The notes under the pieces were generated by a model. The model was not told the origin of the DNA. It was given only the letters and a program-made list of their open reading frames with translations, and ran no database searches. Source: a virus. Taken from it: a stretch of DNA of 64,000 nucleotides. Positions 1-64,000 of this stretch are shown piece by piece; position 1 is the stretch's first letter; every line of letters begins with the position of its first letter. A program made the translations under genes and the position numbers. The DNA lies in IMG/VR virus record IMGVR_UViG_3300042294_004161, positions 35,131 to 99,130 of that record. The stretch is one strand, 5' to 3'.

Positions 1-144
1 ACCCCCAATAGTTTAGGAGGTAGTGTAGATACATTATTAACAAATACAGCCACAGATAATATAGCTATGGGGGTTCCTGATACTTGGCTTCAAATTAATA
101 TAAATGGTGTAGATTATGCTATCCCAGTATATCAACCTGCTTAA
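1..144 (+). CDS. 3' end of an unidentified, probably structural, protein (partial)
   Basis: An open frame runs in from the window edge and gives 47 residues ending in IPVYQPA before TAA at 142-144. Its start lies outside the window. The polar composition and the position just upstream of another short virion-like gene suggest a virion component. Nothing in these residues identifies a family, so the function is unknown. Confidence 0.6.
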   Translation, partial: TPNSLGGSVDTLLTNTATDNIAMGVPDTWLQININGVDYAIPVYQPA

Positions 145-159
145 TAACTTTTAAAATTA

Positions 160-169
160 ATATTTATAA
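160..169 (+). promoter_or_regulatory. class L (late-type) promoter motif
   Basis: ATATTTATAA lies 10 nt before the ATG at 180. The same decamer or a one- or two-base variant recurs at a similar place before the tail genes. It plays the part that TATAAATA plays in T4 late promoters, but the assignment is inferred from position and recurrence. Confidence 0.55.
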
Positions 170-179
170 ATAAATAATT

Positions 180-512
180 ATGGCAATTCAAACAACATCA
201 AATTTTGAGTACAATTATGGAACATATTCAAATCCATATTTTCGTTTAGTACTTCATCTTCCCCAAAGCGGTCAAGATACACCAGTAGACTGTTTTATGT
301 ATCATTCTAAAGAAATGTATGAAAGCGGAAGTCAAGCTATTACATGTCTTCCATTCTATATCCCAAATGCTTCCGCCTCAATAAACAACCAAGGTATAGA
401 TGTAGTAAACAAATATCTACTATATGTTACTGAACAAGTTACAGGATCATTAGAAACTTTATCTTCAGGTTCAGTATTTGAAATAGTAGAAATACCTACA
501 GAATTAGATTAA
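180..512 (+). CDS. small putative virion protein
   Basis: This 110-residue product is rich in Ser, Thr, Tyr and Asn, has no membrane segment and no recognisable motif. It is preceded by a class L promoter motif and follows another structural-looking gene end. That placement suggests a late-expressed virion or neck/tail accessory protein. No family was recognised, and the functional guess rests only on promoter class and neighbourhood. Confidence 0.55.
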   Translation: MAIQTTSNFEYNYGTYSNPYFRLVLHLPQSGQDTPVDCFMYHSKEMYESGSQAITCLPFYIPNASASINNQGIDVVNKYLLYVTEQVTGSLETLSSGSVFEIVEIPTELD

Positions 513-517
513 TTAGG

Positions 518-549
518 TTTGGAAAACTAAAAATTAGTTATTATATTAT
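518..549 (+). promoter_or_regulatory. class E promoter (TTTGG-N18-TTATATTAT)
   Basis: TTTGG at 518-522 is followed after 18 nt by TTATATTAT at 541-549. The spacing equals that of ten other sites in the window. The downstream box ends only 4 nt before the ATG at 554, so the transcript would be nearly leaderless. Confidence 0.65.
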
Positions 550-553
550 TGTT

Positions 554-2548
554 ATGAAAAAACTGTTATATATAGCCCCTCACCTATCAACTGGGGGATT
601 ACCACAATATCTAACTAAAAAAATAGAACTACTTAAAGATAAATTTGAAATTTATCTTGTAGAATGGGTTGATTGTACAGGTGGTGTTTTAGTAGTTACT
701 AGAAATAAAATTGTAAAGCTTATCGACAGTGATAAGTTTTTTACATTAGGAGACAACAAACAAGAACTAATTAACATTATATCTAAAATAAAACCAGATA
801 TAATTCATTTAGAAGAAATACCAGAATTTTTTATGGATTCTGATATTACTAAACAAATATATAATCCTAATAGAAAATATGTTATTGTAGAAACATCTCA
901 TGACTCATCATATGATGTATCAAATAAACAGTTCTTTCCAGACAAATTTATGTTTGTCTCACAATGGCAGATAGATCAATATAAGAGCATTGATGTACCT
1001 AGTGTATTAATCGAATATCCTATTGAATATATAGAACGTCCCGACCGTACTGAGGTACTACGTAATTTACACTTAGATCCAACAAAAAAACACATTTTAC
1101 ACGTTGGGTTATACACATCAAGAAAGAATCAAAAAGAATTCTTTGAATATGCTAAAGCATTTCCTGAGTATGAGTTTCATAGTTTAGGTAATAGAGCAGA
1201 CAACTTTAAATGGTATTGGGAACCATTAGAACAAAACACTCCTCCTAATTTAACATGGTGGAATGAAAGAACAGATGTAGATGCTTTTTATCAAGCAATG
1301 GATTTGTTTTTGTTTACTTCTAGAGGAACAAATAATGATAAAGAAACTATGCCTTTAGTAATCCGAGAGGCAATATCTAATCAGATACCAACTTTAATTT
1401 ACAATCTAGAGGTATATCAGAACTATTTTGATAAGTTTGAAAAAGTAAATTATCTTGATTTTGATAGTTTTAGAACAAATTGTGATATAATCAAAAATAC
1501 TCTAGAACAAAATAATAATATAAATCTTGATGAAGAAGCAATTGTTATATCAACATACCCTATATCAAGTTCTACAATACAAACAACTAAAGAATGTATT
1601 GAATCTTTAAGACAAACTGGTAGAAAAATTATATTAACATCTCATATTCCTATTCCTGAAGAATTACAAAAAATTGTAGATTATTGTTTATATGATTCTA
1701 ATAATATTTTAACTAAACATACATTCTATAAACACACATGGGTTGATTATGATACATGGAGAGTTGATTTAAATTTAACCGGAGAAGATAATGATGTATA
1801 TCATGGACCTGCTGTTTATACAAATTATTATAATGCAGCTGTATTAGCTAATAATTTAGGTATTAAAAAATTGTACTTTTTAAATTATGATTACTATTTA
1901 AAAAATTCTTTATATATAGATAATATATCTTTAATTTTAAATAATAAAAAAGCATATGTTTGTTTAAAAAAAGAACAAGAAGGTAATACAGTTACTACTT
2001 TCTTTTTAGCATCTGATCCACAGTTCTATTTAAATCATTTTCCATTAATTAAAACATCTAAAGATTATGATGATTTAATGGTAAAATGGGGTAGTGAATC
2101 TAATGGTTTGGAAAATTTAGCATATCATACATTTAATCAAGATAAAGATAAAATATATTGGGAAGAAGAATCTAAATTCAATAATTTAATAACTGAAAAT
2201 TTTGAACATAAAGATTACTCTAGAATCGAATATTTTTCAGTAATCCCTATAAAAGATAATCTAAATCAATTTGCTGTATTTTTACATGTAAATAATTTTC
2301 AAGATAGTAGAGTTATTAATATAACAATAACTGAAAATGATAATCTTATATCTGATGATAATATAAATTTTACCAATAAAATGTCATGGTTTAAACAAAT
2401 ATTTTCAAATATAGAAAATATATATGAAATAAAATATAAATCATTTGATGAAATAAATGGTTCTTTAATTGAAACAAAAGTTATTAAAATAGATAAAGAT
2501 TATTTTGAAAATAAAATTAATCAAAACGGTTTACTTATATTAAAATGA
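554..2548 (+). CDS. two-domain glycosyltransferase-like protein
   Basis: This 664-residue protein opens with a GT-B type (GT4-like) half. It has an N-terminal strand with a GG-rich loop (LLYIAPHLSTGGLPQYL), a KPDIIHLEE segment near residue 90, a second Rossmann half near 175 (HILHVGLYTSRKN) and a donor-site region near 255-285 (FLFTSRGTNNDKETMPLVI then REA). A second domain from about residue 325 looks like a separate glycan-related module, and the last 100 residues are β-rich. It starts a glycan cluster that continues with 4-bp overlaps. Sugar donor and acceptor are unknown; likely targets are virion glycans or host surface polysaccharide. The 3' half is especially AT-rich. Confidence 0.7.
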   Translation: MKKLLYIAPHLSTGGLPQYLTKKIELLKDKFEIYLVEWVDCTGGVLVVTRNKIVKLIDSDKFFTLGDNKQELINIISKIKPDIIHLEEIPEFFMDSDITKQIYNPNRKYVIVETSHDSSYDVSNKQFFPDKFMFVSQWQIDQYKSIDVPSVLIEYPIEYIERPDRTEVLRNLHLDPTKKHILHVGLYTSRKNQKEFFEYAKAFPEYEFHSLGNRADNFKWYWEPLEQNTPPNLTWWNERTDVDAFYQAMDLFLFTSRGTNNDKETMPLVIREAISNQIPTLIYNLEVYQNYFDKFEKVNYLDFDSFRTNCDIIKNTLEQNNNINLDEEAIVISTYPISSSTIQTTKECIESLRQTGRKIILTSHIPIPEELQKIVDYCLYDSNNILTKHTFYKHTWVDYDTWRVDLNLTGEDNDVYHGPAVYTNYYNAAVLANNLGIKKLYFLNYDYYLKNSLYIDNISLILNNKKAYVCLKKEQEGNTVTTFFLASDPQFYLNHFPLIKTSKDYDDLMVKWGSESNGLENLAYHTFNQDKDKIYWEEESKFNNLITENFEHKDYSRIEYFSVIPIKDNLNQFAVFLHVNNFQDSRVINITITENDNLISDDNINFTNKMSWFKQIFSNIENIYEIKYKSFDEINGSLIETKVIKIDKDYFENKINQNGLLILK

Positions 2549-3495
2549 AAATAGCACAAATACATCCAGGTTGTGGGATATCAGTTCCTCCTCCATCTTG
2601 GGGAGCAATAGAAAAAATAGTATGGGAATTTATGGTGAATCTTAAAAAATTAGGTCATCAAGTAGATTTAAAATGGGCTAACGAAGTTAAACCAGGAGAA
2701 TATGATTTAGTAATGGTTCATGTTGCTAATTTAGCATTAGAATTAGCTGATAAAGGAATACCATATATTTTTCAACATCATGACCATCATGCTTTTCATT
2801 ATGGAAAAACATCTGATGTATATAAACAAAATAAAGAGGCTATGGAAAAATCAGTATTTTCCTTAGTTCCAGCAAGATATTTAGTTAATTATTTTGAGTT
2901 ACCAAATGTTTATTATTTTTCACATGGTATAAACAATGAAGAATTTTATCCTATAAATAAATCTAAACCTACTGAACCTAAATTACTTATGATAGCTAAC
3001 AATGGATTAGCAGGTGATCCTGGTTTTGATAGAAAAGGATTTACATATGGAATAGCATTAGCTCAAGCTCGTAATCTACCTATTACAATAGCAGGACCAT
3101 CAAATAATAAACATTTCTTTAATAATCATTTATGGGTGTTGGCTTATCCAAAACTTAATATTATATTTGATTTACCAAATGAACAACTATTAAATCTATA
3201 CCATCAACATGATATATTTATACATCCAACAATGTTAGAGGCAGGTCATCCTAATTTAACAATGTTAGAGGCAGTAGCTTCTGGTTTACCATTAATTGCA
3301 GATTGGGAACATGAAACTATATTTCATGGGGCTTGGAGGTCACCTAGAGATGTCTTTGAAATGTCTAGAGGATTAGATGATATAATGAATAATTGGGAAT
3401 TATATAGAACAAAATGTTCAGAAACAGCTAAAGAATTATCATGGTACAATCGTTCAAAAGAATTAATAAATTTATATAATGAACATGCGAACTAA
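2545..3495 (+). CDS. glycosyltransferase, GT-B fold (GT4-like)
   Basis: The 316-residue product starts with the acceptor-domain signature of group 1 glycosyltransferases (IHPGCGISVPPPSWGAIEK). The C-terminal donor domain includes FIHPTMLEAGHPNLTMLEA near residue 230, the family's E-x7-E type region. It would transfer a sugar from a nucleotide-sugar to an acceptor in the cytoplasm. The start overlaps the stop of the preceding glycosyltransferase (ATGA), so the two are translationally coupled. The specific sugar cannot be read from sequence. Confidence 0.8.
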   Translation: MKIAQIHPGCGISVPPPSWGAIEKIVWEFMVNLKKLGHQVDLKWANEVKPGEYDLVMVHVANLALELADKGIPYIFQHHDHHAFHYGKTSDVYKQNKEAMEKSVFSLVPARYLVNYFELPNVYYFSHGINNEEFYPINKSKPTEPKLLMIANNGLAGDPGFDRKGFTYGIALAQARNLPITIAGPSNNKHFFNNHLWVLAYPKLNIIFDLPNEQLLNLYHQHDIFIHPTMLEAGHPNLTMLEAVASGLPLIADWEHETIFHGAWRSPRDVFEMSRGLDDIMNNWELYRTKCSETAKELSWYNRSKELINLYNEHAN

Positions 3496-4171
3496 ATTTT
3501 ATACAAAAAATAACCAACTAATTGACATATCAACATGGGATATATCAGGTGATATAAATGATATAGGAAATAGATATGGTTGGGAAGGATCAATGGCTTA
3601 TGGTAATTTAATACATGATGAATTAAATATCCATGGACCTGGAATGCAATATGGTGATATTTATTTAGATTTAGGGGCTAACATTGGTATGTCTGCTATT
3701 AGAGCTGAGTCCAAAGGATGTTCTAAAATATATTGTATCGAACCAGATCCTGGAGTGTTTGAGGCTTTAAATAAAAATAAAAGTTATAATTGGATCGTAG
3801 ATAATATAGCTATAGGTACAGAACAAGGGTATATTGATATTTCTAAATGGCCTGATTGGTGGGATGTACAACCAATTCAATGTATTACATTAGATCAATT
3901 TTTTGCGAAACATAATCTTAGTAAAGTAGATTATATGAAGTGTGATATTGAAGGTCATGAAAAATATGTTTTTGAAAATGTAAGTCAAATAACATGGGAT
4001 AAAATACAAAAAATATTTTTTGAATATCATGAAGACACTCAAAATTTAAATGAAGAACAAAGAAATGAAGAACGATTAAAATTTGTTAAATTTTTTGCTG
4101 ATAAAGGTTTTAATAATCATTTTGTTTCTCTTGGATATTATCAAAGTTTTATATATTATTGGAAATCATGA
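3479..4171 (+). CDS. FkbM-family SAM-dependent methyltransferase
   Basis: This 230-residue protein has the class I SAM-binding motif YLDLGANIGMSAI near residue 60, the acidic strand end CIEPDPGVFEALN near 85, and the FkbM hallmark VDYMKCDIEGHEKYVF near 155. FkbM enzymes commonly O-methylate sugars or polyketides. Among glycosyltransferases, capping or methylating a glycan is the natural reading. It overlaps the upstream gene by 17 bases; an internal ATG at 3485 is an alternative start. Substrate unknown. Confidence 0.8.
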   Translation: MNMRTKFYTKNNQLIDISTWDISGDINDIGNRYGWEGSMAYGNLIHDELNIHGPGMQYGDIYLDLGANIGMSAIRAESKGCSKIYCIEPDPGVFEALNKNKSYNWIVDNIAIGTEQGYIDISKWPDWWDVQPIQCITLDQFFAKHNLSKVDYMKCDIEGHEKYVFENVSQITWDKIQKIFFEYHEDTQNLNEEQRNEERLKFVKFFADKGFNNHFVSLGYYQSFIYYWKS

Positions 4172-5364
4172 AAAACATATTAATTAACGAATACAACAAT
4201 ACCCCAATCCTAAATTTAGAGAATAAAAAACCACAAAATAAATTTATAATTAATTTTATAGATGGTGCTTTCTTAGAAATATTAGGTCCTGTAAATCTAG
4301 AATATAAAGCTAAATTTATAGATCGAAAAACTAAAAAAGTACTCCATGAAACTACACTTAGTAATAACATGTGGACTCGTACTAATATTAAATATTGTAT
4401 TAATTGGCGAGTAGAAGTTTATCAAAACAATAATTTAGTGTATGAACATGATTGGGATCCAACAGGTAAAAGAGTCTATATTGCTTTAGATTCAGGAGCC
4501 TTAGGTGATACATTAGCTTGGTTTCCATATGTAGAAGAATTTAGAAAAACATTTATGTGTGATGTTGTATGTTCTACATTCCATAATGATTGGTTTAAAG
4601 AAAACTATCCAAATATTGAATTTATAAAACCAGGTACAGTAGCGAATGATTTATATGCTATGTATCCAATTGGATGGTTTTATGATAATAAAAAAGTAGT
4701 ATATGATAAAGTACCAATTGATTTTAAAAAATATCCATTACAACAAACAGCTAGTGAAATTTTAGGATTAAGCTATAGTGAAACAAAACCAAATCTAGTT
4801 ACACCTAATATAAAAACAGATATTGAAGGAGAATATGTAGTAATAGCACCTCATGCTTCAGCTCATGCTAAGTACTGGATGTATGAAAAAGGATGGCAAT
4901 CTATAATAGACTATTTAAATGAAAAAGGATATAAAGTAGTTATGTTAACTGGAGAGCCTTTAAATGATGAATGGCATGATTCAAAATTAGGAGGTACACT
5001 AACTGGAGTAATAAATAAAACTGGATATCATATAGATATTAAAGACCGAATGATTGATATTAGAGATGCTAAAGCATTTATAGGAGTAGGTAGTGGATTA
5101 AGTTGGTTATCATGGTCATTAAACACCCCTACAATTTTAATATCTGGTTTTAGTTATCCATATACTGAAATGCAAGACTGTGAACGTATATTCCCTGAAA
5201 ATAAATCAGTATGTACTGGATGTTTTAACAGACATTGGCTAAACCCAGGAGATTGGGAATGGTGTCCTGATCATAAAGATACTCCAAGACAATTTGAATG
5301 TACTAAAACAATCACCCCAGATCAAATAATTAAATCAATAAATAAAATTTTAAAAATCAAATAA
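4168..5364 (+). CDS. autotransporter-heptosyltransferase-like glycosyltransferase with four-Cys finger
   Basis: About 398 residues from the ATG at 4168, which overlaps the previous stop as ATGA; a TTG nine bases upstream also opens the frame but is less likely. The centre has a GT9-like fold signature (ALDSGALGDTLAWFPYVEEF, then VVIAPHASAHAKYW and FIGVGSGLSWLSW). The C-terminus holds four cysteines, C349, C352, C366 and C378 (C-X2-C-X13-C-X11-C). This resembles the iron-binding finger known in the TibC/BAHT family, which O-heptosylates serines of autotransporters. Protein glycosylation, perhaps of phage virion proteins, is inferred. An ordinary GT9 lipopolysaccharide enzyme is the alternative. 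Confidence 0.7.
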   Translation: MKNILINEYNNTPILNLENKKPQNKFIINFIDGAFLEILGPVNLEYKAKFIDRKTKKVLHETTLSNNMWTRTNIKYCINWRVEVYQNNNLVYEHDWDPTGKRVYIALDSGALGDTLAWFPYVEEFRKTFMCDVVCSTFHNDWFKENYPNIEFIKPGTVANDLYAMYPIGWFYDNKKVVYDKVPIDFKKYPLQQTASEILGLSYSETKPNLVTPNIKTDIEGEYVVIAPHASAHAKYWMYEKGWQSIIDYLNEKGYKVVMLTGEPLNDEWHDSKLGGTLTGVINKTGYHIDIKDRMIDIRDAKAFIGVGSGLSWLSWSLNTPTILISGFSYPYTEMQDCERIFPENKSVCTGCFNRHWLNPGDWEWCPDHKDTPRQFECTKTITPDQIIKSINKILKIK

Positions 5365-5367
5365 AAC

Positions 5368-5616
5368 ATGGAAAAATTAACAACAGAAGAATTACAAAAA
5401 TTGCAAAATCTTCAAGATAAAGGTCAAGCTTTAATTAATGAATTAGGTCAAATTGAAGTAGCTAAAATTTCACTTGAAATTAGACATGAAAAAGCAAAAC
5501 AAACATTAGTTGAACTTCAACAAGAAGAAATAGACTATGGAAAACAAATGAGTGAAAAGTATGGTCCTATTTCAGTTAATCCAGAGACTGGAGAGATTAC
5601 AAAAGTTGAGGCCTAA
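5368..5616 (+). CDS. small coiled-coil protein
   Basis: The 82-residue product is almost entirely predicted helix, with heptad-like Leu/Ile spacing from residue 5 to 60 (ELQKLQNLQDKGQALINEL) and a short polar tail (PETGEITKVEA). It begins 3 nt after the heptosyltransferase-like gene and ends just upstream of the tail-sheath promoter. No family was recognised. It may be a small structural or scaffold-like protein, but only its coiled-coil nature is supported. Confidence 0.6.
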   Translation: MEKLTTEELQKLQNLQDKGQALINELGQIEVAKISLEIRHEKAKQTLVELQQEEIDYGKQMSEKYGPISVNPETGEITKVEA

Positions 5617-5640
5617 CATCGATTTTTAAAAGTTTCTGTC

Positions 5641-5650
5641 ATATTTATAA
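5641..5650 (+). promoter_or_regulatory. class L promoter motif before tail sheath
   Basis: ATATTTATAA lies 18 nt before the ATG of the tail sheath gene at 5669, in the short gap after the glycan cluster. It marks the likely start of tail-module transcription. Confidence 0.6.
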
Positions 5651-5668
5651 TCAACAAAATTATAAAAT

Positions 5669-7774
5669 ATGGCAGAAACCTTAATATCCCCAGGCGTATT
5701 AGCACTGGAAAACGACAATTCATTCGTATCATCTCAACCAGTAACGGTTGGAGCAGCTATTATAGGACCAACAGTAAAAGGTCCAGTAGAAATTCCAACT
5801 ATTGTTACATCTTATAGTGAGTATCAAAACAAATTTGGTACTACATTCATAAGTGGTGGTCAAGTTCAAAGCTACTTTACATCAGTAGCAGCTTTCAATT
5901 ACTTTAACAACGGTGGTGAAACATTATTAGTAGCTAGAGTAGTAAGTGGATCATTCAATCCAGCTTCTTCTAGTATCTATAATTTAAATTTAGCTAGTAC
6001 AGCCTCTGTAAACGCTAATTTAACTTATGTTTCAGCTAGTGTAGCTGCTGTTGGTTCAGGTTCATTTAGTGTTAATGGTATTGAATTCTTCTTTACTGGA
6101 TCTACAGTAGCAAATACATCAACTAGAATATCTGTTAATACAGGTTCATTTGCAGCTAGTACAGCAGCAGATTATGCGGCTACTGCATCAGCAGTATTTA
6201 ATGTAAGTAAATCAATTGCCCCATACAGTACTGTATTATCTGGTATAACATCTTCAGTATCAGCATCAACTGGAATTAAATTAGATGCTGGTGTAGTAGG
6301 AGGTGAATTTAATTATTTATTATTAAATGAATTTACATTTACATCAGGAAGTACTGTTACTAAATTTAGTGGTGCTATAGGTACTGAAGCTTTAGAATTA
6401 AAAACTATTTCTGAAGGAAATATAATGAATAATGCTGGACCTACAGGATCTAACAATTCATTAATATCAGGATCAGCAGATAATGTAAGATGGCAAATTA
6501 CAAACAGAGACACAGCCTCAGGTACATTTAGTTTATTAATCAGAAGAGGTGACGATGATAATATCAATCCAGTTGTATTAGAAACATGGACTAACTTATC
6601 ATTAGACCCAACCCAACCAAACTATGTATCTAAAGTAATTGGTAATCAATTCCAACAATTTAGTTCACAAGATAATCAGATTGAGGTAATTGGTGATTTT
6701 CCAACAAGATCAAGATACGTCTATGTAGCATCAGTAAATTCTCCAACTCCTTTCTATTTAGGAAACAATGGTTTAGCTAAATCTGAATTTACTTCATCTA
6801 TACCTTTCAATACCAATGGAACATTTGGTGGAGCAACAGGTGATTTATTTTATGGTGGAGGAGCTGATTATCATAATAACATTAATAGTGCTACAACTGC
6901 ACCTCAAGGTATCTCATCCTCAGATTATAATGGTATGATTAACTTATTAGCTAATGCTGATGATTATAGATTTAATGTATTGGTAGTTCCTGGTTTATTT
7001 GCTTCAACAGCAGATTTAGGTGCTTCACAAATAACAGCTATTATTAATAACACTCAAAATAGAGGTGATTCTATTTATATATCTGATTTAGTACCATTTG
7101 GTTCAAATATAGGTGATGTTACAACTCAAGCAAATGCTAAAAACACATCATATGCTGCTACATATTGGCCTTGGGTTCAAACAATTGACCCAGACTCAGC
7201 TCAATTAGTATGGGTTCCAGCATCAACAATGATGGTAGGTGTTTACGCTTATAATGATAATGTAAGTGAGCCTTGGTTCGCCCCAGCTGGTATTAACAGA
7301 GGTGGATTAGGAAATGTAATAAGAGCTGAAAAGAAATTAACTCAAGCTAACCGTGATACTTTATATTCAAATAAAGTAAATCCAATAGCAACATTCCCAG
7401 GAACTGGAATAGTAGCATATGGTCAGAAAACATTACAAACTAAAGCCTCAGCTCTTGATAGAGTAAATGTTCGTAGATTATTAATTTCTCTTAAGTCTTA
7501 TATTTCTCAAGTAGCACAAAACTTAGTATTTGAACAAAACACAATTGCTACAAGAAATCAATTCTTAAGTCAAGTAAATCCATATCTAGAATCAGTACAA
7601 CAACGTCAAGGTTTATATGCTTTCAAAGTAATTATGGATGATAGTAATAATACTGCTGATGTAATTGATAGAAACCAGATGGTAGGTCAGATTTATATTC
7701 AACCAACTAAAACAGCTGAATTTATTTATCTAGATTTCAACATCTTACCAACAGGCGCAGTATTTCCCGCTTAA
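5669..7774 (+). CDS. contractile tail sheath protein (T4 gp18-like)
   Basis: The 701-residue protein begins ISPGVLALENDNSF, the typical N-terminal strand of contractile sheath subunits, and continues with the conserved VGAAIIGPTVKGPVEIPT. The C-terminal domain contains the sheath-family core: a region with ALDRVNVRRLLISLKSYI near residue 590 and a β-rich end. The size is close to T4 gp18 (about 660 residues). The middle, residues about 110-230, is a Ser/Ala/Thr-rich insertion likely exposed on the sheath surface. It sits directly upstream of the tube gene, as in T4. Confidence 0.95.
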   Translation: MAETLISPGVLALENDNSFVSSQPVTVGAAIIGPTVKGPVEIPTIVTSYSEYQNKFGTTFISGGQVQSYFTSVAAFNYFNNGGETLLVARVVSGSFNPASSSIYNLNLASTASVNANLTYVSASVAAVGSGSFSVNGIEFFFTGSTVANTSTRISVNTGSFAASTAADYAATASAVFNVSKSIAPYSTVLSGITSSVSASTGIKLDAGVVGGEFNYLLLNEFTFTSGSTVTKFSGAIGTEALELKTISEGNIMNNAGPTGSNNSLISGSADNVRWQITNRDTASGTFSLLIRRGDDDNINPVVLETWTNLSLDPTQPNYVSKVIGNQFQQFSSQDNQIEVIGDFPTRSRYVYVASVNSPTPFYLGNNGLAKSEFTSSIPFNTNGTFGGATGDLFYGGGADYHNNINSATTAPQGISSSDYNGMINLLANADDYRFNVLVVPGLFASTADLGASQITAIINNTQNRGDSIYISDLVPFGSNIGDVTTQANAKNTSYAATYWPWVQTIDPDSAQLVWVPASTMMVGVYAYNDNVSEPWFAPAGINRGGLGNVIRAEKKLTQANRDTLYSNKVNPIATFPGTGIVAYGQKTLQTKASALDRVNVRRLLISLKSYISQVAQNLVFEQNTIATRNQFLSQVNPYLESVQQRQGLYAFKVIMDDSNNTADVIDRNQMVGQIYIQPTKTAEFIYLDFNILPTGAVFPA

Positions 7775-7793
7775 TTAATTTAAAATGAATAGA

Positions 7794-7823
7794 AGAAAAG
7801 GTATCTCATTTGATATCTTTTCT
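7794..7823 (+). terminator. long hairpin between sheath and tube genes
   Basis: AGAAAAGGTATC and GATATCTTTTCT form a 12-bp stem with one G-U pair and a 6-nt loop, followed by a pyrimidine-rich run. It may attenuate or process the abundant sheath and tube messages. It is less terminator-like than the others because no clean U tract follows. Confidence 0.45.
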
Positions 7824-7832
7824 TTCTCTTCA

Positions 7833-7842
7833 ATATGTATAA
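7833..7842 (+). promoter_or_regulatory. class L promoter motif variant before tail tube
   Basis: ATATGTATAA lies 18 nt before the tube ATG at 7861. The same T-to-G variant precedes the endolysin gene. Confidence 0.45.
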
Positions 7843-7860
7843 GAAAATAAATAACATAAA

Positions 7861-8349
7861 ATGGCAATATTAGATCCAAACGAAATATTTTTCACCGCTT
7901 TTGAACCAAAACAAGCTAACCGATTCATCATGTATATTGATGGTATCCCTGCTTATGAAATCAAAGGGGTAAGTGCAGTAAGTTTAACTCAAGGTACCGT
8001 AGCTTTAAATCATATTAACGTACAACGTTTTGTTAAAGGCAAATCTACTTGGGGACCAATTACATTCACATTATTTGATCCAATCACACCTTCAGGTGCT
8101 CAAGCAGTAATGGAATGGGTACGTTTACATCACGAATCAGTAACTGGTAGAGATGGTTATAGTGATTTCTACAAGAAAGACTTAACATTTGATGTATTAG
8201 GACCAGTAGGTGATATTGTATCAGAGTGGATTATTAAAGGTGCTTTAATTACTGAAGCTAATTTTGGCGATTATAACTGGGATACAGTAGATACAGCTAT
8301 TAACATTACAATGACAGTACAACCAGATTACTGTGTATTAAATTTCTAA
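7861..8349 (+). CDS. tail tube protein (T4 gp19-like)
   Basis: This 162-residue protein matches the length and pattern of T4 gp19-type tube subunits. It opens with a PKQANRFIMYIDGIPAYEIK strand pair, has a central STWGPITFTLFDPI segment and a Trp/His-rich AVMEWVRLHHESVTGRDGY helix. It ends in the β strands that build the inner tube. Its position right after the sheath gene is the standard myovirus order. It stacks as hexamers inside the sheath. A strong hairpin terminator follows. Confidence 0.93.
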   Translation: MAILDPNEIFFTAFEPKQANRFIMYIDGIPAYEIKGVSAVSLTQGTVALNHINVQRFVKGKSTWGPITFTLFDPITPSGAQAVMEWVRLHHESVTGRDGYSDFYKKDLTFDVLGPVGDIVSEWIIKGALITEANFGDYNWDTVDTAINITMTVQPDYCVLNF

Positions 8350-8373
8350 TTATTTTTACTTTTATTTTTAAAG

Positions 8374-8402
8374 AGAACTTGGCTATGTCAAGTTCTTTTT
8401 TT
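8374..8402 (+). terminator. rho-independent terminator after tail tube gene
   Basis: AGAACTTG at 8374-8381 pairs perfectly with CAAGTTCT at 8389-8396 around a 7-nt loop, and six T residues follow. The descending flank and T tract overlap a class E promoter. Confidence 0.85.
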
Positions 8403-8409
8403 ATGTTAT
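8378..8409 (+). promoter_or_regulatory. class E promoter embedded in terminator
   Basis: CTTGG at 8378-8382, 18 nt, then TTATGTTAT at 8401-8409. The upstream box is part of the terminator stem. It would drive the membrane/coiled-coil gene at 8464 separately from the surrounding late genes. Confidence 0.5.
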
Positions 8410-8463
8410 AATATTATAGGGAAAGTTCTTTGACATTATGTTTAACAATTTAAATTAAAAAAT

Positions 8464-8733
8464 ATGACAACATTCTATTTTGTATTAGGTATGGTTGTAG
8501 TCTTGGTAATAGCTGAGGTTATAGCTATGGTTATAGCAATTAAAATAATTAATTCACTAAACCAACAAGTAACAAATTTTAAAAATGAATTAAGATCAAT
8601 TTATGAAGATTTTAATAATTTAAGACGAGATACAGATCAACAATTTCAAGAAGTTTATCGACAAATTGATTCTCGATTAGATAAATTAGAAACTAGGTTA
8701 ACAACATCACCAAAACAAGTTATAAAAGGATAA
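8464..8733 (+). CDS. small membrane-anchored coiled-coil protein
   Basis: The 89-residue product has one strongly hydrophobic helix at about residues 4-28 (FYFVLGMVVVLVIAEVIAMV). A polar helical region follows from 33 to 80 with heptad spacing (FQEVYRQIDSRLDKLETRL). The layout suggests an inner-membrane protein with a cytoplasmic or periplasmic coiled coil. It sits inside the tail module but appears to have an early-type promoter, which argues against a virion role. Function unknown; superinfection exclusion or host takeover are open possibilities. Confidence 0.6.
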   Translation: MTTFYFVLGMVVVLVIAEVIAMVIAIKIINSLNQQVTNFKNELRSIYEDFNNLRRDTDQQFQEVYRQIDSRLDKLETRLTTSPKQVIKG

Positions 8734-8760
8734 AAAATCGTTAAAGAACTTTCTCCTATA

Positions 8761-8770
8761 ATATTTATAA
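8761..8770 (+). promoter_or_regulatory. class L promoter motif before tail-assembly chaperone
   Basis: ATATTTATAA lies 27 nt before the ATG at 8798. Confidence 0.55.
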
Positions 8771-8797
8771 TAAATAAAGTTACATTAAATAAAAATT

Positions 8798-9523
8798 ATG
8801 ACAGAATTTAAATTCCCTACAGAAATTGTAGAATTACCTTCAAAAGGTTTAGTATATCCTGAAGGTTCTCTTTTAGCAGAAGGTAAAATTGAAATGAAAT
8901 ACATGACTGCTAAAGAAGAAGATATTCTTACAAACCAAGCTTACATTAAACAAGGTACAGTTTTAGATAAGCTATTACAATCTTTAATTGTAAGTAAAAT
9001 TAACTATGATGATTTAATTGTAGGTGATAAAAATGCATTATTTATTGCAGCTCGTATTTTAGGTTATGGTAAAGATTATACCTTTTCATACAATGGAGAA
9101 GAAATTACAGTAGATTTATCATCTTTAAATAATAAACCATTTAATGAATCTTTAGTTACTAAGGGTTTAAATGAATTCCATTTTACACTTCCATCTTCAC
9201 AAACAAAAATTACTTTTAAAATTCTTACAAGTGGGGATGATAGAAAAATTGATACTGAAATAACAGGACTAAAGAAAATCAATAAAGATGCATCTCCAGA
9301 ATTATCTACTCGTCTAAAATATATTATTACATCTGTTAATGGAGATAAAGATGAAAAAACAATTCGTGAATTTGTAGATAATTACTTATTAGCTCGAGAC
9401 TCTAGAGCTTTAAGAGAATATATTAAACAAATTCAACCTGATGTTGATTTAACTTATATTACTGATGGTGGTGAGGAGGTCACTATTCCAATTAATTTAA
9501 ACTTTTTTTGGCCTGACATTTGA
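8798..9523 (+). CDS. tail assembly chaperone / T4 gp26-like baseplate family protein (short frameshift product)
   Basis: This 241-residue product starts FPTEIVELPSKGLVYPEGS, the signature of the T4 gp26-type baseplate family (Pfam T4_baseplate, from memory), and continues with MKYMTAKEEDILTNQAYIKQ. It lies directly upstream of the tape measure gene, the place of G-type tail-assembly chaperones. The frame ends LNFFWPDI then TGA at 9521. A T7 run at 9503-9509 allows a shift into an overlapping frame that encodes about 100 more residues. I infer that this is the short (G-like) form. Chaperone rather than baseplate function comes from gene context. Confidence 0.85.
   Translation: MTEFKFPTEIVELPSKGLVYPEGSLLAEGKIEMKYMTAKEEDILTNQAYIKQGTVLDKLLQSLIVSKINYDDLIVGDKNALFIAARILGYGKDYTFSYNGEEITVDLSSLNNKPFNESLVTKGLNEFHFTLPSSQTKITFKILTSGDDRKIDTEITGLKKINKDASPELSTRLKYIITSVNGDKDEKTIREFVDNYLLARDSRALREYIKQIQPDVDLTYITDGGEEVTIPINLNFFWPDI
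9500..9512 (+). other. candidate programmed ribosomal frameshift site (+1 or -2)
   Basis: In the zero frame the sequence reads AAC TTT TTT TGG. The Phe tRNA on TTT at 9506-9508 can re-pair perfectly on TTT at 9507-9509, which shifts the ribosome +1 so the next codon is GGC at 9510. A -2 slip on the same T run reaches the same frame with one extra Phe. The destination frame has its last stop at 9498-9500 and is then open to 9806. Confidence 0.7.
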
Positions 9524-9809
9524 TATAGTTCCACAAGTTAGAATTAATCTATTTACTCAAATTCATGAAATAGTATTCCATAGTAATGGAGGTTATGATT
9601 GGCATACAATATATAATATGCCAATATGGTTAAGAAAGTTTACATTTAATAAACTTAAAGAACATTATGACAAAATAAATAATAATGAAAGTAGTGATAA
9701 TGTTTCTAAATCTATAGAAGCTATGAAATCAGCTGGATCTGTAAATAAAACTCCAATACCAAAAACTATTACACCTAATACTTATATTACAAAGGCATCA
9801 AAAAAATGA
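9501..9809 (+). CDS. frameshift extension of tail assembly chaperone (GT-like C-terminal domain)
   Basis: This frame opens right after a stop at 9498-9500, and its first ATG is not until 9618. The codons before that ATG still read like protein (DIVPQVRINLFTQIHEIVF, then GGYDWHTIYNMPIWLRKF). A separate gene starting at 9618 would lose this part. A +1 shift at 9506-9510 would give a fusion of about 336 residues, the G/GT arrangement typical upstream of tape measure genes. The C-terminal 40 residues are polar and low in complexity. The stop lies in a terminator hairpin. If no shift occurs, a 63-residue protein from 9618 is the fallback. Confidence 0.7.
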   Translation, partial: TFFGLTFDIVPQVRINLFTQIHEIVFHSNGGYDWHTIYNMPIWLRKFTFNKLKEHYDKINNNESSDNVSKSIEAMKSAGSVNKTPIPKTITPNTYITKASKK

Positions 9810-9818
9810 TGCCTTTTT
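9791..9818 (+). terminator. rho-independent terminator overlapping the chaperone stop codon
   Basis: AAAGGCATCA at 9791-9800 pairs perfectly with TGATGCCTTT at 9807-9816 around an A6 loop, and T residues follow. The TGA stop of the extension frame lies in the right arm. The tape measure gene restarts from its own class L motif. Confidence 0.8.
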
Positions 9819-9826
9819 ATTTTATA

Positions 9827-9836
9827 ATATTTATAA
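9827..9836 (+). promoter_or_regulatory. class L promoter motif before tape measure
   Basis: ATATTTATAA lies 15 nt before the ATG at 9852, immediately after the terminator. Confidence 0.6.
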
Positions 9837-9851
9837 ATAAATAATATTTAA

Positions 9852-12539
9852 ATGGCAACTCCTGAGGAAATACAAAAATTACTTAAAGACTTAGAAAAAG
9901 TTTATAAAGAATTAGGTACTAAAAATCCATTTGCTAATTTTGATGCTTCTAAAGTTTCAGATGCTAGTGCAGCTGTTGCTATTCTTAATGCAGGATTAAG
10001 AGATGCTAAACGAGAATTAAATGACATAAATGGGGATTTAAATGATACTGTCACAGCTTTTAAAAAAACAGTTGATGAAATTAAAAATACTAACTCAGGT
10101 CTTACATTAGCCTCTAAAACATTTAGTGGTTTAAGTGATATAGCTCGAAAATTAAAATCAGACCAAGCTGGAATTAATGAACTTTCAGGAAAAGAATTAA
10201 AAACATTACAAAAACAAGCTAAAGAAAAACGAGAAGATTTAATAGTTTCTAAAGATCTTCTTACATCCAGAATTTCAGAATTAAAAGAACTAGAAAAAAA
10301 AGGTGAATTAAATAAAAAAAATGAAAAAGAATTAATTCAATCTATAAATGCGGCTAAAGCTATTAAAAATGAATTAAGAGAACAAGATACTCTTTCTGCT
10401 TTAATTAATGGTAGATTAAATCAACGTATAAAACAAGAAGAAAGAATTGAAGGATTACTAGGTTTAGGTGGCGCCTCTATAGAAGGTGCTAAAAAAGCAT
10501 TAGATAAATTAGGTTTTGGAGGATTAGCAAATGCCCTTGGTTTAGATAAAGTCAAGGAGAAAATGGAAGAAGTAGCTGAGACTACAGAAAAATCTGAAGG
10601 ATATACTGGAGGATTTTCTGATAAAATGAAAGTACTTAAATCAGGAATTTCTGAAGCTGGGGTTCAATTTAAAAAATCTTTAACAGATCCAACAGTAGTT
10701 ACTACATTTTTAATTAATGAAATGGTATCTGCTCTTACCTCTGCTGATAAAGCTACAGGTGAATTAGCTAAATCTTTTGGTACTTCATATTCTGAGGCTA
10801 CATCATTAAGAAATGAGTTAAATACAGTAGCTAATTTAAGTGGTGATATAAATGTTAATACAGCAGCTCTCCAAAAATCATTAATAGCTATTAATAAAGA
10901 ATTTGGAACAGCATCAATGCTTAATGGTGAACTTCTTAAAGATTTCACTCAATTAACTACAGCAGCTGGTTATACTGAAGAGGCGGCATTAGGTTTATCT
11001 AAAATTACTGTAGCTACAGGTACAGATTTATCTGAAAATACATCTGAGATTTTAGGACAAGCAATGGCTTTTAATGCTACTAATAAGTTAGCTTTAAATG
11101 AAAAAGAAATTGTTGAAGGTGTAGCTAAAGCATCTGCAGCTACTACTTTATCTTTAGGAATGCAACCTAAAGAAATAGCTAAAGCTGTAGCCCAATCTAA
11201 AGCATTAGGTGTATCTTTACAACAAGTAGAACAAATAGCTAATTCATTACTTAATTTTGAACAATCTATTTCATCTGAATTAGAAGCAGAATTATTAACA
11301 GGTAAAGAACTTAATTTAGAAGAAGCAAGAAGATTTGCACTTAATAATGATATAGCTGGAGTAGCTAGAGAAATAGCAAAACAAATAGGAACAGCTGCTG
11401 ATTTTACTAAAATGAATGTTATTCAACAAGAAGCATTAGCAAAGTCTGTTGGAATGACTCGTGAAGATTTAGCTAACTCTTTAATAGAAAGAGAAGCATT
11501 AGCTAAAATTGGTAAAGGAGAAACAAATGCTCTAGAAGCATATAATAGACTTAAAAAAGAAGGACTATCTGATGACCAAATAGCAGCTAGATTAGGAGAT
11601 GAAAAATTAGCAACTCAATTAAAATCTCAATCAGTTCAAGAACGTTTTAATGCCTCAGTTGAAAAATTAAGAGAAATTTTTGTTAGTTTAGCAGAACCTG
11701 TTTTACAAATAATATCTCCATTTATGGATTTAGCAACAACAATATTACCTTTAATTAATATAGCATTAACTCCAATTACAGGAATTCTTAAATTTTTAGG
11801 AGAATCAATCCAATTTACTTTAGGATTAATAAGATCACTTTTAAAAGAAATTGGAGATCTTTTAAGCCCATTAACTAATATTCTTAATCCTTTATTTAAA
11901 GGCTTTTCAGAATTTGTAGAACAATCTAAAATTTTAAATACAATTTTAGAAGTCACAAAATCTATAGTAGGATCTATTGTTATTGCTTACGGAGCAATAG
12001 CAGCTTATAATGCAACTGCTAGTTTTTTTGCTGGACTAAGAGCAAAAGCTGAACAATCAACAGAAAAATCTTTAATTAGACAAGGTATTGTTATGTTAAA
12101 AAATTTAGGAACAGCTATTTTAGAGGCTGTTGCTAAAGTTACAGGAGCTAGTGCTGCTACTTTAGGAGTTGCTGCCGGCATAGCAGCAGTCGCCGGAGCT
12201 TCAGCTTACGCTTTTTTAAATAGCAAAAAAGGTAATGATATAATATCCCCAGGATATGGTGAACGTACATTATTCGGTCCAGAAGGAGCAATAGCATTAA
12301 ATAATAAAGATACAGTAATAGCAGGTACTAGTTTGTTTGGAGAAAATAAAAATCAATCAATAAATGAATCTACATCTGCATCTCCCTCATCCCCCTCAAT
12401 TAACTTATCACCATTAATTGAACGTATGATGGCTGTAGAAAATGTATTAGTACAAATTCTAAATAAAGAAGGTGGAGTATATTTAGATGGTACTAAAGTA
12501 GGTACAGCAATGGCTGTAAGTACTTACAGAGTTCAATAA
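9852..12539 (+). CDS. tail tape measure protein
   Basis: At 895 residues this is mostly helical. The N-terminal 260 residues are charged coiled coil (KEKREDLIVSKDLLTSRISE and similar). A long Ala-rich helical region follows. Hydrophobic stretches lie near 620-660 (AEPVLQIISPFMDLATTILP) and near 690-780. The C-terminal region has DIISPGYGERTLFGPEGAIA and DTVIAGTSLFGE, a pattern common at the ends of phage tape measures. The position just after the chaperone pair and before baseplate genes fits. The protein sets tail length and probably helps DNA cross the host membrane. T4 gp29 is the positional counterpart. Confidence 0.9.
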   Translation: MATPEEIQKLLKDLEKVYKELGTKNPFANFDASKVSDASAAVAILNAGLRDAKRELNDINGDLNDTVTAFKKTVDEIKNTNSGLTLASKTFSGLSDIARKLKSDQAGINELSGKELKTLQKQAKEKREDLIVSKDLLTSRISELKELEKKGELNKKNEKELIQSINAAKAIKNELREQDTLSALINGRLNQRIKQEERIEGLLGLGGASIEGAKKALDKLGFGGLANALGLDKVKEKMEEVAETTEKSEGYTGGFSDKMKVLKSGISEAGVQFKKSLTDPTVVTTFLINEMVSALTSADKATGELAKSFGTSYSEATSLRNELNTVANLSGDINVNTAALQKSLIAINKEFGTASMLNGELLKDFTQLTTAAGYTEEAALGLSKITVATGTDLSENTSEILGQAMAFNATNKLALNEKEIVEGVAKASAATTLSLGMQPKEIAKAVAQSKALGVSLQQVEQIANSLLNFEQSISSELEAELLTGKELNLEEARRFALNNDIAGVAREIAKQIGTAADFTKMNVIQQEALAKSVGMTREDLANSLIEREALAKIGKGETNALEAYNRLKKEGLSDDQIAARLGDEKLATQLKSQSVQERFNASVEKLREIFVSLAEPVLQIISPFMDLATTILPLINIALTPITGILKFLGESIQFTLGLIRSLLKEIGDLLSPLTNILNPLFKGFSEFVEQSKILNTILEVTKSIVGSIVIAYGAIAAYNATASFFAGLRAKAEQSTEKSLIRQGIVMLKNLGTAILEAVAKVTGASAATLGVAAGIAAVAGASAYAFLNSKKGNDIISPGYGERTLFGPEGAIALNNKDTVIAGTSLFGENKNQSINESTSASPSSPSINLSPLIERMMAVENVLVQILNKEGGVYLDGTKVGTAMAVSTYRVQ

Positions 12540-12544
12540 TTTTA

Positions 12545-12554
12545 ATATTTATAA
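12545..12554 (+). promoter_or_regulatory. class L promoter motif before baseplate genes
   Basis: ATATTTATAA lies 15 nt before the ATG at 12570. Confidence 0.6.
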
Positions 12555-12569
12555 CTAAAACATAAAAAC

Positions 12570-12812
12570 ATGAGTGTATTAGATTTACTTAACAACGGGT
12601 CTCAACTTACCGCATATGACGGTAGAACCCCAGCATCATATGATGGTGCATCTCAATTTCAAAGAGGATTAGAAGTATCACAATTAGATTTAAATGGTAG
12701 AAGACCAATACCATTTGATGGAACAACTCAATATGAAAGAGGATTAGCAGTTTCTCAACTAGATTTAGATGGTAGAACTCCTAACAGATATTTAGATAAT
12801 CCACCTAGATAA
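12570..12812 (+). CDS. small tandem-repeat virion protein
   Basis: The 80-residue product is built from about two and a half copies of a roughly 30-residue unit. The conserved core reads DGRTP or NGRRP, then a FDG/YDG turn, then QFQRGL or QYERGL, then VSQLDL. It has no membrane segment. It ends exactly where the next baseplate gene begins, and the two stop and start codons are adjacent. The repeats suggest a small linker or decoration protein of the tail or baseplate. No family was recognised. Confidence 0.6.
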   Translation: MSVLDLLNNGSQLTAYDGRTPASYDGASQFQRGLEVSQLDLNGRRPIPFDGTTQYERGLAVSQLDLDGRTPNRYLDNPPR

Positions 12813-15104
12813 ATGGCTCTTATTAATCTTCAAACTGACCTTAAATCTCTTAGGTATGGTAAAGACACTCCAGGTGGTGGTGATAGTGGACAACCATATA
12901 TTAAAAAAACCATACCACGTGTTTTTGTAGGAGCCAGTGAAGATTTTCTGTTAAGAGGAGGAATAAACGCTGTAACAGACTCACTTACGGATGTTGCTCG
13001 TTTAGCTAAAATGTTCACTGATACCAAATCACCAAATGGTTTGTTATTTATTGCTAAACAACAGTTATTATCACGTACTGCTTCACCAGCACAAGGTGGG
13101 ACACCACAATCACCACGATTATTAAATGAAGGCGTTTATAACCCGTTAAGTACACTAGCTCAGGCAGGTGTAGTAGCGTTTGGGGGTCATTTAAATAAAC
13201 AAGGTATTAATCCATTTGCTGAAACAGGGGCATATTCTAAAAATCCTAATTTATATTTTAATAAAGTTAAAGCATCAAATTTAAGTGCTGACAACTATAT
13301 TAGAACAGATGAAGTAGTTACTCAAGCTGATACTATTACAACTCCTATAAGAGTTTTCAATTCAGATCTACCATACGCTGATCAAATATATAATGGTTTT
13401 GATGTATTAGGAAATGATACAACACAATTTTCTACTTCAAAAGTTACTAGTGCTGATTTTCAAAATAGACTAGCTAATTTATGGTATAATAAAGTAGAAC
13501 AAAAAACATCAGATATTAATGTTTTAACATATAATGGAGGACCTGGTTCTATATTAGGAATCGGAAAAACTAATATTAGATTTGCAGATCAAAGAACAGG
13601 AGTAAATAGTGATAAACCTATTACAGGGGGAGTGACTTGGACTCCAAATCAATCAATTAATAGAGAATTCACTACATTAATAGGAATTGAAACTTCTAAA
13701 GGAGCTTCAAAAGCGTATGCTACTACTAATGGGTTAACATTAGATAATGATGTTGTTGATGGAACTAGAGTTTATAACTCAGCTGTAGGTCTTAATGCTA
13801 AATTATTTAATCCTTTAGCTAATAGTCCAATAACTTGGACTCCAAAACTAGAACAAACTAAACCAGATAGAACTCTTCCATTTAATATAACTATAGGTAA
13901 ATTAAGTGATATAATAAATAATGATCCTGTATTTGATAGTCTTGATAACTTAAATACAAATAGAGGATTTACAACTCCTACAGTTTATCAACCAGGTCCT
14001 GATCAAACTATATTAAATAATACAGACTTAATATATGCTAATAATACTTATACTTATACTCAAAAACAAATATTAGAAAATCCATATGGCAATGAAAATA
14101 CAGGAGAAACAATATCATCTCGTTCTAATGTAGGAAAATTAAATGGTTCACCTATATGGCAAGATTTTAGAAAAAAAATTAGAGAAACTTTAGGAGAAAA
14201 TTCTGAGCAAGTTAAAAAAGCAAAAGAAAAAGGAGCTCTTCCTAATTCTCCTAATTATGCTTTTAAAGGAATTGAAAATAGAGTAAATATAGGTGGAAAA
14301 AATAATTTAGGACCTGGAAATTTTACTGGTAAAAATTTATCATCATATACAGCTGGTTCAGGTATAGGACCAATAGATAAAATAAATGCTTTACCAATAT
14401 ATAGAAGTAAAAATGTTGAAACAAATTCTCAAGATTATCCTATAAATGATCTAGTTAAATTTAGAATAGCTGTAATAGATAATAATTCCCCTAACTTTAA
14501 AACATTCATACATTTTAGGGCATTTATTGATTCAATGTCTGATTCATATAATGCTACTTGGAATGGATTTAATTATTTAGGAAGAAGTGAACAATTTTAC
14601 AATTATGGTGGGTTTACTAGAACTGTTTCATTATCATGGACGGTATCAGTTCAATCAAAACAGGAACTTATTCCAATGTATAAAAAATTAAATTATCTAG
14701 CTTCATCATTAACAGGTGATTATAGTCCAGATGGATATATGAGAGGTAATTTAGTGCAATTAACTATTGGAGGATATTTATATGAACAACCAGGTATAAT
14801 AACTTCATTAACATATGATGTTCCCACAGAATCACCTTGGGAGATTGGAATAAATGATGAAGGTGGATTTGATTCTAGTGTAAAAGAATTACCTCATATT
14901 ATACGAGTAACAGGATTTAACTTTATACCTATCCAAAATTTTGTACCACAAAAACAAAAATTAACATTTGGTGATAATAATACAACAGGCAGTACTGATA
15001 GTTCTACAGGATTTGTAAAAACTGAAGGATTTCAAAGATATATAGCTTTAGCTAATGGAGATGATAAAGATAAAAGTTTTACTAATTATACAAACCCATC
15101 ATAA
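12813..15104 (+). CDS. large baseplate/tail protein (gp48/gp54 position)
   Basis: A 763-residue protein. The N-terminal region resembles virion proteins seen in other marine myophages (IPRVFVGASEDFLLRGGI, then LARLAKMFTDTKSPNGLLF). Long polar and Asn/Thr-rich stretches fill the middle. A more conserved C-terminal domain at about 540-720 contains KFRIAVIDNNSPNFKTFIHF, SLSWTVSVQSKQELIPMYKK and QLTIGGYLYEQPGIITSL. Its place between tape measure and hub genes matches the tube-cap proteins gp48 and gp54, but it is about twice their size. The exact homology is uncertain. Confidence 0.65.
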   Translation: MALINLQTDLKSLRYGKDTPGGGDSGQPYIKKTIPRVFVGASEDFLLRGGINAVTDSLTDVARLAKMFTDTKSPNGLLFIAKQQLLSRTASPAQGGTPQSPRLLNEGVYNPLSTLAQAGVVAFGGHLNKQGINPFAETGAYSKNPNLYFNKVKASNLSADNYIRTDEVVTQADTITTPIRVFNSDLPYADQIYNGFDVLGNDTTQFSTSKVTSADFQNRLANLWYNKVEQKTSDINVLTYNGGPGSILGIGKTNIRFADQRTGVNSDKPITGGVTWTPNQSINREFTTLIGIETSKGASKAYATTNGLTLDNDVVDGTRVYNSAVGLNAKLFNPLANSPITWTPKLEQTKPDRTLPFNITIGKLSDIINNDPVFDSLDNLNTNRGFTTPTVYQPGPDQTILNNTDLIYANNTYTYTQKQILENPYGNENTGETISSRSNVGKLNGSPIWQDFRKKIRETLGENSEQVKKAKEKGALPNSPNYAFKGIENRVNIGGKNNLGPGNFTGKNLSSYTAGSGIGPIDKINALPIYRSKNVETNSQDYPINDLVKFRIAVIDNNSPNFKTFIHFRAFIDSMSDSYNATWNGFNYLGRSEQFYNYGGFTRTVSLSWTVSVQSKQELIPMYKKLNYLASSLTGDYSPDGYMRGNLVQLTIGGYLYEQPGIITSLTYDVPTESPWEIGINDEGGFDSSVKELPHIIRVTGFNFIPIQNFVPQKQKLTFGDNNTTGSTDSSTGFVKTEGFQRYIALANGDDKDKSFTNYTNPS

Positions 15105-15110
15105 TAATTA

Positions 15111-15410
15111 ATGAATAGATATCAAAACATACCTAAAACTAAAATTAATAAAAAATTAGTATATCAAACATCAAGATATCCTGAGGTTTTATTATCTCCT
15201 AATGACATATATGTGTATACTACACAAGGAGATAGATTTGATACTCTAGCTCAACAATATTATAATAATAGTTCATTATGGTGGGTAATTTCAATAGCAA
15301 ACACAGACAAAGTAAACCAAAGTACAATAGTAATCCCAGAAGGATTACAAATTAGAATACCAGCAACATATGCTAATGTAATACAAGATTTTAATATAAT
15401 AAACGCTTAA
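15111..15410 (+). CDS. LysM-like baseplate wedge protein (T4 gp53-like)
   Basis: The 99-residue product contains a LysM-type fold: the repeat start YVYTTQGDRFDTLAQQYYNN, then SLWWVISIANTDKV and VIPEGLQIRIP. Short LysM proteins between tube-cap and hub genes are common in contractile tails (tail protein X; the T4 gp53 C-terminus). The motif probably mediates protein-protein contacts in the baseplate rather than peptidoglycan binding. It is one base upstream of the hub gene. Confidence 0.75.
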   Translation: MNRYQNIPKTKINKKLVYQTSRYPEVLLSPNDIYVYTTQGDRFDTLAQQYYNNSSLWWVISIANTDKVNQSTIVIPEGLQIRIPATYANVIQDFNIINA

Positions 15411-15411
15411 T

Positions 15412-18372
15412 ATGGGAAACATAGTAGGGGAAGGTTTTGATCAAATAATTATAGATCAAATAAATCAAAGACAAAAAATATATGGTTCTATTAATAGAAC
15501 TAATGAAATATTAAATTACATAAATAATAAAACAGGTTGGTGTCGTTTAGTATCATCGGTTGATGTTGTTGTACCTCCTCCAAATAGAAACTTACCTAAT
15601 AGAGGTGTAGACCTTGCTAAAAATTTTATTTTATTTAATGGCACTTCATTCCAAGGGAATCAACAAAGAGGAGGAGTATGGCCTGGTACAGATGATCCTA
15701 GTTTTAATGACTATGCTTATGGTATGGGAGGTACTAATTTTGGATTACGTCCAATGCCTGGTATTACTCAAGCAACAATAAAAACAGAAACTAGAGGTTC
15801 TCTTAAAACAGCAACAATTAATATTAAAGCAAATAATAGAGAACAATTTGATATAATTGATGTTCTTTATCTTCGTTTAGGATATACAATGTTATTAGAA
15901 TGGGGTAGTAGTTCTTATTTTAGAAATAATGGAGATTATGAATCTAATAATTCTAATAGTTTAGTAAATGATTTTTTAAACGCAGGCCCCGCTACCCCAC
16001 CTAGTCCTACTTCAAGTACAAATCCAAATATTACAAATATTACAAATAATCCTTTAGTCTTTCAAACACCCCAACTTATTACAGGAAATACAACACCATC
16101 AAACACAAATAAAATTTTTAGTTATGCCAATTATCCTGAAAAGATTAAAGAAAAAAGATTAGAAGCTGTAGGTAATTATGATGCTATTATAGGTAAAGTA
16201 GTTAATTTTAATTGGACTTTTACAAAAGATGGAACCTATGATATTACTGTAATTTTAAGAAGTATGGGAGATGTAATTGAATCTCTTAAAACAAATATTC
16301 TACTTCCTGGAACTACAATTAATACTAATTCTGGAGATACTCAACCATCTGATAAACCAATTGAAGTAATTAAATCCTTTTCAGAAATTCATAGTATAGG
16401 AAAAGAATTTTATAGATTACAACAAAAACTCCCTTCAGCAAATACTCAAGGTGGGGGCATATTTAGAATTTTAGCTAAGTCTCAAGACAAAAATAATATG
16501 GCTTTTGAAGACAATAGTATTGATCCAAATTCAGTTATAGCTTTTTCTCAAATATATAGTGGAGAAGGTGGAGGTACTCATTATTATATTCGTTTAGGAT
16601 ATTTTTTAAAATTTTTAGAAAGAAAAATTATTCCTTATGTAAATATACCAGAAGTAGCTTTAATGGAATTTGATACAGATGTTAGGTCTAATATTATATA
16701 TTTACAAGCTCGACAAATTAGTAATAATCCAGGAATATGTGTAATTAATACTACTATAACTTTTAATGAAAATGGAAAAGAAGTAAAATTTGCTCCTGGT
16801 TGTGATCAGTTTAAAACTACATTACCTGGTAGTAAAAATACATATGGAAGAATAATGAATATTTATTTTGATATGGCTTGGATATTAACTACTATGGATT
16901 CATTAAAAGATAAAGATGGAAAAATATCATTATATTCCTTATTAGAAAGTATTTGTGATGGATGGAATACAGCAACAGGTAATTTTAATAAATTAGAACC
17001 AACAGTAGAAGAAAAAACAATACGTTTTATAGATGAAACAGCTCTTCCTGATAGAGATAGATGGTTAGAATTATTAGGTCAATCTGTAAAACCTGCGTTT
17101 TTTGATGTATATGGTTTATATCCTAGTAATCAAACAGCAGGATTTATTAAAGATTTAAGTTTTAATACAACTGTACCTCCAAATTTAGCTACTATGATTA
17201 CTATAGGAGCTACTTCTAAAGGATATGTTGTAGGACAAGATTCAACTGCTTTATCTCGAATGAATGCAGGTTTTACAGATAGATTTAAAAAAAATATAGA
17301 ATTCTCAGAAGATAAATCACCTCCAGGAACTTCATCTATTATTAATAACTATTCAGAAGTATTAAAAAATTATAATACTTTTCTTTTAGAATTAGGATCT
17401 GTTGATGAAGGAAAACCAAACTGGAATCAAGAAGCTATAGATAACTTTACAAATACAGCTGAAACTTTTTATGAATATGATCAAGCTAAACAAACATTAG
17501 AAGCTGTTGGATTATCAAAAGATTTAGCTGTTAAAGTAGTATCAGGAGAAACAACTACATCAGTAGAAGATTATGTAAATTATTTATCATCAGCTCCTGC
17601 ATCTTCAATTGGATTTTTACCTTTTGATCTACAATTAATAATGGATGGCCTTTCTGGAATGAAAATATATCAAAAATATACAATTGATACTACTTATTTA
17701 CCTGCTAATTATCCAACATCATTAGAATTTTTAATTAAAGGAATAACTAATAATATTCAAAACAATGAATGGACTACTACTATAGAATCAATAGCTATAC
17801 CTAAAAATCCATTTGGTTCTGTTCTTGGGAAAGGGGCGGTTGGTAATGCTTCTCGAGATAATAATAGAGGTGCTGCTCCTACACCAACCGGATCTACACC
17901 AAACGCTAATAGATTAAGAACAATCTTAACAAGTTTAGGATACCGTGAAAAAGGTAGAGAATTATCTAACGGTGGAGATATTTCAAATGATCTAGTAAAT
18001 TATGCTGCTTCAGTATTTAGAGAAATTAAAAACCAACTTCCAAGTTTAATAATCACAGTAACTGGAGGTAATGATGCTTATCACCAAAGATTAGCTTACA
18101 AATCATCTCATACCTTGGGCCAAGGATTAGATTTTGTAATTTCTCCATTAACAATAGATAATAAAAATGCTGTTGATAAAATATTAGGAGGATTTGCAGC
18201 TGGTAACCAATCTAAAATTGTTAGCTTTATTAATGAATATGATTATCCATCTTCAGCAGCTACAGCAGGTCACTTCCATATTAGAATTGGAGGTAAAGTT
18301 GAAAGTAAAAGAATAGCTACATTTATAGCTCAAGCAAATAAAGGTCAATTAACAACATATCCAATAGTTTAA
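15412..18372 (+). CDS. baseplate hub protein with C-terminal M15-type peptidase
   Basis: A 986-residue protein whose first 800 residues look like a hub or central-spike scaffold: RPMPGITQATIKTETRGSLK near 120, then VVNFNWTFTKDGTYDITVIL near 265. A Pro/Thr-rich linker near 820-835 leads to a peptidase domain. The metal-ligand pattern of M15/VanY-like D,D- or L,D-peptidases is visible: H900-X6-D907 within SSHTLGQGLDF, and H954-F-H956 within GHFHIRIGG. It would cut peptidoglycan peptides during DNA injection, the job done by the gp5 lysozyme in T4. The hub role comes from size and position. The peptidase assignment is the firmer part. Confidence 0.75.
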   Translation: MGNIVGEGFDQIIIDQINQRQKIYGSINRTNEILNYINNKTGWCRLVSSVDVVVPPPNRNLPNRGVDLAKNFILFNGTSFQGNQQRGGVWPGTDDPSFNDYAYGMGGTNFGLRPMPGITQATIKTETRGSLKTATINIKANNREQFDIIDVLYLRLGYTMLLEWGSSSYFRNNGDYESNNSNSLVNDFLNAGPATPPSPTSSTNPNITNITNNPLVFQTPQLITGNTTPSNTNKIFSYANYPEKIKEKRLEAVGNYDAIIGKVVNFNWTFTKDGTYDITVILRSMGDVIESLKTNILLPGTTINTNSGDTQPSDKPIEVIKSFSEIHSIGKEFYRLQQKLPSANTQGGGIFRILAKSQDKNNMAFEDNSIDPNSVIAFSQIYSGEGGGTHYYIRLGYFLKFLERKIIPYVNIPEVALMEFDTDVRSNIIYLQARQISNNPGICVINTTITFNENGKEVKFAPGCDQFKTTLPGSKNTYGRIMNIYFDMAWILTTMDSLKDKDGKISLYSLLESICDGWNTATGNFNKLEPTVEEKTIRFIDETALPDRDRWLELLGQSVKPAFFDVYGLYPSNQTAGFIKDLSFNTTVPPNLATMITIGATSKGYVVGQDSTALSRMNAGFTDRFKKNIEFSEDKSPPGTSSIINNYSEVLKNYNTFLLELGSVDEGKPNWNQEAIDNFTNTAETFYEYDQAKQTLEAVGLSKDLAVKVVSGETTTSVEDYVNYLSSAPASSIGFLPFDLQLIMDGLSGMKIYQKYTIDTTYLPANYPTSLEFLIKGITNNIQNNEWTTTIESIAIPKNPFGSVLGKGAVGNASRDNNRGAAPTPTGSTPNANRLRTILTSLGYREKGRELSNGGDISNDLVNYAASVFREIKNQLPSLIITVTGGNDAYHQRLAYKSSHTLGQGLDFVISPLTIDNKNAVDKILGGFAAGNQSKIVSFINEYDYPSSAATAGHFHIRIGGKVESKRIATFIAQANKGQLTTYPIV

Positions 18373-18373
18373 A

Positions 18374-19036
18374 ATGTATTACCCTAAATCACAAATAAAA
18401 ACTAATTTATACACTAATGGGGATGAGTATATTGTTGAATTAACTCAAACACCATATATAGGATATTATTACTTAACAAGTACAGGAAGAGCATTTACTG
18501 GAAGAACACCTGATGATAGACCAAATCAAGAATTAATTAAAGTTGAACCGGTAACAAAAGATGAAGGTGATTCTTCAACAGTAATAAGACCCTCAACAGC
18601 TACTATTTTTTCATCTCATAATCCGGGAGCAATAGATGCAGTTACTTCTTTAGATTATAATTCAGCTTTAAATTATGCCCAATTAAAAAATATAAACGTA
18701 TATAACCCTCCAATTAAAATTTTACCTTATTACTCCCCAACCCTCCCAACCCCACAAGACTACCAAAACGGAGAATTTCAAAGATATTTTTGTAAAAAAA
18801 CAAACGAAATAAAATATATTGAAATAAATAAGGAACAATTTGATAAATTAGTAGCCCAAGATCCTCAAATTGAATTCTCACTATATCAACCATTTACTAT
18901 AACATGGATTATATCAGGTGATAAAGATACAGTAGCTAAAACTAATAGAAATATAGTAGAATTAGCATCATTTAGACAAAAATTACCTAGATTAGCTGAT
19001 TATCTTCGATTTGATTACACTAAGTATTTAAAATAA
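18374..19036 (+). CDS. conserved-looking tail/baseplate protein of unknown function
   Basis: This 220-residue product starts one base after the hub gene stop and is probably cotranscribed with it. It has two β-rich segments, IVELTQTPYIGYYYLTSTGR with AFTGRTPDDRPNQEL at the start and PFTITWIISGDKD near the end. The middle is Pro/Thr-rich. The GYYYLTSTGRAFTG pattern recurs in tail proteins of large marine myophages as I recall, but I cannot name a family. A virion role is inferred from the operon position. Confidence 0.6.
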   Translation: MYYPKSQIKTNLYTNGDEYIVELTQTPYIGYYYLTSTGRAFTGRTPDDRPNQELIKVEPVTKDEGDSSTVIRPSTATIFSSHNPGAIDAVTSLDYNSALNYAQLKNINVYNPPIKILPYYSPTLPTPQDYQNGEFQRYFCKKTNEIKYIEINKEQFDKLVAQDPQIEFSLYQPFTITWIISGDKDTVAKTNRNIVELASFRQKLPRLADYLRFDYTKYLK

Positions 19037-19143
19037 TTTGGTAATCTTACTTTTCTTTCATATATTTATCATAAATAATTAAAAAACATAAACATGAAAG
19101 TAACACAACTACGTCAATTAATCAGAGAAGAAATTCAATCTGT
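19025..19143 (+). repeat. 119-bp perfect direct repeat, copy 1
   Basis: Positions 19025-19143 are identical to 21563-21681, an offset of 2538 with no gaps. The unit covers the last codons of the upstream gene, a TTTGG-containing gap, a class L motif and the first 50 coding bases of a leader-family gene. It therefore carries a promoter plus leader module. Confidence 0.95.
19062..19071 (+). promoter_or_regulatory. class L promoter motif before leader-family genes
   Basis: ATATTTATCA lies 22 nt before the ATG at 19094 and inside the 119-bp repeat. Confidence 0.5.
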
Positions 19144-19429
19144 GGTTAAAGAAGCTAAAATCAAAAATCAATATGTCATTAAAGATGAAGAAGAAAGTGA
19201 TGAAGATTTTGATTTTTATGTAATTGATAAAAAGAAAGCATTTGAATATCTGAAACAATTTGATAAAAGAGGAAGTGTAAATGCTAAACAATTCATTAAG
19301 GATGATGAGGGTTGGGGTGAATTTGAACAATATTTAGAAGATGTTGAAAAAATGTCAGATAAACAGTTAGAAAAAGCAATGCGTGAAGAAATGAGTTATT
19401 ATTTCTTTAGCGAACCAGATGGTATTTAA
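19094..19429 (+). CDS. leader-family protein 1 (shared N-terminal helix, acidic body)
   Basis: The 111-residue product begins MKVTQLRQLIREEIQSVVKE, the leader shared by five genes in this region. The rest is unrelated to the siblings and very acidic (DEEESDEDFDFYVIDKKKAF, then YLEDVEKMSDKQLEKAMREE). A conserved short N-terminal helix fused to variable bodies resembles the capsid-targeting sequences of T4 internal head proteins. That parallel is inference. It directly follows tail genes and a class L motif, so it is likely expressed late. Confidence 0.65.
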   Translation: MKVTQLRQLIREEIQSVVKEAKIKNQYVIKDEEESDEDFDFYVIDKKKAFEYLKQFDKRGSVNAKQFIKDDEGWGEFEQYLEDVEKMSDKQLEKAMREEMSYYFFSEPDGI

Positions 19430-19440
19430 AATATAAAGGC

Positions 19441-19803
19441 ATGAAAATTACTCAGCTACGTCAATTAATCAGAGAAGAAATTCAATCTGTAGTTAAAGAA
19501 GATAAAATTCATATAAAAGTAATTAATAAAGGCTTAAATAAATTTGGAGCAGAACAAATGAATAAAGCTTTTAAAAGTAATAGAGAAAAATATCCTGAAG
19601 CTATTGATGATTACTTTTTTAAAGTTGGAGATAAAATAGGTAAACCTAATAAAGTAATTAAACAACCTAAACTATTTAATAGCAACCCAGGCAAAACTAG
19701 TATGGGATTATATCATGTTCATAGTGTAGACCAAGGAATAATTGAAATACCATTAGAATGGCTAGATTATGATACTAAAACATTTAAAATTGTAGAAATT
19801 TAA
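19441..19803 (+). CDS. leader-family protein 2
   Basis: The 120-residue product begins MKITQLRQLIREEIQSVVKE. Its body from residue 22 differs from that of its neighbours: basic, with DKIHIKVINKGLNKFGAEQM, and ending in β-strand-like EIPLEWLDYDTKTFKIVEI. No motif identifies an activity. It starts 11 nt after leader-family gene 1, in the same transcription unit. Leader conservation at DNA level is high, which suggests recent duplication or recombination of the 5' segment. Confidence 0.65.
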   Translation: MKITQLRQLIREEIQSVVKEDKIHIKVINKGLNKFGAEQMNKAFKSNREKYPEAIDDYFFKVGDKIGKPNKVIKQPKLFNSNPGKTSMGLYHVHSVDQGIIEIPLEWLDYDTKTFKIVEI

Positions 19804-19815
19804 ATAATTAAAATA

Positions 19816-20145
19816 ATGAAAGTAAGACAACTTAGACAAATTATTAGAGAAGAAATTCAATCTGTGATGAAAGAACAAGAAGCTATTAAAATTACTCCTG
19901 AACAAAAAGCAGCATTTTTAGATAGGATTAAAGGATATGCTGAAGATGAAGGAGCAGATAGTGCTTTTTTTGAAGCAGGTAATATATTAGCTCGTGTACT
20001 TACTGATGATGAAGCTGAATTTATAGAAGATGTTGAAGATTTTGGATATAATGCCCAAGAAGTTGAAGATTATGCTCAAGATTTAGTAGGTTCTTTGGAT
20101 TTAGAATTCGATTATGACGATAATGATTACGACGATGATTTCTAA
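19816..20145 (+). CDS. leader-family protein 3
   Basis: A 109-residue product beginning MKVRQLRQIIREEIQSVMKE. The body (EAIKITPEQKAAFLDRIKGY, then LTDDEAEFIEDVEDFGYNA) is shared in part with the next gene, so these two are full-length paralogues over about 90 residues. It ends in an extreme Asp tail (FDYDDNDYDDDF). Helical, acidic and without a catalytic motif. Function unknown; like its siblings, it is a candidate packaged or injected protein. Confidence 0.65.
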   Translation: MKVRQLRQIIREEIQSVMKEQEAIKITPEQKAAFLDRIKGYAEDEGADSAFFEAGNILARVLTDDEAEFIEDVEDFGYNAQEVEDYAQDLVGSLDLEFDYDDNDYDDDF

Positions 20146-20149
20146 TCAT

Positions 20150-20971
20150 ATGAAAAGAAAGCAGTTTAATCAACTACGCCAACTAATCAAAGAAGAAATT
20201 AAGTTAGCAATAAAAGAGCAAGAAGCTATTAAAATTACTCCTGAACAAAAGAAAGAATTTCTTAGATTAGTTAAAAGAACTATGGGAGAATTATATCTCA
20301 ACACAGGAAAAGAAGTGGTGAATGATGGGGAAGTAGATCGTCTTTTAGTTTCAGTTTTAACTAATGATGAAACCGATTGGTTAGAAGATATAGATCAATA
20401 CGGATATGACCCAGATGCTGTAAAAAAATACGCTGAAGAACTAGTATTACTTAGATTCCCAGACCCTCTACCTCCACCTCCTAAGGACTATGAAAATATT
20501 ATACAACAATATATTCAAAATGGAAATAAAGGTGATTTAGATTTAATGGGTTATGATAAACCTACTTTACCTAATAATTTTCCTTCTGAAATAGGAGGAA
20601 ATTTGTATTTAAATGATTCATCTATAAAATCTTTACCTGATGGATTAACAGTACATGGTAACTTAGGTTTAAGTAAATCATCTATAAAATCTTTACCTAA
20701 TAGACTAACAGTACATGGTACTTTGAGTTTAGCAGGTTTACCTATAAAATCATTACCTAAAGATTTAGTAGTAAAACAAAGAAAAAGAAACCGATTAGCT
20801 GATACTATATGGTTAACAAATACCCCAATTAGTAAAAAATATACAAAAGAAGAACTAGAAGCTTTATCTCCCGGAATTAAAGGTCTTCAATGGCTTGCAG
20901 GAGTATGGAATGAAGAAGATATTAAAGATCATAATTTAAAGAGAAAACCTGACGGAACTTTTTATAGATAA
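20150..20971 (+). CDS. leader-family protein 4 with leucine-rich repeats
   Basis: About 273 residues from the ATG at 20150; upstream codons overlap the preceding gene. A variant leader (QFNQLRQLIKEEIKLAIKE) is followed by the domain shared with leader protein 3 (ITPEQKKEFL, LTNDETDWLEDIDQYGYD). Then come at least three LRR units of about 22 residues, each with a SLP-x2-L-x-VHG type core near residues 150-215. This LPxxL style resembles bacterial effector LRRs such as IpaH. The C-terminus has LSPGIKGLQWLAGVW. Host-interaction function is inferred only from LRRs plus leader. Confidence 0.65.
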   Translation: MKRKQFNQLRQLIKEEIKLAIKEQEAIKITPEQKKEFLRLVKRTMGELYLNTGKEVVNDGEVDRLLVSVLTNDETDWLEDIDQYGYDPDAVKKYAEELVLLRFPDPLPPPPKDYENIIQQYIQNGNKGDLDLMGYDKPTLPNNFPSEIGGNLYLNDSSIKSLPDGLTVHGNLGLSKSSIKSLPNRLTVHGTLSLAGLPIKSLPKDLVVKQRKRNRLADTIWLTNTPISKKYTKEELEALSPGIKGLQWLAGVWNEEDIKDHNLKRKPDGTFYR

Positions 20972-20984
20972 AACAACATATTTT

Positions 20985-21023
20985 AAAGTAAAGCTTGGGA
21001 AACCAGGCTTTCTTTATTATATT
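20985..21023 (+). repeat. 39-bp direct repeat, copy 1 (terminator-promoter module)
   Basis: Identical to 21909-21947 at an offset of 924. Each copy holds a GAAA-loop hairpin and most of a class E promoter. Confidence 0.9.
20990..21015 (+). terminator. hairpin terminator after leader-family genes
   Basis: AAAGCTTGG and CCAGGCTTT form a 9-bp stem with one mismatch and a GAAA tetraloop, followed by a pyrimidine run. It ends the leader-family unit and overlaps the next promoter. Confidence 0.65.
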
Positions 21024-21025
21024 TA
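20994..21025 (+). promoter_or_regulatory. class E promoter overlapping terminator
   Basis: CTTGG at 20994-20998, 18 nt, TTATATTTA at 21017-21025. The downstream box ends 4 nt before the ATG at 21030, so the message would be nearly leaderless. Confidence 0.6.
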
Positions 21026-21029
21026 CATT

Positions 21030-21275
21030 ATGAAAATAATAATTAATAGAATCCTCAATTTAGATGGAACATGGCAAAGCTATAAAATTTCATCTCCTAA
21101 TGCTTATACAAAACCAACTTGGAAAGAATTAGGTAAACAATTTAACACATTAAATGATATAATTGATTTTTATAAATTACAAAATGTAAGAGAACTAGGT
21201 GTAAAATATTCTTATGATAATAAGGATAGAAAATATGGAATTGAAGAACATGAAGCAATTTTACCATTAATTTAA
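21030..21275 (+). CDS. small protein of unknown function
   Basis: The 81-residue product is mixed α/β and basic (KIIINRILNLDGTWQSYKIS, then PTWKELGKQFNTLNDIIDF). It has no membrane segment or known motif. It is bracketed by a class E promoter and a good terminator, so it is a monocistronic early-type unit placed among late leader-family genes. Function unknown. Confidence 0.55.
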   Translation: MKIIINRILNLDGTWQSYKISSPNAYTKPTWKELGKQFNTLNDIIDFYKLQNVRELGVKYSYDNKDRKYGIEEHEAILPLI

Positions 21276-21295
21276 TAATTTTAAATTTTTTAATT

Positions 21296-21320
21296 AAAGC
21301 TTAATTATTTAAGCTTTTTT
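21296..21320 (+). terminator. rho-independent terminator
   Basis: AAAGCTTAA at 21296-21304 pairs perfectly with TTAAGCTTT at 21309-21317 around a TTAT loop, with further T residues after it. Confidence 0.8.
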
Positions 21321-21349
21321 GTTATATCATATTAAATAATAAATAATTT

Positions 21350-21574
21350 ATGAATTATTATACAAGACTTTTATATAAAGATAAAATGCATCCTGAAATT
21401 TATAATTCAAATATTCCTATAGACCAAAAATTATTTCTTCAAAATCAATTGGAGAAGTTTGGAGGAGATTTTGATAAACTTCTAGAAGATATGGAAAAAT
21501 ATGCTATACTTACTGATGTAGAAGATTATGAAAATGCAGCTAAGATTAGAGATTATAGAAAATATTTAAAATAA
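21350..21574 (+). CDS. small helical protein with UVR-like C-terminus
   Basis: The 74-residue product ends DVEDYENAAKIRDYRKYLK, which resembles the UvrB/UvrC-type UVR motif (A-x-x-x-R-D-x-I/L core). The N-terminal half is a polar helix. The last codons fall inside the second 119-bp repeat, where they match the end of the unrelated gene before copy 1. UVR motifs mediate protein contacts; no activity is assigned. Confidence 0.5.
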   Translation: MNYYTRLLYKDKMHPEIYNSNIPIDQKLFLQNQLEKFGGDFDKLLEDMEKYAILTDVEDYENAAKIRDYRKYLK

Positions 21575-21681
21575 TTTGGTAATCTTACTTTTCTTTCATA
21601 TATTTATCATAAATAATTAAAAAACATAAACATGAAAGTAACACAACTACGTCAATTAATCAGAGAAGAAATTCAATCTGT
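21563..21681 (+). repeat. 119-bp perfect direct repeat, copy 2
   Basis: Identical to 19025-19143. It duplicates a gene end, a class L motif and a leader-coding segment in front of leader-family gene 5. Confidence 0.95.
21600..21609 (+). promoter_or_regulatory. class L promoter motif (in repeat copy 2)
   Basis: ATATTTATCA lies 22 nt before the ATG at 21632, exactly as in repeat copy 1. Confidence 0.5.
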
Positions 21682-21892
21682 AAAGAAAACATCCATAAAT
21701 GAAAATATGACCTCAGAATATTGGAGTATAATGGTTGAAAATCAACCCGAAGATGTAATTAAGATTTTAGTTGATTTAACTAATGGTAAACTATCTTATC
21801 GTGACTTTTTAGAATCTACAGAAGCTGATATATATGATTCCTTTAGAGATGAAATGGGAGAAGATGAAGATGATGAGTTTGATGAAGATTAA
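21632..21892 (+). CDS. leader-family protein 5
   Basis: The 86-residue product begins MKVTQLRQLIREEIQSVKK. Its first 50 coding bases are identical to those of leader-family gene 1, and after that the two diverge completely. The body is short and acidic, ending GEDEDDEFDED. The abrupt switch from identical to unrelated sequence points to recombination that attached the promoter-leader module to a new body. Function unknown. Confidence 0.65.
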   Translation: MKVTQLRQLIREEIQSVKKTSINENMTSEYWSIMVENQPEDVIKILVDLTNGKLSYRDFLESTEADIYDSFRDEMGEDEDDEFDED

Positions 21893-21908
21893 TAAATAAA
21901 AACCATTA

Positions 21909-21947
21909 AAAGTAAAGCTTGGGAAACCAGGCTTTCTTTATTATATT
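21909..21947 (+). repeat. 39-bp direct repeat, copy 2 (terminator-promoter module)
   Basis: Identical to 20985-21023; it follows leader-family gene 5 as copy 1 follows gene 4. Confidence 0.9.
21914..21939 (+). terminator. hairpin terminator after leader-family gene 5
   Basis: AAAGCTTGG, GAAA loop and CCAGGCTTT as at 20990, followed by a T-rich run. Confidence 0.65.
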
Positions 21948-21949
21948 AT
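21918..21949 (+). promoter_or_regulatory. class E promoter before family-A-like polymerase
   Basis: CTTGG at 21918-21922, 18 nt, TTATATTAT at 21941-21949, ending 24 nt before the ATG at 21974. Confidence 0.65.
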
Positions 21950-21973
21950 ATGTCAATAAAAGGTTATAGATAA

Positions 21974-23254
21974 ATGTTTTGGCTAATAGAAAAAGACTCA
22001 CAAATTGAATATTTAATAAATAAAAAATATGAAGAAGTATTTGTTGAGGTAATCTCTTATAATGATAATTTACATCCAATCCTCAACGATGTGTCTTTAA
22101 TATATTATAAACCGTTAAAATCCAATAAAGGGTTTATGTTATGTATTGACCATAGTGAATCATTAAATGCAGATAAAACACTAATAGACACGTTATTAAC
22201 ACAAACATCTCGTATATGGGTACGAGATAAGAAAAAAACATTATATTATTTACCTATTAAAAATTTATATGATGTAAATTTAATTGATACACCATATGAA
22301 CCAGCTTTAACACCCACTCATATTTATTTTCAAAACAAATATCCTGAGTATAAGAAAATAAATAAATTAATTCCTATATCAAAACATTATGAATTATGTG
22401 AGGGTATATATAATAATGTAAAACATAATTTTGATAAAGAATTACCATCTTATTTTGAGTTTTATAACAATAAAGCAACACTTGCTTTTTTTGGAATAGA
22501 AAAAAATGGAATAACAATAAACGAAAATATATTTTATGAACATTTTAAACCAAATCAATCTTTTTATTCTATCCAAGATTCAAAGATTTATACCAATTAC
22601 AACTTATATACAACTACACGCAGACCCAGCAACGCTTTTAATGGGGTTAACTTTGCCGCATTAAATAAAGAAAATGGTTCTAGAAAAAGTTTTATCCCAC
22701 AAAACCACAGATTTGTTGAAATTGATATAAGTGCTTATCACCCTCACCTAACAGCCAATTTAGTTGGTTATGATTTTGGAGATCAAGATGTACACCAAGT
22801 ATTTGCAGATATGTATGGTGTCTCATATGATGAATCTAAAAATCTTACATTTAAACAGTTATATGGTGGAGTATTCAGAGAATATGAAAACCTAGAATAT
22901 TTCCAACTCATAAAACAATACATTAATAATATCTGGGAGGAGTTCAATAACTCAGGTAAAGTTATTACACCAATTTCAGGTTATTGCTTTGAAAAAAGTA
23001 AATTAGATAATATGAACCCTCAAAAATTATTTAATTACATATTACAAAACTATGAGAGTTCAAATAATGTTCATATATTGATGGACATTCATAAATTATT
23101 AAAAGGAAAAAATACTAAGTTAATTTTATACACATATGATTCAGTATTAATAGATTATGACGATGAAGAAAAATTATTTAATAGTATAAAAAACATATTT
23201 AAAAAACACAATTTAAAAATAAAGGTTAAAAATGGAACCAACTACGACTTTTGA
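21974..23254 (+). CDS. family A DNA polymerase-like protein (palm/fingers only)
   Basis: The 426-residue product carries the family A landmarks in order. A template-contact segment like TGRxSS-N-QNIP is seen as TTRRPSNAFNGVNFAAL near residue 215. Motif A is FVEIDISAYHPHL with D251. Motif B fits K-x3-F-x3-YG exactly (K289, F293, Y297, G298). Motif C is LILYTYDSVLIDY with D389 (YDS instead of HDE). There is no 5' nuclease and no recognisable 3'-5' exonuclease. The usual motif B Arg is absent. It is shorter than PolI. A separate family B replicase lies at 49005, so this is a second polymerase, perhaps for repair or priming. Confidence 0.75.
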   Translation: MFWLIEKDSQIEYLINKKYEEVFVEVISYNDNLHPILNDVSLIYYKPLKSNKGFMLCIDHSESLNADKTLIDTLLTQTSRIWVRDKKKTLYYLPIKNLYDVNLIDTPYEPALTPTHIYFQNKYPEYKKINKLIPISKHYELCEGIYNNVKHNFDKELPSYFEFYNNKATLAFFGIEKNGITINENIFYEHFKPNQSFYSIQDSKIYTNYNLYTTTRRPSNAFNGVNFAALNKENGSRKSFIPQNHRFVEIDISAYHPHLTANLVGYDFGDQDVHQVFADMYGVSYDESKNLTFKQLYGGVFREYENLEYFQLIKQYINNIWEEFNNSGKVITPISGYCFEKSKLDNMNPQKLFNYILQNYESSNNVHILMDIHKLLKGKNTKLILYTYDSVLIDYDDEEKLFNSIKNIFKKHNLKIKVKNGTNYDF

Positions 23255-23690
23255 TAATTACTATAATATTTATTGGGAGAACACCCAATTAAATACTAAA
23301 GATTTGAATAACCGACTGTTATGCACGTTTGTATCTGAGGATACATTAGATGATATGATATATAGTATAGAGAATGCTTACTCTATCATGTACAATAAAA
23401 TGTTTGTACTTTTTATTAAAAGCACAGGTGAATATGCTATTACCTATAATGTAGACCAAGGTAATGTTAGTAACATTCCTAAAAATACTATATTAGTTCA
23501 CCGTAAAAAAGAGTTTAATGTTTTATATAGTTTAAATGGTTTAAACGAAATAATTAAGACGTTAAATGGAGGTGTAGTAGATCCGTCATTTAAAATAAAT
23601 TGGCAACATTATCAAAATAGTATTCTATTAACTCAAGAAGGTCAATTAAAACAGCTAAATACAAAAATTCACAAGATTGTTGAATTATAA
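23232..23690 (+). CDS. polymerase-coupled protein of unknown function
   Basis: This 152-residue protein overlaps the polymerase-like gene by 23 bases, which suggests translational coupling and shared function. It is mixed α/β, with FVLFIKSTGEYAITYNVDQG near the middle and a charged end. No family was recognised. Its tight linkage to the family-A-like polymerase makes it a candidate accessory subunit. A class E promoter begins on the base after its stop codon. Confidence 0.6.
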   Translation: MEPTTTFDNYYNIYWENTQLNTKDLNNRLLCTFVSEDTLDDMIYSIENAYSIMYNKMFVLFIKSTGEYAITYNVDQGNVSNIPKNTILVHRKKEFNVLYSLNGLNEIIKTLNGGVVDPSFKINWQHYQNSILLTQEGQLKQLNTKIHKIVEL

Positions 23691-23722
23691 TTTGGCTAAG
23701 CCAAAATAAGTTATTATATTAT
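23691..23722 (+). promoter_or_regulatory. class E promoter before SSB-recombination genes
   Basis: TTTGG at 23691-23695, 18 nt, TTATATTAT at 23714-23722. TTTGGC/GCCAAA around the upstream box forms a small hairpin. The ATG is at 23750. Confidence 0.7.
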
Positions 23723-23749
23723 AGTTAAACTAAAAATTAAAACACAGTT

Positions 23750-24583
23750 ATGGATTTAAACGAAATGAAAAACCGACTGGCATCTATCCAGTCAAAATCA
23801 ACAGGGAAAGGTGGTAACAACCAAAAATCAGTTTTTTGGAAACCATCTGTAGGTAAACAAGTTATCCGAGTTGTACCTAATAAGTACAATAAGAAAAACC
23901 CATTTACAGAATTGTATTTTCACTATGGTATTGGAAAAAACACTATGGTGTCTCCATCAAATTGGGGAGAAAAAGACCCGATCATCGAGTTTGCAAAACA
24001 ACTACGGGGTACTAGTGACAAAGAAAATTGGAGATTAGCTAAGAAGCTTGATCCTAAAATGAGGGTTTTTGTACCTATTATTGTACGAGGTGAAGAAAGT
24101 GAAGGAGTACGTTTGTGGCAGTTTGGTAAAGAACTTTATATGGATTTTCTTAATCTAGCTGATAATGAAGATGTAGGTGACTTTACAGATGTTCATGAAG
24201 GTAGAGATATTACATTAACTACTGTAGGACCAGAAGTAACAGGAACAAGTTACAACAAAACAACAATCATGCCTAAAGTTAAAATTACAGCTTTAGCAGA
24301 TGATAAGAAAACTATTGAAGCATTGCTTGAAAATCAACCAAATCCTAAAGAAGTATTTAAGAAATACTCATATGAGGAAATGAAGCAATCTTTACAAGAA
24401 TGGTTAGCTCCTGAAGAAGATGAAAGTGATACTCCAGTTGAAGAAGATGAAACCCCAGTTACCAAACAATCTACAGGTACTGAGTATGCTCTAAAAACAC
24501 CTGCAGCAAAAGTAAGCAAAGCAGAAAAATTTGATGCTTTGTTTGATGATGAAGAGGCTGGGGACCTTCCTTGGGAAAAATAA
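23750..24583 (+). CDS. single-stranded DNA-binding protein (T4 gp32-like)
   Basis: The 277-residue protein has a basic N-terminus (MKNRLASIQSKSTGKGGNN), an OB-fold-like core with KVFWKP-type and VIRVVPNKYNKKNPFTELYF segments, and a strongly acidic C-terminus ending EEAGDLPWEK. This is the classic interaction tail of phage SSBs. Unlike T4 gp32 it has no cysteine at all, so the zinc ribbon is absent. It coats ssDNA and works with UvsX, the helicase and polymerase encoded nearby. It leads the recombination operon from a class E promoter. Confidence 0.85.
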   Translation: MDLNEMKNRLASIQSKSTGKGGNNQKSVFWKPSVGKQVIRVVPNKYNKKNPFTELYFHYGIGKNTMVSPSNWGEKDPIIEFAKQLRGTSDKENWRLAKKLDPKMRVFVPIIVRGEESEGVRLWQFGKELYMDFLNLADNEDVGDFTDVHEGRDITLTTVGPEVTGTSYNKTTIMPKVKITALADDKKTIEALLENQPNPKEVFKKYSYEEMKQSLQEWLAPEEDESDTPVEEDETPVTKQSTGTEYALKTPAAKVSKAEKFDALFDDEEAGDLPWEK

Positions 24584-24597
24584 AATTAATTTAATTT

Positions 24598-25707
24598 ATG
24601 GCAAGATCTAAAAAAAGTGAAACACTTATGGCTGCCTTCTCCTCAGAGCTTAAATCTAAATTTGATTTAGAAAAGTTTAAAGAGAAAAAGTTATTAAGTG
24701 CTAATTCTAAATTCAAATCACAGAAATGGATCCCATTTTCACCTGCTATCCAAGAGGCACTCTCGATTCCGGGAGTGCCAATGGGTCATATCACAATATC
24801 AAGGGGTGGATCTGATACAGGTAAAACCACATTATTAATTGAAACTGCTGTAGCAGCTCAAAAAATGAACATTTTACCAGTTTTTATTATTACTGAACAG
24901 AAATGGGATTTCTCTCATGCTCAAAAAATGGGTTTAGAATTACAAGAAATCCCAGATGAAGAGACTGGAGAAATTATGGATTATAAAGGTTTCTTTCTAT
25001 ATGTAGATAGATCATCTTTAAATTCTATTGAAGACGTTTCTGGTTTTATTGCTGATATATTGGATGAACAGAAAAAAGGTAATTTACCATATGATTTATT
25101 ATTTTTATGGGATTCATCAGGTTCAATTCCATGTAGAATGAGTATTGAACAAAACAATAACAATCCAATGTGGAATGCAGGAGCAATGGCTGCTCAATTT
25201 GGTAATTTTATCAACCAAAAATTCCCATTATCTCGTAAAGAAAGTTCACCATATACAAATACATTTTTTGTTATTAATAAAACAGGTGTTCAACCAGCAT
25301 TAGTTCCAATGGCACAACCCAGAATGACTAATAAAGGAGGTAATGCAATGTATTGGGATGCTACAATTGTTATCACATTTGGTAATATTACTAATAGTGG
25401 TACCTCAAAAATTAGTGTTCAACATACTGGTAAAAAAGTTGAATTTGCAAAACGTACTAAGATTGCAATTGATAAAATTCATGCTGATTATGGAATTGCT
25501 ACTACATCAACAGTTATTGTAACACCACATGGATTCATTGATGACACAAAAGAAGCTATAAAAGAATATAAAGCTAAACATGCTCATGAATGGTTTAATG
25601 ATCAAGTGAATGTTACTGAATTAGCACTTATTGAAGACAACTCAGAATGGGAAGAAAGTAGTAGAATATCTCCTACAATGTCTGTAGATGAGGATGAAAC
25701 AAATTAA
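24598..25707 (+). CDS. uvsX: UvsX/RecA-type recombinase
   Basis: The 369-residue product has a RecA-fold ATPase core. Walker A is SRGGSDTGKTTLLIETA near residue 65, a conserved PVFIITEQKWDF segment follows, and a Walker B-like LLFLWDSSGSIP lies near 165. The size fits UvsX (about 390) rather than bacterial RecA. It would assemble on gp32-coated DNA and drive strand invasion for recombination-dependent replication. It lies between the SSB and RNase H genes with short spacers. Confidence 0.88.
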   Translation: MARSKKSETLMAAFSSELKSKFDLEKFKEKKLLSANSKFKSQKWIPFSPAIQEALSIPGVPMGHITISRGGSDTGKTTLLIETAVAAQKMNILPVFIITEQKWDFSHAQKMGLELQEIPDEETGEIMDYKGFFLYVDRSSLNSIEDVSGFIADILDEQKKGNLPYDLLFLWDSSGSIPCRMSIEQNNNNPMWNAGAMAAQFGNFINQKFPLSRKESSPYTNTFFVINKTGVQPALVPMAQPRMTNKGGNAMYWDATIVITFGNITNSGTSKISVQHTGKKVEFAKRTKIAIDKIHADYGIATTSTVIVTPHGFIDDTKEAIKEYKAKHAHEWFNDQVNVTELALIEDNSEWEESSRISPTMSVDEDETN

Positions 25708-25714
25708 TTAAATT

Positions 25715-26752
25715 ATGAACAAAAAAGACCTACTTAAACTTCTCAACAATGTTGTTGAGAATGAGGAGCCAGTATCTGTAAATCGTTATGACAGAGTGCT
25801 TTTAATAGATGGATTAAATTTATTCTTTAGGAATTTTGCAATGATGAATATTGTTAATTCTCAAGGGGCGCATGTTGGGGGTTTAGGTGGTTTTATTAGG
25901 TCATTAGGAACTTTAATAAATCAAATCCAACCTACATCTATGTTTGTTATATTTGATGGGATGGGTTCTTCCACCAACAGGAAGAACCTACTCCCAGAAT
26001 ATAAATCAGGTCGTAATGTTAATAGAATTACTAATTGGGATGTATTTGAAAATTTAGAAGAAGAAGATGATGCTAAAATATCTCAAATAGTAAGGTTAGC
26101 TCATTATCTAAAATGTCTTCCTGTTAAAACAATAGCAATAGACAAATCTGAAGCAGATGATATTATAGCATATTATAGTCAATTATTACCTGAAAAATAT
26201 AATTCTAAAGTATTTATAGTATCTAGTGATAAAGATTTTATTCAATTGGTAAATAAAGATGTTACTGTTTATCGACCAACTGAAAGAGAATATTATACTC
26301 CAGAAATAGTTAAACAAAAGTTTGGAGTTCCACCTGAGAATTTTATCTTATATAAAATGTTATTAGGTGATAATTCAGATAAAGTTCCGGGTGTTAAAGG
26401 ATTAGGAGATAAAGGATTACTTAAAAGATTTCCTGAATTGACTGAAGAAATATTAACTAAAGATGATATATTTGATATAGCAAAAGAAAAATATAAAGAA
26501 CATGTTATCTACTCTCGAATAGCATTTGAACAAACCCGATTAGAACAAAATTTTAAAATAATGAATCTAAGTAATCCGTTATTAGATGATGAAGATAAAT
26601 TACTTTTAGAAGAATTTGCAGAAGGTAAAAACCCAATTTTGAATCGTGAAGATTTTTTACGATTTTACAATGATGATGGTTTAGGTCATCTAATTAAAAA
26701 TGTTGATTTTTGGATCAGCGACACTTTTAAAGTATTAAATAGTTTTAAATAA
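25715..26752 (+). CDS. rnh: 5'-3' exonuclease / RNase H, FEN family (T4 Rnh-like)
   Basis: The 345-residue protein has the PIN-like FEN signature. The first acidic site is RVLLIDGLNLFFRNF near residue 30. MFVIFDGMGSSTNRKNLLPEYKSGR follows near 80-105. The acidic cluster KSEADDIIAYY lies near 150, and SSDKDFIQLV near 170. A helix-hairpin-helix stretch (LLGDNSDKVPGVKGLGDKG) completes the core. It removes RNA primers and 5' flaps on the lagging strand. It follows uvsX after 7 nt, in one operon with SSB and helicase. Confidence 0.88.
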   Translation: MNKKDLLKLLNNVVENEEPVSVNRYDRVLLIDGLNLFFRNFAMMNIVNSQGAHVGGLGGFIRSLGTLINQIQPTSMFVIFDGMGSSTNRKNLLPEYKSGRNVNRITNWDVFENLEEEDDAKISQIVRLAHYLKCLPVKTIAIDKSEADDIIAYYSQLLPEKYNSKVFIVSSDKDFIQLVNKDVTVYRPTEREYYTPEIVKQKFGVPPENFILYKMLLGDNSDKVPGVKGLGDKGLLKRFPELTEEILTKDDIFDIAKEKYKEHVIYSRIAFEQTRLEQNFKIMNLSNPLLDDEDKLLLEEFAEGKNPILNREDFLRFYNDDGLGHLIKNVDFWISDTFKVLNSFK

Positions 26753-26766
26753 AAAGTTATAAATAA

Positions 26767-28146
26767 ATGACATTAAGTTCACTAAATTCATATGGCTCAT
26801 CTTTTCAGGTCAAAGTATTATCTGCTTTATTAACCCGTAAAGAATTCCTTTTAAACATACATGATGTCTTAAATGAAGAATATTTTGAAAATTCAGCTCA
26901 TCGTTGGATAATTAAAGAAATATTGAAATATTATCAAAAATATCATACTACACCTTCATTAGAAACATTAAAAATTGAATTAAAGAAAATTGATAATGAA
27001 GTACTACAAATTTCAGTTAAAGAACAACTTCGGGAAGCTTATAAATCATCAGATGAAGATTTAAAGTATGTTGAAGAAGAATTTGCTAATTTTTGTAAGA
27101 ACCAACAGTTGAAAGCAGCGCTTTTAAACAGCGTCCAATTCTTAAACGCCGGAGATTATGACTCTATAAGGTCATTGATTAATAACGCGTTAAAGGCAGG
27201 ACAAGACAAAAATATTGGCCACGAGTATAATAAAGATGTTGAATCAAGATATCGTGAAGACCATAGAGTAGTAGTACCTACACCTTGGGATTTATTTAAT
27301 GAATTCCTTCAAGGTGGATTAGGTAATGGAGACTTTGGTTTAATATTTGGTAATCCTGGAGGTGGCAAATCATGGGCTTTAATAGCATTAGGTGGTTATG
27401 CTGTTAAAATGGGGTACAATGTTGTTCATTACACATTAGAGTTAGGTGAGGATTATGTAGGAAGACGATATGATGCCTTTTTTACTAATATACCTGTTGA
27501 TAAAATAACAGACAAAAATAATAGGGCATCTGTAGAAGATACCGTTACAAATCTTTCAGGACAATTAATTATTAAAGAATATTCACCAGGAAGAGCATCT
27601 ATATCAACAATTGAAGCCCACATTAAAAAATGTATAGACCAACAAGATTTTCAACCTGACTTAGTACTTATAGATTACGTTGATCTTCTTCGTTCTAAAA
27701 AAACAAACAGAGAACGAAAAGATGAAATTGATGATATTTATATAAGCACTAAAGCACTTGCTCGTGAATTAAATATTCCGATATGGTCTGTATCACAAGT
27801 AAATAGAACAGGTGCAAAAGACAATATTATTGAAGGTACATCTGCAGCTGGATCATATGATAAAATGATGATTACAGATGTAGCTATGTCTCTTTCACGT
27901 AAAAGACAAGACAAAGTAAATAATACTGGAAGATTTCATATTATGAAAAACAGGTATGGTATGGATGGAATGACGTATAATGCAAATGTTAACACATCAA
28001 CTGGACATTTTGAGATTTTAGGTGAATTTGATGAGAATGATGAGGATGAAACACCAAAACCATCAAAACCACAAAAATTTGATACTGTGGATTATATGGA
28101 TAAAAAAGAACTAAAAAATAAATTTTTTGAATTAAATGGAAACTAA
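26767..28146 (+). CDS. replicative DNA helicase, DnaB type (T4 gp41-like)
   Basis: The 459-residue product has an N-terminal helical domain (about 1-150) and a RecA-like motor. Walker A is LIFGNPGGGKSWALIALGGY near residue 195 and Walker B is DLVLIDYVDLLRS near 300. A glutamine/arginine finger region (IWSVSQVNRTGAKDNI) lies near 340. The acidic C-terminal 50 residues probably contact the primase or loader. It overlaps nrdB by 11 bases. No primase gene was found in this window. Confidence 0.9.
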   Translation: MTLSSLNSYGSSFQVKVLSALLTRKEFLLNIHDVLNEEYFENSAHRWIIKEILKYYQKYHTTPSLETLKIELKKIDNEVLQISVKEQLREAYKSSDEDLKYVEEEFANFCKNQQLKAALLNSVQFLNAGDYDSIRSLINNALKAGQDKNIGHEYNKDVESRYREDHRVVVPTPWDLFNEFLQGGLGNGDFGLIFGNPGGGKSWALIALGGYAVKMGYNVVHYTLELGEDYVGRRYDAFFTNIPVDKITDKNNRASVEDTVTNLSGQLIIKEYSPGRASISTIEAHIKKCIDQQDFQPDLVLIDYVDLLRSKKTNRERKDEIDDIYISTKALARELNIPIWSVSQVNRTGAKDNIIEGTSAAGSYDKMMITDVAMSLSRKRQDKVNNTGRFHIMKNRYGMDGMTYNANVNTSTGHFEILGEFDENDEDETPKPSKPQKFDTVDYMDKKELKNKFFELNGN

Positions 28147-29098
28147 AAACATATTATCACCTCGAAATTATTATAAGCCGTTTGAATATGAACAGGCTTT
28201 TAAATTCTTTAAAGACCAACATCGCAGTCACTGGCTAGCAGATGAAGTGCCTCTATCCTCAGATGTTAATGATTGGAAACTTAAATTAACAGAAACTGAA
28301 AAAAGTTTATTAGGAAATATCTTAAAAAGCTTTACTCAAACAGAAGTTCATGTTAATGATTACTGGTCCACTAAAGTATCAGCTTGGTTTCCAAAACCTG
28401 AAGTACAAGCTATGGCTCGTGTATTTGCTGATTTTGAAAGTATTCATGCTGAAGCATATGCAAGACTAAATGAAGAACTAGGTTTAGATGATTTTAAAGC
28501 ATTTCTTGAAGATGAAGAAGCAAAAGCTAAAATTGATAGATTAGTAGAACTACCAGGTGATACATTAGAAGAAAAAGCACTGTCATTAGCTATATTTTCA
28601 GCGTTCACAGAAGGAGTAAATTTATTTAGTTCATTTGCAGTATTAATGTCTTTTCAATTAAGAAACTTAATGAAAGGTACTGGACAAATTGTAGCATGGA
28701 GTGTACGAGATGAATCTTTACACTCTCAAGCAGGATGTTGGTTATACAGAACATTAATTGAGGAAAATCCAGAATTAAAAAATGATACAATGTTAAATAA
28801 TCTCCAAAAAGCATGCGATTTATCTGTAAAATTAGAATTTGATTTTATTGACAAGGCTTTTGAAATGGGAAACATTGAGGGTTTAACTAAAGATCAATTA
28901 AAAAACTTTATTAAAGCTAGAGCAAATGATAAAATGGTTGAATTAGGATATAATGGAATATACAATGATGTTGATCCTAATTTAATTCAACAGATGGAAT
29001 GGTTTGGTCATTTAACAAGTGGTGTAGAACATCAAGATTTCTTTAGCTTTAGACCAAGTAGTTATTCAAAATCAACAGCAGATTGGTCAGATCTGTAA
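28136..29098 (+). CDS. nrdB: ribonucleotide reductase class I β subunit
   Basis: The 320-residue protein shows ferritin-like metal sites: FESIHAEAYARL near residue 102 and DESLHSQAGCWL near 200, plus an acidic site in EGVNLFSSFAVLM. The length is typical for NrdB. It would house the di-metal cofactor that generates the radical for the α subunit. It overlaps the helicase gene and is followed by nrdA, the reverse of the usual bacterial order. The C-terminal tail ends STADWSDL, the α-binding peptide region. Confidence 0.93.
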   Translation: METKNILSPRNYYKPFEYEQAFKFFKDQHRSHWLADEVPLSSDVNDWKLKLTETEKSLLGNILKSFTQTEVHVNDYWSTKVSAWFPKPEVQAMARVFADFESIHAEAYARLNEELGLDDFKAFLEDEEAKAKIDRLVELPGDTLEEKALSLAIFSAFTEGVNLFSSFAVLMSFQLRNLMKGTGQIVAWSVRDESLHSQAGCWLYRTLIEENPELKNDTMLNNLQKACDLSVKLEFDFIDKAFEMGNIEGLTKDQLKNFIKARANDKMVELGYNGIYNDVDPNLIQQMEWFGHLTSGVEHQDFFSFRPSSYSKSTADWSDL

Positions 29099-29126
29099 TA
29101 AACAAAATAATTAACAATTTATATTT

Positions 29127-30845
29127 ATGAAAATAGACACAACAAATTGGGTCAAAAATCGTGATTACTATGAGTGGAATGATGAAATTTCTTTATCAAT
29201 CCTATCTAATGGTTATCTTTTACCCCATGAAAACGTAAAATCAGCATTTAAACGAGTTTCAAAAGCTTCAGCTCGTCGTTTAAGAAAAAGAGAGCTACAA
29301 CCATATTTCTTAGAGGCTATGGAAAAAAATTGGTTATGCTTAGCATCACCAGTTCTATCAAACCTAGGAACAGAAAGAGGTTTACCAATTTCATGTTTTA
29401 CAATACACGTAGGTGATTCTATTGAAGGTATTGCTGATTCTAATTCTGAGTTAATGAGATTATCTTCTCAAGGTGGTGGAGTTGGAATGTATGTAGGTGA
29501 AATTAGAGGTAGAGGTGAACCAATTAAAGATAATGGTGTATCTGAAGGTGTTGTACCTTGGTTAAAAATTTATGACTCTACTACATTAGCTACAAATCAA
29601 GGTTCAGTAAGAAGAGGAGCCACAGCATTTTATTTAGATGTAGACCATAAAGATATTGAAGAATTTCTTCAAATTAGAAGGCCTAATGGTGATGTAAATA
29701 GACAGTGTTTAAATTCTCATCATGCTGTTGTTATAACAGATAAGTTTATGGAAGCTGTTGAAAATAAAGATCCTAAATCACTTAAAATATGGGGTGAAAT
29801 CTTAAAAACTAGACTAGAAACAGGTGAACCTTATATTATGTTTAAAGATAATGTAAATAAAGCTAATCCTGAAGGATATAAAAAATTAGGTCTAGAGGTA
29901 TCATCATCTAATATTTGCTCAGAAATTACTCTTTATACTGATCCACTCCATTCATTTGTATGTTGTTTATCATCATTAAATTATGCAAGATGGGATGAAT
30001 GGAAAGACTATAAATTTGAAAATGGAATGACATTACCTGAATTAACATGTTGGTTCTTAGAAGGTGTTATACAAGAATTTATTGATAGAGCTAAAAATAT
30101 GAAATTCATGGATAATACTGTTAGATCTGCTATTAAAGGTAGAGCAATTGGTATTGGAGCATTAGGGTGGCATACTTTATTACAACAAAAAGAATTACCA
30201 TTTAATAGTATAGCATCAACTGCTTTAAGAAAACAAATCTCCAAATTTATATATGATGAGACTATTAAAGCATCAAAAAATCAAGCCATAGAATATGGTG
30301 AACCAGAATGGTGTAGAGGAACAGGTTTAAGACATACTCACCATATTGCGATTGCTCCTACAGTATCAAACGCTCATATTTCAGGAGGAGTATCACCTTC
30401 AGTAGAACCTATTCCAGCGAATGTTTATAACTTAAAAACAGCTAAAGGTACCTTCATTAAAAAGAATAAACAACTTGAAGAGATTTTAGAGAAAAAAGGA
30501 TATAATACTCCATTTATTTGGGATCAAATTTTGAAAGATAAAGGTTCAATTTTAGGATTACCTGATTATATTTTAAATGATGAAGAAAAAGAAGTATTCT
30601 TAACATTTAAAGAAATTAATCAACTAGGTATTGTTCAACAAACAGCAGCAGTATATAAATGGATAGACCAAGCTGTTTCATTGAATTTAAATTTTGATCC
30701 GAATGATTCACCAAAATGGGTATCTCAAGTTCATAAAGAAGCATGGAAACTAGGTATTAAAACTTTGTATTATACTAGAACTGAGTCTGTACTAAGAGGA
30801 GATAATTTGCAAAGATTAGCCTCTTGTGTGAGTTGTGAAGGATAA
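29127..30845 (+). CDS. nrdA: ribonucleotide reductase class I α subunit, lacking ATP cone
   Basis: The 572-residue product has the catalytic signatures SNLGTERGLPISCF, SSSNICSEI (N-x-C-x-E) and TLYYTRTESVLRGD with the paired tyrosines, and a redox pair CVSCEG at the very end. It is about 180 residues shorter than E. coli NrdA. It starts directly in the 10-helix barrel domain (MKIDTTNWVKNRDYYEWNDE), with no N-terminal ATP-cone regulatory domain. Reductase activity would therefore escape dATP inhibition. A strong terminator follows. Confidence 0.93.
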   Translation: MKIDTTNWVKNRDYYEWNDEISLSILSNGYLLPHENVKSAFKRVSKASARRLRKRELQPYFLEAMEKNWLCLASPVLSNLGTERGLPISCFTIHVGDSIEGIADSNSELMRLSSQGGGVGMYVGEIRGRGEPIKDNGVSEGVVPWLKIYDSTTLATNQGSVRRGATAFYLDVDHKDIEEFLQIRRPNGDVNRQCLNSHHAVVITDKFMEAVENKDPKSLKIWGEILKTRLETGEPYIMFKDNVNKANPEGYKKLGLEVSSSNICSEITLYTDPLHSFVCCLSSLNYARWDEWKDYKFENGMTLPELTCWFLEGVIQEFIDRAKNMKFMDNTVRSAIKGRAIGIGALGWHTLLQQKELPFNSIASTALRKQISKFIYDETIKASKNQAIEYGEPEWCRGTGLRHTHHIAIAPTVSNAHISGGVSPSVEPIPANVYNLKTAKGTFIKKNKQLEEILEKKGYNTPFIWDQILKDKGSILGLPDYILNDEEKEVFLTFKEINQLGIVQQTAAVYKWIDQAVSLNLNFDPNDSPKWVSQVHKEAWKLGIKTLYYTRTESVLRGDNLQRLASCVSCEG

Positions 30846-30870
30846 ACAATTTTAATATTTTTTAATAAGA

Positions 30871-30893
30871 AAGGTGCGAGAGCACCTTTTTTT
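30871..30893 (+). terminator. rho-independent terminator, possibly bidirectional
   Basis: AAGGTGC at 30871-30877 pairs with GCACCTT at 30882-30888 around GAGA, followed by more T residues. It lies between nrdA and the convergent minus-strand gene whose stop is at 30892, so it may serve both. Confidence 0.85.
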
Positions 30894-31356
30894 ATTGTTT
30901 TGTATATAATTCTAAATAATATAATGCTATTTTTATACAATGTTCTAATAAATTTTTATTTGGATTTGGTAAACGACTTAGAAAATCTAATTCATAAATA
31001 TATGCATCATATTCTTCTAAATACTCATTCTTATCTTTGTCATTTATTTTCATTAAATGGTAAGATTCATGTATAATTACTGCTGCAATATTTTGAATTG
31101 ATGTGTCTCTTATCTCAATACTTGAAATTATAATAGTACCGATTCCTTCAGTCGTTGAATATCTACCATTCCAATAAGAAATTCTATTACATACTTGAGT
31201 TAATTTTAGATATTTATCATGATCGTATGTTTTAATAAGTTGAATCGCAGTTTCTATTTTAGGTTTCCAATTATCCCCAGCATCATCAATTACAATTTGT
31301 GAAAACAAATTTGTATAAATTAATAAAAAAAATGATAAAATAAAAAATATTTTCAT
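30892..31356 (-). CDS. secreted HExxH putative metalloprotease
   Basis: This is the only gene here read on the - strand. The 154-residue product has a Sec signal peptide (hydrophobic residues 3-18, likely cut after NLFSQ) and a zinc-protease motif IIHESYH with H96, E97 and H100. A candidate third ligand lies in EEYDAY at 114-115. C6-region cysteine pairs are not evident. Secreted small HExxH proteins can be peptidases or cell-wall enzymes. It converges on nrdA and diverges from the T9SS protein, and it has its own class L motif. Catalytic activity is inferred. Confidence 0.65.
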   Translation of the reverse strand: MKIFFILSFFLLIYTNLFSQIVIDDAGDNWKPKIETAIQLIKTYDHDKYLKLTQVCNRISYWNGRYSTTEGIGTIIISSIEIRDTSIQNIAAVIIHESYHLMKINDKDKNEYLEEYDAYIYELDFLSRLPNPNKNLLEHCIKIALYYLELYTKQ

Positions 31357-31366
31357 ATGTATTTGT

Positions 31367-31376
31367 GTATAAATAT
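31367..31376 (-). promoter_or_regulatory. class L promoter motif on the minus strand
   Basis: Read on the - strand the sequence is ATATTTATAC, ending about 10 nt before the ATG at 31356. Its orientation matches the only minus-strand gene, which supports the motif as directional. The overlapping + strand sequence could also serve the gene at 31390. Confidence 0.55.
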
Positions 31377-31389
31377 TTGAAATAAAATT

Positions 31390-33282
31390 ATGAAAAAAAT
31401 ATTATTAACCATTTTTAGCATTTTATTCTTTACATTAACAAATGCTCAAGTATGTCCTACACCACCAACTAATGGTGTTCATATTACATTGGACTCTGCA
31501 TATTTATTAGGTGCATTTAATGTAGGAAAAACATCTGTTGGGTTATGTTATTATAACAATACAACAGATAAAATAACAGCATCCCAATTTCGTGTTTTTT
31601 ATGATAATAATGCCTTTAATGGTATTGATACTATTATTTCAACTAATACTTCATTTTCACAGTATTTACAATATTTAGATAATCCTGCTGGTGGTTATGT
31701 AACTATAACATTTACATATACAGGAGTTGACCCTCAATTTAATATTCCAAATGGTTCTCAATTTGAAATAACATTTAATCACACTCAAGCATTATCTACT
31801 ACTTATTTTAATGTTAGTAATATGAGTTTTGTAGGAACTAATTCATTTCCTGAAACCGCAACTTTGCAAAATGGTAGTGATTATACTTTAAATTTAACAA
31901 ACTTTGGTGGTCAATTTATTACACCTAAAATGTCATTTCGTGGTAAATTTGTTAACGTAACAGGTTCAAGAGCAAAAAATCTGACAGTTAGTCTTGAAAA
32001 AAAATTAAAAACAACTTCTTCTTGGACATCAGTTACATCTGAATTAACTGATAACTTAGGTAGATTCTTTTTTACTGATGTAAATATTGATACAACAGCA
32101 TGGGATGTTCGTTTAAATATTAAGGGTGATACTATGGGTGTCGGATCAATAGTATCTATCTCAGATGCACAAAAAATAAATCAATTTATATTAGGAACCT
32201 CAATACCATCAGGATTTGATTTTTACACTTCTGATGTAAACGGAGACAACCGAGTAACTATATCAGATGTATATGGTGTTTATTCAAGAGTTGGTGGAAG
32301 ATTTACATCTTGGCCTAACTCAGTTCAAGATATATTATTCTTCACTGAAAGTGAATATAACACAATTAATAATTCAACTACTAACTATACAAGTACAATA
32401 CCTGGTGTCACAAATTTTACATTTAATATTGTAGCTGGACAACCTGATTCAATTACATTCTATGTAGCAGTACCAGGTGATGCTAATTCTACTGGATTTA
32501 ACATGGCTCGTTTAATCCCAATTGAAATTATAAACCCTAATAATGCACCTAATAATATAATAGATGCAACAACTATTTATGATGATTTTAAAGAAACCAT
32601 TGAAATAAATCTTCCAAAAGTAACTGTAAGTGAAGGTAATCTTATTAATGTACCTTTAATCTTAAAAACAAATAATATTAGATTAGGTTCATTGCAATTT
32701 GCATTAGACTATAACATAGATTTATTAGAGTTTAAATCAATACAAACAGAAAAAAATTCTTCAGTTTGGATGTCATATTTAAACACAAAAGACAATATAA
32801 TTGAATGGGGTGGTTTTGACCCAACCAATAATAGATTCTTAACTAACAACAATGAGTTATTTTTTACTTTACAATTTGTAAGTAAAAAACCACAAGAACA
32901 ATGGGGTGTTAGTCCTTTATATGTAACAAGAAAATTCGCAGGTAATAATGCTTCAACAGATTTAAATATTACCCCAACAGAAGGTATAGTGAGAATATTA
33001 AGAGTCTCAGGCAATGTTTTAGGTGGTAGGGATATTGTTGTTTATCCTAATCCAACAGAAAATTTTATACAAATAGAATTTGTATTATTAAATGAAGGTA
33101 AAACTACATTAGGTATATATGACATAAATGGAAAAAAATGTATGGAAGTTATTAATGGAGTATATCCTGTTGGTCAATATAATTATGAAATAAATTTAGG
33201 AAATTTACCATCAGGTACTTATCTAGCAATTCTTAATAATGTCACAGATAATAAAACAATAAAAATTCAAAAAATAAAATAA
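31390..33282 (+). CDS. T9SS-sorted secreted protein with dockerin and cohesin-like domains
   Basis: The 630-residue product has a Sec signal peptide ending near TNAQ (residue 20) and β-rich N-terminal domains. A CnaB-like module lies at about 180-255 and a dockerin-type calcium loop DVNGDNRVTISD near 282. A cohesin-like β domain lies at about 400-530 (VSEGNLINVPLILKTNNIRL). The C-terminus from about 545 to 630 is a classic type IX/Por sorting domain: VYPNP at 551-555, LGIYDINGKKCMEV, then LGNLPSGTYLAIL. The host T9SS would export it to the cell surface. The gene is unusual for a lytic phage. Confidence 0.8.
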   Translation: MKKILLTIFSILFFTLTNAQVCPTPPTNGVHITLDSAYLLGAFNVGKTSVGLCYYNNTTDKITASQFRVFYDNNAFNGIDTIISTNTSFSQYLQYLDNPAGGYVTITFTYTGVDPQFNIPNGSQFEITFNHTQALSTTYFNVSNMSFVGTNSFPETATLQNGSDYTLNLTNFGGQFITPKMSFRGKFVNVTGSRAKNLTVSLEKKLKTTSSWTSVTSELTDNLGRFFFTDVNIDTTAWDVRLNIKGDTMGVGSIVSISDAQKINQFILGTSIPSGFDFYTSDVNGDNRVTISDVYGVYSRVGGRFTSWPNSVQDILFFTESEYNTINNSTTNYTSTIPGVTNFTFNIVAGQPDSITFYVAVPGDANSTGFNMARLIPIEIINPNNAPNNIIDATTIYDDFKETIEINLPKVTVSEGNLINVPLILKTNNIRLGSLQFALDYNIDLLEFKSIQTEKNSSVWMSYLNTKDNIIEWGGFDPTNNRFLTNNNELFFTLQFVSKKPQEQWGVSPLYVTRKFAGNNASTDLNITPTEGIVRILRVSGNVLGGRDIVVYPNPTENFIQIEFVLLNEGKTTLGIYDINGKKCMEVINGVYPVGQYNYEINLGNLPSGTYLAILNNVTDNKTIKIQKIK

Positions 33283-33304
33283 GTTAAACTAAATTAAAAT
33301 TAAA

Positions 33305-33622
33305 ATGTCAGAAGAAAACGAAAACAATGGAACTTGGAGTGGTCTTAAAAAAACTATAATAGGTTTAATTACAACAGCTGTTACAGCAGGTGCAGCATAT
33401 TTTACCTCAAATTTATTTAGTGGTAAAGATGAAGATGAAAGTGTAAAAACAGAACAAATTGCTCCTGCCCCTGCACCTGTAATTAACTTAAATGTTGATA
33501 ACTCCTCACAGAACAATTCATCAAATGGTGGAAATACTCATACCATTATTAGAGAAGTAGAAAAACCTGCATCTCAAACATCCCCTTCGAAACCAAAAAA
33601 AGAAGAAGAGGACCCTTGGTAA
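33305..33622 (+). CDS. single-pass membrane protein with Pro-rich tail
   Basis: The 105-residue product has one hydrophobic helix at about 18-40 (TIIGLITTAVTAGAAYFTSN), then an acidic segment. An Ala/Pro stretch (APAPAPVINLNVDN) and an Asn/Ser-rich linker follow, with a charged end (PKKEEEDPW). There is no cleavable signal peptide. It begins the membrane part of the secreted cassette. An inner-membrane anchor or spanin-like role is possible but not shown. Confidence 0.55.
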   Translation: MSEENENNGTWSGLKKTIIGLITTAVTAGAAYFTSNLFSGKDEDESVKTEQIAPAPAPVINLNVDNSSQNNSSNGGNTHTIIREVEKPASQTSPSKPKKEEEDPW

Positions 33623-33658
33623 TTTTACAAAAAAATAAACAATTAAATAAATAAAAAA

Positions 33659-33940
33659 ATGAAAAAAAAGAACGAAACATCATTCATTAGACGAATGTTT
33701 ATGGATGATAATGACATTAATGAGAAATCAGTTGTTGGTTTTGGTGCATTTATTATGATGGTAATCTGCTTAGGTGTAGACATTTGGACAGGATTTCATG
33801 GACAACAAATGCCAATTAATGAATTTATTTTTGACGGATTTATGGTCATTACATTAGGTTCATTTGGTATTGCTTCTGTTGATAAATTTATCACTGCAAA
33901 ACATGGTGGTGAAAAGAAAGAAGAAGAAACATATGACTAA
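33659..33940 (+). CDS. small two-helix membrane protein
   Basis: The 93-residue product has a charged N-terminus and two hydrophobic helices at about 25-45 (VVGFGAFIMMVICLGVDIW) and 57-75 (FDGFMVITLGSFGIASVD). A charged C-terminus follows (HGGEKKEEETYD). The topology is holin-like, but a better holin candidate lies next to the endolysin at 37998. It overlaps the CsgG-like gene by 8 bases, so a role with the envelope cassette is as likely. Confidence 0.55.
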   Translation: MKKKNETSFIRRMFMDDNDINEKSVVGFGAFIMMVICLGVDIWTGFHGQQMPINEFIFDGFMVITLGSFGIASVDKFITAKHGGEKKEEETYD

Positions 33941-34649
33941 ATCATTTATTATGGGGATGGTAATGACTTTAATGTCATTACCATCTTTTTCTCAAGTTGG
34001 TAGTATTAAAACTGAATCATATAAAGCTAAATTTGAGCAAGAACAATCTATTGATTTGGTAAGTGATTATAATGGTGATATTGTAATACCTATACAAGTT
34101 TTAAAAATAGGTATTAATGAAGAACTCTACGAAATGTATCCTGAATTAAAAGATAAACGAGTTGGTTTGGGTGTAGCAAATATTGTGTTAGAATTTTTAG
34201 AATCTACAGACAGATTTGTTTTTACAGAAGATAAAGCTGAAATTAAAAACAAAATGATAGCACAGGATAAAGCATCTGATAAAGGAATTTCAAGTAACAA
34301 AATTGAAGTTAAAGGTAATGTAATGTTAGCCAAATTCTTTGTTTATATAGAAGTATATGATTTTTCAGTATCTGAAGATGAAGTTTTGAAATTAAATGAT
34401 GGTACTAAAATTACCCAAACAACAAGATTAGGCCTACAGGTAAGATTTGTAGATGCAGAAACAGGTTTAGTTTATACAGGTAGCGGATTAGGTGAGGCTA
34501 GTACAATTAAAACATCATCATTATTAGGTGACATTGATGAAATTAAATTTAATCAATCAACAATAGGTATTTCAACTAAAAAGGCACTAGAAACTGCATC
34601 ATCAAGAATTATTAGTAAATTAATTAAAAAAAATATTTTTAAAGAGTAA
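33933..34649 (+). CDS. CsgG-like secreted protein
   Basis: About 238 residues from the ATG at 33933; the open frame extends upstream, but the signal peptide begins here (MTKSFIMGMVMTLMSLPSFS, then Q). The body resembles CsgG/curli-channel proteins: VGLGVANIVLEFLESTDRFV with KNKMIAQDK after it, then LQVRFVDAETGLVYTGSGLG. Curli CsgG forms an outer-membrane secretion channel. This copy has no lipobox cysteine after the signal peptide, unlike CsgG. LpoB-like or other CsgG-fold proteins are alternatives. It heads a coupled set of secreted proteins. Confidence 0.6.
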   Translation: MTKSFIMGMVMTLMSLPSFSQVGSIKTESYKAKFEQEQSIDLVSDYNGDIVIPIQVLKIGINEELYEMYPELKDKRVGLGVANIVLEFLESTDRFVFTEDKAEIKNKMIAQDKASDKGISSNKIEVKGNVMLAKFFVYIEVYDFSVSEDEVLKLNDGTKITQTTRLGLQVRFVDAETGLVYTGSGLGEASTIKTSSLLGDIDEIKFNQSTIGISTKKALETASSRIISKLIKKNIFKE

Positions 34650-34651
34650 TT

Positions 34652-35836
34652 GTGAAATTTTTTTTCACTATATTATTACTAATATTCTCATTTACAAATA
34701 TAATGGGGCAAGGATTTAGTTATACTTATCTAGATCCTTGTACTCGTACATATAAAACAATTGTTATGCCTCGTAATCAACAAGGTATAACTGTTAATTA
34801 TTATGGTTATACAAATAATTTTAATCAAACCGATTTTTCTAATGGTAATTTTGAATCATGGATAAATCAAATTAGTCAATTAAATTCTTCTTCCCCTTGT
34901 GACCAAATAACATCCGCGGTTCAAACAAGTACAAATCAAATCATAACTCAAAACATAGTATCCACTTTAACAAGTATTACCTCTGCAACTGCAACTCAAA
35001 GTTTGAATATGGGTAATTTTAGTAATTTAGGTCCTTCTTCAAATAATTCAGGTTCAGGTAGTTCATCAAATAGTTCAAATTCATCTAATTCAGATAATTC
35101 ATCAAATACTGAAGGTAATGAAGAAGGTGGTGGAGGTGGTGGTGGAACAGCAAATTCCGTTTCTAATGCATCTGAAAGTACTTCAGAATCAAAAGAAGAT
35201 AAAAATTCAAAACCTCGTGTAGGTTCTTTAATAGGTACAGGTGATATTGTTGTAGTTAGAAACACAGACGACAGTAGGGACCAATTTAGAGGTACTATGT
35301 CTTTAACTAAAACTAACACAAATAATACAAGAGCTAAGGGTCTTTTAGCTAATTTTACAACATCTATTAACAATTCAAATATCACATTTTACACAGCATA
35401 TTCAAAAAAAAAGAATACTCTAATAATAGCAAATTCATCTATGATGGATTTTCAACGAAATATATTTAACACTACAACAGTATTAGAATCATATAAAATA
35501 AAACGATTATCTTTAATGGGTGGAATTAATTACACTCTAGGAGGTATTGGTAAATCTAGTTTCCAAAATCTATCAGCAATGGGTGGTGGGTTTTATTTGT
35601 TTAATTTAAATAAAAAAATACAAGTTACCACATTACTTTTAGCCGTGTATTCACCATATACCGTTTTTTATGAAGGACAATGGTGGAAATCATCCACATT
35701 AATAGTACCTTTTAGTTCTTGGGATTATGCATTAACTAAAACTTTTAAATTCAATATTAGTTTTTCAGGTACTTATGAAATAAATCAAAACTTTTTAAAC
35801 TATCAAATACTTACAGGAGGTAAAATCTTATTATGA
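34652..35836 (+). CDS. secreted/outer-membrane-like protein with Ser-Asn-Gly linker
   Basis: A GTG start at 34652 follows the CsgG-like stop by 2 nt. The 394-residue product has a signal peptide ending near NIMGQ, an N-terminal domain with two Cys, and then a low-complexity Ser/Asn/Glu/Gly linker at about 125-185. The C-terminal half has amphipathic β strands (LSLMGGINYTLGGIGKSSFQ, then QVTTLLLAVYSPYTVFYEG), suggestive of an outer-membrane barrel or fibre-like domain. No family was recognised. Coupling to the CsgG-like gene suggests a partner or substrate. Confidence 0.6.
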   Translation: MKFFFTILLLIFSFTNIMGQGFSYTYLDPCTRTYKTIVMPRNQQGITVNYYGYTNNFNQTDFSNGNFESWINQISQLNSSSPCDQITSAVQTSTNQIITQNIVSTLTSITSATATQSLNMGNFSNLGPSSNNSGSGSSSNSSNSSNSDNSSNTEGNEEGGGGGGGTANSVSNASESTSESKEDKNSKPRVGSLIGTGDIVVVRNTDDSRDQFRGTMSLTKTNTNNTRAKGLLANFTTSINNSNITFYTAYSKKKNTLIIANSSMMDFQRNIFNTTTVLESYKIKRLSLMGGINYTLGGIGKSSFQNLSAMGGGFYLFNLNKKIQVTTLLLAVYSPYTVFYEGQWWKSSTLIVPFSSWDYALTKTFKFNISFSGTYEINQNFLNYQILTGGKILL

Positions 35837-36285
35837 AAAAAATAATCTTATCAATCAGTCTTTTATTATTTGGGATGACACTACAAGCCCAAGATTGTTA
35901 CACAGTAAAAAATGTAAAAAATTTAACAGAAAACATTGAATTATCATCAAATAAATATATATTCGGTATTAAACAAATGGGTGAAGAACTTATTAGTGAT
36001 AAATTAAATATTTGTGTTGATGGAATACCAATTAATATTGTTATTAACTCAATAGAAGCACCAAGTGTTGGTATTTCAATTGGTCCTTTTATGATAAAAA
36101 GAAAAACAACAATAGTTAATACATCCATAATAATTGGTGATAAAATTTATCAGGGAACAGGTGAAGGAAAAATTTCTGTTAAAGCAACATTTATTGAATT
36201 AAGAGATGAAAACTTACCTTTTGAACAATCTTCATTTTCATCATCAATAAAAAAATCATTAATTAACGCAATTGAAAAAATCTGA
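35833..36285 (+). CDS. small secreted protein of the envelope cassette
   Basis: The 150-residue product overlaps the upstream stop (ATGA). It has a signal peptide ending LQAQ at about residue 20, one Cys pair candidate (C22, plus the C in LNICVDG), and a β-rich body. The end (IGDKIYQGTGEGKISVKATF, then SSIKKSLINAIEKI) echoes the last strands of CsgG-like proteins, so it may be a shortened relative or an assembly partner. Function unknown. Confidence 0.6.
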   Translation: MKKIILSISLLLFGMTLQAQDCYTVKNVKNLTENIELSSNKYIFGIKQMGEELISDKLNICVDGIPINIVINSIEAPSVGISIGPFMIKRKTTIVNTSIIIGDKIYQGTGEGKISVKATFIELRDENLPFEQSSFSSSIKKSLINAIEKI

Positions 36286-37355
36286 TGAAAAATATAATTT
36301 TAATATTCTTTTTTTTATTGAGTATTAAATCATATTCTCAATCACCTTTATGTGCAAGTAGACCAACCTCTTTTTGTTGTGAGTATGTTTCAAGCATAAC
36401 AATAAACGGAAAAACTTTTCAAGGTAGTACAGGATTCTCAGCTTCATCAGGTGGTAATCCAGCTGGTTATTATGATTATACTCAACAATCAAATTTAGTT
36501 CCAACTATTAATGCTGGTCAGCAAATATCAATTTCATATACTGCTGTTACTAATGGTAATTACATGGAATATTTTAAACTATGGATTGATTTTAATGGAA
36601 ATGGTGTATTAACTGACCCAGGTGAATTAGTTCATAGTACAAATGTATCTTGGGTTGGTACTAGAACTATTAATGCTACATTTACAGTTCCTACAACTGT
36701 ATTTAATGGTCAAGTTTATATGCGTTTTATTATGCAATTTTCAGGGAATCCTGTTATATGTGGAACATATTCATATGGTAATACTTTTGATTTTGTAACT
36801 AATATAACAGGAGCTCAAGATCCATTTAGTTATACAGGAGCTATATATGGTTCTGAAGGAATTGGTTTATCAAACATACCTTTACAATTGTTTAGCAAAT
36901 TAAAAACAGATAATACCTATACATTTTTAAGTACTCATACAACTAATTTAAACGGGGAATTTAATCTTACATCTTCAAGAGATGCTAATACATATGATTT
37001 TCAATTACGATTAGAAAATTTAATAATACAATCACCAACAATAAATGATGCAATATTATTTAATAATAAAATTTTAACTCAATCTTTTGTATCAAAAGAC
37101 TACTATAGATTAGATATAAATGGTGATAATAATTTATCTATATCAGATATTTATCTAATTTATACAAGAATATCAAATCGTAATTGGAATATTACTTTAT
37201 ATAGAATTTTTACATTATCTGAATGGAATGTGATTAATACTTTGAATACTAATCCTAAAAGTTTATATAATGGTAGTCAAAATTTAACAATAAATAATTT
37301 ACCAAATAAAGGAACTAACCAACTTTATTTAATTCGTACAGGATATTACAATTAG
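36285..37355 (+). CDS. secreted GEVED- and dockerin-containing protein
   Basis: A 356-residue protein with a signal peptide ending KSYSQ at about residue 19. A GEVED-type β domain spans about 35-170 (YFKLWIDFNGNGVLTDPGEL, then VYMRFIMQFSG). A CnaB-like plus dockerin module spans about 180-320, with the calcium loop DINGDNNLSISD. The latter module is shared with the T9SS protein at 31390. No C-terminal sorting domain is present, so it is not an obvious T9SS cargo. GEVED domains are frequent in Bacteroidota surface proteins. It ends the secreted cassette. Confidence 0.7.
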   Translation: MKNIILIFFFLLSIKSYSQSPLCASRPTSFCCEYVSSITINGKTFQGSTGFSASSGGNPAGYYDYTQQSNLVPTINAGQQISISYTAVTNGNYMEYFKLWIDFNGNGVLTDPGELVHSTNVSWVGTRTINATFTVPTTVFNGQVYMRFIMQFSGNPVICGTYSYGNTFDFVTNITGAQDPFSYTGAIYGSEGIGLSNIPLQLFSKLKTDNTYTFLSTHTTNLNGEFNLTSSRDANTYDFQLRLENLIIQSPTINDAILFNNKILTQSFVSKDYYRLDINGDNNLSISDIYLIYTRISNRNWNITLYRIFTLSEWNVINTLNTNPKSLYNGSQNLTINNLPNKGTNQLYLIRTGYYN

Positions 37356-37379
37356 TTCATATTATTTTGTAATCTAATA

Positions 37380-37389
37380 ATATGTATAA
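37380..37389 (+). promoter_or_regulatory. class L promoter motif variant before lysis genes
   Basis: ATATGTATAA lies 12 nt before the endolysin ATG at 37402. Confidence 0.5.
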
Positions 37390-37401
37390 AAAATAAAACA
37401 T

Positions 37402-38001
37402 ATGAACTTAGATAAACTAAAATCCCACATTCCAGATGCAGTTATATCTCAGATGCCTGAGGTAATAGAAAAATTTCAAATCAATACACCATTAAGAATG
37501 GCCCACTTTTTAGCTCAATGTGGTCATGAAAGTGGTGGATTTAAATTAGTAAGAGAAAATCTTAACTATTCATCTAAAGGTCTTTTAACTACATTTAAAA
37601 AATATTTCCCAACAGAACAAAAAGCTAAATTATATGAACGCAATCCTGAAAAAATTGCTAATTTAGTTTATGGAAGTAGAATGGGAAATGGAGATGAAAC
37701 CTCAGGTGATGGATTTAGATTTTCAGGAAGAGGATATATCCAGTTAACTGGTAAAAATAATTATACAGCATTTGATAAAATAGTTGAAGAAAATCTTCTT
37801 GAACAACCAGGTTTAGTTGCTACTAAATATCCATTATTATCAGCTGCTTGGTTTTGGTCAACAAATAAATTAAATTTATTAGCTGATAAAGGAGCCACAG
37901 ATGCTGATGTTACAGCAATTACTAGAAGAGTGAATGGTGGTACAATAGGATTGCCTGATCGTATTAAACACTTTAAAGAATATTTCAATTTATTAAAATG
38001 A
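37402..38001 (+). CDS. GH19-type endolysin
   Basis: The 199-residue product is a single glycoside hydrolase 19 domain. It has HFLAQCGHESGGF with the likely catalytic E43, a second acid near E52, and the family hallmark GRGYIQLTGKNNY near residue 115. It also has SAAWFWSTNKLN and ITRRVNGGTIGL. GH19 enzymes in phages cleave the peptidoglycan glycan chain. There is no signal peptide, so it needs a holin, and the next gene encodes one with a 4-bp overlap. Confidence 0.92.
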   Translation: MNLDKLKSHIPDAVISQMPEVIEKFQINTPLRMAHFLAQCGHESGGFKLVRENLNYSSKGLLTTFKKYFPTEQKAKLYERNPEKIANLVYGSRMGNGDETSGDGFRFSGRGYIQLTGKNNYTAFDKIVEENLLEQPGLVATKYPLLSAAWFWSTNKLNLLADKGATDADVTAITRRVNGGTIGLPDRIKHFKEYFNLLK

Positions 38002-38432
38002 AATATACATCATTAACCAATCCTTTATTGTTAACAATAACATCAGTATCTGCTTTTTGTTCTTTTATACTTTCATATTTTTTTGAAATATATTTAAATA
38101 ATATAGATCAATATATGGCTGTAGTAGGAGTAATGTTTGTTGATGGTATTTTTGGAATTATAGCGGGGACTAAAAAAGAAGGTTTTAAAACTTTTAGGGC
38201 TATAAAAATATTAAAGGATACTTTTACTTGGTTAATAGTATTAACAACTATATTAATGGTTGAAAAAGGGTTTGATGGAACTGCTTGGCTTAGTGAAGTA
38301 ATTATCGTACCTTTTATGGTATTTCAAATAATAAGTGCTTTAAAAAATGCCTCTATGGCAGGATATATTAAAGCAGGTTTATTAAATGATATATTAGATA
38401 AAATAGATAAACATAAAGGTACAAGAGATTAA
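37998..38432 (+). CDS. phage holin (holin_4-like)
   Basis: The 144-residue product has about four hydrophobic helices: at 8-30, 38-56 (YMAVVGVMFVDGIFGIIAG), 70-90 (TFTWLIVLTTILMV) and 98-118. The central VDGIFGIIAGTKKEGFKTFR fits the phage holin family 4 pattern (V/I-D-x-x-x-G-x-x-A). The start overlaps the endolysin stop as ATGA. It would form membrane lesions that release the GH19 enzyme. Confidence 0.82.
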   Translation: MKYTSLTNPLLLTITSVSAFCSFILSYFFEIYLNNIDQYMAVVGVMFVDGIFGIIAGTKKEGFKTFRAIKILKDTFTWLIVLTTILMVEKGFDGTAWLSEVIIVPFMVFQIISALKNASMAGYIKAGLLNDILDKIDKHKGTRD

Positions 38433-38441
38433 AAATTACCC

Positions 38442-39656
38442 ATGAAAAATAGGTTATTACCCTTCCTAATAGCTTTCTCTGCACTTTCTATAAGTGCTAC
38501 AGCAGCATATTATTCAGTTACTGGCCTCAGCATGTTATTTGCTGGAGCCAGTTTTGCTGTATTAGTAATGGCAAGTTCTTTAGAGATTTCTAAATTAGTT
38601 ATAGCATCTTTATTATATCAATATTGGGATAAATTAAATAAAATATTAAGGACATATTTAACTATTGCTACTATTGTATTAATACTAATAACATCAGCAG
38701 GAATATATGGTTTTCTTTCATCAGCATATCAATCTGTAGCTACTCAATCAGAAATTGTTGATAAACAAATAGCTGCTTTAGAATCTAAAAAAGTATTGTA
38801 TGAGGAAACAAGAGATAATCTTTTAACAGATAGAAAATCAAATAATGAACTTAAAGGTGCACTATCTAAAAACTCAATAACTCAATATACTGATAAAAAT
38901 GGTAATTTAGTAATTAGGAATAATAATGCTGCTATAAAAAATATTGAATCTACATCTAAAGAAAATGAAAAACTAGCATCTAAAATAGATGTAGTTAATG
39001 ATTCTATATTTAGTTTAGAAAATCAAATTTTAGAAGTTAAAGTAAATAGTGAGGCTTCAAGTGAATTAGGCCCACTTAAATATCTATCAGGTTTAACAGG
39101 ACAACCTATGGATAAAATTATAAATTGGTTTTTATTAATAATCATATTTGTATTTGACCCACTTGCAATTTCATTAGTTATAGCTGCTAATTTTGCTTTT
39201 AACCAAGTAAGTAAAAAAAAACCTTACCAATTAACTGAAGAAGATAAAGAATGGTTAGAGACTCCTTTAATTGATGAAGGAATATATGAAGAATCTAATG
39301 AAAATTTAAAACAAGCTGCAAAAATATACCAACAAAAAAATAACTTAAATTTAGATATAAATGGTGATGGTATTGTAGATGAAAATGAGTTTAAGGAAGG
39401 CTTTAACAAATTAGATTTGGATGGTGATGGTATTATAGATGAAAATGAATCTAATACAGCTGGTATAGATTATCAACAATCTCAAAAATTAAACCAAATT
39501 AATAGTGCCCTCCAAGAATTAGAAAATATTACAAAAAATACAAATTATGATTTTCAATGGAAAAAAGATAAAGCCCAACAAGAAATTAATAATTTAAAGA
39601 ATATTTTATTAAAAGATATTAATAAAGATGATGAAAATACTATAAGATATTTTTAA
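38442..39656 (+). CDS. multi-pass membrane protein with coiled coil and EF-hands
   Basis: The 404-residue product has three N-terminal hydrophobic helices (about 5-25, 30-55 and 70-90). A long coiled coil follows at about 100-200 and another hydrophobic helix at about 225-250. Two consecutive EF-hand loops, DINGDGIVDENE and DLDGDGIIDENE, lie near 305-330, then a charged helix. Closely patterned proteins occur in other marine T4-like phages from memory, with no assigned function. Calcium binding is likely. A membrane-stress or lysis-timing role is only a guess from the neighbouring holin. Confidence 0.7.
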   Translation: MKNRLLPFLIAFSALSISATAAYYSVTGLSMLFAGASFAVLVMASSLEISKLVIASLLYQYWDKLNKILRTYLTIATIVLILITSAGIYGFLSSAYQSVATQSEIVDKQIAALESKKVLYEETRDNLLTDRKSNNELKGALSKNSITQYTDKNGNLVIRNNNAAIKNIESTSKENEKLASKIDVVNDSIFSLENQILEVKVNSEASSELGPLKYLSGLTGQPMDKIINWFLLIIIFVFDPLAISLVIAANFAFNQVSKKKPYQLTEEDKEWLETPLIDEGIYEESNENLKQAAKIYQQKNNLNLDINGDGIVDENEFKEGFNKLDLDGDGIIDENESNTAGIDYQQSQKLNQINSALQELENITKNTNYDFQWKKDKAQQEINNLKNILLKDINKDDENTIRYF

Positions 39657-39707
39657 ATAAATTTGGCTTTCCTAAATAAGTTTCATATATTACACATATA
39701 AAGAAAT
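39656..39707 (+). repeat. 52-bp promoter repeat, copy 1
   Basis: Identical to 39948-39999. It contains a class E promoter: TTTGG at 39662-39666, 18 nt, ATATATTAC at 39685-39693. It drives the small gene at 39715. Confidence 0.9.
39662..39693 (+). promoter_or_regulatory. class E promoter
   Basis: TTTGG, 18 nt, ATATATTAC, ending 21 nt before the ATG at 39715. Confidence 0.65.
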
Positions 39708-39714
39708 AAAGGTT

Positions 39715-39945
39715 ATGACAAATCAAGAAATTTACGAAGCTGAATTAGAGTACAATAAGTACCAAGAATTAATGTTTAATAAAGAAATTCTTACTCAAGA
39801 AGAGTATGAGTTTTGTAAAGCATGGGATGCTGAAGAAGCTAAAAATTTGTTCCACAATTCTTGGAATAATACTTATTTGAATCTTAATGTGTATTCTGAA
39901 GTAGAAAAAGAGAGATACGATTTACAAAAAGAAATTGGATTTTAA
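39715..39945 (+). CDS. small acidic early protein
   Basis: The 76-residue helical product is rich in Glu, Tyr and Trp (IYEAELEYNKYQELMFNKEI, then EFCKAWDAEEAKNLF). It has no motif or membrane segment. Its own class E promoter repeat and tiny size fit an early host-takeover protein, but that is inference from position. Confidence 0.55.
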   Translation: MTNQEIYEAELEYNKYQELMFNKEILTQEEYEFCKAWDAEEAKNLFHNSWNNTYLNLNVYSEVEKERYDLQKEIGF

Positions 39946-39947
39946 AC

Positions 39948-39999
39948 AATAAATTTGGCTTTCCTAAATAAGTTTCATATATTACACATATAAAGAAAT
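39948..39999 (+). repeat. 52-bp promoter repeat, copy 2
   Basis: Identical to 39656-39707 at an offset of 292. It places a second copy of the same promoter before the next small gene. Confidence 0.9.
39954..39985 (+). promoter_or_regulatory. class E promoter
   Basis: TTTGG, 18 nt, ATATATTAC, ending 28 nt before the ATG at 40014. Confidence 0.65.
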
Positions 40000-40013
40000 T
40001 AAAAATAATGGTT

Positions 40014-40211
40014 ATGAATGATGTAAGAGTAAGTTTAGCAATTAAAAGTCATTTGAATGATGCAATGATTGAAATGAATATTCCACAACTTCAAGATCAA
40101 GCTCAAGAACGTTTAGATTTTGTGAAATATTTAGTTCATGTATTTCCTAATACAAATGTAAGAGTTGATATTAGAAAAGTTTATAAAGAATTTAAAGCAG
40201 ATAATCAATAA
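40014..40211 (+). CDS. small early protein of unknown function
   Basis: The product is 65 residues from ATG 40014, chosen because GGTTATG also precedes the start of the 39715 gene; ATG 40008 would add two residues. It is helical with PQLQDQAQERLDFVKYLVHV and a basic β end. No family was recognised. It has its own class E promoter copy and is followed at once by another class E promoter. Confidence 0.55.
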   Translation: MNDVRVSLAIKSHLNDAMIEMNIPQLQDQAQERLDFVKYLVHVFPNTNVRVDIRKVYKEFKADNQ

Positions 40212-40243
40212 TTTGGTTTTCTGCTTTCCCCTTATTATATTAA
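40212..40243 (+). promoter_or_regulatory. class E promoter
   Basis: TTTGG at 40212-40216 starts on the base after the upstream stop. After 18 nt comes TTATATTAA at 40235-40243; the ATG is at 40262. Confidence 0.65.
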
Positions 40244-40261
40244 TATATTAAAATTTAAGTT

Positions 40262-40465
40262 ATGTCAGAACAATTTGAAAATCAACAAACAGAAATGGTC
40301 AATAATCTTATTGATCTTACTAATGAAGCCGCCCAAGTATGGGTTTTTCATCCTGAAAATCCTAACTATGTGGATCCGGTTCAATATCATAGTATGTTAG
40401 TGAAAAAAATTAAAAATCTTGAAAATCAAATTACACTATCTGATTTAGATAATGGGGTACTATAG
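40262..40465 (+). CDS. small helical early protein
   Basis: A 67-residue product, mostly helix, with NNLIDLTNEAAQVWVFHPEN and a second helix ending LENQITLSDL. It shares no sequence with its neighbours. It overlaps the next gene by 14 bases and so begins a multi-gene unit that leads into the DNA-modification genes. Function unknown. Confidence 0.55.
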   Translation: MSEQFENQQTEMVNNLIDLTNEAAQVWVFHPENPNYVDPVQYHSMLVKKIKNLENQITLSDLDNGVL

Positions 40466-41012
40466 ATTTGTTAAAGAAGATAGTATTCACCATAGTAAGG
40501 AGGTTGTTATGTCTTATATCAACAAATTAAAACCTCTTAAATATAATAGATTTTTATGGTGGAAAACTCATACTGATGGTATAGAACCTTTAGGAAAAAG
40601 AGCTCCCCTAAAAGATAGAATATTGAATGGAGATTTTAATCCATCAACTTATTATTGGCAAGCTCAATTATCTTTATATACTGCTAAAGAAAAATTAGAT
40701 TTACGTAAAGATGATACTCAATATCAAGTTGAAAAACTCCAGTTAGACTTAGCTAGATATAGAAGATTAATGGATGATTTTGAAAAGGAAGAACCTGCTC
40801 GACTTAATTCATTGTATGATGCTTTTACTTCATCATTCCAAATAACACGTGAACATCTCCAAGAAGAATTATTGGATTGGCCAGGTGATATAATTGGATT
40901 TTATAATTATTGTCTCCTTAAATACAACACAACATCCTCAGCTAATAGAAAAAATGAAAAAAAGCGAGGAAGACCTAAAAAAATTAGTTATGTTATTCAA
41001 AATGAAATATAA
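40452..41012 (+). CDS. coiled-coil protein with AT-hook-like C-terminus
   Basis: The 186-residue protein has an N-terminal mixed region, a coiled coil at about 75-125 (YQVEKLQLDLARYRRLMDDF), and a basic end KKRGRPKKISY. The GRP core flanked by Arg/Lys is the AT-hook pattern that binds the minor groove of AT-rich DNA. It overlaps its neighbours on both sides. A DNA-binding or nucleoid role is plausible; no larger family was recognised. Confidence 0.55.
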   Translation: MGYYRFVKEDSIHHSKEVVMSYINKLKPLKYNRFLWWKTHTDGIEPLGKRAPLKDRILNGDFNPSTYYWQAQLSLYTAKEKLDLRKDDTQYQVEKLQLDLARYRRLMDDFEKEEPARLNSLYDAFTSSFQITREHLQEELLDWPGDIIGFYNYCLLKYNTTSSANRKNEKKRGRPKKISYVIQNEI

Positions 41013-41379
41013 AAAATTATTAATTTGGTGGAAACGAAAATTTTACCCCCACCCCAAACTTACTGAAGTTGAAGTTTTAACAAAAACAGTGTTAATTAGA
41101 CTTTTATTTTCTCCTACTACAAAGTGGTTTATGACACCATCTGGATTTTATTATATTCAGAGTTGGGATAAAAATTACACAATGATTATTAGTAATGGAT
41201 GTGTAAAGTTGTCTAATCATAAATACAGTTTTGAAACATTAATATCTCATGATGTATCAAAAGAATTGATATCAATAGTAGAAAAACATATTGAAAAATC
41301 TAGATTAAAAATGGAAAATGAGATTACAGGAAATGAAATTAGTTTATTAAAAGAAATATTAGAAAATCCTAAATTATGA
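41002..41379 (+). CDS. unknown protein upstream of DpdA-like gene
   Basis: About 125 residues from ATG 41002; the frame is open further upstream but inside the preceding gene. It has a basic N-terminus (KYKKLLIWWKRKFYPHPKLT), a central β region (FYYIQSWDKNYTMIISNGCV) and a helical end. It overlaps both neighbours by a few bases, so it is co-translated with the DpdA-like gene. No family was recognised. Confidence 0.5.
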   Translation: MKYKKLLIWWKRKFYPHPKLTEVEVLTKTVLIRLLFSPTTKWFMTPSGFYYIQSWDKNYTMIISNGCVKLSNHKYSFETLISHDVSKELISIVEKHIEKSRLKMENEITGNEISLLKEILENPKL

Positions 41380-42176
41380 TAAATAAAAAAATTAAGGTTT
41401 CACATGAAGTACCTATTTGCTTATTAGAAGATAGTCTTGGATTTAATGATTATCAATATGCTCTTCCTCACCTATTAGATCAAAATGAAGAATATGCTGA
41501 TTTCTTTAAAAGATATAAACAGAATGGTGGTTATATTATAATGGATAATTCACTTCATGAACTTGGTGAAGCATACTCCTCAGATCGTTTATGGTACTGG
41601 ATTAAAGAACTTGAACCAGATGAATTTATTATTCCAGATGTTTGGGAAGATTATAATAGATCTATAGTAAATGCTAAAGAATGGATCAAATATGAATATC
41701 CTAAAAATACTATCCCAGTAGCAGTTGTTCAAGCCACATCATATTTAGAGGCTACTATTTGTACTCAAGTGTACAAGGATTTAGGATATAAAAAAATAGC
41801 ATATTCATATGGAGCTAGTTATTATAAAGATATAATTCCTCATCCAAATGTCAACATCGGTAAAGCGCTTGGTAGAATTAGTGTTATATCACGTTTATAT
41901 AATGAAAAAATGCTAGAACCAACAGACCGCGTCCATTTGTTAGGATGTCAAATTCCACAAGAATTTACATATTATCATGATATTGAATGTATAGAATCAA
42001 TTGATACATCAAATCCTATAATGGCGGCTTTAGAAAATACATATTATGAAGCTTACGGTTTATACCATAAACCAAAAATTAATATGAACGAAGCTCAAGA
42101 TATGTCTAGAGATAAAATAAATGTTGTTTTAGTTGATTATAATGTAAATATGTTTCGAAAAATAAATAACCTATAA
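41376..42176 (+). CDS. DpdA-like DNA (7-deazaguanine) transglycosylase, TGT superfamily
   Basis: This 266-residue product matches the phage TGT-like pattern I know from T4-like vibriophages. It has a VPICLLEDSLGFNDYQYALP start, YIIMDNSLHELGEA near residue 60, EFIIPDVWEDY near 85 and AVVQATSYLEA near 115. Near the end come VHLLGCQIPQEFTYYHDIEC and IESIDTSNP. DpdA enzymes exchange guanine in DNA for a 7-deazaguanine. The gene lies 0.3 kb upstream of queC and near queD, queE and folE, which supports DNA rather than tRNA as substrate. That choice is inferred. Confidence 0.78.
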   Translation: MINKKIKVSHEVPICLLEDSLGFNDYQYALPHLLDQNEEYADFFKRYKQNGGYIIMDNSLHELGEAYSSDRLWYWIKELEPDEFIIPDVWEDYNRSIVNAKEWIKYEYPKNTIPVAVVQATSYLEATICTQVYKDLGYKKIAYSYGASYYKDIIPHPNVNIGKALGRISVISRLYNEKMLEPTDRVHLLGCQIPQEFTYYHDIECIESIDTSNPIMAALENTYYEAYGLYHKPKINMNEAQDMSRDKINVVLVDYNVNMFRKINNL

Positions 42177-42179
42177 AAT

Positions 42180-42326
42180 ATGATTGAATTTATCAAACAC
42201 AGTTTAGGAATATGTGGTGATGCTTGGCATCCTAATGTTTTTACCTTTTTGTTAAGTGGGTTTGGATTAGCCCCTGCTTTTCATTATATTAAATATAAAT
42301 ACTTTAATAATGAAGAAAACAACTGA
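42180..42326 (+). CDS. 48-residue membrane miniprotein
   Basis: ATG at 42180 lies 3 nt after the DpdA-like stop and gives 48 residues ending TGA at 42324. A hydrophobic helix, VFTFLLSGFGLAPAFHYI, spans about 20-37, followed by a charged tail. It overlaps the next small frame by 17 bases, as in the surrounding operon. Coding status rests on spacing and coherent composition. Confidence 0.45.
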   Translation: MIEFIKHSLGICGDAWHPNVFTFLLSGFGLAPAFHYIKYKYFNNEENN

Positions 42327-42453
42327 ACCTATCCTAAATCCAGTATGGGAGGAAGAAATTAAAAAAGTTTTAGATAAATTATGGGAAAATAGAGCTAATT
42401 TAAGTTCTCGTAATATAGATTTGTTACGTACATTCGCTAATAAAAAATTTTAA
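42310..42453 (+). CDS. 47-residue helical miniprotein
   Basis: ATG at 42310 gives 47 residues, KKTTEPILNPVWEEEIKKVL followed by DKLWENRANLSSRN, all helical and charged. It ends 12 nt before queC and overlaps the preceding miniprotein frame. It probably bridges the operon between the DpdA-like gene and queC. Function unknown. Confidence 0.45.
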   Translation: MKKTTEPILNPVWEEEIKKVLDKLWENRANLSSRNIDLLRTFANKKF

Positions 42454-42465
42454 ATAATTAAAAAT

Positions 42466-43284
42466 ATGAAACAAAATGTAGTATTATCCCTTAGTGGTGG
42501 GATGGATTCGAGTACTTTATTACTTCGTTGTTTAAAAGAATATCAAACAGTTACTGCTATCTCATTTGATTATGGGCAAAAACATCGAGTTGAACTTGAA
42601 CGTGCTCAATCATTGGTAGAATATTTAAATTCTAATTGTGAAGAAAATAATTGTTATAGAGGTTGTAAAGTAAATTATCGTATCATTAAACTTGATGGTT
42701 TATCTGAATTACTTAATTCATCACTTGTTACTGGTGGTTCTGAAGTACCTGAAGGACACTATGCTGAAGAAAATCAACGTCAAACTGTAGTCCCAAACCG
42801 CAATAAGATATTTGCTTCTATTACTCAAGCTGTTGCACTATCTATTGCTACTCAGAATAATGAAACTTGTGATATTGCTTTAGGGATTCACGCTGGTGAT
42901 TTTGGAGTTTATCCTGATTGTAGACAAGAATTTAGAGATGCAGATGATCATGCTTTTAGAGTAGGTAATTGGGAATCTGAAAGAGTAGGATATTTTACTC
43001 CATATTTACATGGTGATAAATTTACTATTTTACAAGATGGAGAAATTTTATGTGATGAATTAGGATTAAATTTTGATGAAGTGTACAAACGTACAAATAC
43101 AAGTTATAAACCTTATCCATCAGGTAATTCTGATTATAAATCAGCCTCTTCTGTAGAACGAGTTGAGGCATTTATTAAATTAGGAAGAAAAGATCCTGTA
43201 ACTTATGAAGATGAAACAGGTCCAGTAACATGGGAACATGTAGTAACAGAAGTAACTAAGGTTTTAGAAAACCATAATAAATAA
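42466..43284 (+). CDS. queC: 7-cyano-7-deazaguanine synthase, QueC-like
   Basis: The 272-residue product has the PP-loop LSLSGGMDSSTLLLRC at residue 8, FDYGQKHRVELERAQ, VVPNRNKIFASITQAVALSI near 110, and LGIHAGDFGVYPDCRQEF. It converts 7-carboxy-7-deazaguanine to preQ0 using ATP and ammonia. The usual C-terminal zinc site (SCY...C-x2-C-x2-C) is gone: the matching region reads NTSYKPYPSGNSDYKSASS with S213 in place of the first Cys. An N-terminal insertion instead has C58-X4-C63-X3-C67. Still classed as QueC because the core motifs are intact. Confidence 0.88.
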   Translation: MKQNVVLSLSGGMDSSTLLLRCLKEYQTVTAISFDYGQKHRVELERAQSLVEYLNSNCEENNCYRGCKVNYRIIKLDGLSELLNSSLVTGGSEVPEGHYAEENQRQTVVPNRNKIFASITQAVALSIATQNNETCDIALGIHAGDFGVYPDCRQEFRDADDHAFRVGNWESERVGYFTPYLHGDKFTILQDGEILCDELGLNFDEVYKRTNTSYKPYPSGNSDYKSASSVERVEAFIKLGRKDPVTYEDETGPVTWEHVVTEVTKVLENHNK

Positions 43285-43285
43285 T

Positions 43286-43483
43286 ATGAGAAAAAAAGAA
43301 CCAAAACCAGAAAAATATATAGTTATAACCCCATCAGGTTTAGTATTCACTGGGATGTTTAATGGAGGATATTTTAAATGGTCAATGGATTGGTCTGAAG
43401 CTAAACCAGTTTCTATGGGTGGAGCTAAAACAATTCAACGAGAAACAAAATGTGAATTTATAAATGAAAAAGATTTTAAATAA
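43286..43483 (+). CDS. small protein in que cluster
   Basis: A 65-residue basic β-rich product (KYIVITPSGLVFTGMFNGGY, then FKWSMDWSEAK). It starts one base after the queC stop and ends 6 nt before the thioredoxin gene. No known family; it may be a minor subunit or unrelated filler in the operon. Confidence 0.55.
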   Translation: MRKKEPKPEKYIVITPSGLVFTGMFNGGYFKWSMDWSEAKPVSMGGAKTIQRETKCEFINEKDFK

Positions 43484-43489
43484 ATAAAT

Positions 43490-43738
43490 ATGAAACAATT
43501 ATACTACTTTAGCGCTGAATGGTGTCCAAGTTGTCAAACATTTGAACCAGTAATTAATCAAGCACAATCACAAGGTGCAAAAGTAACTAAGGTAAATGTA
43601 GATCATGAACCTAGTCTTACAACAAGATATGGTATTAGAAGCATTCCGGTTACAATATTGGTAGAGAATGGTAAAGAAAAGGGACGATTTGTAGGTGCCC
43701 GTTCACTTAGACAAGTAATGGATTTTTATAATCAATAA
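43490..43738 (+). CDS. thioredoxin/glutaredoxin-like protein
   Basis: The 82-residue protein has the redox motif W-CPSC at C12 and C15 (FSAEWCPSCQTFEPV), the cis-Pro segment YGIRSIPVTILVENGKEKG, and the short length of phage thioredoxins. It may reduce the phage ribonucleotide reductase or QueE-cluster partners. It lies in the que operon between a small gene and queD. Confidence 0.88.
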   Translation: MKQLYYFSAEWCPSCQTFEPVINQAQSQGAKVTKVNVDHEPSLTTRYGIRSIPVTILVENGKEKGRFVGARSLRQVMDFYNQ

Positions 43739-43742
43739 TAAT

Positions 43743-44213
43743 ATGGGAAAATATCAATCAACAAAAGTATTTGATGGATACAGTTGTGTATTTCGTCAAT
43801 GGAGAGCAGAAGGTACTCATTGTAAATTCTTACATGGGTATGGAGTAAGTTTTAGAGTATGGTTTGAAGGTGAATTAGATGAACGTAATTGGGTTTGGGA
43901 TTTTGGTCAAGCTAAACGTTCTATCTATTTAATAGATGGTATGTCTCCTAAAGCATGGATGGATTATATGTTTGATCATACAACTATTATGGCAGAGGAT
44001 GATCCGTTATTAAATACTTTTAAAACATTAGAAGCAACTGGAGCAGTACAACTAAGAATAATACCAGCAGTTGGATGTGAAAAATTTGCTGAGTATATTT
44101 ATAATAAATTAAATCCATGGGTAGAAAGTGATTCAAATGGAAGAGTTAAAATTACTCAAATTGAATTTCGTGAACATGAAAAAAACAGTGCATTATATAT
44201 ACCAACATTCTAA
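43743..44213 (+). CDS. queD: 6-carboxy-tetrahydropterin synthase-like protein, QueD family
   Basis: The 156-residue product contains GTHCKFLHGYGVSFRVWFEG near residue 25, NWVWDFGQAKRS near 50 and MFDHTTIMAEDDPLL near 78. It ends with an EFREHEKNSALY strand. These are the Cys/Asp/His positions of the QueD/PTPS fold. The usual HGH metal motif is HGY, and the first metal His region reads FDGYSCVF, so metal binding differs from textbook QueD. It converts the FolE product toward 7-deazaguanine. Other phage QueD-like proteins also show the LHGY form, as I recall. Confidence 0.8.
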   Translation: MGKYQSTKVFDGYSCVFRQWRAEGTHCKFLHGYGVSFRVWFEGELDERNWVWDFGQAKRSIYLIDGMSPKAWMDYMFDHTTIMAEDDPLLNTFKTLEATGAVQLRIIPAVGCEKFAEYIYNKLNPWVESDSNGRVKITQIEFREHEKNSALYIPTF

Positions 44214-44823
44214 TCCAATAACTGAAGAAATATTTTATATCGGTTTAGGTACTAAAGATAGAGCTTATAATTTTAATACTGGTAGAAGTAAGGAATGGTT
44301 AGAATATGTGAGTATTAATGGTAAACCTCAAGTTAGTATATTATATTCTAATTTAACTCTAGAAGAAGCTGATAAAATTGAAAGAGAATTGATATCTAAA
44401 TTAGGAAGAAAAGATATTGATATTGATGGAATATTACTTAATAAAAGTTCTGGAGGGCAAAAAGGAGCATTAGGAATAAAACAAAATCCTAAAACTTTAT
44501 TAAAAAGAAGTATAGCTATGACTGGAAAAAAGATGCATTCTGATAGTCAAAGACAAAAGTGGATATTAGAACGAACAGGTAAAAAAACTAATTGGGATCC
44601 TAACCATATTAAAGCTGATAAAGGAAGATTAAAACCTGAAGGATTTATGGGAAAAGGAGTTACCCCTGTATTGCAATATACTTTAGAAGGAGTTTTTATT
44701 AAAGAATGGCCTAATCAAAAAGAAGTATTTATTCAATTAGGGATTAGATCTGCATCAATATGGAGTAATATAAAAGGTATTACAAAACAAGCTGGGGGTT
44801 ATATTTGGAAATATAAAAATTAA
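44176..44823 (+). CDS. GIY-YIG homing endonuclease with NUMOD1-like repeat
   Basis: About 215 residues from ATG 44176, overlapping queD by 38 bases. The N-terminus is a GIY-YIG variant (HYIYQHSNPITEEIFYIGLG). Basic NUMOD-like stretches follow (KTLLKRSIAMTGKKM, KWILERTGKKTNW). The C-terminus holds a NUMOD1-type DNA-binding repeat (VLQYTLEGVFIKEWPNQKE, then IKGITKQAGGYIWKYKN). It resembles the Seg endonucleases of T4 and is free-standing, not inside an intron. It sits between queD and queE. Confidence 0.8.
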   Translation: MKKTVHYIYQHSNPITEEIFYIGLGTKDRAYNFNTGRSKEWLEYVSINGKPQVSILYSNLTLEEADKIERELISKLGRKDIDIDGILLNKSSGGQKGALGIKQNPKTLLKRSIAMTGKKMHSDSQRQKWILERTGKKTNWDPNHIKADKGRLKPEGFMGKGVTPVLQYTLEGVFIKEWPNQKEVFIQLGIRSASIWSNIKGITKQAGGYIWKYKN

Positions 44824-44843
44824 TTTTAAAATAAAAATAATAT

Positions 44844-45680
44844 ATGCAATTAAATTTAGTAAAAGGGGGAATATTTCCTATAAAAAATAATTTAGATAAT
44901 GATTCCACAGGATTTAAAACTTCCGGGACATTTCAAGGAGAAGGAAAACTTCTAGGAACAGCGTGTCTATTTATTCGCACATCAGCTTGTAATTTAAGAT
45001 GTGCTTGGATTGGATTAGATGGAAAAGGATCATTATGCGACACTCCTTATTCTAGTCATAATCCTGAAAAAAATAAAATGGATATTGATGAAATTATTGA
45101 TACAGTTATAGTTAATACTCAAGATCAAAACATAAAACATGTAGTAATTTCAGGCGGTGAACCTACTATGCAAACTGAAGCATTAGAAGAATTATTATTA
45201 AAATTAAGAGAATTAGGGTATCACACAACTATAGAAACTAATGCTACTATATATAGTGAAAACATAGGAAAATATACAAATTTAATTTCAATGTCCCCTA
45301 AATTATCATCTTCAACACCATGGGGATCTAATCTTAAAGATACTGGAGTTAATTTTAACCAAAAATGGGCTGAACGTCATGAGCGAGATAGAATTAATAT
45401 CCCTGTTATCCAAGAGTATATAAATGTTAGAAATAAATATAATAATGATTTTCAACTTAAATTTGTAGTTACAAATGACAAAGACATTCAGGAAATTGAA
45501 GATATTTTAAACCAATTAGAAGGATGGGAACCATCTGATATATGTTTAATGCCTGAAGGAGTAGATGTAAATACATTAAATACTAGAACTGGGTGGGCAG
45601 CAGAGCAAGCATTAATTAGAGGGTGGAGATTTACACCAAGATTACATATTATGATGTTTGGTAAAAATAGATATGTTTAA
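44844..45680 (+). CDS. queE: 7-carboxy-7-deazaguanine synthase, QueE-like radical SAM enzyme
   Basis: The 278-residue product has GTFQGEGKLLGTACLFIRTS, the cluster loop ACNLRC, and CDTPYSSH. It also has VVISGGEPTMQTEALEELL near residue 105 and the late radical-SAM segment FVVTNDKDIQEIEDIL. The three cysteines are C49, C53 and C65. Usually CNLRCxWC is contiguous; here nine residues (IGLDGKGSL) separate W55 and C65. The enzyme contracts the pterin ring to CDG. It follows the endonuclease and completes the preQ0 set with FolE, QueD and QueC. Confidence 0.88.
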   Translation: MQLNLVKGGIFPIKNNLDNDSTGFKTSGTFQGEGKLLGTACLFIRTSACNLRCAWIGLDGKGSLCDTPYSSHNPEKNKMDIDEIIDTVIVNTQDQNIKHVVISGGEPTMQTEALEELLLKLRELGYHTTIETNATIYSENIGKYTNLISMSPKLSSSTPWGSNLKDTGVNFNQKWAERHERDRINIPVIQEYINVRNKYNNDFQLKFVVTNDKDIQEIEDILNQLEGWEPSDICLMPEGVDVNTLNTRTGWAAEQALIRGWRFTPRLHIMMFGKNRYV

Positions 45681-45681
45681 C

Positions 45682-45909
45682 ATGAAAGCAATATTAGAAT
45701 TTAACTTACCCGAAGATTCACACGAGTTCAAAATGGCGACTCAAGGAGAATCAATGCATTCGGTATTGTGGGAAATGGATCAATGGCTAAGAACACAATA
45801 CAAATATATGCCTGATTCAGAATACAGTGAGGACAAGTATGAAGTATATGAAAAAACTAGAAATAAACTCCATGAGTTTATGGTAGAAAACAATATAAGT
45901 TTTGATTAA
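45682..45909 (+). CDS. conserved-looking small phage protein
   Basis: 75 residues from ATG 45682, one base after the queE stop; the open frame extends upstream within queE. MKAILEFNLPEDSHEFKMAT and SMHSVLWEMDQWLRTQYKYM match a small protein seen in many T4-like phages, with no known role. It is placed between queE and thyA. Confidence 0.65.
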   Translation: MKAILEFNLPEDSHEFKMATQGESMHSVLWEMDQWLRTQYKYMPDSEYSEDKYEVYEKTRNKLHEFMVENNISFD

Positions 45910-45940
45910 TATGAACCCCATAGATAAACAATAGAAAGTT

Positions 45941-47218
45941 ATGAACATATTGGATAAACAATACACAGACCTACTTCAAGACATTCTTGATAATGGTACC
46001 AAAAAAGAAACAAGAAATGGAGGAACAATTTCAGTATTCGGTAGACAAATCAGACATAAAATGAGTGATGGTTTTCCTTTACTTACTACTAAAAAAATGC
46101 CATTCAAAACAATTGTAACAGAATTGTTATGGTTTTTAAGAGGTGATACAAACATTAAGTATTTGGTTGACAACAATTGTCATATTTGGGATGGTGATGT
46201 TTATAAGAATTATGAAAGAAGATGGGAAACTGAAGGCAAGTTTTTATCACCACCAGTTAATAAATTTACAAAAGAAGAATTAATTAACGAAATAAAAATT
46301 AATCCGATGGTTGCTAAAGAATTGGGTAATTTAGGACCAATTTATGGTAAGCAATGGCGTGATTGGTTAAATTTGAAGTGGGAAGCAACGGACAAATCAA
46401 ACCCATCTCATCCTGATAGACCAATGTTAAAATGGAAACTTGAGGGTATAGACCAAATCCAAAACCTAATCAACGACCTTAAAACAAATCCAGATTCAAG
46501 ACGATTAATGGTTAATGCTTGGAATGTAGGTGAATTAGACCAAATGGTTCTTTTACCTTGTCATTATGGGTTTCAAGTTTATACAAGAGAGTTGAGTGCT
46601 CAAGAAAGATTAGAATGGGTTAAGGTGAATTTGCCAAACATTGATGTGAACGGTTTTGTTAATAATGATGAGTATAGTCATAAGTGGGTAGAAACATTAA
46701 GTGACAATATACCAACAAGAGCAATCTCTTTAATGTGGAATCAACGCTCAGTAGATACATTCTTAGGTTTACCATTCAACATAGCTTCATACGGACTATT
46801 ACTTGAAATCATAGCCAAAGAAGTTAATATGGTACCTGATGAATTGATTGGTAACTTGGGTGACACCCACCTTTACCTTAACCACATTGAGCAAGCAAAA
46901 GAACAGATTGGTAGAGAATTAACCCTGAAAGAAAGAAGAGATCTGGTTAACCCAGAAATGTTTAGCCAAATTTATACAGCAGGGGATAGCTCAACATTAT
47001 CTCATTCCGAAATTGATCAATGGTATATTCCAAGAAGAACAAGAGAACCATATCCACTACCCACTTTATCCTATTTAGATGAATATCATTACTTAACAGA
47101 TAAAAAATTAGTAGGAGATATACCCTTCAGTAAAAAAATTGAAGAATTTAGACCTGACTTTTTTAAGGTAATAGATTATCAATCACATCCAACAATTAAA
47201 GCACCTTTATCAAACTAA
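45941..47218 (+). CDS. thyA: thymidylate synthase, long form
   Basis: The 425-residue product shows ThyA signatures: FPLLTTKKMPFKTIVTELLW, IWDGDVYKNY, GPIYGKQWRDW and RRLMVNAWNV. The active site is LLPCHYGFQVY with C207, followed by DTFLGLPFNIASYGLLLEII and GDTHLYLNHIEQA. It is well over 100 residues longer than most ThyA proteins (about 264-290). Insertions lie at about 85-120, 140-165 and 215-250, and there is a C-terminal extension. It makes dTMP. The reading frame is uninterrupted, unlike the intron-containing T4 td gene. Confidence 0.92.
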   Translation: MNILDKQYTDLLQDILDNGTKKETRNGGTISVFGRQIRHKMSDGFPLLTTKKMPFKTIVTELLWFLRGDTNIKYLVDNNCHIWDGDVYKNYERRWETEGKFLSPPVNKFTKEELINEIKINPMVAKELGNLGPIYGKQWRDWLNLKWEATDKSNPSHPDRPMLKWKLEGIDQIQNLINDLKTNPDSRRLMVNAWNVGELDQMVLLPCHYGFQVYTRELSAQERLEWVKVNLPNIDVNGFVNNDEYSHKWVETLSDNIPTRAISLMWNQRSVDTFLGLPFNIASYGLLLEIIAKEVNMVPDELIGNLGDTHLYLNHIEQAKEQIGRELTLKERRDLVNPEMFSQIYTAGDSSTLSHSEIDQWYIPRRTREPYPLPTLSYLDEYHYLTDKKLVGDIPFSKKIEEFRPDFFKVIDYQSHPTIKAPLSN

Positions 47219-47230
47219 AAAATTAAAATA

Positions 47231-47734
47231 ATGCAAATACTATTCACAGAAGCTGAAATTCAAAACAAACTTGAAGACATAGCAAACTACATTAACAAAA
47301 ACACTAATAGTACACCACCAGTATTAATATGTGTATTAAACGGAGCATTCATGTTTTTTTCCGACTTAGCTAAAAAAGTGTATGAGTGTGAAATCGATTT
47401 TATTCGAGTTAAATCTTACACGGGTATAACACAAGGCCAATTAACTATAACTAAAGATATAGAAACAGTAATAGCAGATAAAGATGTTTATATTATAGAT
47501 GATATATATGACTCTGGAAATACTATGAATTTTATTATCAATAGATTAAAAGCATTTGGTCCTAAATCACTTACACCAATTACCTTATTTGCTAAAGAAA
47601 ATGCTCCTGAAAATTTAATTTATGGGTTTAAATTAGAAAATGAAACCTGGATTTATGGTTATGGGCTTGATGGGGATAAAGGATTATGGAGAAATGTACC
47701 TTTAGTTTTAGGAAAATATTATGAGGTTGAATAA
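47231..47734 (+). CDS. hpt: hypoxanthine/guanine phosphoribosyltransferase
   Basis: The 167-residue protein has the type I PRTase fold: PVLICVLNGAFMFFSDLAKK, a VKSYTGITQGQL loop, and the PRPP motif VYIIDDIYDSGNTMNFII near residue 92. It ends with IYGYGLDGDKGLWRNVP, typical of Hpt. It salvages hypoxanthine or guanine to IMP/GMP and could raise GTP for the neighbouring folE-que pathway. That link is inferred from gene order. Confidence 0.88.
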   Translation: MQILFTEAEIQNKLEDIANYINKNTNSTPPVLICVLNGAFMFFSDLAKKVYECEIDFIRVKSYTGITQGQLTITKDIETVIADKDVYIIDDIYDSGNTMNFIINRLKAFGPKSLTPITLFAKENAPENLIYGFKLENETWIYGYGLDGDKGLWRNVPLVLGKYYEVE

Positions 47735-47738
47735 AAAA

Positions 47739-47770
47739 TTTGGTTTTATAAATAAAAATTGTTATATTAT
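47739..47770 (+). promoter_or_regulatory. class E promoter before folE
   Basis: TTTGG at 47739-47743, 18 nt, TTATATTAT at 47762-47770, ending 14 nt before the ATG at 47785. Confidence 0.7.
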
Positions 47771-47784
47771 AGTAAAATAAATTT

Positions 47785-48471
47785 ATGGAAGAAATAGAAA
47801 ACAAAAGACGAAAAACATACAATGATATTGAGTGTGTTCCTGTAGGTTTTGCTAATGGAGTAGCAGCAGGTTTTCCTTTTACTGATAAAGAAAAGGAATC
47901 AATGATTGAAGAAGCAGCAGAACATTTTGGTAATTTTCTTACTGCTTTAAAATGTGATTGGAGAAACGATCCTAATTCAATGGAAACACCTCACCGTGTA
48001 GCTAAGGCATATGTAAATGATTTATGGAAAGGTAGATATGCTCCATTTACAGAAATAACTTCATTCCCCTCAGATGGATATCAAGGGATTATATTAGAAA
48101 AGGATATACCATTAGTAAGTCAATGTTCACATCACCACCAAACAATCTCAGGAGTAGTGCATATTGCTTATATACCTGGTCCTGAAGGTAGAGTAATAGG
48201 ATTAAGTAAATTAAATCGTATTGTTGAGCATTTTGGACGTAGAGGAGCTATTCAAGAACAACTTACTGTAGCTATTCATCAAGCGGTAAATAAAATATGT
48301 GAAGAAAATGTTGGGGTAATGGTTATGATTAAAGCATCTCACTCTTGTGTATCATGTCGTGGTGTAAAACACCAAGGTGCATCTATGATGACTAGCGAGT
48401 TAAGTGGAGTATTTGCAGATCATACTAAAACAGCTAAACTAGAAGTTTTAGAAATGATTAAAATGGGTTAA
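47785..48471 (+). CDS. folE: GTP cyclohydrolase I
   Basis: The 228-residue product has the FolE core: SMETPHRVAKAYVNDLWKGR, PLVSQCSHHHQTISGVVHIA, GLSKLNRIVEHFGRRGAIQE, and HSCVSCRGVKHQGASMMTSE. The zinc-type Cys and His positions of the catalytic centre are present. It converts GTP to dihydroneopterin triphosphate, the first step toward preQ0. It has its own class E promoter, downstream of hpt and upstream of the MazG-like and polymerase genes. Confidence 0.93.
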   Translation: MEEIENKRRKTYNDIECVPVGFANGVAAGFPFTDKEKESMIEEAAEHFGNFLTALKCDWRNDPNSMETPHRVAKAYVNDLWKGRYAPFTEITSFPSDGYQGIILEKDIPLVSQCSHHHQTISGVVHIAYIPGPEGRVIGLSKLNRIVEHFGRRGAIQEQLTVAIHQAVNKICEENVGVMVMIKASHSCVSCRGVKHQGASMMTSELSGVFADHTKTAKLEVLEMIKMG

Positions 48472-48478
48472 TTTAATT

Positions 48479-48994
48479 ATGGAAAATAATAAAAACACAC
48501 AAATTCCTTTCATCTCAGAGGTAGAAGAATTTAATAGGACAATGGGTAAAAGCTGGCAAAACAGAACTGAACCTACTATTAATAAATCAGATGCAGATTT
48601 TGTAATTAATTTCATTCAGGAAGAACTAGATGAATTAAAAGAAGCAGTAGCTGAAAATGATATTGTTGGAGTATTTGATGCTTTATTAGATATTACTTAT
48701 GTTGGTCTTGGAAATGGAGCTATGGTATTTGGTTTAAAAGATAAAATTATACCAGGATATGCTGAAGTTCAAGCCTCTAATATGTCTAAAATTTGTAACA
48801 CATTAGAAGAAGCAAAAGAAACAGTTAGAGTACGTTCAGAACAACAAGGTGAACCATGTCATTATGTTCCTGTAAGAGACAAATATGTTGTTATGAGAAC
48901 AAGAGATAATAAGGTTATGAAGTCAATTAATTATTTTAGTCCTAACCTTACCCAATTCTTTACTCAAGAAGAAATCCAAAATATATCTAAATAA
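48479..48994 (+). CDS. MazG-like all-α NTP pyrophosphohydrolase
   Basis: The 171-residue product contains QEELDELKEAVAENDIVGVF and DALLDITYVGLGNGAMVFGL, the E-x2-E...D-x3-D arrangement of MazG/PRA-PH type pyrophosphatases. This family hydrolyses NTPs or dNTPs to monophosphates. In a phage with modified DNA it could remove unwanted dNTPs or alarmone-like signals, but the substrate is unknown. It sits 7 nt after folE and 10 nt before the DNA polymerase. Confidence 0.78.
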   Translation: MENNKNTQIPFISEVEEFNRTMGKSWQNRTEPTINKSDADFVINFIQEELDELKEAVAENDIVGVFDALLDITYVGLGNGAMVFGLKDKIIPGYAEVQASNMSKICNTLEEAKETVRVRSEQQGEPCHYVPVRDKYVVMRTRDNKVMKSINYFSPNLTQFFTQEEIQNISK

Positions 48995-49004
48995 AGGTTT
49001 TAAA

Positions 49005-51737
49005 TTGTATCAAAGTATATTTTATTCTCGCCAACCAGGAGATGATCAGTACCATTACTTTCTTAGGGATGATAAAAAAGGTATTCAACGTTTTCAATAT
49101 TGGCCTACATTATATAAATTAGATGAATATGGGGAACATGAAACTCTATTTGGAGATAGATGTTCCCCAATTTCTGGAAAATATGATAGAAATGATCATA
49201 CTATTCTAGAAAAAGATATTGATCGTGAATTAGTATTATTACGGGATCTATATTATAAAACAGATGATATGCCTTCTTATCATAATACTGTTTATTTAGA
49301 TATTGAGATTGAAATATTGGGTGCACTTACATCTCAAACTATTAGAGAAGCTAATGCTGAAATAACTGCCATAGCTTTAATAGATGTTTCAACTAAGGAA
49401 AAAATATGTTTTATTTTAGATAAAAATAAAAAAATTGAAGACCTTAATAAAGATGGTAAAATTATTATTTCATGTAAAGATGAAAATACTTTAATAAATA
49501 AATTTTTAGATAAATGGGAACAAATTGATCCTACTATTGTTGTTGGATACAACTCTGATTTCTTTGATATTCCATATTTATATTATCGTATTAAAAGATG
49601 TTTAGGAAATGAGGTATATCGTTTATCACCTATAGGAAAGATTGAAGAAAACATATCTAATGGTAAATCACCAATTAGAATAGGTTTAGTCAATAGTTTA
49701 GATTATATGTTGTTACTTCGTAAGTATGTTATGAAAGAAGAAACATCATATAAATTAGGTGATATAGGATTAAAGTATGTTAACTTAGGTAAAATAGAAT
49801 ATAATGGAAATCTTGATACTTTATTTAGAGACGATCCAAATAAATTTATTGAGTACAACATTAGGGACGTTGAAATTATAGAGGCATTAGAAGAAAAACA
49901 AAAGTTTATTGAATTAACAGTTCTAATATCTCATCTATGTCACGTTCCATATGAATCTATATATTATAATACTACATTAAATGAAGGTGCTATTTTAACA
50001 TATTTAAAACGTAAAAATATAATAGCACCAAATAAACCTACAACAACTAATCCATCAATTAAAGAATTGGAAGTAGGTGATCATATTATTAATCAACGAG
50101 GAACTCCAACAATTGAAGGAATTATATATAGTATAGAAGATAAATTAGTAACTATTAAAACATTATCTAATAAATACATTCAACGTCCTCTTAAAACTGT
50201 AAGAAAAAAAGATTCATATGCTGGAGGATATTTACTTGATCCAATCCCAGGACTATATTCAGATGTAAGTGATCTTGACTTTACTTCATTGTATCCTTCT
50301 ATTATTAAATCTTTGAATTTAGGTGTAGAAACAATGATGGGGAGAATTGTTACTAAAAATAATTATGAACAATATAATTCATTAGAACAACTTAAATTAC
50401 GTGATCCTGAAGAAAAAGTACATATTCAAAAATTAAATAGAAAAACATATGTCTTACAGGATGCTCATGTAAACTTAGGTCAATTAATAGAATTAATAGA
50501 AGATAATAAATGGACTATATCGGCTGCTGGAGCATTCTATAGAACTGATAAAAAAAGTATATCATGTGAAGTATTAGAAGATTGGTTTGATCAAAGAAAT
50601 AAATATAAAGGTCTAAAAAAGAAAGCAGGTAAAGCTGAGGATTGGGAAAAATATAAATTATATGACCTATATCAATTAGCCTTTAAAATCTTACAGAATG
50701 CACTTTATGGTACATATGCTATTAATTCTTGGAGATTTACTGATGGGTATAAGATATGTTCTGCCTCTACAACTAATAGTGGTCAAAGGTTAACTAAAGA
50801 ATCAATTAATTTTACTAACCAATATATCTCAGATCAATTAAATATTGAGTATAAAGAATATACTATCGCGTCAGACACAGATTCATTATACTTACATTTA
50901 ACAGATTTATTAAAACATAGAAATCCAGATTTAGATTATAATGATCGAACAGAAAAAATTCAAAGATTATTAGTTTTAACAGATGAAATACAAAAAGTAG
51001 CTAATGATAATTTGAATAATATATCTAGTGATTTATTTAATATTACTGAAGGACACCATTTTGAATTAAAACAAGAGGTAATTGCTGAAAAAGCATATTG
51101 GTCAGGAAAACGAAGATATGCTATTTACATTGTAAATAAAGAAGGTATTGATGTTGAAGAATTAGATATGAAAGGTTTAGATATTATGAAATCTAATTTT
51201 CCACCATTCTTTAGAGACTTTGGAGAACAAGTTATTAAAAATATATTATTTAGTGTTCCTAAAAAAGATATAGATGAACAAGTACTTAATTTTAGAGAAT
51301 CATTAAGAACAGTAGATTGGAAACAAATTCTTAAACCAACTGGCCTTAAAAAATTTGATGAATATGTTGAACGTTCTCCAGGAGCAGGTGAGATATTCTC
51401 TAAATTAGCATTGAAATGTCCTATTAATACAAAAGCAGCTATATACACAGCAAATATTTTAAAATTTAAAGGATTAGATAAAAAATATCCACCACCACAA
51501 ATAGGTGATAAGATTTATATTGTCTACTTAAAAGAAAATCCGTATCATATAGATGTAATATCATTAAATGGATATGATGATGCTCCTGAACTTCTAGAGT
51601 TTGCTCAAAAATATATTGATAGAGATGGAATTTTTGATGGTGTACTAAGAAATAAGCTTGAAAATGTTTATAAAGACATAGGATGGGGTCAACCAATATT
51701 TAATAGAAAAGTAAATAAATTTTTTACATTTAACTAA
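49005..51737 (+). CDS. DNA polymerase, family B (T4 gp43-like)
   Basis: The 910-residue replicase has a TTG start preceded by an AAAGG-like site. The exonuclease acidic motifs are VYLDIEIEIL near residue 97 and VVGYNSDFFDIPYLYYRI near 180. Motif A is DLDFTSLYPSIIKSLNLG near 425, motif B ILQNALYGTYAIN near 565, and motif C IASDTDSLYLHL near 625. All catalytic acids are present. It is followed directly by the sliding clamp gene. It is likely the main replicative polymerase. Confidence 0.95.
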   Translation: MYQSIFYSRQPGDDQYHYFLRDDKKGIQRFQYWPTLYKLDEYGEHETLFGDRCSPISGKYDRNDHTILEKDIDRELVLLRDLYYKTDDMPSYHNTVYLDIEIEILGALTSQTIREANAEITAIALIDVSTKEKICFILDKNKKIEDLNKDGKIIISCKDENTLINKFLDKWEQIDPTIVVGYNSDFFDIPYLYYRIKRCLGNEVYRLSPIGKIEENISNGKSPIRIGLVNSLDYMLLLRKYVMKEETSYKLGDIGLKYVNLGKIEYNGNLDTLFRDDPNKFIEYNIRDVEIIEALEEKQKFIELTVLISHLCHVPYESIYYNTTLNEGAILTYLKRKNIIAPNKPTTTNPSIKELEVGDHIINQRGTPTIEGIIYSIEDKLVTIKTLSNKYIQRPLKTVRKKDSYAGGYLLDPIPGLYSDVSDLDFTSLYPSIIKSLNLGVETMMGRIVTKNNYEQYNSLEQLKLRDPEEKVHIQKLNRKTYVLQDAHVNLGQLIELIEDNKWTISAAGAFYRTDKKSISCEVLEDWFDQRNKYKGLKKKAGKAEDWEKYKLYDLYQLAFKILQNALYGTYAINSWRFTDGYKICSASTTNSGQRLTKESINFTNQYISDQLNIEYKEYTIASDTDSLYLHLTDLLKHRNPDLDYNDRTEKIQRLLVLTDEIQKVANDNLNNISSDLFNITEGHHFELKQEVIAEKAYWSGKRRYAIYIVNKEGIDVEELDMKGLDIMKSNFPPFFRDFGEQVIKNILFSVPKKDIDEQVLNFRESLRTVDWKQILKPTGLKKFDEYVERSPGAGEIFSKLALKCPINTKAAIYTANILKFKGLDKKYPPPQIGDKIYIVYLKENPYHIDVISLNGYDDAPELLEFAQKYIDRDGIFDGVLRNKLENVYKDIGWGQPIFNRKVNKFFTFN

Positions 51738-51745
51738 ATAAAACA

Positions 51746-52486
51746 ATGATTAATAAAGGTGAATTATTATCGATAATAAATAAATATTATCTAAACGCAA
51801 TGGTTGAAGCAACCAGATGGAATATTGAAAATAATACAGTAACAATTAGATTCAATTCTCCATCAAAAGAAATGATTGGTGAAGTAAAAGCAACAGGTTT
51901 TCCAATAGAAGACTCTAACATAGCTGTAAGTAATACAACTCAATTAATTAAACTTATTTCAATAACAAATAATTTTTTAGAACTTAATTATCAAAAGACA
52001 AATAAATTTATTTCTAAATTAATCATCTCTGATAATCAGTTTACATTAAATTATGCTTTAGCTGATATTATGTTGATTCCTAAAGTAGGTGAAGTAAATG
52101 ATATAGATGAATGGGATATTACAGCACCCCTAGATAATGAAGCTATAGGTGCCATTGTTAAAGCTAAATCAGCATTAAATGAAAGTGAAACAGTAGTAAT
52201 TAAACCATATCTTAACCCAGAAAATGAGTTTCAAATAGAAATGGAATTTGGAGGTAATGTAGAGTATGCTAATAAAGTTTCATTTTATATTCCAAATGCA
52301 GTTAAAAATAATGAAGTAAGTAATTTTAAAGAATATTATAATTCTAATATTATTAAAGAAATAATGTATTGTAATAAAGATATGAGTAGAGGAAATATCA
52401 GTATTAAATTAGATGGAATAATGAAATTAGAATTTGAAAATGAAAAAATTAAAAGTACCTATTATCTAGTATCAAAAGAAATTTAA
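51746..52486 (+). CDS. DNA polymerase sliding clamp (T4 gp45-like)
   Basis: The 246-residue protein has the gp45-type clamp pattern: an N-terminal LLSIINKYYLNAMVEATRWN helix/strand, TTQLIKLISITNNFLELNYQ, and a second domain beginning near AIGAIVKAKSALNESETVVI. The length is close to T4 gp45 (228). It forms a trimeric ring that tethers the polymerase. It starts 8 nt after the polymerase, and the clamp-loader genes lie 2.6 kb downstream. Confidence 0.85.
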   Translation: MINKGELLSIINKYYLNAMVEATRWNIENNTVTIRFNSPSKEMIGEVKATGFPIEDSNIAVSNTTQLIKLISITNNFLELNYQKTNKFISKLIISDNQFTLNYALADIMLIPKVGEVNDIDEWDITAPLDNEAIGAIVKAKSALNESETVVIKPYLNPENEFQIEMEFGGNVEYANKVSFYIPNAVKNNEVSNFKEYYNSNIIKEIMYCNKDMSRGNISIKLDGIMKLEFENEKIKSTYYLVSKEI

Positions 52487-52522
52487 AGCAATATATTTAT
52501 ATATATCAAAATAAATGTTTTG

Positions 52523-52554
52523 CTTGGCTATATTAAAAAGTTTTCGTATATTGT
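52523..52554 (+). promoter_or_regulatory. class E promoter before chaperonin operon
   Basis: CTTGG at 52523-52527, 18 nt, GTATATTGT at 52546-52554, ending 19 nt before the ATG at 52574. A class L-like ATATTTATAT also lies at 52493-52502. Confidence 0.5.
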
Positions 52555-52573
52555 ACGTTATAAATAATAAAAC

Positions 52574-52873
52574 ATGAGTTATACAATTATTAAAGATCCC
52601 GCCCTTGAGCCATTTTTCCTATCTAAAGATCAATACTGTTATACAGTGTTTGAGAACATAGTTCCTACTAATACTTCAACTAGAGGTAGAAAGTCAGCGG
52701 ATGGTAAAGAATATCAAAGAGCATATGGTCATTATTCAAAATTATCATCTGCTGTGAATGCTGTTATTAAACTTAAAACAGACACAAAATCAAATCAATA
52801 TGATAGTTTAACATCATATTTGGATGAAATTAAACAACAAGAACAACAATTAAAAAATCTATTAAAAATATGA
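52574..52873 (+). CDS. small conserved-looking phage protein
   Basis: The 99-residue product has an N-terminal YTIIKDPALEPFFLSKDQYC segment, a basic RGRKSADGKEYQRAYGHYSK stretch and a coiled-coil end. The pattern recurs in other T4-like phages as a small protein of unknown role, from memory. It overlaps groES by 4 bases and leads the chaperonin operon. Confidence 0.6.
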   Translation: MSYTIIKDPALEPFFLSKDQYCYTVFENIVPTNTSTRGRKSADGKEYQRAYGHYSKLSSAVNAVIKLKTDTKSNQYDSLTSYLDEIKQQEQQLKNLLKI

Positions 52874-53163
52874 AATTAGAAGCTTTGTACAATGCGGTTA
52901 TAGTTAAACCGGTCGAACCAGAAGAAGAGTTACATGGTAACATTATTGTTCCTGATTTAGGAAATGAAAAAAACAAAACAGCTGAAGTTGTAGCTGTAGG
53001 TCCAGGATATTATTCTGCAACTGGAGTATTTATTGAAACTATTTTAAAAGTAGGAGAAGTTGTAATACTACCTACTATGGGATTTAGTAAAATGGAATTC
53101 CAAGGAGAAGAGTATTGGTTAGGACCTGAGAATCAAATACTTGGTAAAATTACAAAAAACTAA
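52870..53163 (+). CDS. groES: GroES-like co-chaperonin
   Basis: The 97-residue protein starts LEALYNAVIVKPVEPEEELHGNIIVP, the GroES pattern with the mobile loop at about 16-35. TAEVVAVGPGYYS, VVILPTMGFSKMEFQGEEY and an ILGKI end follow. The length equals bacterial GroES and is closer to it than to T4 gp31 (111). It is immediately upstream of a complete groEL, so it caps the phage chaperonin. Confidence 0.92.
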   Translation: MKLEALYNAVIVKPVEPEEELHGNIIVPDLGNEKNKTAEVVAVGPGYYSATGVFIETILKVGEVVILPTMGFSKMEFQGEEYWLGPENQILGKITKN

Positions 53164-53168
53164 AATAA

Positions 53169-54787
<1,619 letters not shown>

Positions 54788-54788
<1 letters not shown>

Positions 54789-55054
54789 TGGATTTTCAAC
54801 CAAATGAAAAATTAGTTGAAATAGCCCATAGAATTAAAGGAAAGGGTGATACTTGGTCGTTAATAGAAAATGACCAGGTATACTCTTCTTTAACTGAGGT
54901 ATTAAATGCTTATTATTTGTTATCACCTGATCCAAAACCTTCTGCCTTTAGGCTTGAACCTATGAATGGAGTTTGTTATCTTATAACCACAGAATATATA
55001 GAAATACCTAAACCACAAGTTAAAAAATATAATTTATACGGTGATGAGGAATAA
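54788..55054 (+). CDS. small protein between groEL and clamp loader
   Basis: An 88-residue product whose ATG overlaps the groEL stop (TAATG). It has PNEKLVEIAHRIKGKGDTWS, a short helical centre and a β end (YLITTEYIEIPKPQVKKYNL). It overlaps the gp44-like gene by 11 bases. No family was recognised. The tight overlaps suggest it belongs to the replisome or chaperonin operon. Confidence 0.55.
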
Positions 55055-55967
55055 AAAAGAACATACTCTTTGGGTTGAAAAATACAGACCTGATACTTTA
55101 GAAGGTTATATGTGTAGTCCTGAAAATAGGAATAAATTTGAAGAATATATTAGTACACAAGATATTCCACATCTTTTATTCGCTGGCAAACCAGGTTCAG
55201 GAAAATCAACAATTGCTAAAATATTAGCAAATAATATTGATTGTGATTTTATTTATTTGAATGCTACTGATGAAAGAGGTATTGATGTGATGAGAGAAAA
55301 AATTGGATCATTTGCATCAGCTGGTTCATTTAAACCTCTTAAAATAGTAATACTAGATGAAGCTACTCATATCTTACAAGCATCTCAAGTGATTCTATTA
55401 AACATGATAGAAACATATAGTTTAAATACTCGTTTTATTTTAACAGGTAATTATCCTGAAAGATTAATTGAACCATTAAGAAGTAGACTTCAAGAATTTA
55501 AATTAGAACCACCAACTAAAAAAACAGTTGCTCATCATATTGTTAACATTTTAACTAAAGAAAATGTAGAATTTGAGTTAGAAGATGTAGCTGTAGTTGT
55601 TAAAAAATTCTATCCTGATTTTAGAAAAACAATTAATAGTTGTCAAAAACAAACTATTGATAATAAATTAGTTTTAGATAAATCATCAAGTGTGATAGAT
55701 GATTATAAAAATCAAGTATTAGAAGAACTCACATCACCAACATCCAAATCATTTAATTCAATCAGACAATTAATTGCTAACTCAGGTTCAAATGAATTTG
55801 AAGAACTATTCAGATTTTTATATGATAAATCATCTATATATTCTCCAGGGAATGAAGGAATGATAGCAATTCATATTAATGAATACTCATATCAATCTAA
55901 TTTTGTTTTAGATAAAGAAATAAATTGTATGGGATTAATAGCTCGTTTGCTTGAATTAAAAAAATGA
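55044..55967 (+). CDS. clamp loader large subunit (T4 gp44-like AAA+ ATPase)
   Basis: About 307 residues from ATG 55044; a GTG three bases upstream is possible. It has WVEKYRPDTLEGY at the start, Walker A LLFAGKPGSGKSTIAKILAN near residue 47, Walker B IVILDEATH near 105, the sensor 1 segment RFILTGNYPERL, and the arginine-finger-type LRSRLQEFKL. It loads the gp45-like ring at primer ends. The partner small subunit lies 0.4 kb downstream. Confidence 0.9.
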   Translation: MRNKKEHTLWVEKYRPDTLEGYMCSPENRNKFEEYISTQDIPHLLFAGKPGSGKSTIAKILANNIDCDFIYLNATDERGIDVMREKIGSFASAGSFKPLKIVILDEATHILQASQVILLNMIETYSLNTRFILTGNYPERLIEPLRSRLQEFKLEPPTKKTVAHHIVNILTKENVEFELEDVAVVVKKFYPDFRKTINSCQKQTIDNKLVLDKSSSVIDDYKNQVLEELTSPTSKSFNSIRQLIANSGSNEFEELFRFLYDKSSIYSPGNEGMIAIHINEYSYQSNFVLDKEINCMGLIARLLELKK

Positions 55968-56176
55968 AAACATTTATAACATACCTATTAAGTTGGATTT
56001 CAAATAACTTGTCTGTACCATTTTGGATTATAGGGCATGTACATTTAAGTACTAACATATATGAAGACATACATGAAATACTAATGTCTTTAGGTATGAA
56101 TATTATAGTAGCAATTGGATTTTATTTAGACTTTAAAAAATATAAAAATGAACAACAACAAACAAATGAATCTTAA
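55964..56176 (+). CDS. small membrane protein
   Basis: The 70-residue product overlaps the clamp loader stop (ATGA) and has two modest hydrophobic helices (FITYLLSWISNNLSVPFWII and MNIIVAIGFYLDF). A polar Gln/Asn tail follows. It also overlaps the next gene by 29 bases. Function unknown. Confidence 0.5.
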   Translation: MKTFITYLLSWISNNLSVPFWIIGHVHLSTNIYEDIHEILMSLGMNIIVAIGFYLDFKKYKNEQQQTNES

Positions 56177-56411
56177 TATTGATATTAAGAACACAACCCC
56201 AGTAATCTCTGAAGATGGAGGAATGGTATTTCAAGAAGGCTTTATTTTACGACGGGTTTCAAAATTTATATCTGGAACATCAGAAGATGGTATTATACCG
56301 GTTCCAGTATTCTTTGATGTCAAAAGTGGTAGAGTATTGATTGATATGTTACCTAAAGAACTTAGAGATGAGTTCCAAGAAATCTATGACAAAGAAGACT
56401 CAACCAAGTAA
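56148..56411 (+). CDS. small unknown protein before clamp loader small subunit
   Basis: The 87-residue product (or 81 from ATG 56166) is mainly β with GGMVFQEGFILRRVSKFISG and PVPVFFDVKSGRVLIDMLPK, then an acidic helix. It overlaps both neighbours. The sequence pattern is seen in clamp-loader operons of T4-like phages as I recall, but no function is known. Confidence 0.55.
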   Translation: MNNNKQMNLNIDIKNTTPVISEDGGMVFQEGFILRRVSKFISGTSEDGIIPVPVFFDVKSGRVLIDMLPKELRDEFQEIYDKEDSTK

Positions 56412-56838
56412 TTTTACTATATTTAATTGGGTAAATAATATTACATTTGATAAAAAACCATGGGACTCATTTACAAATGAACAAAAAAATATATTCGCAC
56501 CTTATATAATTCATAGAGTAATATCATTAGAACCAAGTTATATTCATATAGCAAATATAGTACAAAAAATTCCTCATACTGAAAAAGAAAAAATACATAA
56601 TATATATTTAAACATGTTACCTAAAAGAAAAATATTTAACAAATATATTAAGAATCAATCTGAAAATACTTATCAAGAAATATCTAAACATCTTTCTGAG
56701 TATTTTATTTGTTCTTTAGGAGAAGCAGAAGACTATATTGATATTCTTCGTAAAGAAGGAGTAAGAAGTATCTTATGGGAAATGGGAATTGAAGAAAAAG
56801 AAGTTGATAAATTAATTAAAACTGCTAAAATTAAATAA
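56386..56838 (+). CDS. clamp loader small subunit (T4 gp62-like)
   Basis: About 150 residues from ATG 56386; upstream codons belong to the overlapping gene. The product is all-helical: TIFNWVNNITFDKKPWDSFT, FAPYIIHRVISLEPSYIHIA, and a C-terminal EDYIDILRKEGVRSILWEMG. These resemble gp62-type loader subunits, shorter than T4's 187 residues. Position downstream of the gp44-like gene supports the call. It overlaps the DUF1599 gene by one base. Confidence 0.7.
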   Translation: MTKKTQPSNFTIFNWVNNITFDKKPWDSFTNEQKNIFAPYIIHRVISLEPSYIHIANIVQKIPHTEKEKIHNIYLNMLPKRKIFNKYIKNQSENTYQEISKHLSEYFICSLGEAEDYIDILRKEGVRSILWEMGIEEKEVDKLIKTAKIK

Positions 56839-57176
56839 TGAATAGTGTAAAATACTTTGAGGAAAAATATCCTAATTTATCTAAAGAATTTAAGAATATC
56901 CAGCAAGAACAATATAATATGTTCGCTGAAAAAATGCTATCATATGGTATTGATAATATAGCTATGGGTACATCATTAGAGACTGAAGATGATATTAAAT
57001 TATCATTAACATCTATTTGGATTAGGATGAATGATAAGATGAATAGATTAAAAAATTTAGTATTAAAAGGTAATAGAAATCCACTAATTAATGAACCAAC
57101 ATTAGATTCTTGGAAAGATCTAACTAATTATGCTATTATAGCTCAATTAGTAACAACAGGAAAATGGAAGAAATAA
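56838..57176 (+). CDS. DUF1599 / nucleotide-modification-associated protein
   Basis: The 112-residue helical product contains SIWIRMNDKMNRLKNLVLKG and EPTLDSWKDLTNYAIIAQLV, the core of DUF1599 (Pfam nucleotide modification associated domain 1, from memory). These proteins often sit beside phage base-modification enzymes. Their role is unproven. It overlaps the gp62-like gene and the next glycosyltransferase. Confidence 0.68.
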   Translation: MNSVKYFEEKYPNLSKEFKNIQQEQYNMFAEKMLSYGIDNIAMGTSLETEDDIKLSLTSIWIRMNDKMNRLKNLVLKGNRNPLINEPTLDSWKDLTNYAIIAQLVTTGKWKK

Positions 57177-57772
57177 AACCTAAATTTAGTTTTATTATAC
57201 CTTGTTGGGAACAAACACATTTACTAAAATGTTTACTTCAAAGTATTATATGTCAAACTTATAGCAATTGGGAAGCTATTTTAATCCATGATGGAGTTGA
57301 TTTATCTCATAAATCTAATCTTAAAGAATATCTTAATGATCCTAGATTTTTTTATACTTCAACTTCTGAAAGATATGGTTATTGGGGACATAAAAGTAGA
57401 ATAATAGGAACAACTCTTAGTTTAGGAGATTGGATTATTCATTCTAATGATGATAATTATTTTGTTCCTATATTATTAGAAGAAATTGTAAATATTATAA
57501 GTTTAAACTCTGAAGTAAATTTTATTTATTGGGATATGATTTTAGGTAAATATAAAAATGAACATAGTCATAATAAAAAAGATTATGGACATTTTATCCC
57601 TAAAATCCAACATAGTTATATGGATTGGGGACAATTTACAACTAAAAAAGAAATTATATCTAAATATTATATCCAATATGAAGAAGCAGCAGCAGATGGA
57701 ACTTTAATAGAAAATATGAAACATGAATTAATCCCTGCTTATATAGATAAAGTTTTATTTGTCCATAATTAA
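57164..57772 (+). CDS. family 2-like glycosyltransferase
   Basis: The 202-residue protein begins FSFIIPCWEQTHLLKCLLQS and QTYSNWEAILIHDGVD, the GT-A family 2 opening. A conserved acidic site follows in GDWIIHSNDDNYFVPILLEE. It overlaps the DUF1599 gene by 13 bases. It might glycosylate modified bases or virion proteins; DNA-glycan linkage is a speculative reading of the context. Confidence 0.75.
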   Translation: MEEIKPKFSFIIPCWEQTHLLKCLLQSIICQTYSNWEAILIHDGVDLSHKSNLKEYLNDPRFFYTSTSERYGYWGHKSRIIGTTLSLGDWIIHSNDDNYFVPILLEEIVNIISLNSEVNFIYWDMILGKYKNEHSHNKKDYGHFIPKIQHSYMDWGQFTTKKEIISKYYIQYEEAAADGTLIENMKHELIPAYIDKVLFVHN

Positions 57773-57815
57773 AAAACTAGTAATATGGAAAATATAACTG
57801 AAATATTTAATAAAT

Positions 57816-58760
57816 ATGAGTAAAAAATTACCTCAAATTGTAGAATTTATTAAAACATCTCCTTTAAGAGATGTAGACTACAGTTATCAAAAATCAATTT
57901 CTTTTAGTCAATTTTCAACATTTCATAGTTGTCCTAAAAAATGGTTTTTACAATATAAACAAAAACATTATTCTCCATCCTCAATCCATATGACTTTTGG
58001 AACAGGGTTACATGAAACTATTCAACATTACTTAACAACCATGTATGAATATAGTGTTGCTGAAGCAGATAGAATTAATTTAGAAGAACATTTTGAAGAT
58101 AGTTTTAGAAGAGCATATTTAAAAGATTATAAATCTAATAAAAATGTACATTTTAGCAATCCTGAAGAAATGAATGAGTTTTATAAAGATGGTTTAGAAA
58201 TTATTCGTTTTTTAAAAAAAAAGAAAGGAAAATATTTTAGTAAAAGGGGATGGCATTTGGTAGGATGTGAGGTTCCAATTACAATAACTCCTAATTCTGA
58301 GTATCAAAATGTTTTATATAAGGGTTATTTAGATGTAGTTTTATATCATGAACCATCAGATACTTTTGAGATCATAGACATCAAAACAAGTACCTCAGGA
58401 TGGTCAGACAGAGAAAAAAAAGATGAAATAAAGCAGATGCAACTTATTTTATATAAAAACTTTTTCTCTAAACAATTCAGTATCCCAGTTGACAATATTA
58501 ACATTAAATTCTTTATAGTTAAACGTAAAGTATGGGAAAATTCCGACTACCCTATATCTCGCATACAAGAGTATATTCCATCATCTGGTAAGGTGAAATT
58601 AAACAGATCTATAAATTATATGGATGATTTTATAAAAGAGATATTTAATAAAGATGGAACATATATTGGTAAAGAATTCCAACCCAACCCATCAGTTAAC
58701 AGTTGTAAGTACTGTATATTCAATGATAAACCAGACTTATGTAATAAAGGGGTGGTTTGA
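57816..58760 (+). CDS. PD-(D/E)XK nuclease with four-Cys cluster (RecB/Cas4-like)
   Basis: The 314-residue product has SQFSTFHSCPKKWFLQYKQK near residue 30, FGTGLHETIQHYL, and the nuclease core GYLDVVLYHEPSDTFEIIDI followed by KTS near 190. The C-terminal SCKYCIFNDKPDLC, with one upstream Cys, makes a C...C-x2-C-x8-C set like the Fe-S clusters of AddB and Cas4. It is likely a 5'-3' or flap exonuclease in recombination or DNA degradation. It is the last gene of the replication block. Confidence 0.8.
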   Translation: MSKKLPQIVEFIKTSPLRDVDYSYQKSISFSQFSTFHSCPKKWFLQYKQKHYSPSSIHMTFGTGLHETIQHYLTTMYEYSVAEADRINLEEHFEDSFRRAYLKDYKSNKNVHFSNPEEMNEFYKDGLEIIRFLKKKKGKYFSKRGWHLVGCEVPITITPNSEYQNVLYKGYLDVVLYHEPSDTFEIIDIKTSTSGWSDREKKDEIKQMQLILYKNFFSKQFSIPVDNINIKFFIVKRKVWENSDYPISRIQEYIPSSGKVKLNRSINYMDDFIKEIFNKDGTYIGKEFQPNPSVNSCKYCIFNDKPDLCNKGVV

Positions 58761-58771
58761 TAAATTTTTAT

Positions 58772-58781
58772 ATATTTATAT
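58772..58781 (+). promoter_or_regulatory. class L-like motif before RHH gene
   Basis: ATATTTATAT lies 20 nt before the ATG at 58802. Confidence 0.4.
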
Positions 58782-58801
58782 ACAAACATTAAAATAATAT
58801 T

Positions 58802-58999
58802 ATGAGCAAAAAAGAAATGACACTCACTTCTGTAAAAGTACAAAGTGATTTATTTGAAGAATTTAAAGTAGCAACTGTTAGGTATAAATTCTCTCTTCAA
58901 AAATTAACTGAAAGATCTATTCATCTTTATCTTACTGATGAGACTTTTAGAAGACAAGTCCATAACCACACAGATATTGATTTTGAAAAAAACATATAA
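58802..58999 (+). CDS. ribbon-helix-helix (CopG-like) putative regulator
   Basis: The 65-residue product has TLTSVKVQSDLFEEFKVATV followed by SLQKLTERSIHLYL, the strand-helix-helix layout of CopG/Arc-type DNA binders. It is monocistronic between the nuclease gene and the second glycan cluster. It could control the class E or class L promoters; there is no direct evidence. Confidence 0.6.
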   Translation: MSKKEMTLTSVKVQSDLFEEFKVATVRYKFSLQKLTERSIHLYLTDETFRRQVHNHTDIDFEKNI

Positions 59000-59002
59000 A
59001 TG

Positions 59003-59034
59003 TTTGGAAATGAAAAATAGTTTTATTACATTAT
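59003..59034 (+). promoter_or_regulatory. class E promoter before second glycan cluster
   Basis: TTTGG at 59003-59007, 18 nt, TTACATTAT at 59026-59034. The ATG is at 59050. Confidence 0.55.
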
Positions 59035-59049
59035 AAAATACACTAAGTT

Positions 59050-60492
59050 ATGAATAATAAATTTAAATACGTTCCTAAAGAACAAAGAAAAAAAATCCTT
59101 TTAATATCTGATGATATTCGAGCCCATAGTGGAGTAGGAAATGTTGGTAAAGAAGTAGTTATCCACACATCACATCATTTTAATTTTGTCCAAATTGCAG
59201 GAGGAATTAAACATCCTGAAGCAGGTAAAAGATTAGACATATCAGAAGACACTAATAAAATAGCAGGTATTGAAGATGCGTCTGTTATTCTTTATCCATC
59301 TGATGAGTATGGTAATCCAGATTTACTAAGACAAATTATTAAATTAGAGAAACCAGATGCGATAATGTTAATTACAGACCCAAGATATTTTACTTGGATA
59401 TTTGCTATGGAAAATGAAATACGTAAAGACATTCCAATAACTTATTTGAATATTTGGGATGATTACCCAGCTCCATATTATAACTCAGCTTATTATGAAG
59501 CTTGTGATTTGTTGATGGGTATTTCAAAACAAACAGTTAATATAAATACTTTAGTATTAGGTGAAAAAGCTAAAGATAGGATTATAAAATATGTTCCTCA
59601 TGGACTTAATGAAAAAGTATTTTATCCTATTACTTCAGAATCTGAATCTTACAGTAGGTTTAAAGAGTTTAAAAAAGTATTTTATAAAGGTAAAGAATAT
59701 GATTTTGTTATGTTCTTTAATTCTAGAAATATTAGACGGAAACAAATTCCAGATACATTACTAGCATATAAATATTTTATAGATCAATTACCTGTTGAAA
59801 AAGCTAAAAAATGTGCTTTCGTATTACATACTGATAAAGTAAGTGATCATGGAACTGATTTAATAGCTGTTCAAAAAACATTATTAGATGGAGATCAATA
59901 CAATATTATTTACACTGATAGAATATTAAGCCCAGAAGAATTAAACTTTATATATAATTCATCAGATTGTCAAATTTTATTAACATCTAATGAGGGTTGG
60001 GGTTTAAGTTTAACTGAAGCTATATTAGTTGGAAACCCAGTTATAGCTAATGTGACAGGTGGAATGCAAGATCAAATGAGATTTGAAGATGAAGAAGGTA
60101 ATTGGTTTACTCCATCACCTGATGTTCCATCAAATAATACTGGTAAATATAAAAAATGTGGTGAATGGGCTTTCCCAGTATTCCCAAATAATCGTTCATT
60201 ACAAGGTTCTCCTCCAACACCATATATTTGGGATGATAGATGTAGTTCTGAAGATGCTGCTAAACTAATTATGGCTGTCTATTCTTTAGATAAAGAAGAA
60301 CGTAAATCTAAAGGATTAAAAGGTAGAGAATGGGCATTAAATGAAGCTGGATTTACTAGTGAGAAACAAGGAGAACGTGTTATTGAAGCATTTGATGAGT
60401 TATTTGAAACATGGGTTCCAAGAAAGAAATTTGAATTCATTAATGCTAATGAAGTACAACACAAAACATTAAACCATAAATTGTTATATTAA
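59050..60492 (+). CDS. glycosyltransferase, GT4-like
   Basis: The 480-residue product has a GT-B start (KILLISDDIRAHSGVGNVGK), a central YVPHGLNEKVFYP joint, and the donor motif LLTSNEGWGLSLTEAILVGN near residue 315 with the E-x7-E acids. It then has VIANVTGGMQDQMRF. It heads the second glycan cluster under a class E promoter. Donor and acceptor are unknown. Confidence 0.85.
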   Translation: MNNKFKYVPKEQRKKILLISDDIRAHSGVGNVGKEVVIHTSHHFNFVQIAGGIKHPEAGKRLDISEDTNKIAGIEDASVILYPSDEYGNPDLLRQIIKLEKPDAIMLITDPRYFTWIFAMENEIRKDIPITYLNIWDDYPAPYYNSAYYEACDLLMGISKQTVNINTLVLGEKAKDRIIKYVPHGLNEKVFYPITSESESYSRFKEFKKVFYKGKEYDFVMFFNSRNIRRKQIPDTLLAYKYFIDQLPVEKAKKCAFVLHTDKVSDHGTDLIAVQKTLLDGDQYNIIYTDRILSPEELNFIYNSSDCQILLTSNEGWGLSLTEAILVGNPVIANVTGGMQDQMRFEDEEGNWFTPSPDVPSNNTGKYKKCGEWAFPVFPNNRSLQGSPPTPYIWDDRCSSEDAAKLIMAVYSLDKEERKSKGLKGREWALNEAGFTSEKQGERVIEAFDELFETWVPRKKFEFINANEVQHKTLNHKLLY

Positions 60493-60493
60493 A

Positions 60494-61819
60494 ATGAATA
60501 AACCGTTATTTATAATATCATCACCTTTTGACACATACTCAGGATATGGTAGTCGTTCTAGAGATATAATTAAAGCTATCATAGAAACAGGTAAATATGA
60601 AGTGAAATTACTTTCTCAAAGATGGGGTTCAACTCCATTTGGTTTCTGTAAAGACAATCCAGAGTGGGGGTTTTTATATGATTTAGTAATTCAAGGAAAC
60701 AAATTACCAAAACAACCTGAATTATGGGCTCAAATTACTATTCCATCAGAATTCCAACCTGTAGGAAAATTTAATATTGGTATAACTGCTGGGGTAGAAA
60801 CAACAGTTGCCCCACCAGAATGGATTGAGGGATTAAACAGAATGAACTTGAATTTAGTTTCATCAGAACATTCTAAAAAAGTATTTCAAGATTCAACATT
60901 TGAAAAACGTAATAAACAAACAAATGTTTTAGAGTCAAATGTTAAATTAGAAAAACCAATTGAAGTTTTATTCGAAGGTATTTCAACTGAAATATTTAAA
61001 CCTCTTGAAAAGCCAGTTAAAAATGAACTTCATGATACTATAAACAGTATTCCTGAGACATTTGCTTATCTATTTTCAGGAATGTGGATTGCAGGTAATA
61101 ATATTCCAATAGGTGAAGACAGAAAAAATGTAGGTTTATTAATTAAAGCGTTTTATGAGACATTTAAAAATAAAACTAAAAAACCAGCTTTAATTTTAAA
61201 AACAGCTCATGTTGGTTCATCTTATATGGATCGAGATGAAATACTTAAAAAAATTGAAGTTATTAAGTCAACTGTAAATTCTACTAATTTACCAAATGTT
61301 TATTTATTACATGGTGAATTTACAGATGAAGAAATTAATCAATTGTATAATCACCCAAAAGTAAAAGCAATGGTTAATTTAACTAAAGGTGAAGGATTTG
61401 GTCGTCCATTACTTGAATTTACATTAATTAAAAAACCTTTAATTACTACAGGTTGGTCAGGTCAAGTAGATTTCTTAGATTCAAAATATACTAATTTGAT
61501 AGGAGGTCAATTAACACAAATACATCCAAATGCAGCTAATCAATGGTTAATTAAAGATTCACAATGGTTATCTCCTGATCATGGACAAATTGGTTTCTTT
61601 TTAAAAGATGTATTTGAAAACTATAAAAACTATACTGATAAAGCTAAACGTCAGGCTCATAAAAGTAAAACTGAATTTAGTTGGGATAAAATGAAGGATA
61701 AAGTAGATGAATTATTTACTAAATATATTCCTGAATTTCCTAAAGAAATTCAAATTAAATTACCTCAACTCCGTAAACTAGAACTTCCAAAACTTAAAAA
61801 AATAGAATCAAATGACTAA
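60494..61819 (+). CDS. glycosyltransferase, GT4-like
   Basis: The 441-residue product starts one base after its neighbour, with SSPFDTYSGYGSRSRDIIKA at the N-terminus. The donor region AMVNLTKGEGFGRPLLEFTL near residue 295 is followed by LITTGWSGQVDFLD. A mid-domain VLFEGISTEIFKP marks the inter-domain joint. It is paralogous in layout, though not closely, to the preceding gene; the two may act in sequence on one glycan. Confidence 0.85.
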   Translation: MNKPLFIISSPFDTYSGYGSRSRDIIKAIIETGKYEVKLLSQRWGSTPFGFCKDNPEWGFLYDLVIQGNKLPKQPELWAQITIPSEFQPVGKFNIGITAGVETTVAPPEWIEGLNRMNLNLVSSEHSKKVFQDSTFEKRNKQTNVLESNVKLEKPIEVLFEGISTEIFKPLEKPVKNELHDTINSIPETFAYLFSGMWIAGNNIPIGEDRKNVGLLIKAFYETFKNKTKKPALILKTAHVGSSYMDRDEILKKIEVIKSTVNSTNLPNVYLLHGEFTDEEINQLYNHPKVKAMVNLTKGEGFGRPLLEFTLIKKPLITTGWSGQVDFLDSKYTNLIGGQLTQIHPNAANQWLIKDSQWLSPDHGQIGFFLKDVFENYKNYTDKAKRQAHKSKTEFSWDKMKDKVDELFTKYIPEFPKEIQIKLPQLRKLELPKLKKIESND

Positions 61820-62276
61820 TGAACAAATGATAACATGCCCTAAATCAGGTGGTGATGCATGTATGGTAATAGAAACATCTCCTGGTATTAAAACATATTT
61901 CTCTTTTTCATCTGGATTTCAAACCAATTCCTTAATGAAAGAAGGAGAAGCATTCTATGAAGAACAAATATCTGTTCTACCAGAATTATATAAAGACTTA
62001 ATTTGGAAAGATCCTGAAACTGGATTAATGTGGTTACCTAGTATGGTTAATGAACCTACTAAAGGAATGGTATTTGCAAATGGTCCATCTAAAGAAGAGT
62101 GGGGTTGGGCAGCTGTAAAAGCAGTACCTGTTACTGAAGAAGAGAAAGAAAAATATCCTATTCCAGGTAAAAAAGGTCAATTTTATGAATTTAGAATGGA
62201 TATGAGTACTTTAAAAATGTTTGAAGAACGTAACTACATTGATAGTCTTTCATATATTGGCGTTTTACCCGAGTAA
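61812..62276 (+). CDS. unknown protein in glycan cluster
   Basis: This 154-residue product overlaps the upstream glycosyltransferase by 8 bases. It has two cysteines near the start (TCPKSGGDAC) and WKDPETGLMWLPSMVNEPTK and SKEEWGWAAVKAVPVTEEEK. Similar proteins accompany glycosyltransferases in other large marine phages as I recall. No catalytic motif was identified. Confidence 0.55.
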   Translation: MTNEQMITCPKSGGDACMVIETSPGIKTYFSFSSGFQTNSLMKEGEAFYEEQISVLPELYKDLIWKDPETGLMWLPSMVNEPTKGMVFANGPSKEEWGWAAVKAVPVTEEEKEKYPIPGKKGQFYEFRMDMSTLKMFEERNYIDSLSYIGVLPE

Positions 62277-62279
62277 ATT

Positions 62280-62906
62280 ATGAAGATCTCATATGCCATA
62301 ACGTGTTTCAATGAAATTGAAGAAACTAAACGTTTAACACAATTTTTATTTGAAAATATACGTCCACAGGATGAAGTAGTTATTCTAATGGATAGTAAAG
62401 GTCCTGATGAAATGTGGGATTATTTATTATCTATAGAGTCTAAATTAGGAGTTCTAATGAGGTCTCAATTTAATAATGATTTTGCTGAATGGAAAAATAG
62501 ACTATCAGCAGGGTGTTGGGGTGATTATATTTTTAATATAGATGCAGATGAGATGCCATCTCTTCATCTTATAGATAATTTACCATCTTTGTTAGAAAAT
62601 AATGACATAGATTTGGCTTGGGTACCTAGAATTAATACATTGATTGGAGATAAAGATGAAATAAAATCATATGTTAAATCACAAAGATGGTCTATGAATG
62701 ATGAAGGTTGGATTAACTGGCCAAATGATTATCAGGGTAGGATATATCGAAGAGATCCTAATATTAGTTGGAGTGGTAAAGTACATGAAAAAATAGAAGG
62801 TCATAAAACTTTTGCCTATTATCCATCTGAAGAACATTGGTCTTTATATCATCCAAAAACATTAAATAGACAAATTAAACAAAACGAATTATATAGTAAG
62901 TTATGA
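62280..62906 (+). CDS. family 2-like glycosyltransferase
   Basis: The 208-residue product has the GT-A pattern KISYAITCFNEIEETKRLTQ, EVVILMDSKGPDEM, and the metal-binding acids in YIFNIDADEMPS near residue 95. YQGRIYRRDPNISWSGKVHE follows. It ends with an ATGA overlap that opens a 9-codon remnant. Acceptor unknown. Confidence 0.8.
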   Translation: MKISYAITCFNEIEETKRLTQFLFENIRPQDEVVILMDSKGPDEMWDYLLSIESKLGVLMRSQFNNDFAEWKNRLSAGCWGDYIFNIDADEMPSLHLIDNLPSLLENNDIDLAWVPRINTLIGDKDEIKSYVKSQRWSMNDEGWINWPNDYQGRIYRRDPNISWSGKVHEKIEGHKTFAYYPSEEHWSLYHPKTLNRQIKQNELYSKL

Positions 62907-62932
62907 AACTAAAAGTTAGACATTTTGATTAA
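62903..62932 (+). pseudogene. 9-codon remnant of a GT10-like gene start
   Basis: ATG at 62903 overlaps the upstream stop as ATGA and reads MKLKVRHFD before TAA. The intact gene at 63501 begins MKIKSIHFD. The shared start suggests a truncated or deleted copy of that gene. Chance similarity over nine residues cannot be excluded. Confidence 0.35.
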
Positions 62933-62979
62933 AAAACAATTGAACGATAAGAAAAACAAAACACTTTTTATAACACATT

Positions 62980-63504
62980 ATGAATAAATTACATTTGGGT
63001 TGCGGAACAAAACATTTAGAAGGATACACTAATATTGATATAAGATATCTCCCCGGTGTGGATGAAGTAAATAATATTCGCTTTTTACGAAACTATAAAG
63101 AAAACTCAGTAGATGAAATTTATGCTTGCCATGTTTTAGAACATTTTGGAAGGTGGGAATATAAAGATGTTTTAAAACGTTGGTTTGAAATTCTTAAACC
63201 AGGAGGACAATTACGTTTAGCTATTCCTAATTTTAAGTCAATATGCTCTTATTATACTAAAACTAATGATTTAAAATCATTAATTGGATTACTTTATGGT
63301 GGGCAAGATTATGATGAAAATTATCATTATATTACATTTGATTACCTTACTTTATCTGATGATTTAAAAGCTATAGGATATTCTTATATAACAGAATGGG
63401 ACTCAGAAAACTATTCGGGAGATGATTTTAGTAAAGCATATCTTCCTCATATGGATAAAGAAAATGGGATATTAATGAGTTTAAATGTTTTAGCTATAAA
63501 ATGA
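62980..63504 (+). CDS. class I SAM-dependent methyltransferase
   Basis: The 174-residue protein starts KLHLGCGTKHLEGYTNIDIR, the SAM-binding motif I of small class I methyltransferases. It continues with IYACHVLEHFGRWEYKDVLK and WFEILKPGGQLRLAIPNF, the post-motif region. It is probably a sugar or glycan methylase in this cluster. The stop overlaps the next ATG. Confidence 0.82.
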   Translation: MNKLHLGCGTKHLEGYTNIDIRYLPGVDEVNNIRFLRNYKENSVDEIYACHVLEHFGRWEYKDVLKRWFEILKPGGQLRLAIPNFKSICSYYTKTNDLKSLIGLLYGGQDYDENYHYITFDYLTLSDDLKAIGYSYITEWDSENYSGDDFSKAYLPHMDKENGILMSLNVLAIK

Positions 63505-64000
63505 AAATAAAATCTATTCATTTTGATGTAGAAAAATTATTACATCCTTTTAAAAATATTGATTTTTCATTGTTTTTAGAAACAATTCCCGAAAAAGATG
63601 AAGAATTATCTTCTATTAATGTAATATCACTTCACGAACCAAATGAATATTTTAAAAAACATGATTGGGTTATTCAAAACCAAAATTTATTTGATATTAT
63701 ATTAACATGGAATGATAAAATATTAAATACATGTGATAATGCAGTTTATTTACCTTTTGGACATACTTGGTTTAAACCAGACCAATATAAAAAAGAACAT
63801 AAAAAAGAATTTAAAATATCCCATTTACGAGGAAATTTATTAAAATCTTATGGCCATCAGATGCGTTGGGAGATATTAGATAGAAAAAATGAATTTAATA
63901 TTCCTACTAAGTTTTATGAAACTTATGGGGATAGAAATAATATTGAGGATGCTCGTTTAGGTAAAGAATTTGTATTTGGTGATTCAATGTTTGGAATAGC
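63501..64000 (+). CDS. GT10 (fucosyltransferase)-like protein, 3' end outside window
   Basis: The frame opens at ATG 63501 (ATGA overlap) and is still open at the window edge after 166 codons. The segment FKISHLRGNLLKSYGHQMRW followed by FNIPTKFYETYGDRN and GKEFVFGDSMFGIA resembles the core of phage GT10-like α-fucosyltransferases, which read F-x-S...R and then an F-x-I-A-F-E-N motif. The decisive end of the motif is cut off. It begins MKIKSIHFD. Confidence 0.6.
   Translation, partial: MKIKSIHFDVEKLLHPFKNIDFSLFLETIPEKDEELSSINVISLHEPNEYFKKHDWVIQNQNLFDIILTWNDKILNTCDNAVYLPFGHTWFKPDQYKKEHKKEFKISHLRGNLLKSYGHQMRWEILDRKNEFNIPTKFYETYGDRNNIEDARLGKEFVFGDSMFGI

Follow-up and report, generated by a model that had tools for sequence, protein, structure and literature searches.

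Related phage-borne systems

Curli (type VIII secretion) operons have been described in the pelagiphages HTVC008M and Melnitz and in HTVC023P-type phages (PMC7029224, PMC9004378, PMC9599517). Such operons of pelagiphages and methylophages are shared by unrelated phages and absent from the host, and adhesion, exclusion and lysis have all been proposed for them (PMC7029224, PMC9004378, PMC9599517). They raised the question of why a lytic phage should alter the surface of a host cell that is already dying. Curli genes (A, G and F) were also reported in a marine Bacteroidetes virus, TARA_ERS488589_N000003 (PMC7198788).

The cassette studied here lies in the virus record IMGVR_UViG_3300042294_004161 (99,130 bases), of which a stretch of 64,000 nucleotides, the window, was analysed. 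We named its genes, by their first position, H (30892, minus strand), S (31390), m1 (33305), m2 (33659), G (33933), B (34652), g (35833) and D (36285), with LYS (37402) adjoining. Like the pelagiphage operons, it holds a phage-borne CsgG-fold protein (G) within a multi-gene block of exported proteins, occurs in unrelated phages and was missing from the sampled host chromosomes; unlike them, it has a cohesin/dockerin scaffold, a T9SS tail, the barrel B and the G paralogue g, and a forced alignment of G with HTVC008M CsgG gave no more than 22% identity. TARA_ERS488589_N000003 is likewise a Bacteroidetes virus with CsgG-type and surface-adhesion genes, and differs, by its description only, in having canonical curli genes and no mention of cohesin or dockerin. 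Neither the window proteins nor the alignments of G, g and B had a Pfam match to curlin repeats (CsgA/B), CsgE or CsgF. Because CsgA, CsgE and CsgF were undetected, membership of the curli systems was ruled out; the cassette may nevertheless work in a similar way.

The nearest cultured relative of the record within the cassette is Immutovirus. Flavobacterium phage vB_FspM_immuto (Immutovirus, NC_055915) carries the same module at the same site after the ribonucleotide reductase genes, with a G that is 68% identical; it differs in that the scaffold is split into two genes, that its genes are mostly annotated as hypothetical and that no H was seen beside the module. As in cellulosome assemblies, cohesin and dockerin modules are present on separate exported proteins; unlike the cellulosome, the cassette is phage-carried, its anchor is a T9SS tail and no catalytic domain was found on D.

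Gene content and secretion signals

All eight open reading frames (ORF) of the original prediction were present at the positions given there. Six of them had been said to encode a Sec signal followed by a Bacteroidota-type xxQ site, and heuristic scoring of the 79 ORFs in the window returned exactly those six (H, S, G, B, g and D), with none in the other 35 kb of the record. The signal and xxQ site were kept in the relatives of H (56/58), S (75/76), G (81/81), B (81/82), g (61/69) and D (65/69), and were found in none of the relatives of the endolysin (0/51) and m1 (0/73). The mechanically called ORF around G is longer (33864-34649); the signal peptide of G begins at 33933. PHROGs searches with the cassette proteins gave no useful match, and promoter-like matches were below shuffle expectation, so that no promoter is claimed.

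The record encodes a contractile-tail sheath. Three large proteins (window 9852-12539, 12813-15104 and 15412-18372) follow the tail sheath gene and had no PHROG match at 1e-4.

Upstream, a terminator-like hairpin (30867-30892, plus strand; 11-bp stem and T tract, by consensus match only) follows the ribonucleotide reductase gene and parts that operon from the cassette. H (30892-31356, minus strand) has the signal and xxQ site, and the HExxH motif that had been predicted for it was kept in 58/58 relatives. It is likely a small zinc metallopeptidase; its Pfam scores were below the cut-off, and the sequence resemblance to DUF2268/SprT-like proteins is taken as resemblance only.

Downstream, LYS (37402-38001, plus strand) encodes a GH19-type endolysin (phrog_181, 3.5e-70), and a holin gene follows (37998-38432, plus strand; PF05105, 1.4e-5). 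That the cassette adjoins endolysin and holin genes points to late use, and its products are thus probably made late, around lysis. In clade 2 of the relatives (see below), L178:3490-4092 and similar 201-aa proteins have an N-terminal TM and a strand-rich C-terminal part and lie beside the endolysin; they may be a Bacteroidota spanin type.

Scaffold S and the exchangeable protein D

S (31390-33282, plus strand) comprises a signal, an N-terminal domain that by eye appears cohesin-like, a transthyretin-like domain, a putative dockerin, a cohesin and a T9SS tail. The dockerin module (residues 247-310; 32128-32319, plus strand) matched the dockerin of scaffoldin ScaB (4uyp) in a profile search with an E value of 0.0022. 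The cohesin module (residues about 404-530; 32599-32979, plus strand) was itself below the Pfam threshold in the window protein and was positioned through alignment with immuto gp015, whose cohesin was above the cut-off (5.9e-9). The T9SS type A sorting domain (33040-33264, plus strand; PF18962 2.4e-10, TIGR04183 8.8e-8) agreed with the prediction of a T9SS-sorted protein in the cassette. Among 27 clade 1 relatives of S, Por_Secre_tail was found in 27/27, Cohesin in 23/27 (best 1.4e-12) and Dockerin_1 in 19/27 (best 2e-4). S in clade 1 thus has both features of T9SS cargo, the Sec signal and the C-terminal sorting domain. Clade 2 S proteins mostly have no T9SS tail, and a lipobox protein follows S in 22/29 cases.

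D (36285-37355, plus strand) contains a GEVED sugar-binding-type domain (7.3e-13), a transthyretin-like domain and a C-terminal dockerin-like module that is also found in S. The dockerin scores of the two window proteins, for which dockerins had been predicted, were weak (Dockerin_1 0.013, and 0.45 for D); they were stronger in relatives of S, as given above, and weak in the D family. Two dockerin-bearing proteins imply a cohesin partner, which S carries. In immuto the scaffold is divided into gp014, corresponding to S residues 1-371 (dockerin half), and gp015, corresponding to S 404-628 (cohesin and T9SS tail, with its own signal). This split exactly between the dockerin and cohesin halves is what a non-covalent cohesin-dockerin pair allows. 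Immuto gp013 is a C-type lectin with the same dockerin-like module as D.

The heads of D varied across phages and included GEVED, Lectin_C (C-type lectin), Laminin_G_3 (laminin-G-like) and Ig_7 (Ig-like) domains. Different D proteins were found in phages whose G was 99-100% and S 93-97% identical, and between L042 and L045 the dockerin module was 81% kept, whereas the D head was only 24% identical. Since D is swapped between near-identical phages, it is the part that changes quickly, as would be expected if it determined specificity.

Envelope proteins G, g and B and the small membrane proteins

G (33933-34649, plus strand) is the most conserved cassette protein, 61-100% identical across clade 1; its signal is accompanied by a lipobox in 34/81 relatives. 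The predicted structure was of modest confidence (pLDDT 65), and its best PDB match by Foldseek was CsgG (4uv2, E 1.4e-8, TM 0.45-0.50), followed by FlgT and other CsgG-like folds, which bears out the earlier suggestion of a CsgG-like protein. G is therefore taken to be a CsgG-fold protein of the outer membrane or periplasm. The likeness appeared by fold search only: Pfam CsgG had no match to the window G and matched 1/23 members at 0.022, a PDB sequence search with G gave no match, and the profile of G did not match HTVC008M CsgG. One phage CsgG was added by a BFVD search.

The short secreted protein g (35833-36285, plus strand) belongs to no Pfam family and was recognised as a G paralogue by profile comparison (probability 96.4, E 1.4e-9). 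Weak PDB sequence matches of g to OB-fold-like proteins were judged to be chance.

B (34652-35836, plus strand), also of no Pfam family, is predicted from its AlphaFold model to be an outer-membrane beta-barrel of 12 strands (residues 192-393) behind a small N-terminal domain and a disordered linker. Foldseek matched the model with NanC (5.4e-7), FapF (1.4e-5) and EstA. It resembles the amyloid exporter FapF in that a linker and helix precede the 12-strand barrel, and differs in the low structural score (TM 0.36) and in that no Fap partners were found. Secreted strand-rich cassette proteins of about 260-270 aa in other loci (L034:10679-11467, L202:8716-9492 and L066:11088-11894) are possibly a second, smaller barrel.

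Two small membrane proteins had been predicted. That at 33659, m2 (33659-33940, plus strand), has two hydrophobic segments, is holin-like, and in relatives is replaced by or joined with another two-TM protein, c6. That at 33305, m1 (33305-33622, plus strand), has one weak segment below the threshold. By inspection, m1 has one candidate TM, a Pro/Ala-rich tail and a C-terminal Trp. This Trp ends the protein in 73/73 relatives of clade 1 and in almost every clade 2 member. It is likely an inner-membrane tether.

Conservation and gene order

Searching IMG/VR with G returned 169 relatives, and a profile-based search found the gene on at least 556 contigs; contigs with G relatives ranged from a few kilobases to 434 kb. 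Through comparison with 50,697 phage records, matches to G, B, S or D were found only in the four records of Flavobacterium phage immuto. Loci were grouped into clade 1 (L001-L080) and a second, separately seeded set, clade 2, of which 46 and 38 loci (84 in total) had full flanks and were counted.

G, g and B were present in 84/84 of these loci (46/46 and 38/38), S in 75/84 (45/46 and 30/38), and LYS near the cassette in 69/84 (37/46 and 32/38). Clade 1 also contained D (43/46), m1 (41/46) and H (36/46), and clade 2 m1 (35/38) and D (5/38), which places D outside the universal core. The order H, S, m1, (m2 or c6), G, B, g/D, LYS was kept across clade 1 in widely varying surroundings; in clade 2 it was LYS, g, S, lipoprotein, m1, G, B. 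Neighbouring genes overlap, with median gaps of -7 (m1-G), -4 (G-B), -20 (B-g) and -4 (g-D). A secreted DNA/RNA non-specific endonuclease (PF01223, 1.1e-25), represented by L074:4205-4780 and the c10 genes of 17 loci, lies inside the cassette in some of its versions.

T9SS tails and dockerins are typically features of Bacteroidota, as would be expected if the cassette were a recent moron or an assembly chimera from a host chromosome, a source that the original prediction had left for checking. The same module was present in hundreds of virus contigs and one cultured phage, and among the 248-396 Bacteroidota genomes sampled, the G, g and B profiles convincingly matched only a phage-like contig of one MAG. 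Scanning GTDB contigs turned up two loci, L083 and L084, both amid phage-like surroundings. We consider a host origin of this kind extremely improbable, and at the sensitivity of these searches a contiguous host chromosome segment was ruled out. L083 (CAIWBA010000291.1, 254 kb) and L084 (NZ_JAHEBT010000009.1) are phage-like contigs binned within bacterial MAGs.

The conserved gene set and order, the overlapping genes and their absence from the sampled host chromosomes strongly support the original view of one machine, borne by the phage and directed to the envelope or surface.

Proposed function and alternatives

The reading that we favour, with somewhat better than even confidence, is that the module builds a phage-encoded, envelope-spanning assembly which re-coats the infected Bacteroidota cell, with a surface layer of S and D served by G, g, B and m1. 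We infer the cohesin-dockerin binding, the T9SS export and the cargo of G/g/B as follows. S would leave by Sec, after which the host T9SS would carry it out and anchor it on the surface, where it presents its cohesin; through its own dockerin, S might also form head-to-tail chains. D would dock by its dockerin onto the S cohesin, bearing the interchangeable sugar-binding head. Together with the 12-strand barrel B, the CsgG-fold proteins G and g may form an outer-membrane assembly or export complex, with m1 as inner-membrane tether, that lets out D and perhaps other parts; this route of D across the outer membrane is a guess. The result, made around the time of lysis, would be a coat of variable lectin tips on a cohesin-dockerin layer. 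As to its purpose, which we likewise infer, we prefer glycan binding, by which infected cells and virions would be gathered together with new hosts; we rate masking of the phage receptor as almost equally probable.

Such masking would amount to superinfection exclusion, a rival on purpose that the same surface assembly fits, in which the D heads bind the host glycan that serves as phage receptor and so hide it, either on infected cells or on debris. The sugar-binding folds of the heads and their exchange between near-identical phages, as is seen for specificity determinants, agree with it; late timing would limit its use, and no further D-like head turned up in the record, which may be partial. 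We regard exclusion as rather unlikely to be the main role. An outer-membrane lysis or release device is also unlikely, in which m1 would be the tether and G/g/B a pore or disruptor triggered with the holin and endolysin, while S and D would stop progeny sticking to debris. Holin-like and endolysin genes do adjoin the cassette in most loci, and CsgGF of phage Melnitz has been suggested to act in lysis (PMC9004378). The m1/G overlap resembles that of spanin genes and some G proteins have a lipobox, but the CsgG fold of G is unlike o-spanins. A surface-anchored cohesin/dockerin scaffold with swappable lectin heads is unneeded for lysis, and clade 2 has its separate N-terminal-TM protein, by inspection possibly spanin-like, beside the endolysin.

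Tail proteins often have lectin and Ig-like folds (PMC9853417), and S and D might then be accessory fibres of the virion and not envelope proteins. The conserved Sec signals and the T9SS tail argue against this, as do the tail fibre and spike genes of immuto, which are annotated separately and far away; we consider it very unlikely.

We place the cassette among the phage-borne CsgG-type surface systems, as a new variant. It may form a class of its own, and we hold this tentatively, at somewhat less than even confidence: an undescribed phage organelle, a cohesin-dockerin surface fibre or coat with exchangeable lectin tips, built by a dedicated phage-borne CsgG-fold/barrel complex and the host T9SS, and common to hundreds of Bacteroidota phages, whose sizes run from tens of kilobases up to jumbo. 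The literature searched described no cohesin, dockerin or T9SS system of a phage, and as far as it shows this would be the first cohesin-dockerin and the first T9SS-dependent system carried by a phage. Hundreds of Bacteroidota phages carry the module with its swappable lectin head, and its presence in the isolated phage immuto, on Flavobacterium sp. LMO8, makes the question of surface remodelling testable.

Other genes of the window

Two adjacent glycosyltransferase-like genes (window 59050-60492 and 60494-61819; phrog_2170) might modify either the sugars of the host surface or the DNA of the phage. A GroEL-like chaperonin is encoded at 53178-54788 (PHROG groEL, 2.3e-157), preceded by a GroES-sized gene at 52870-53163.
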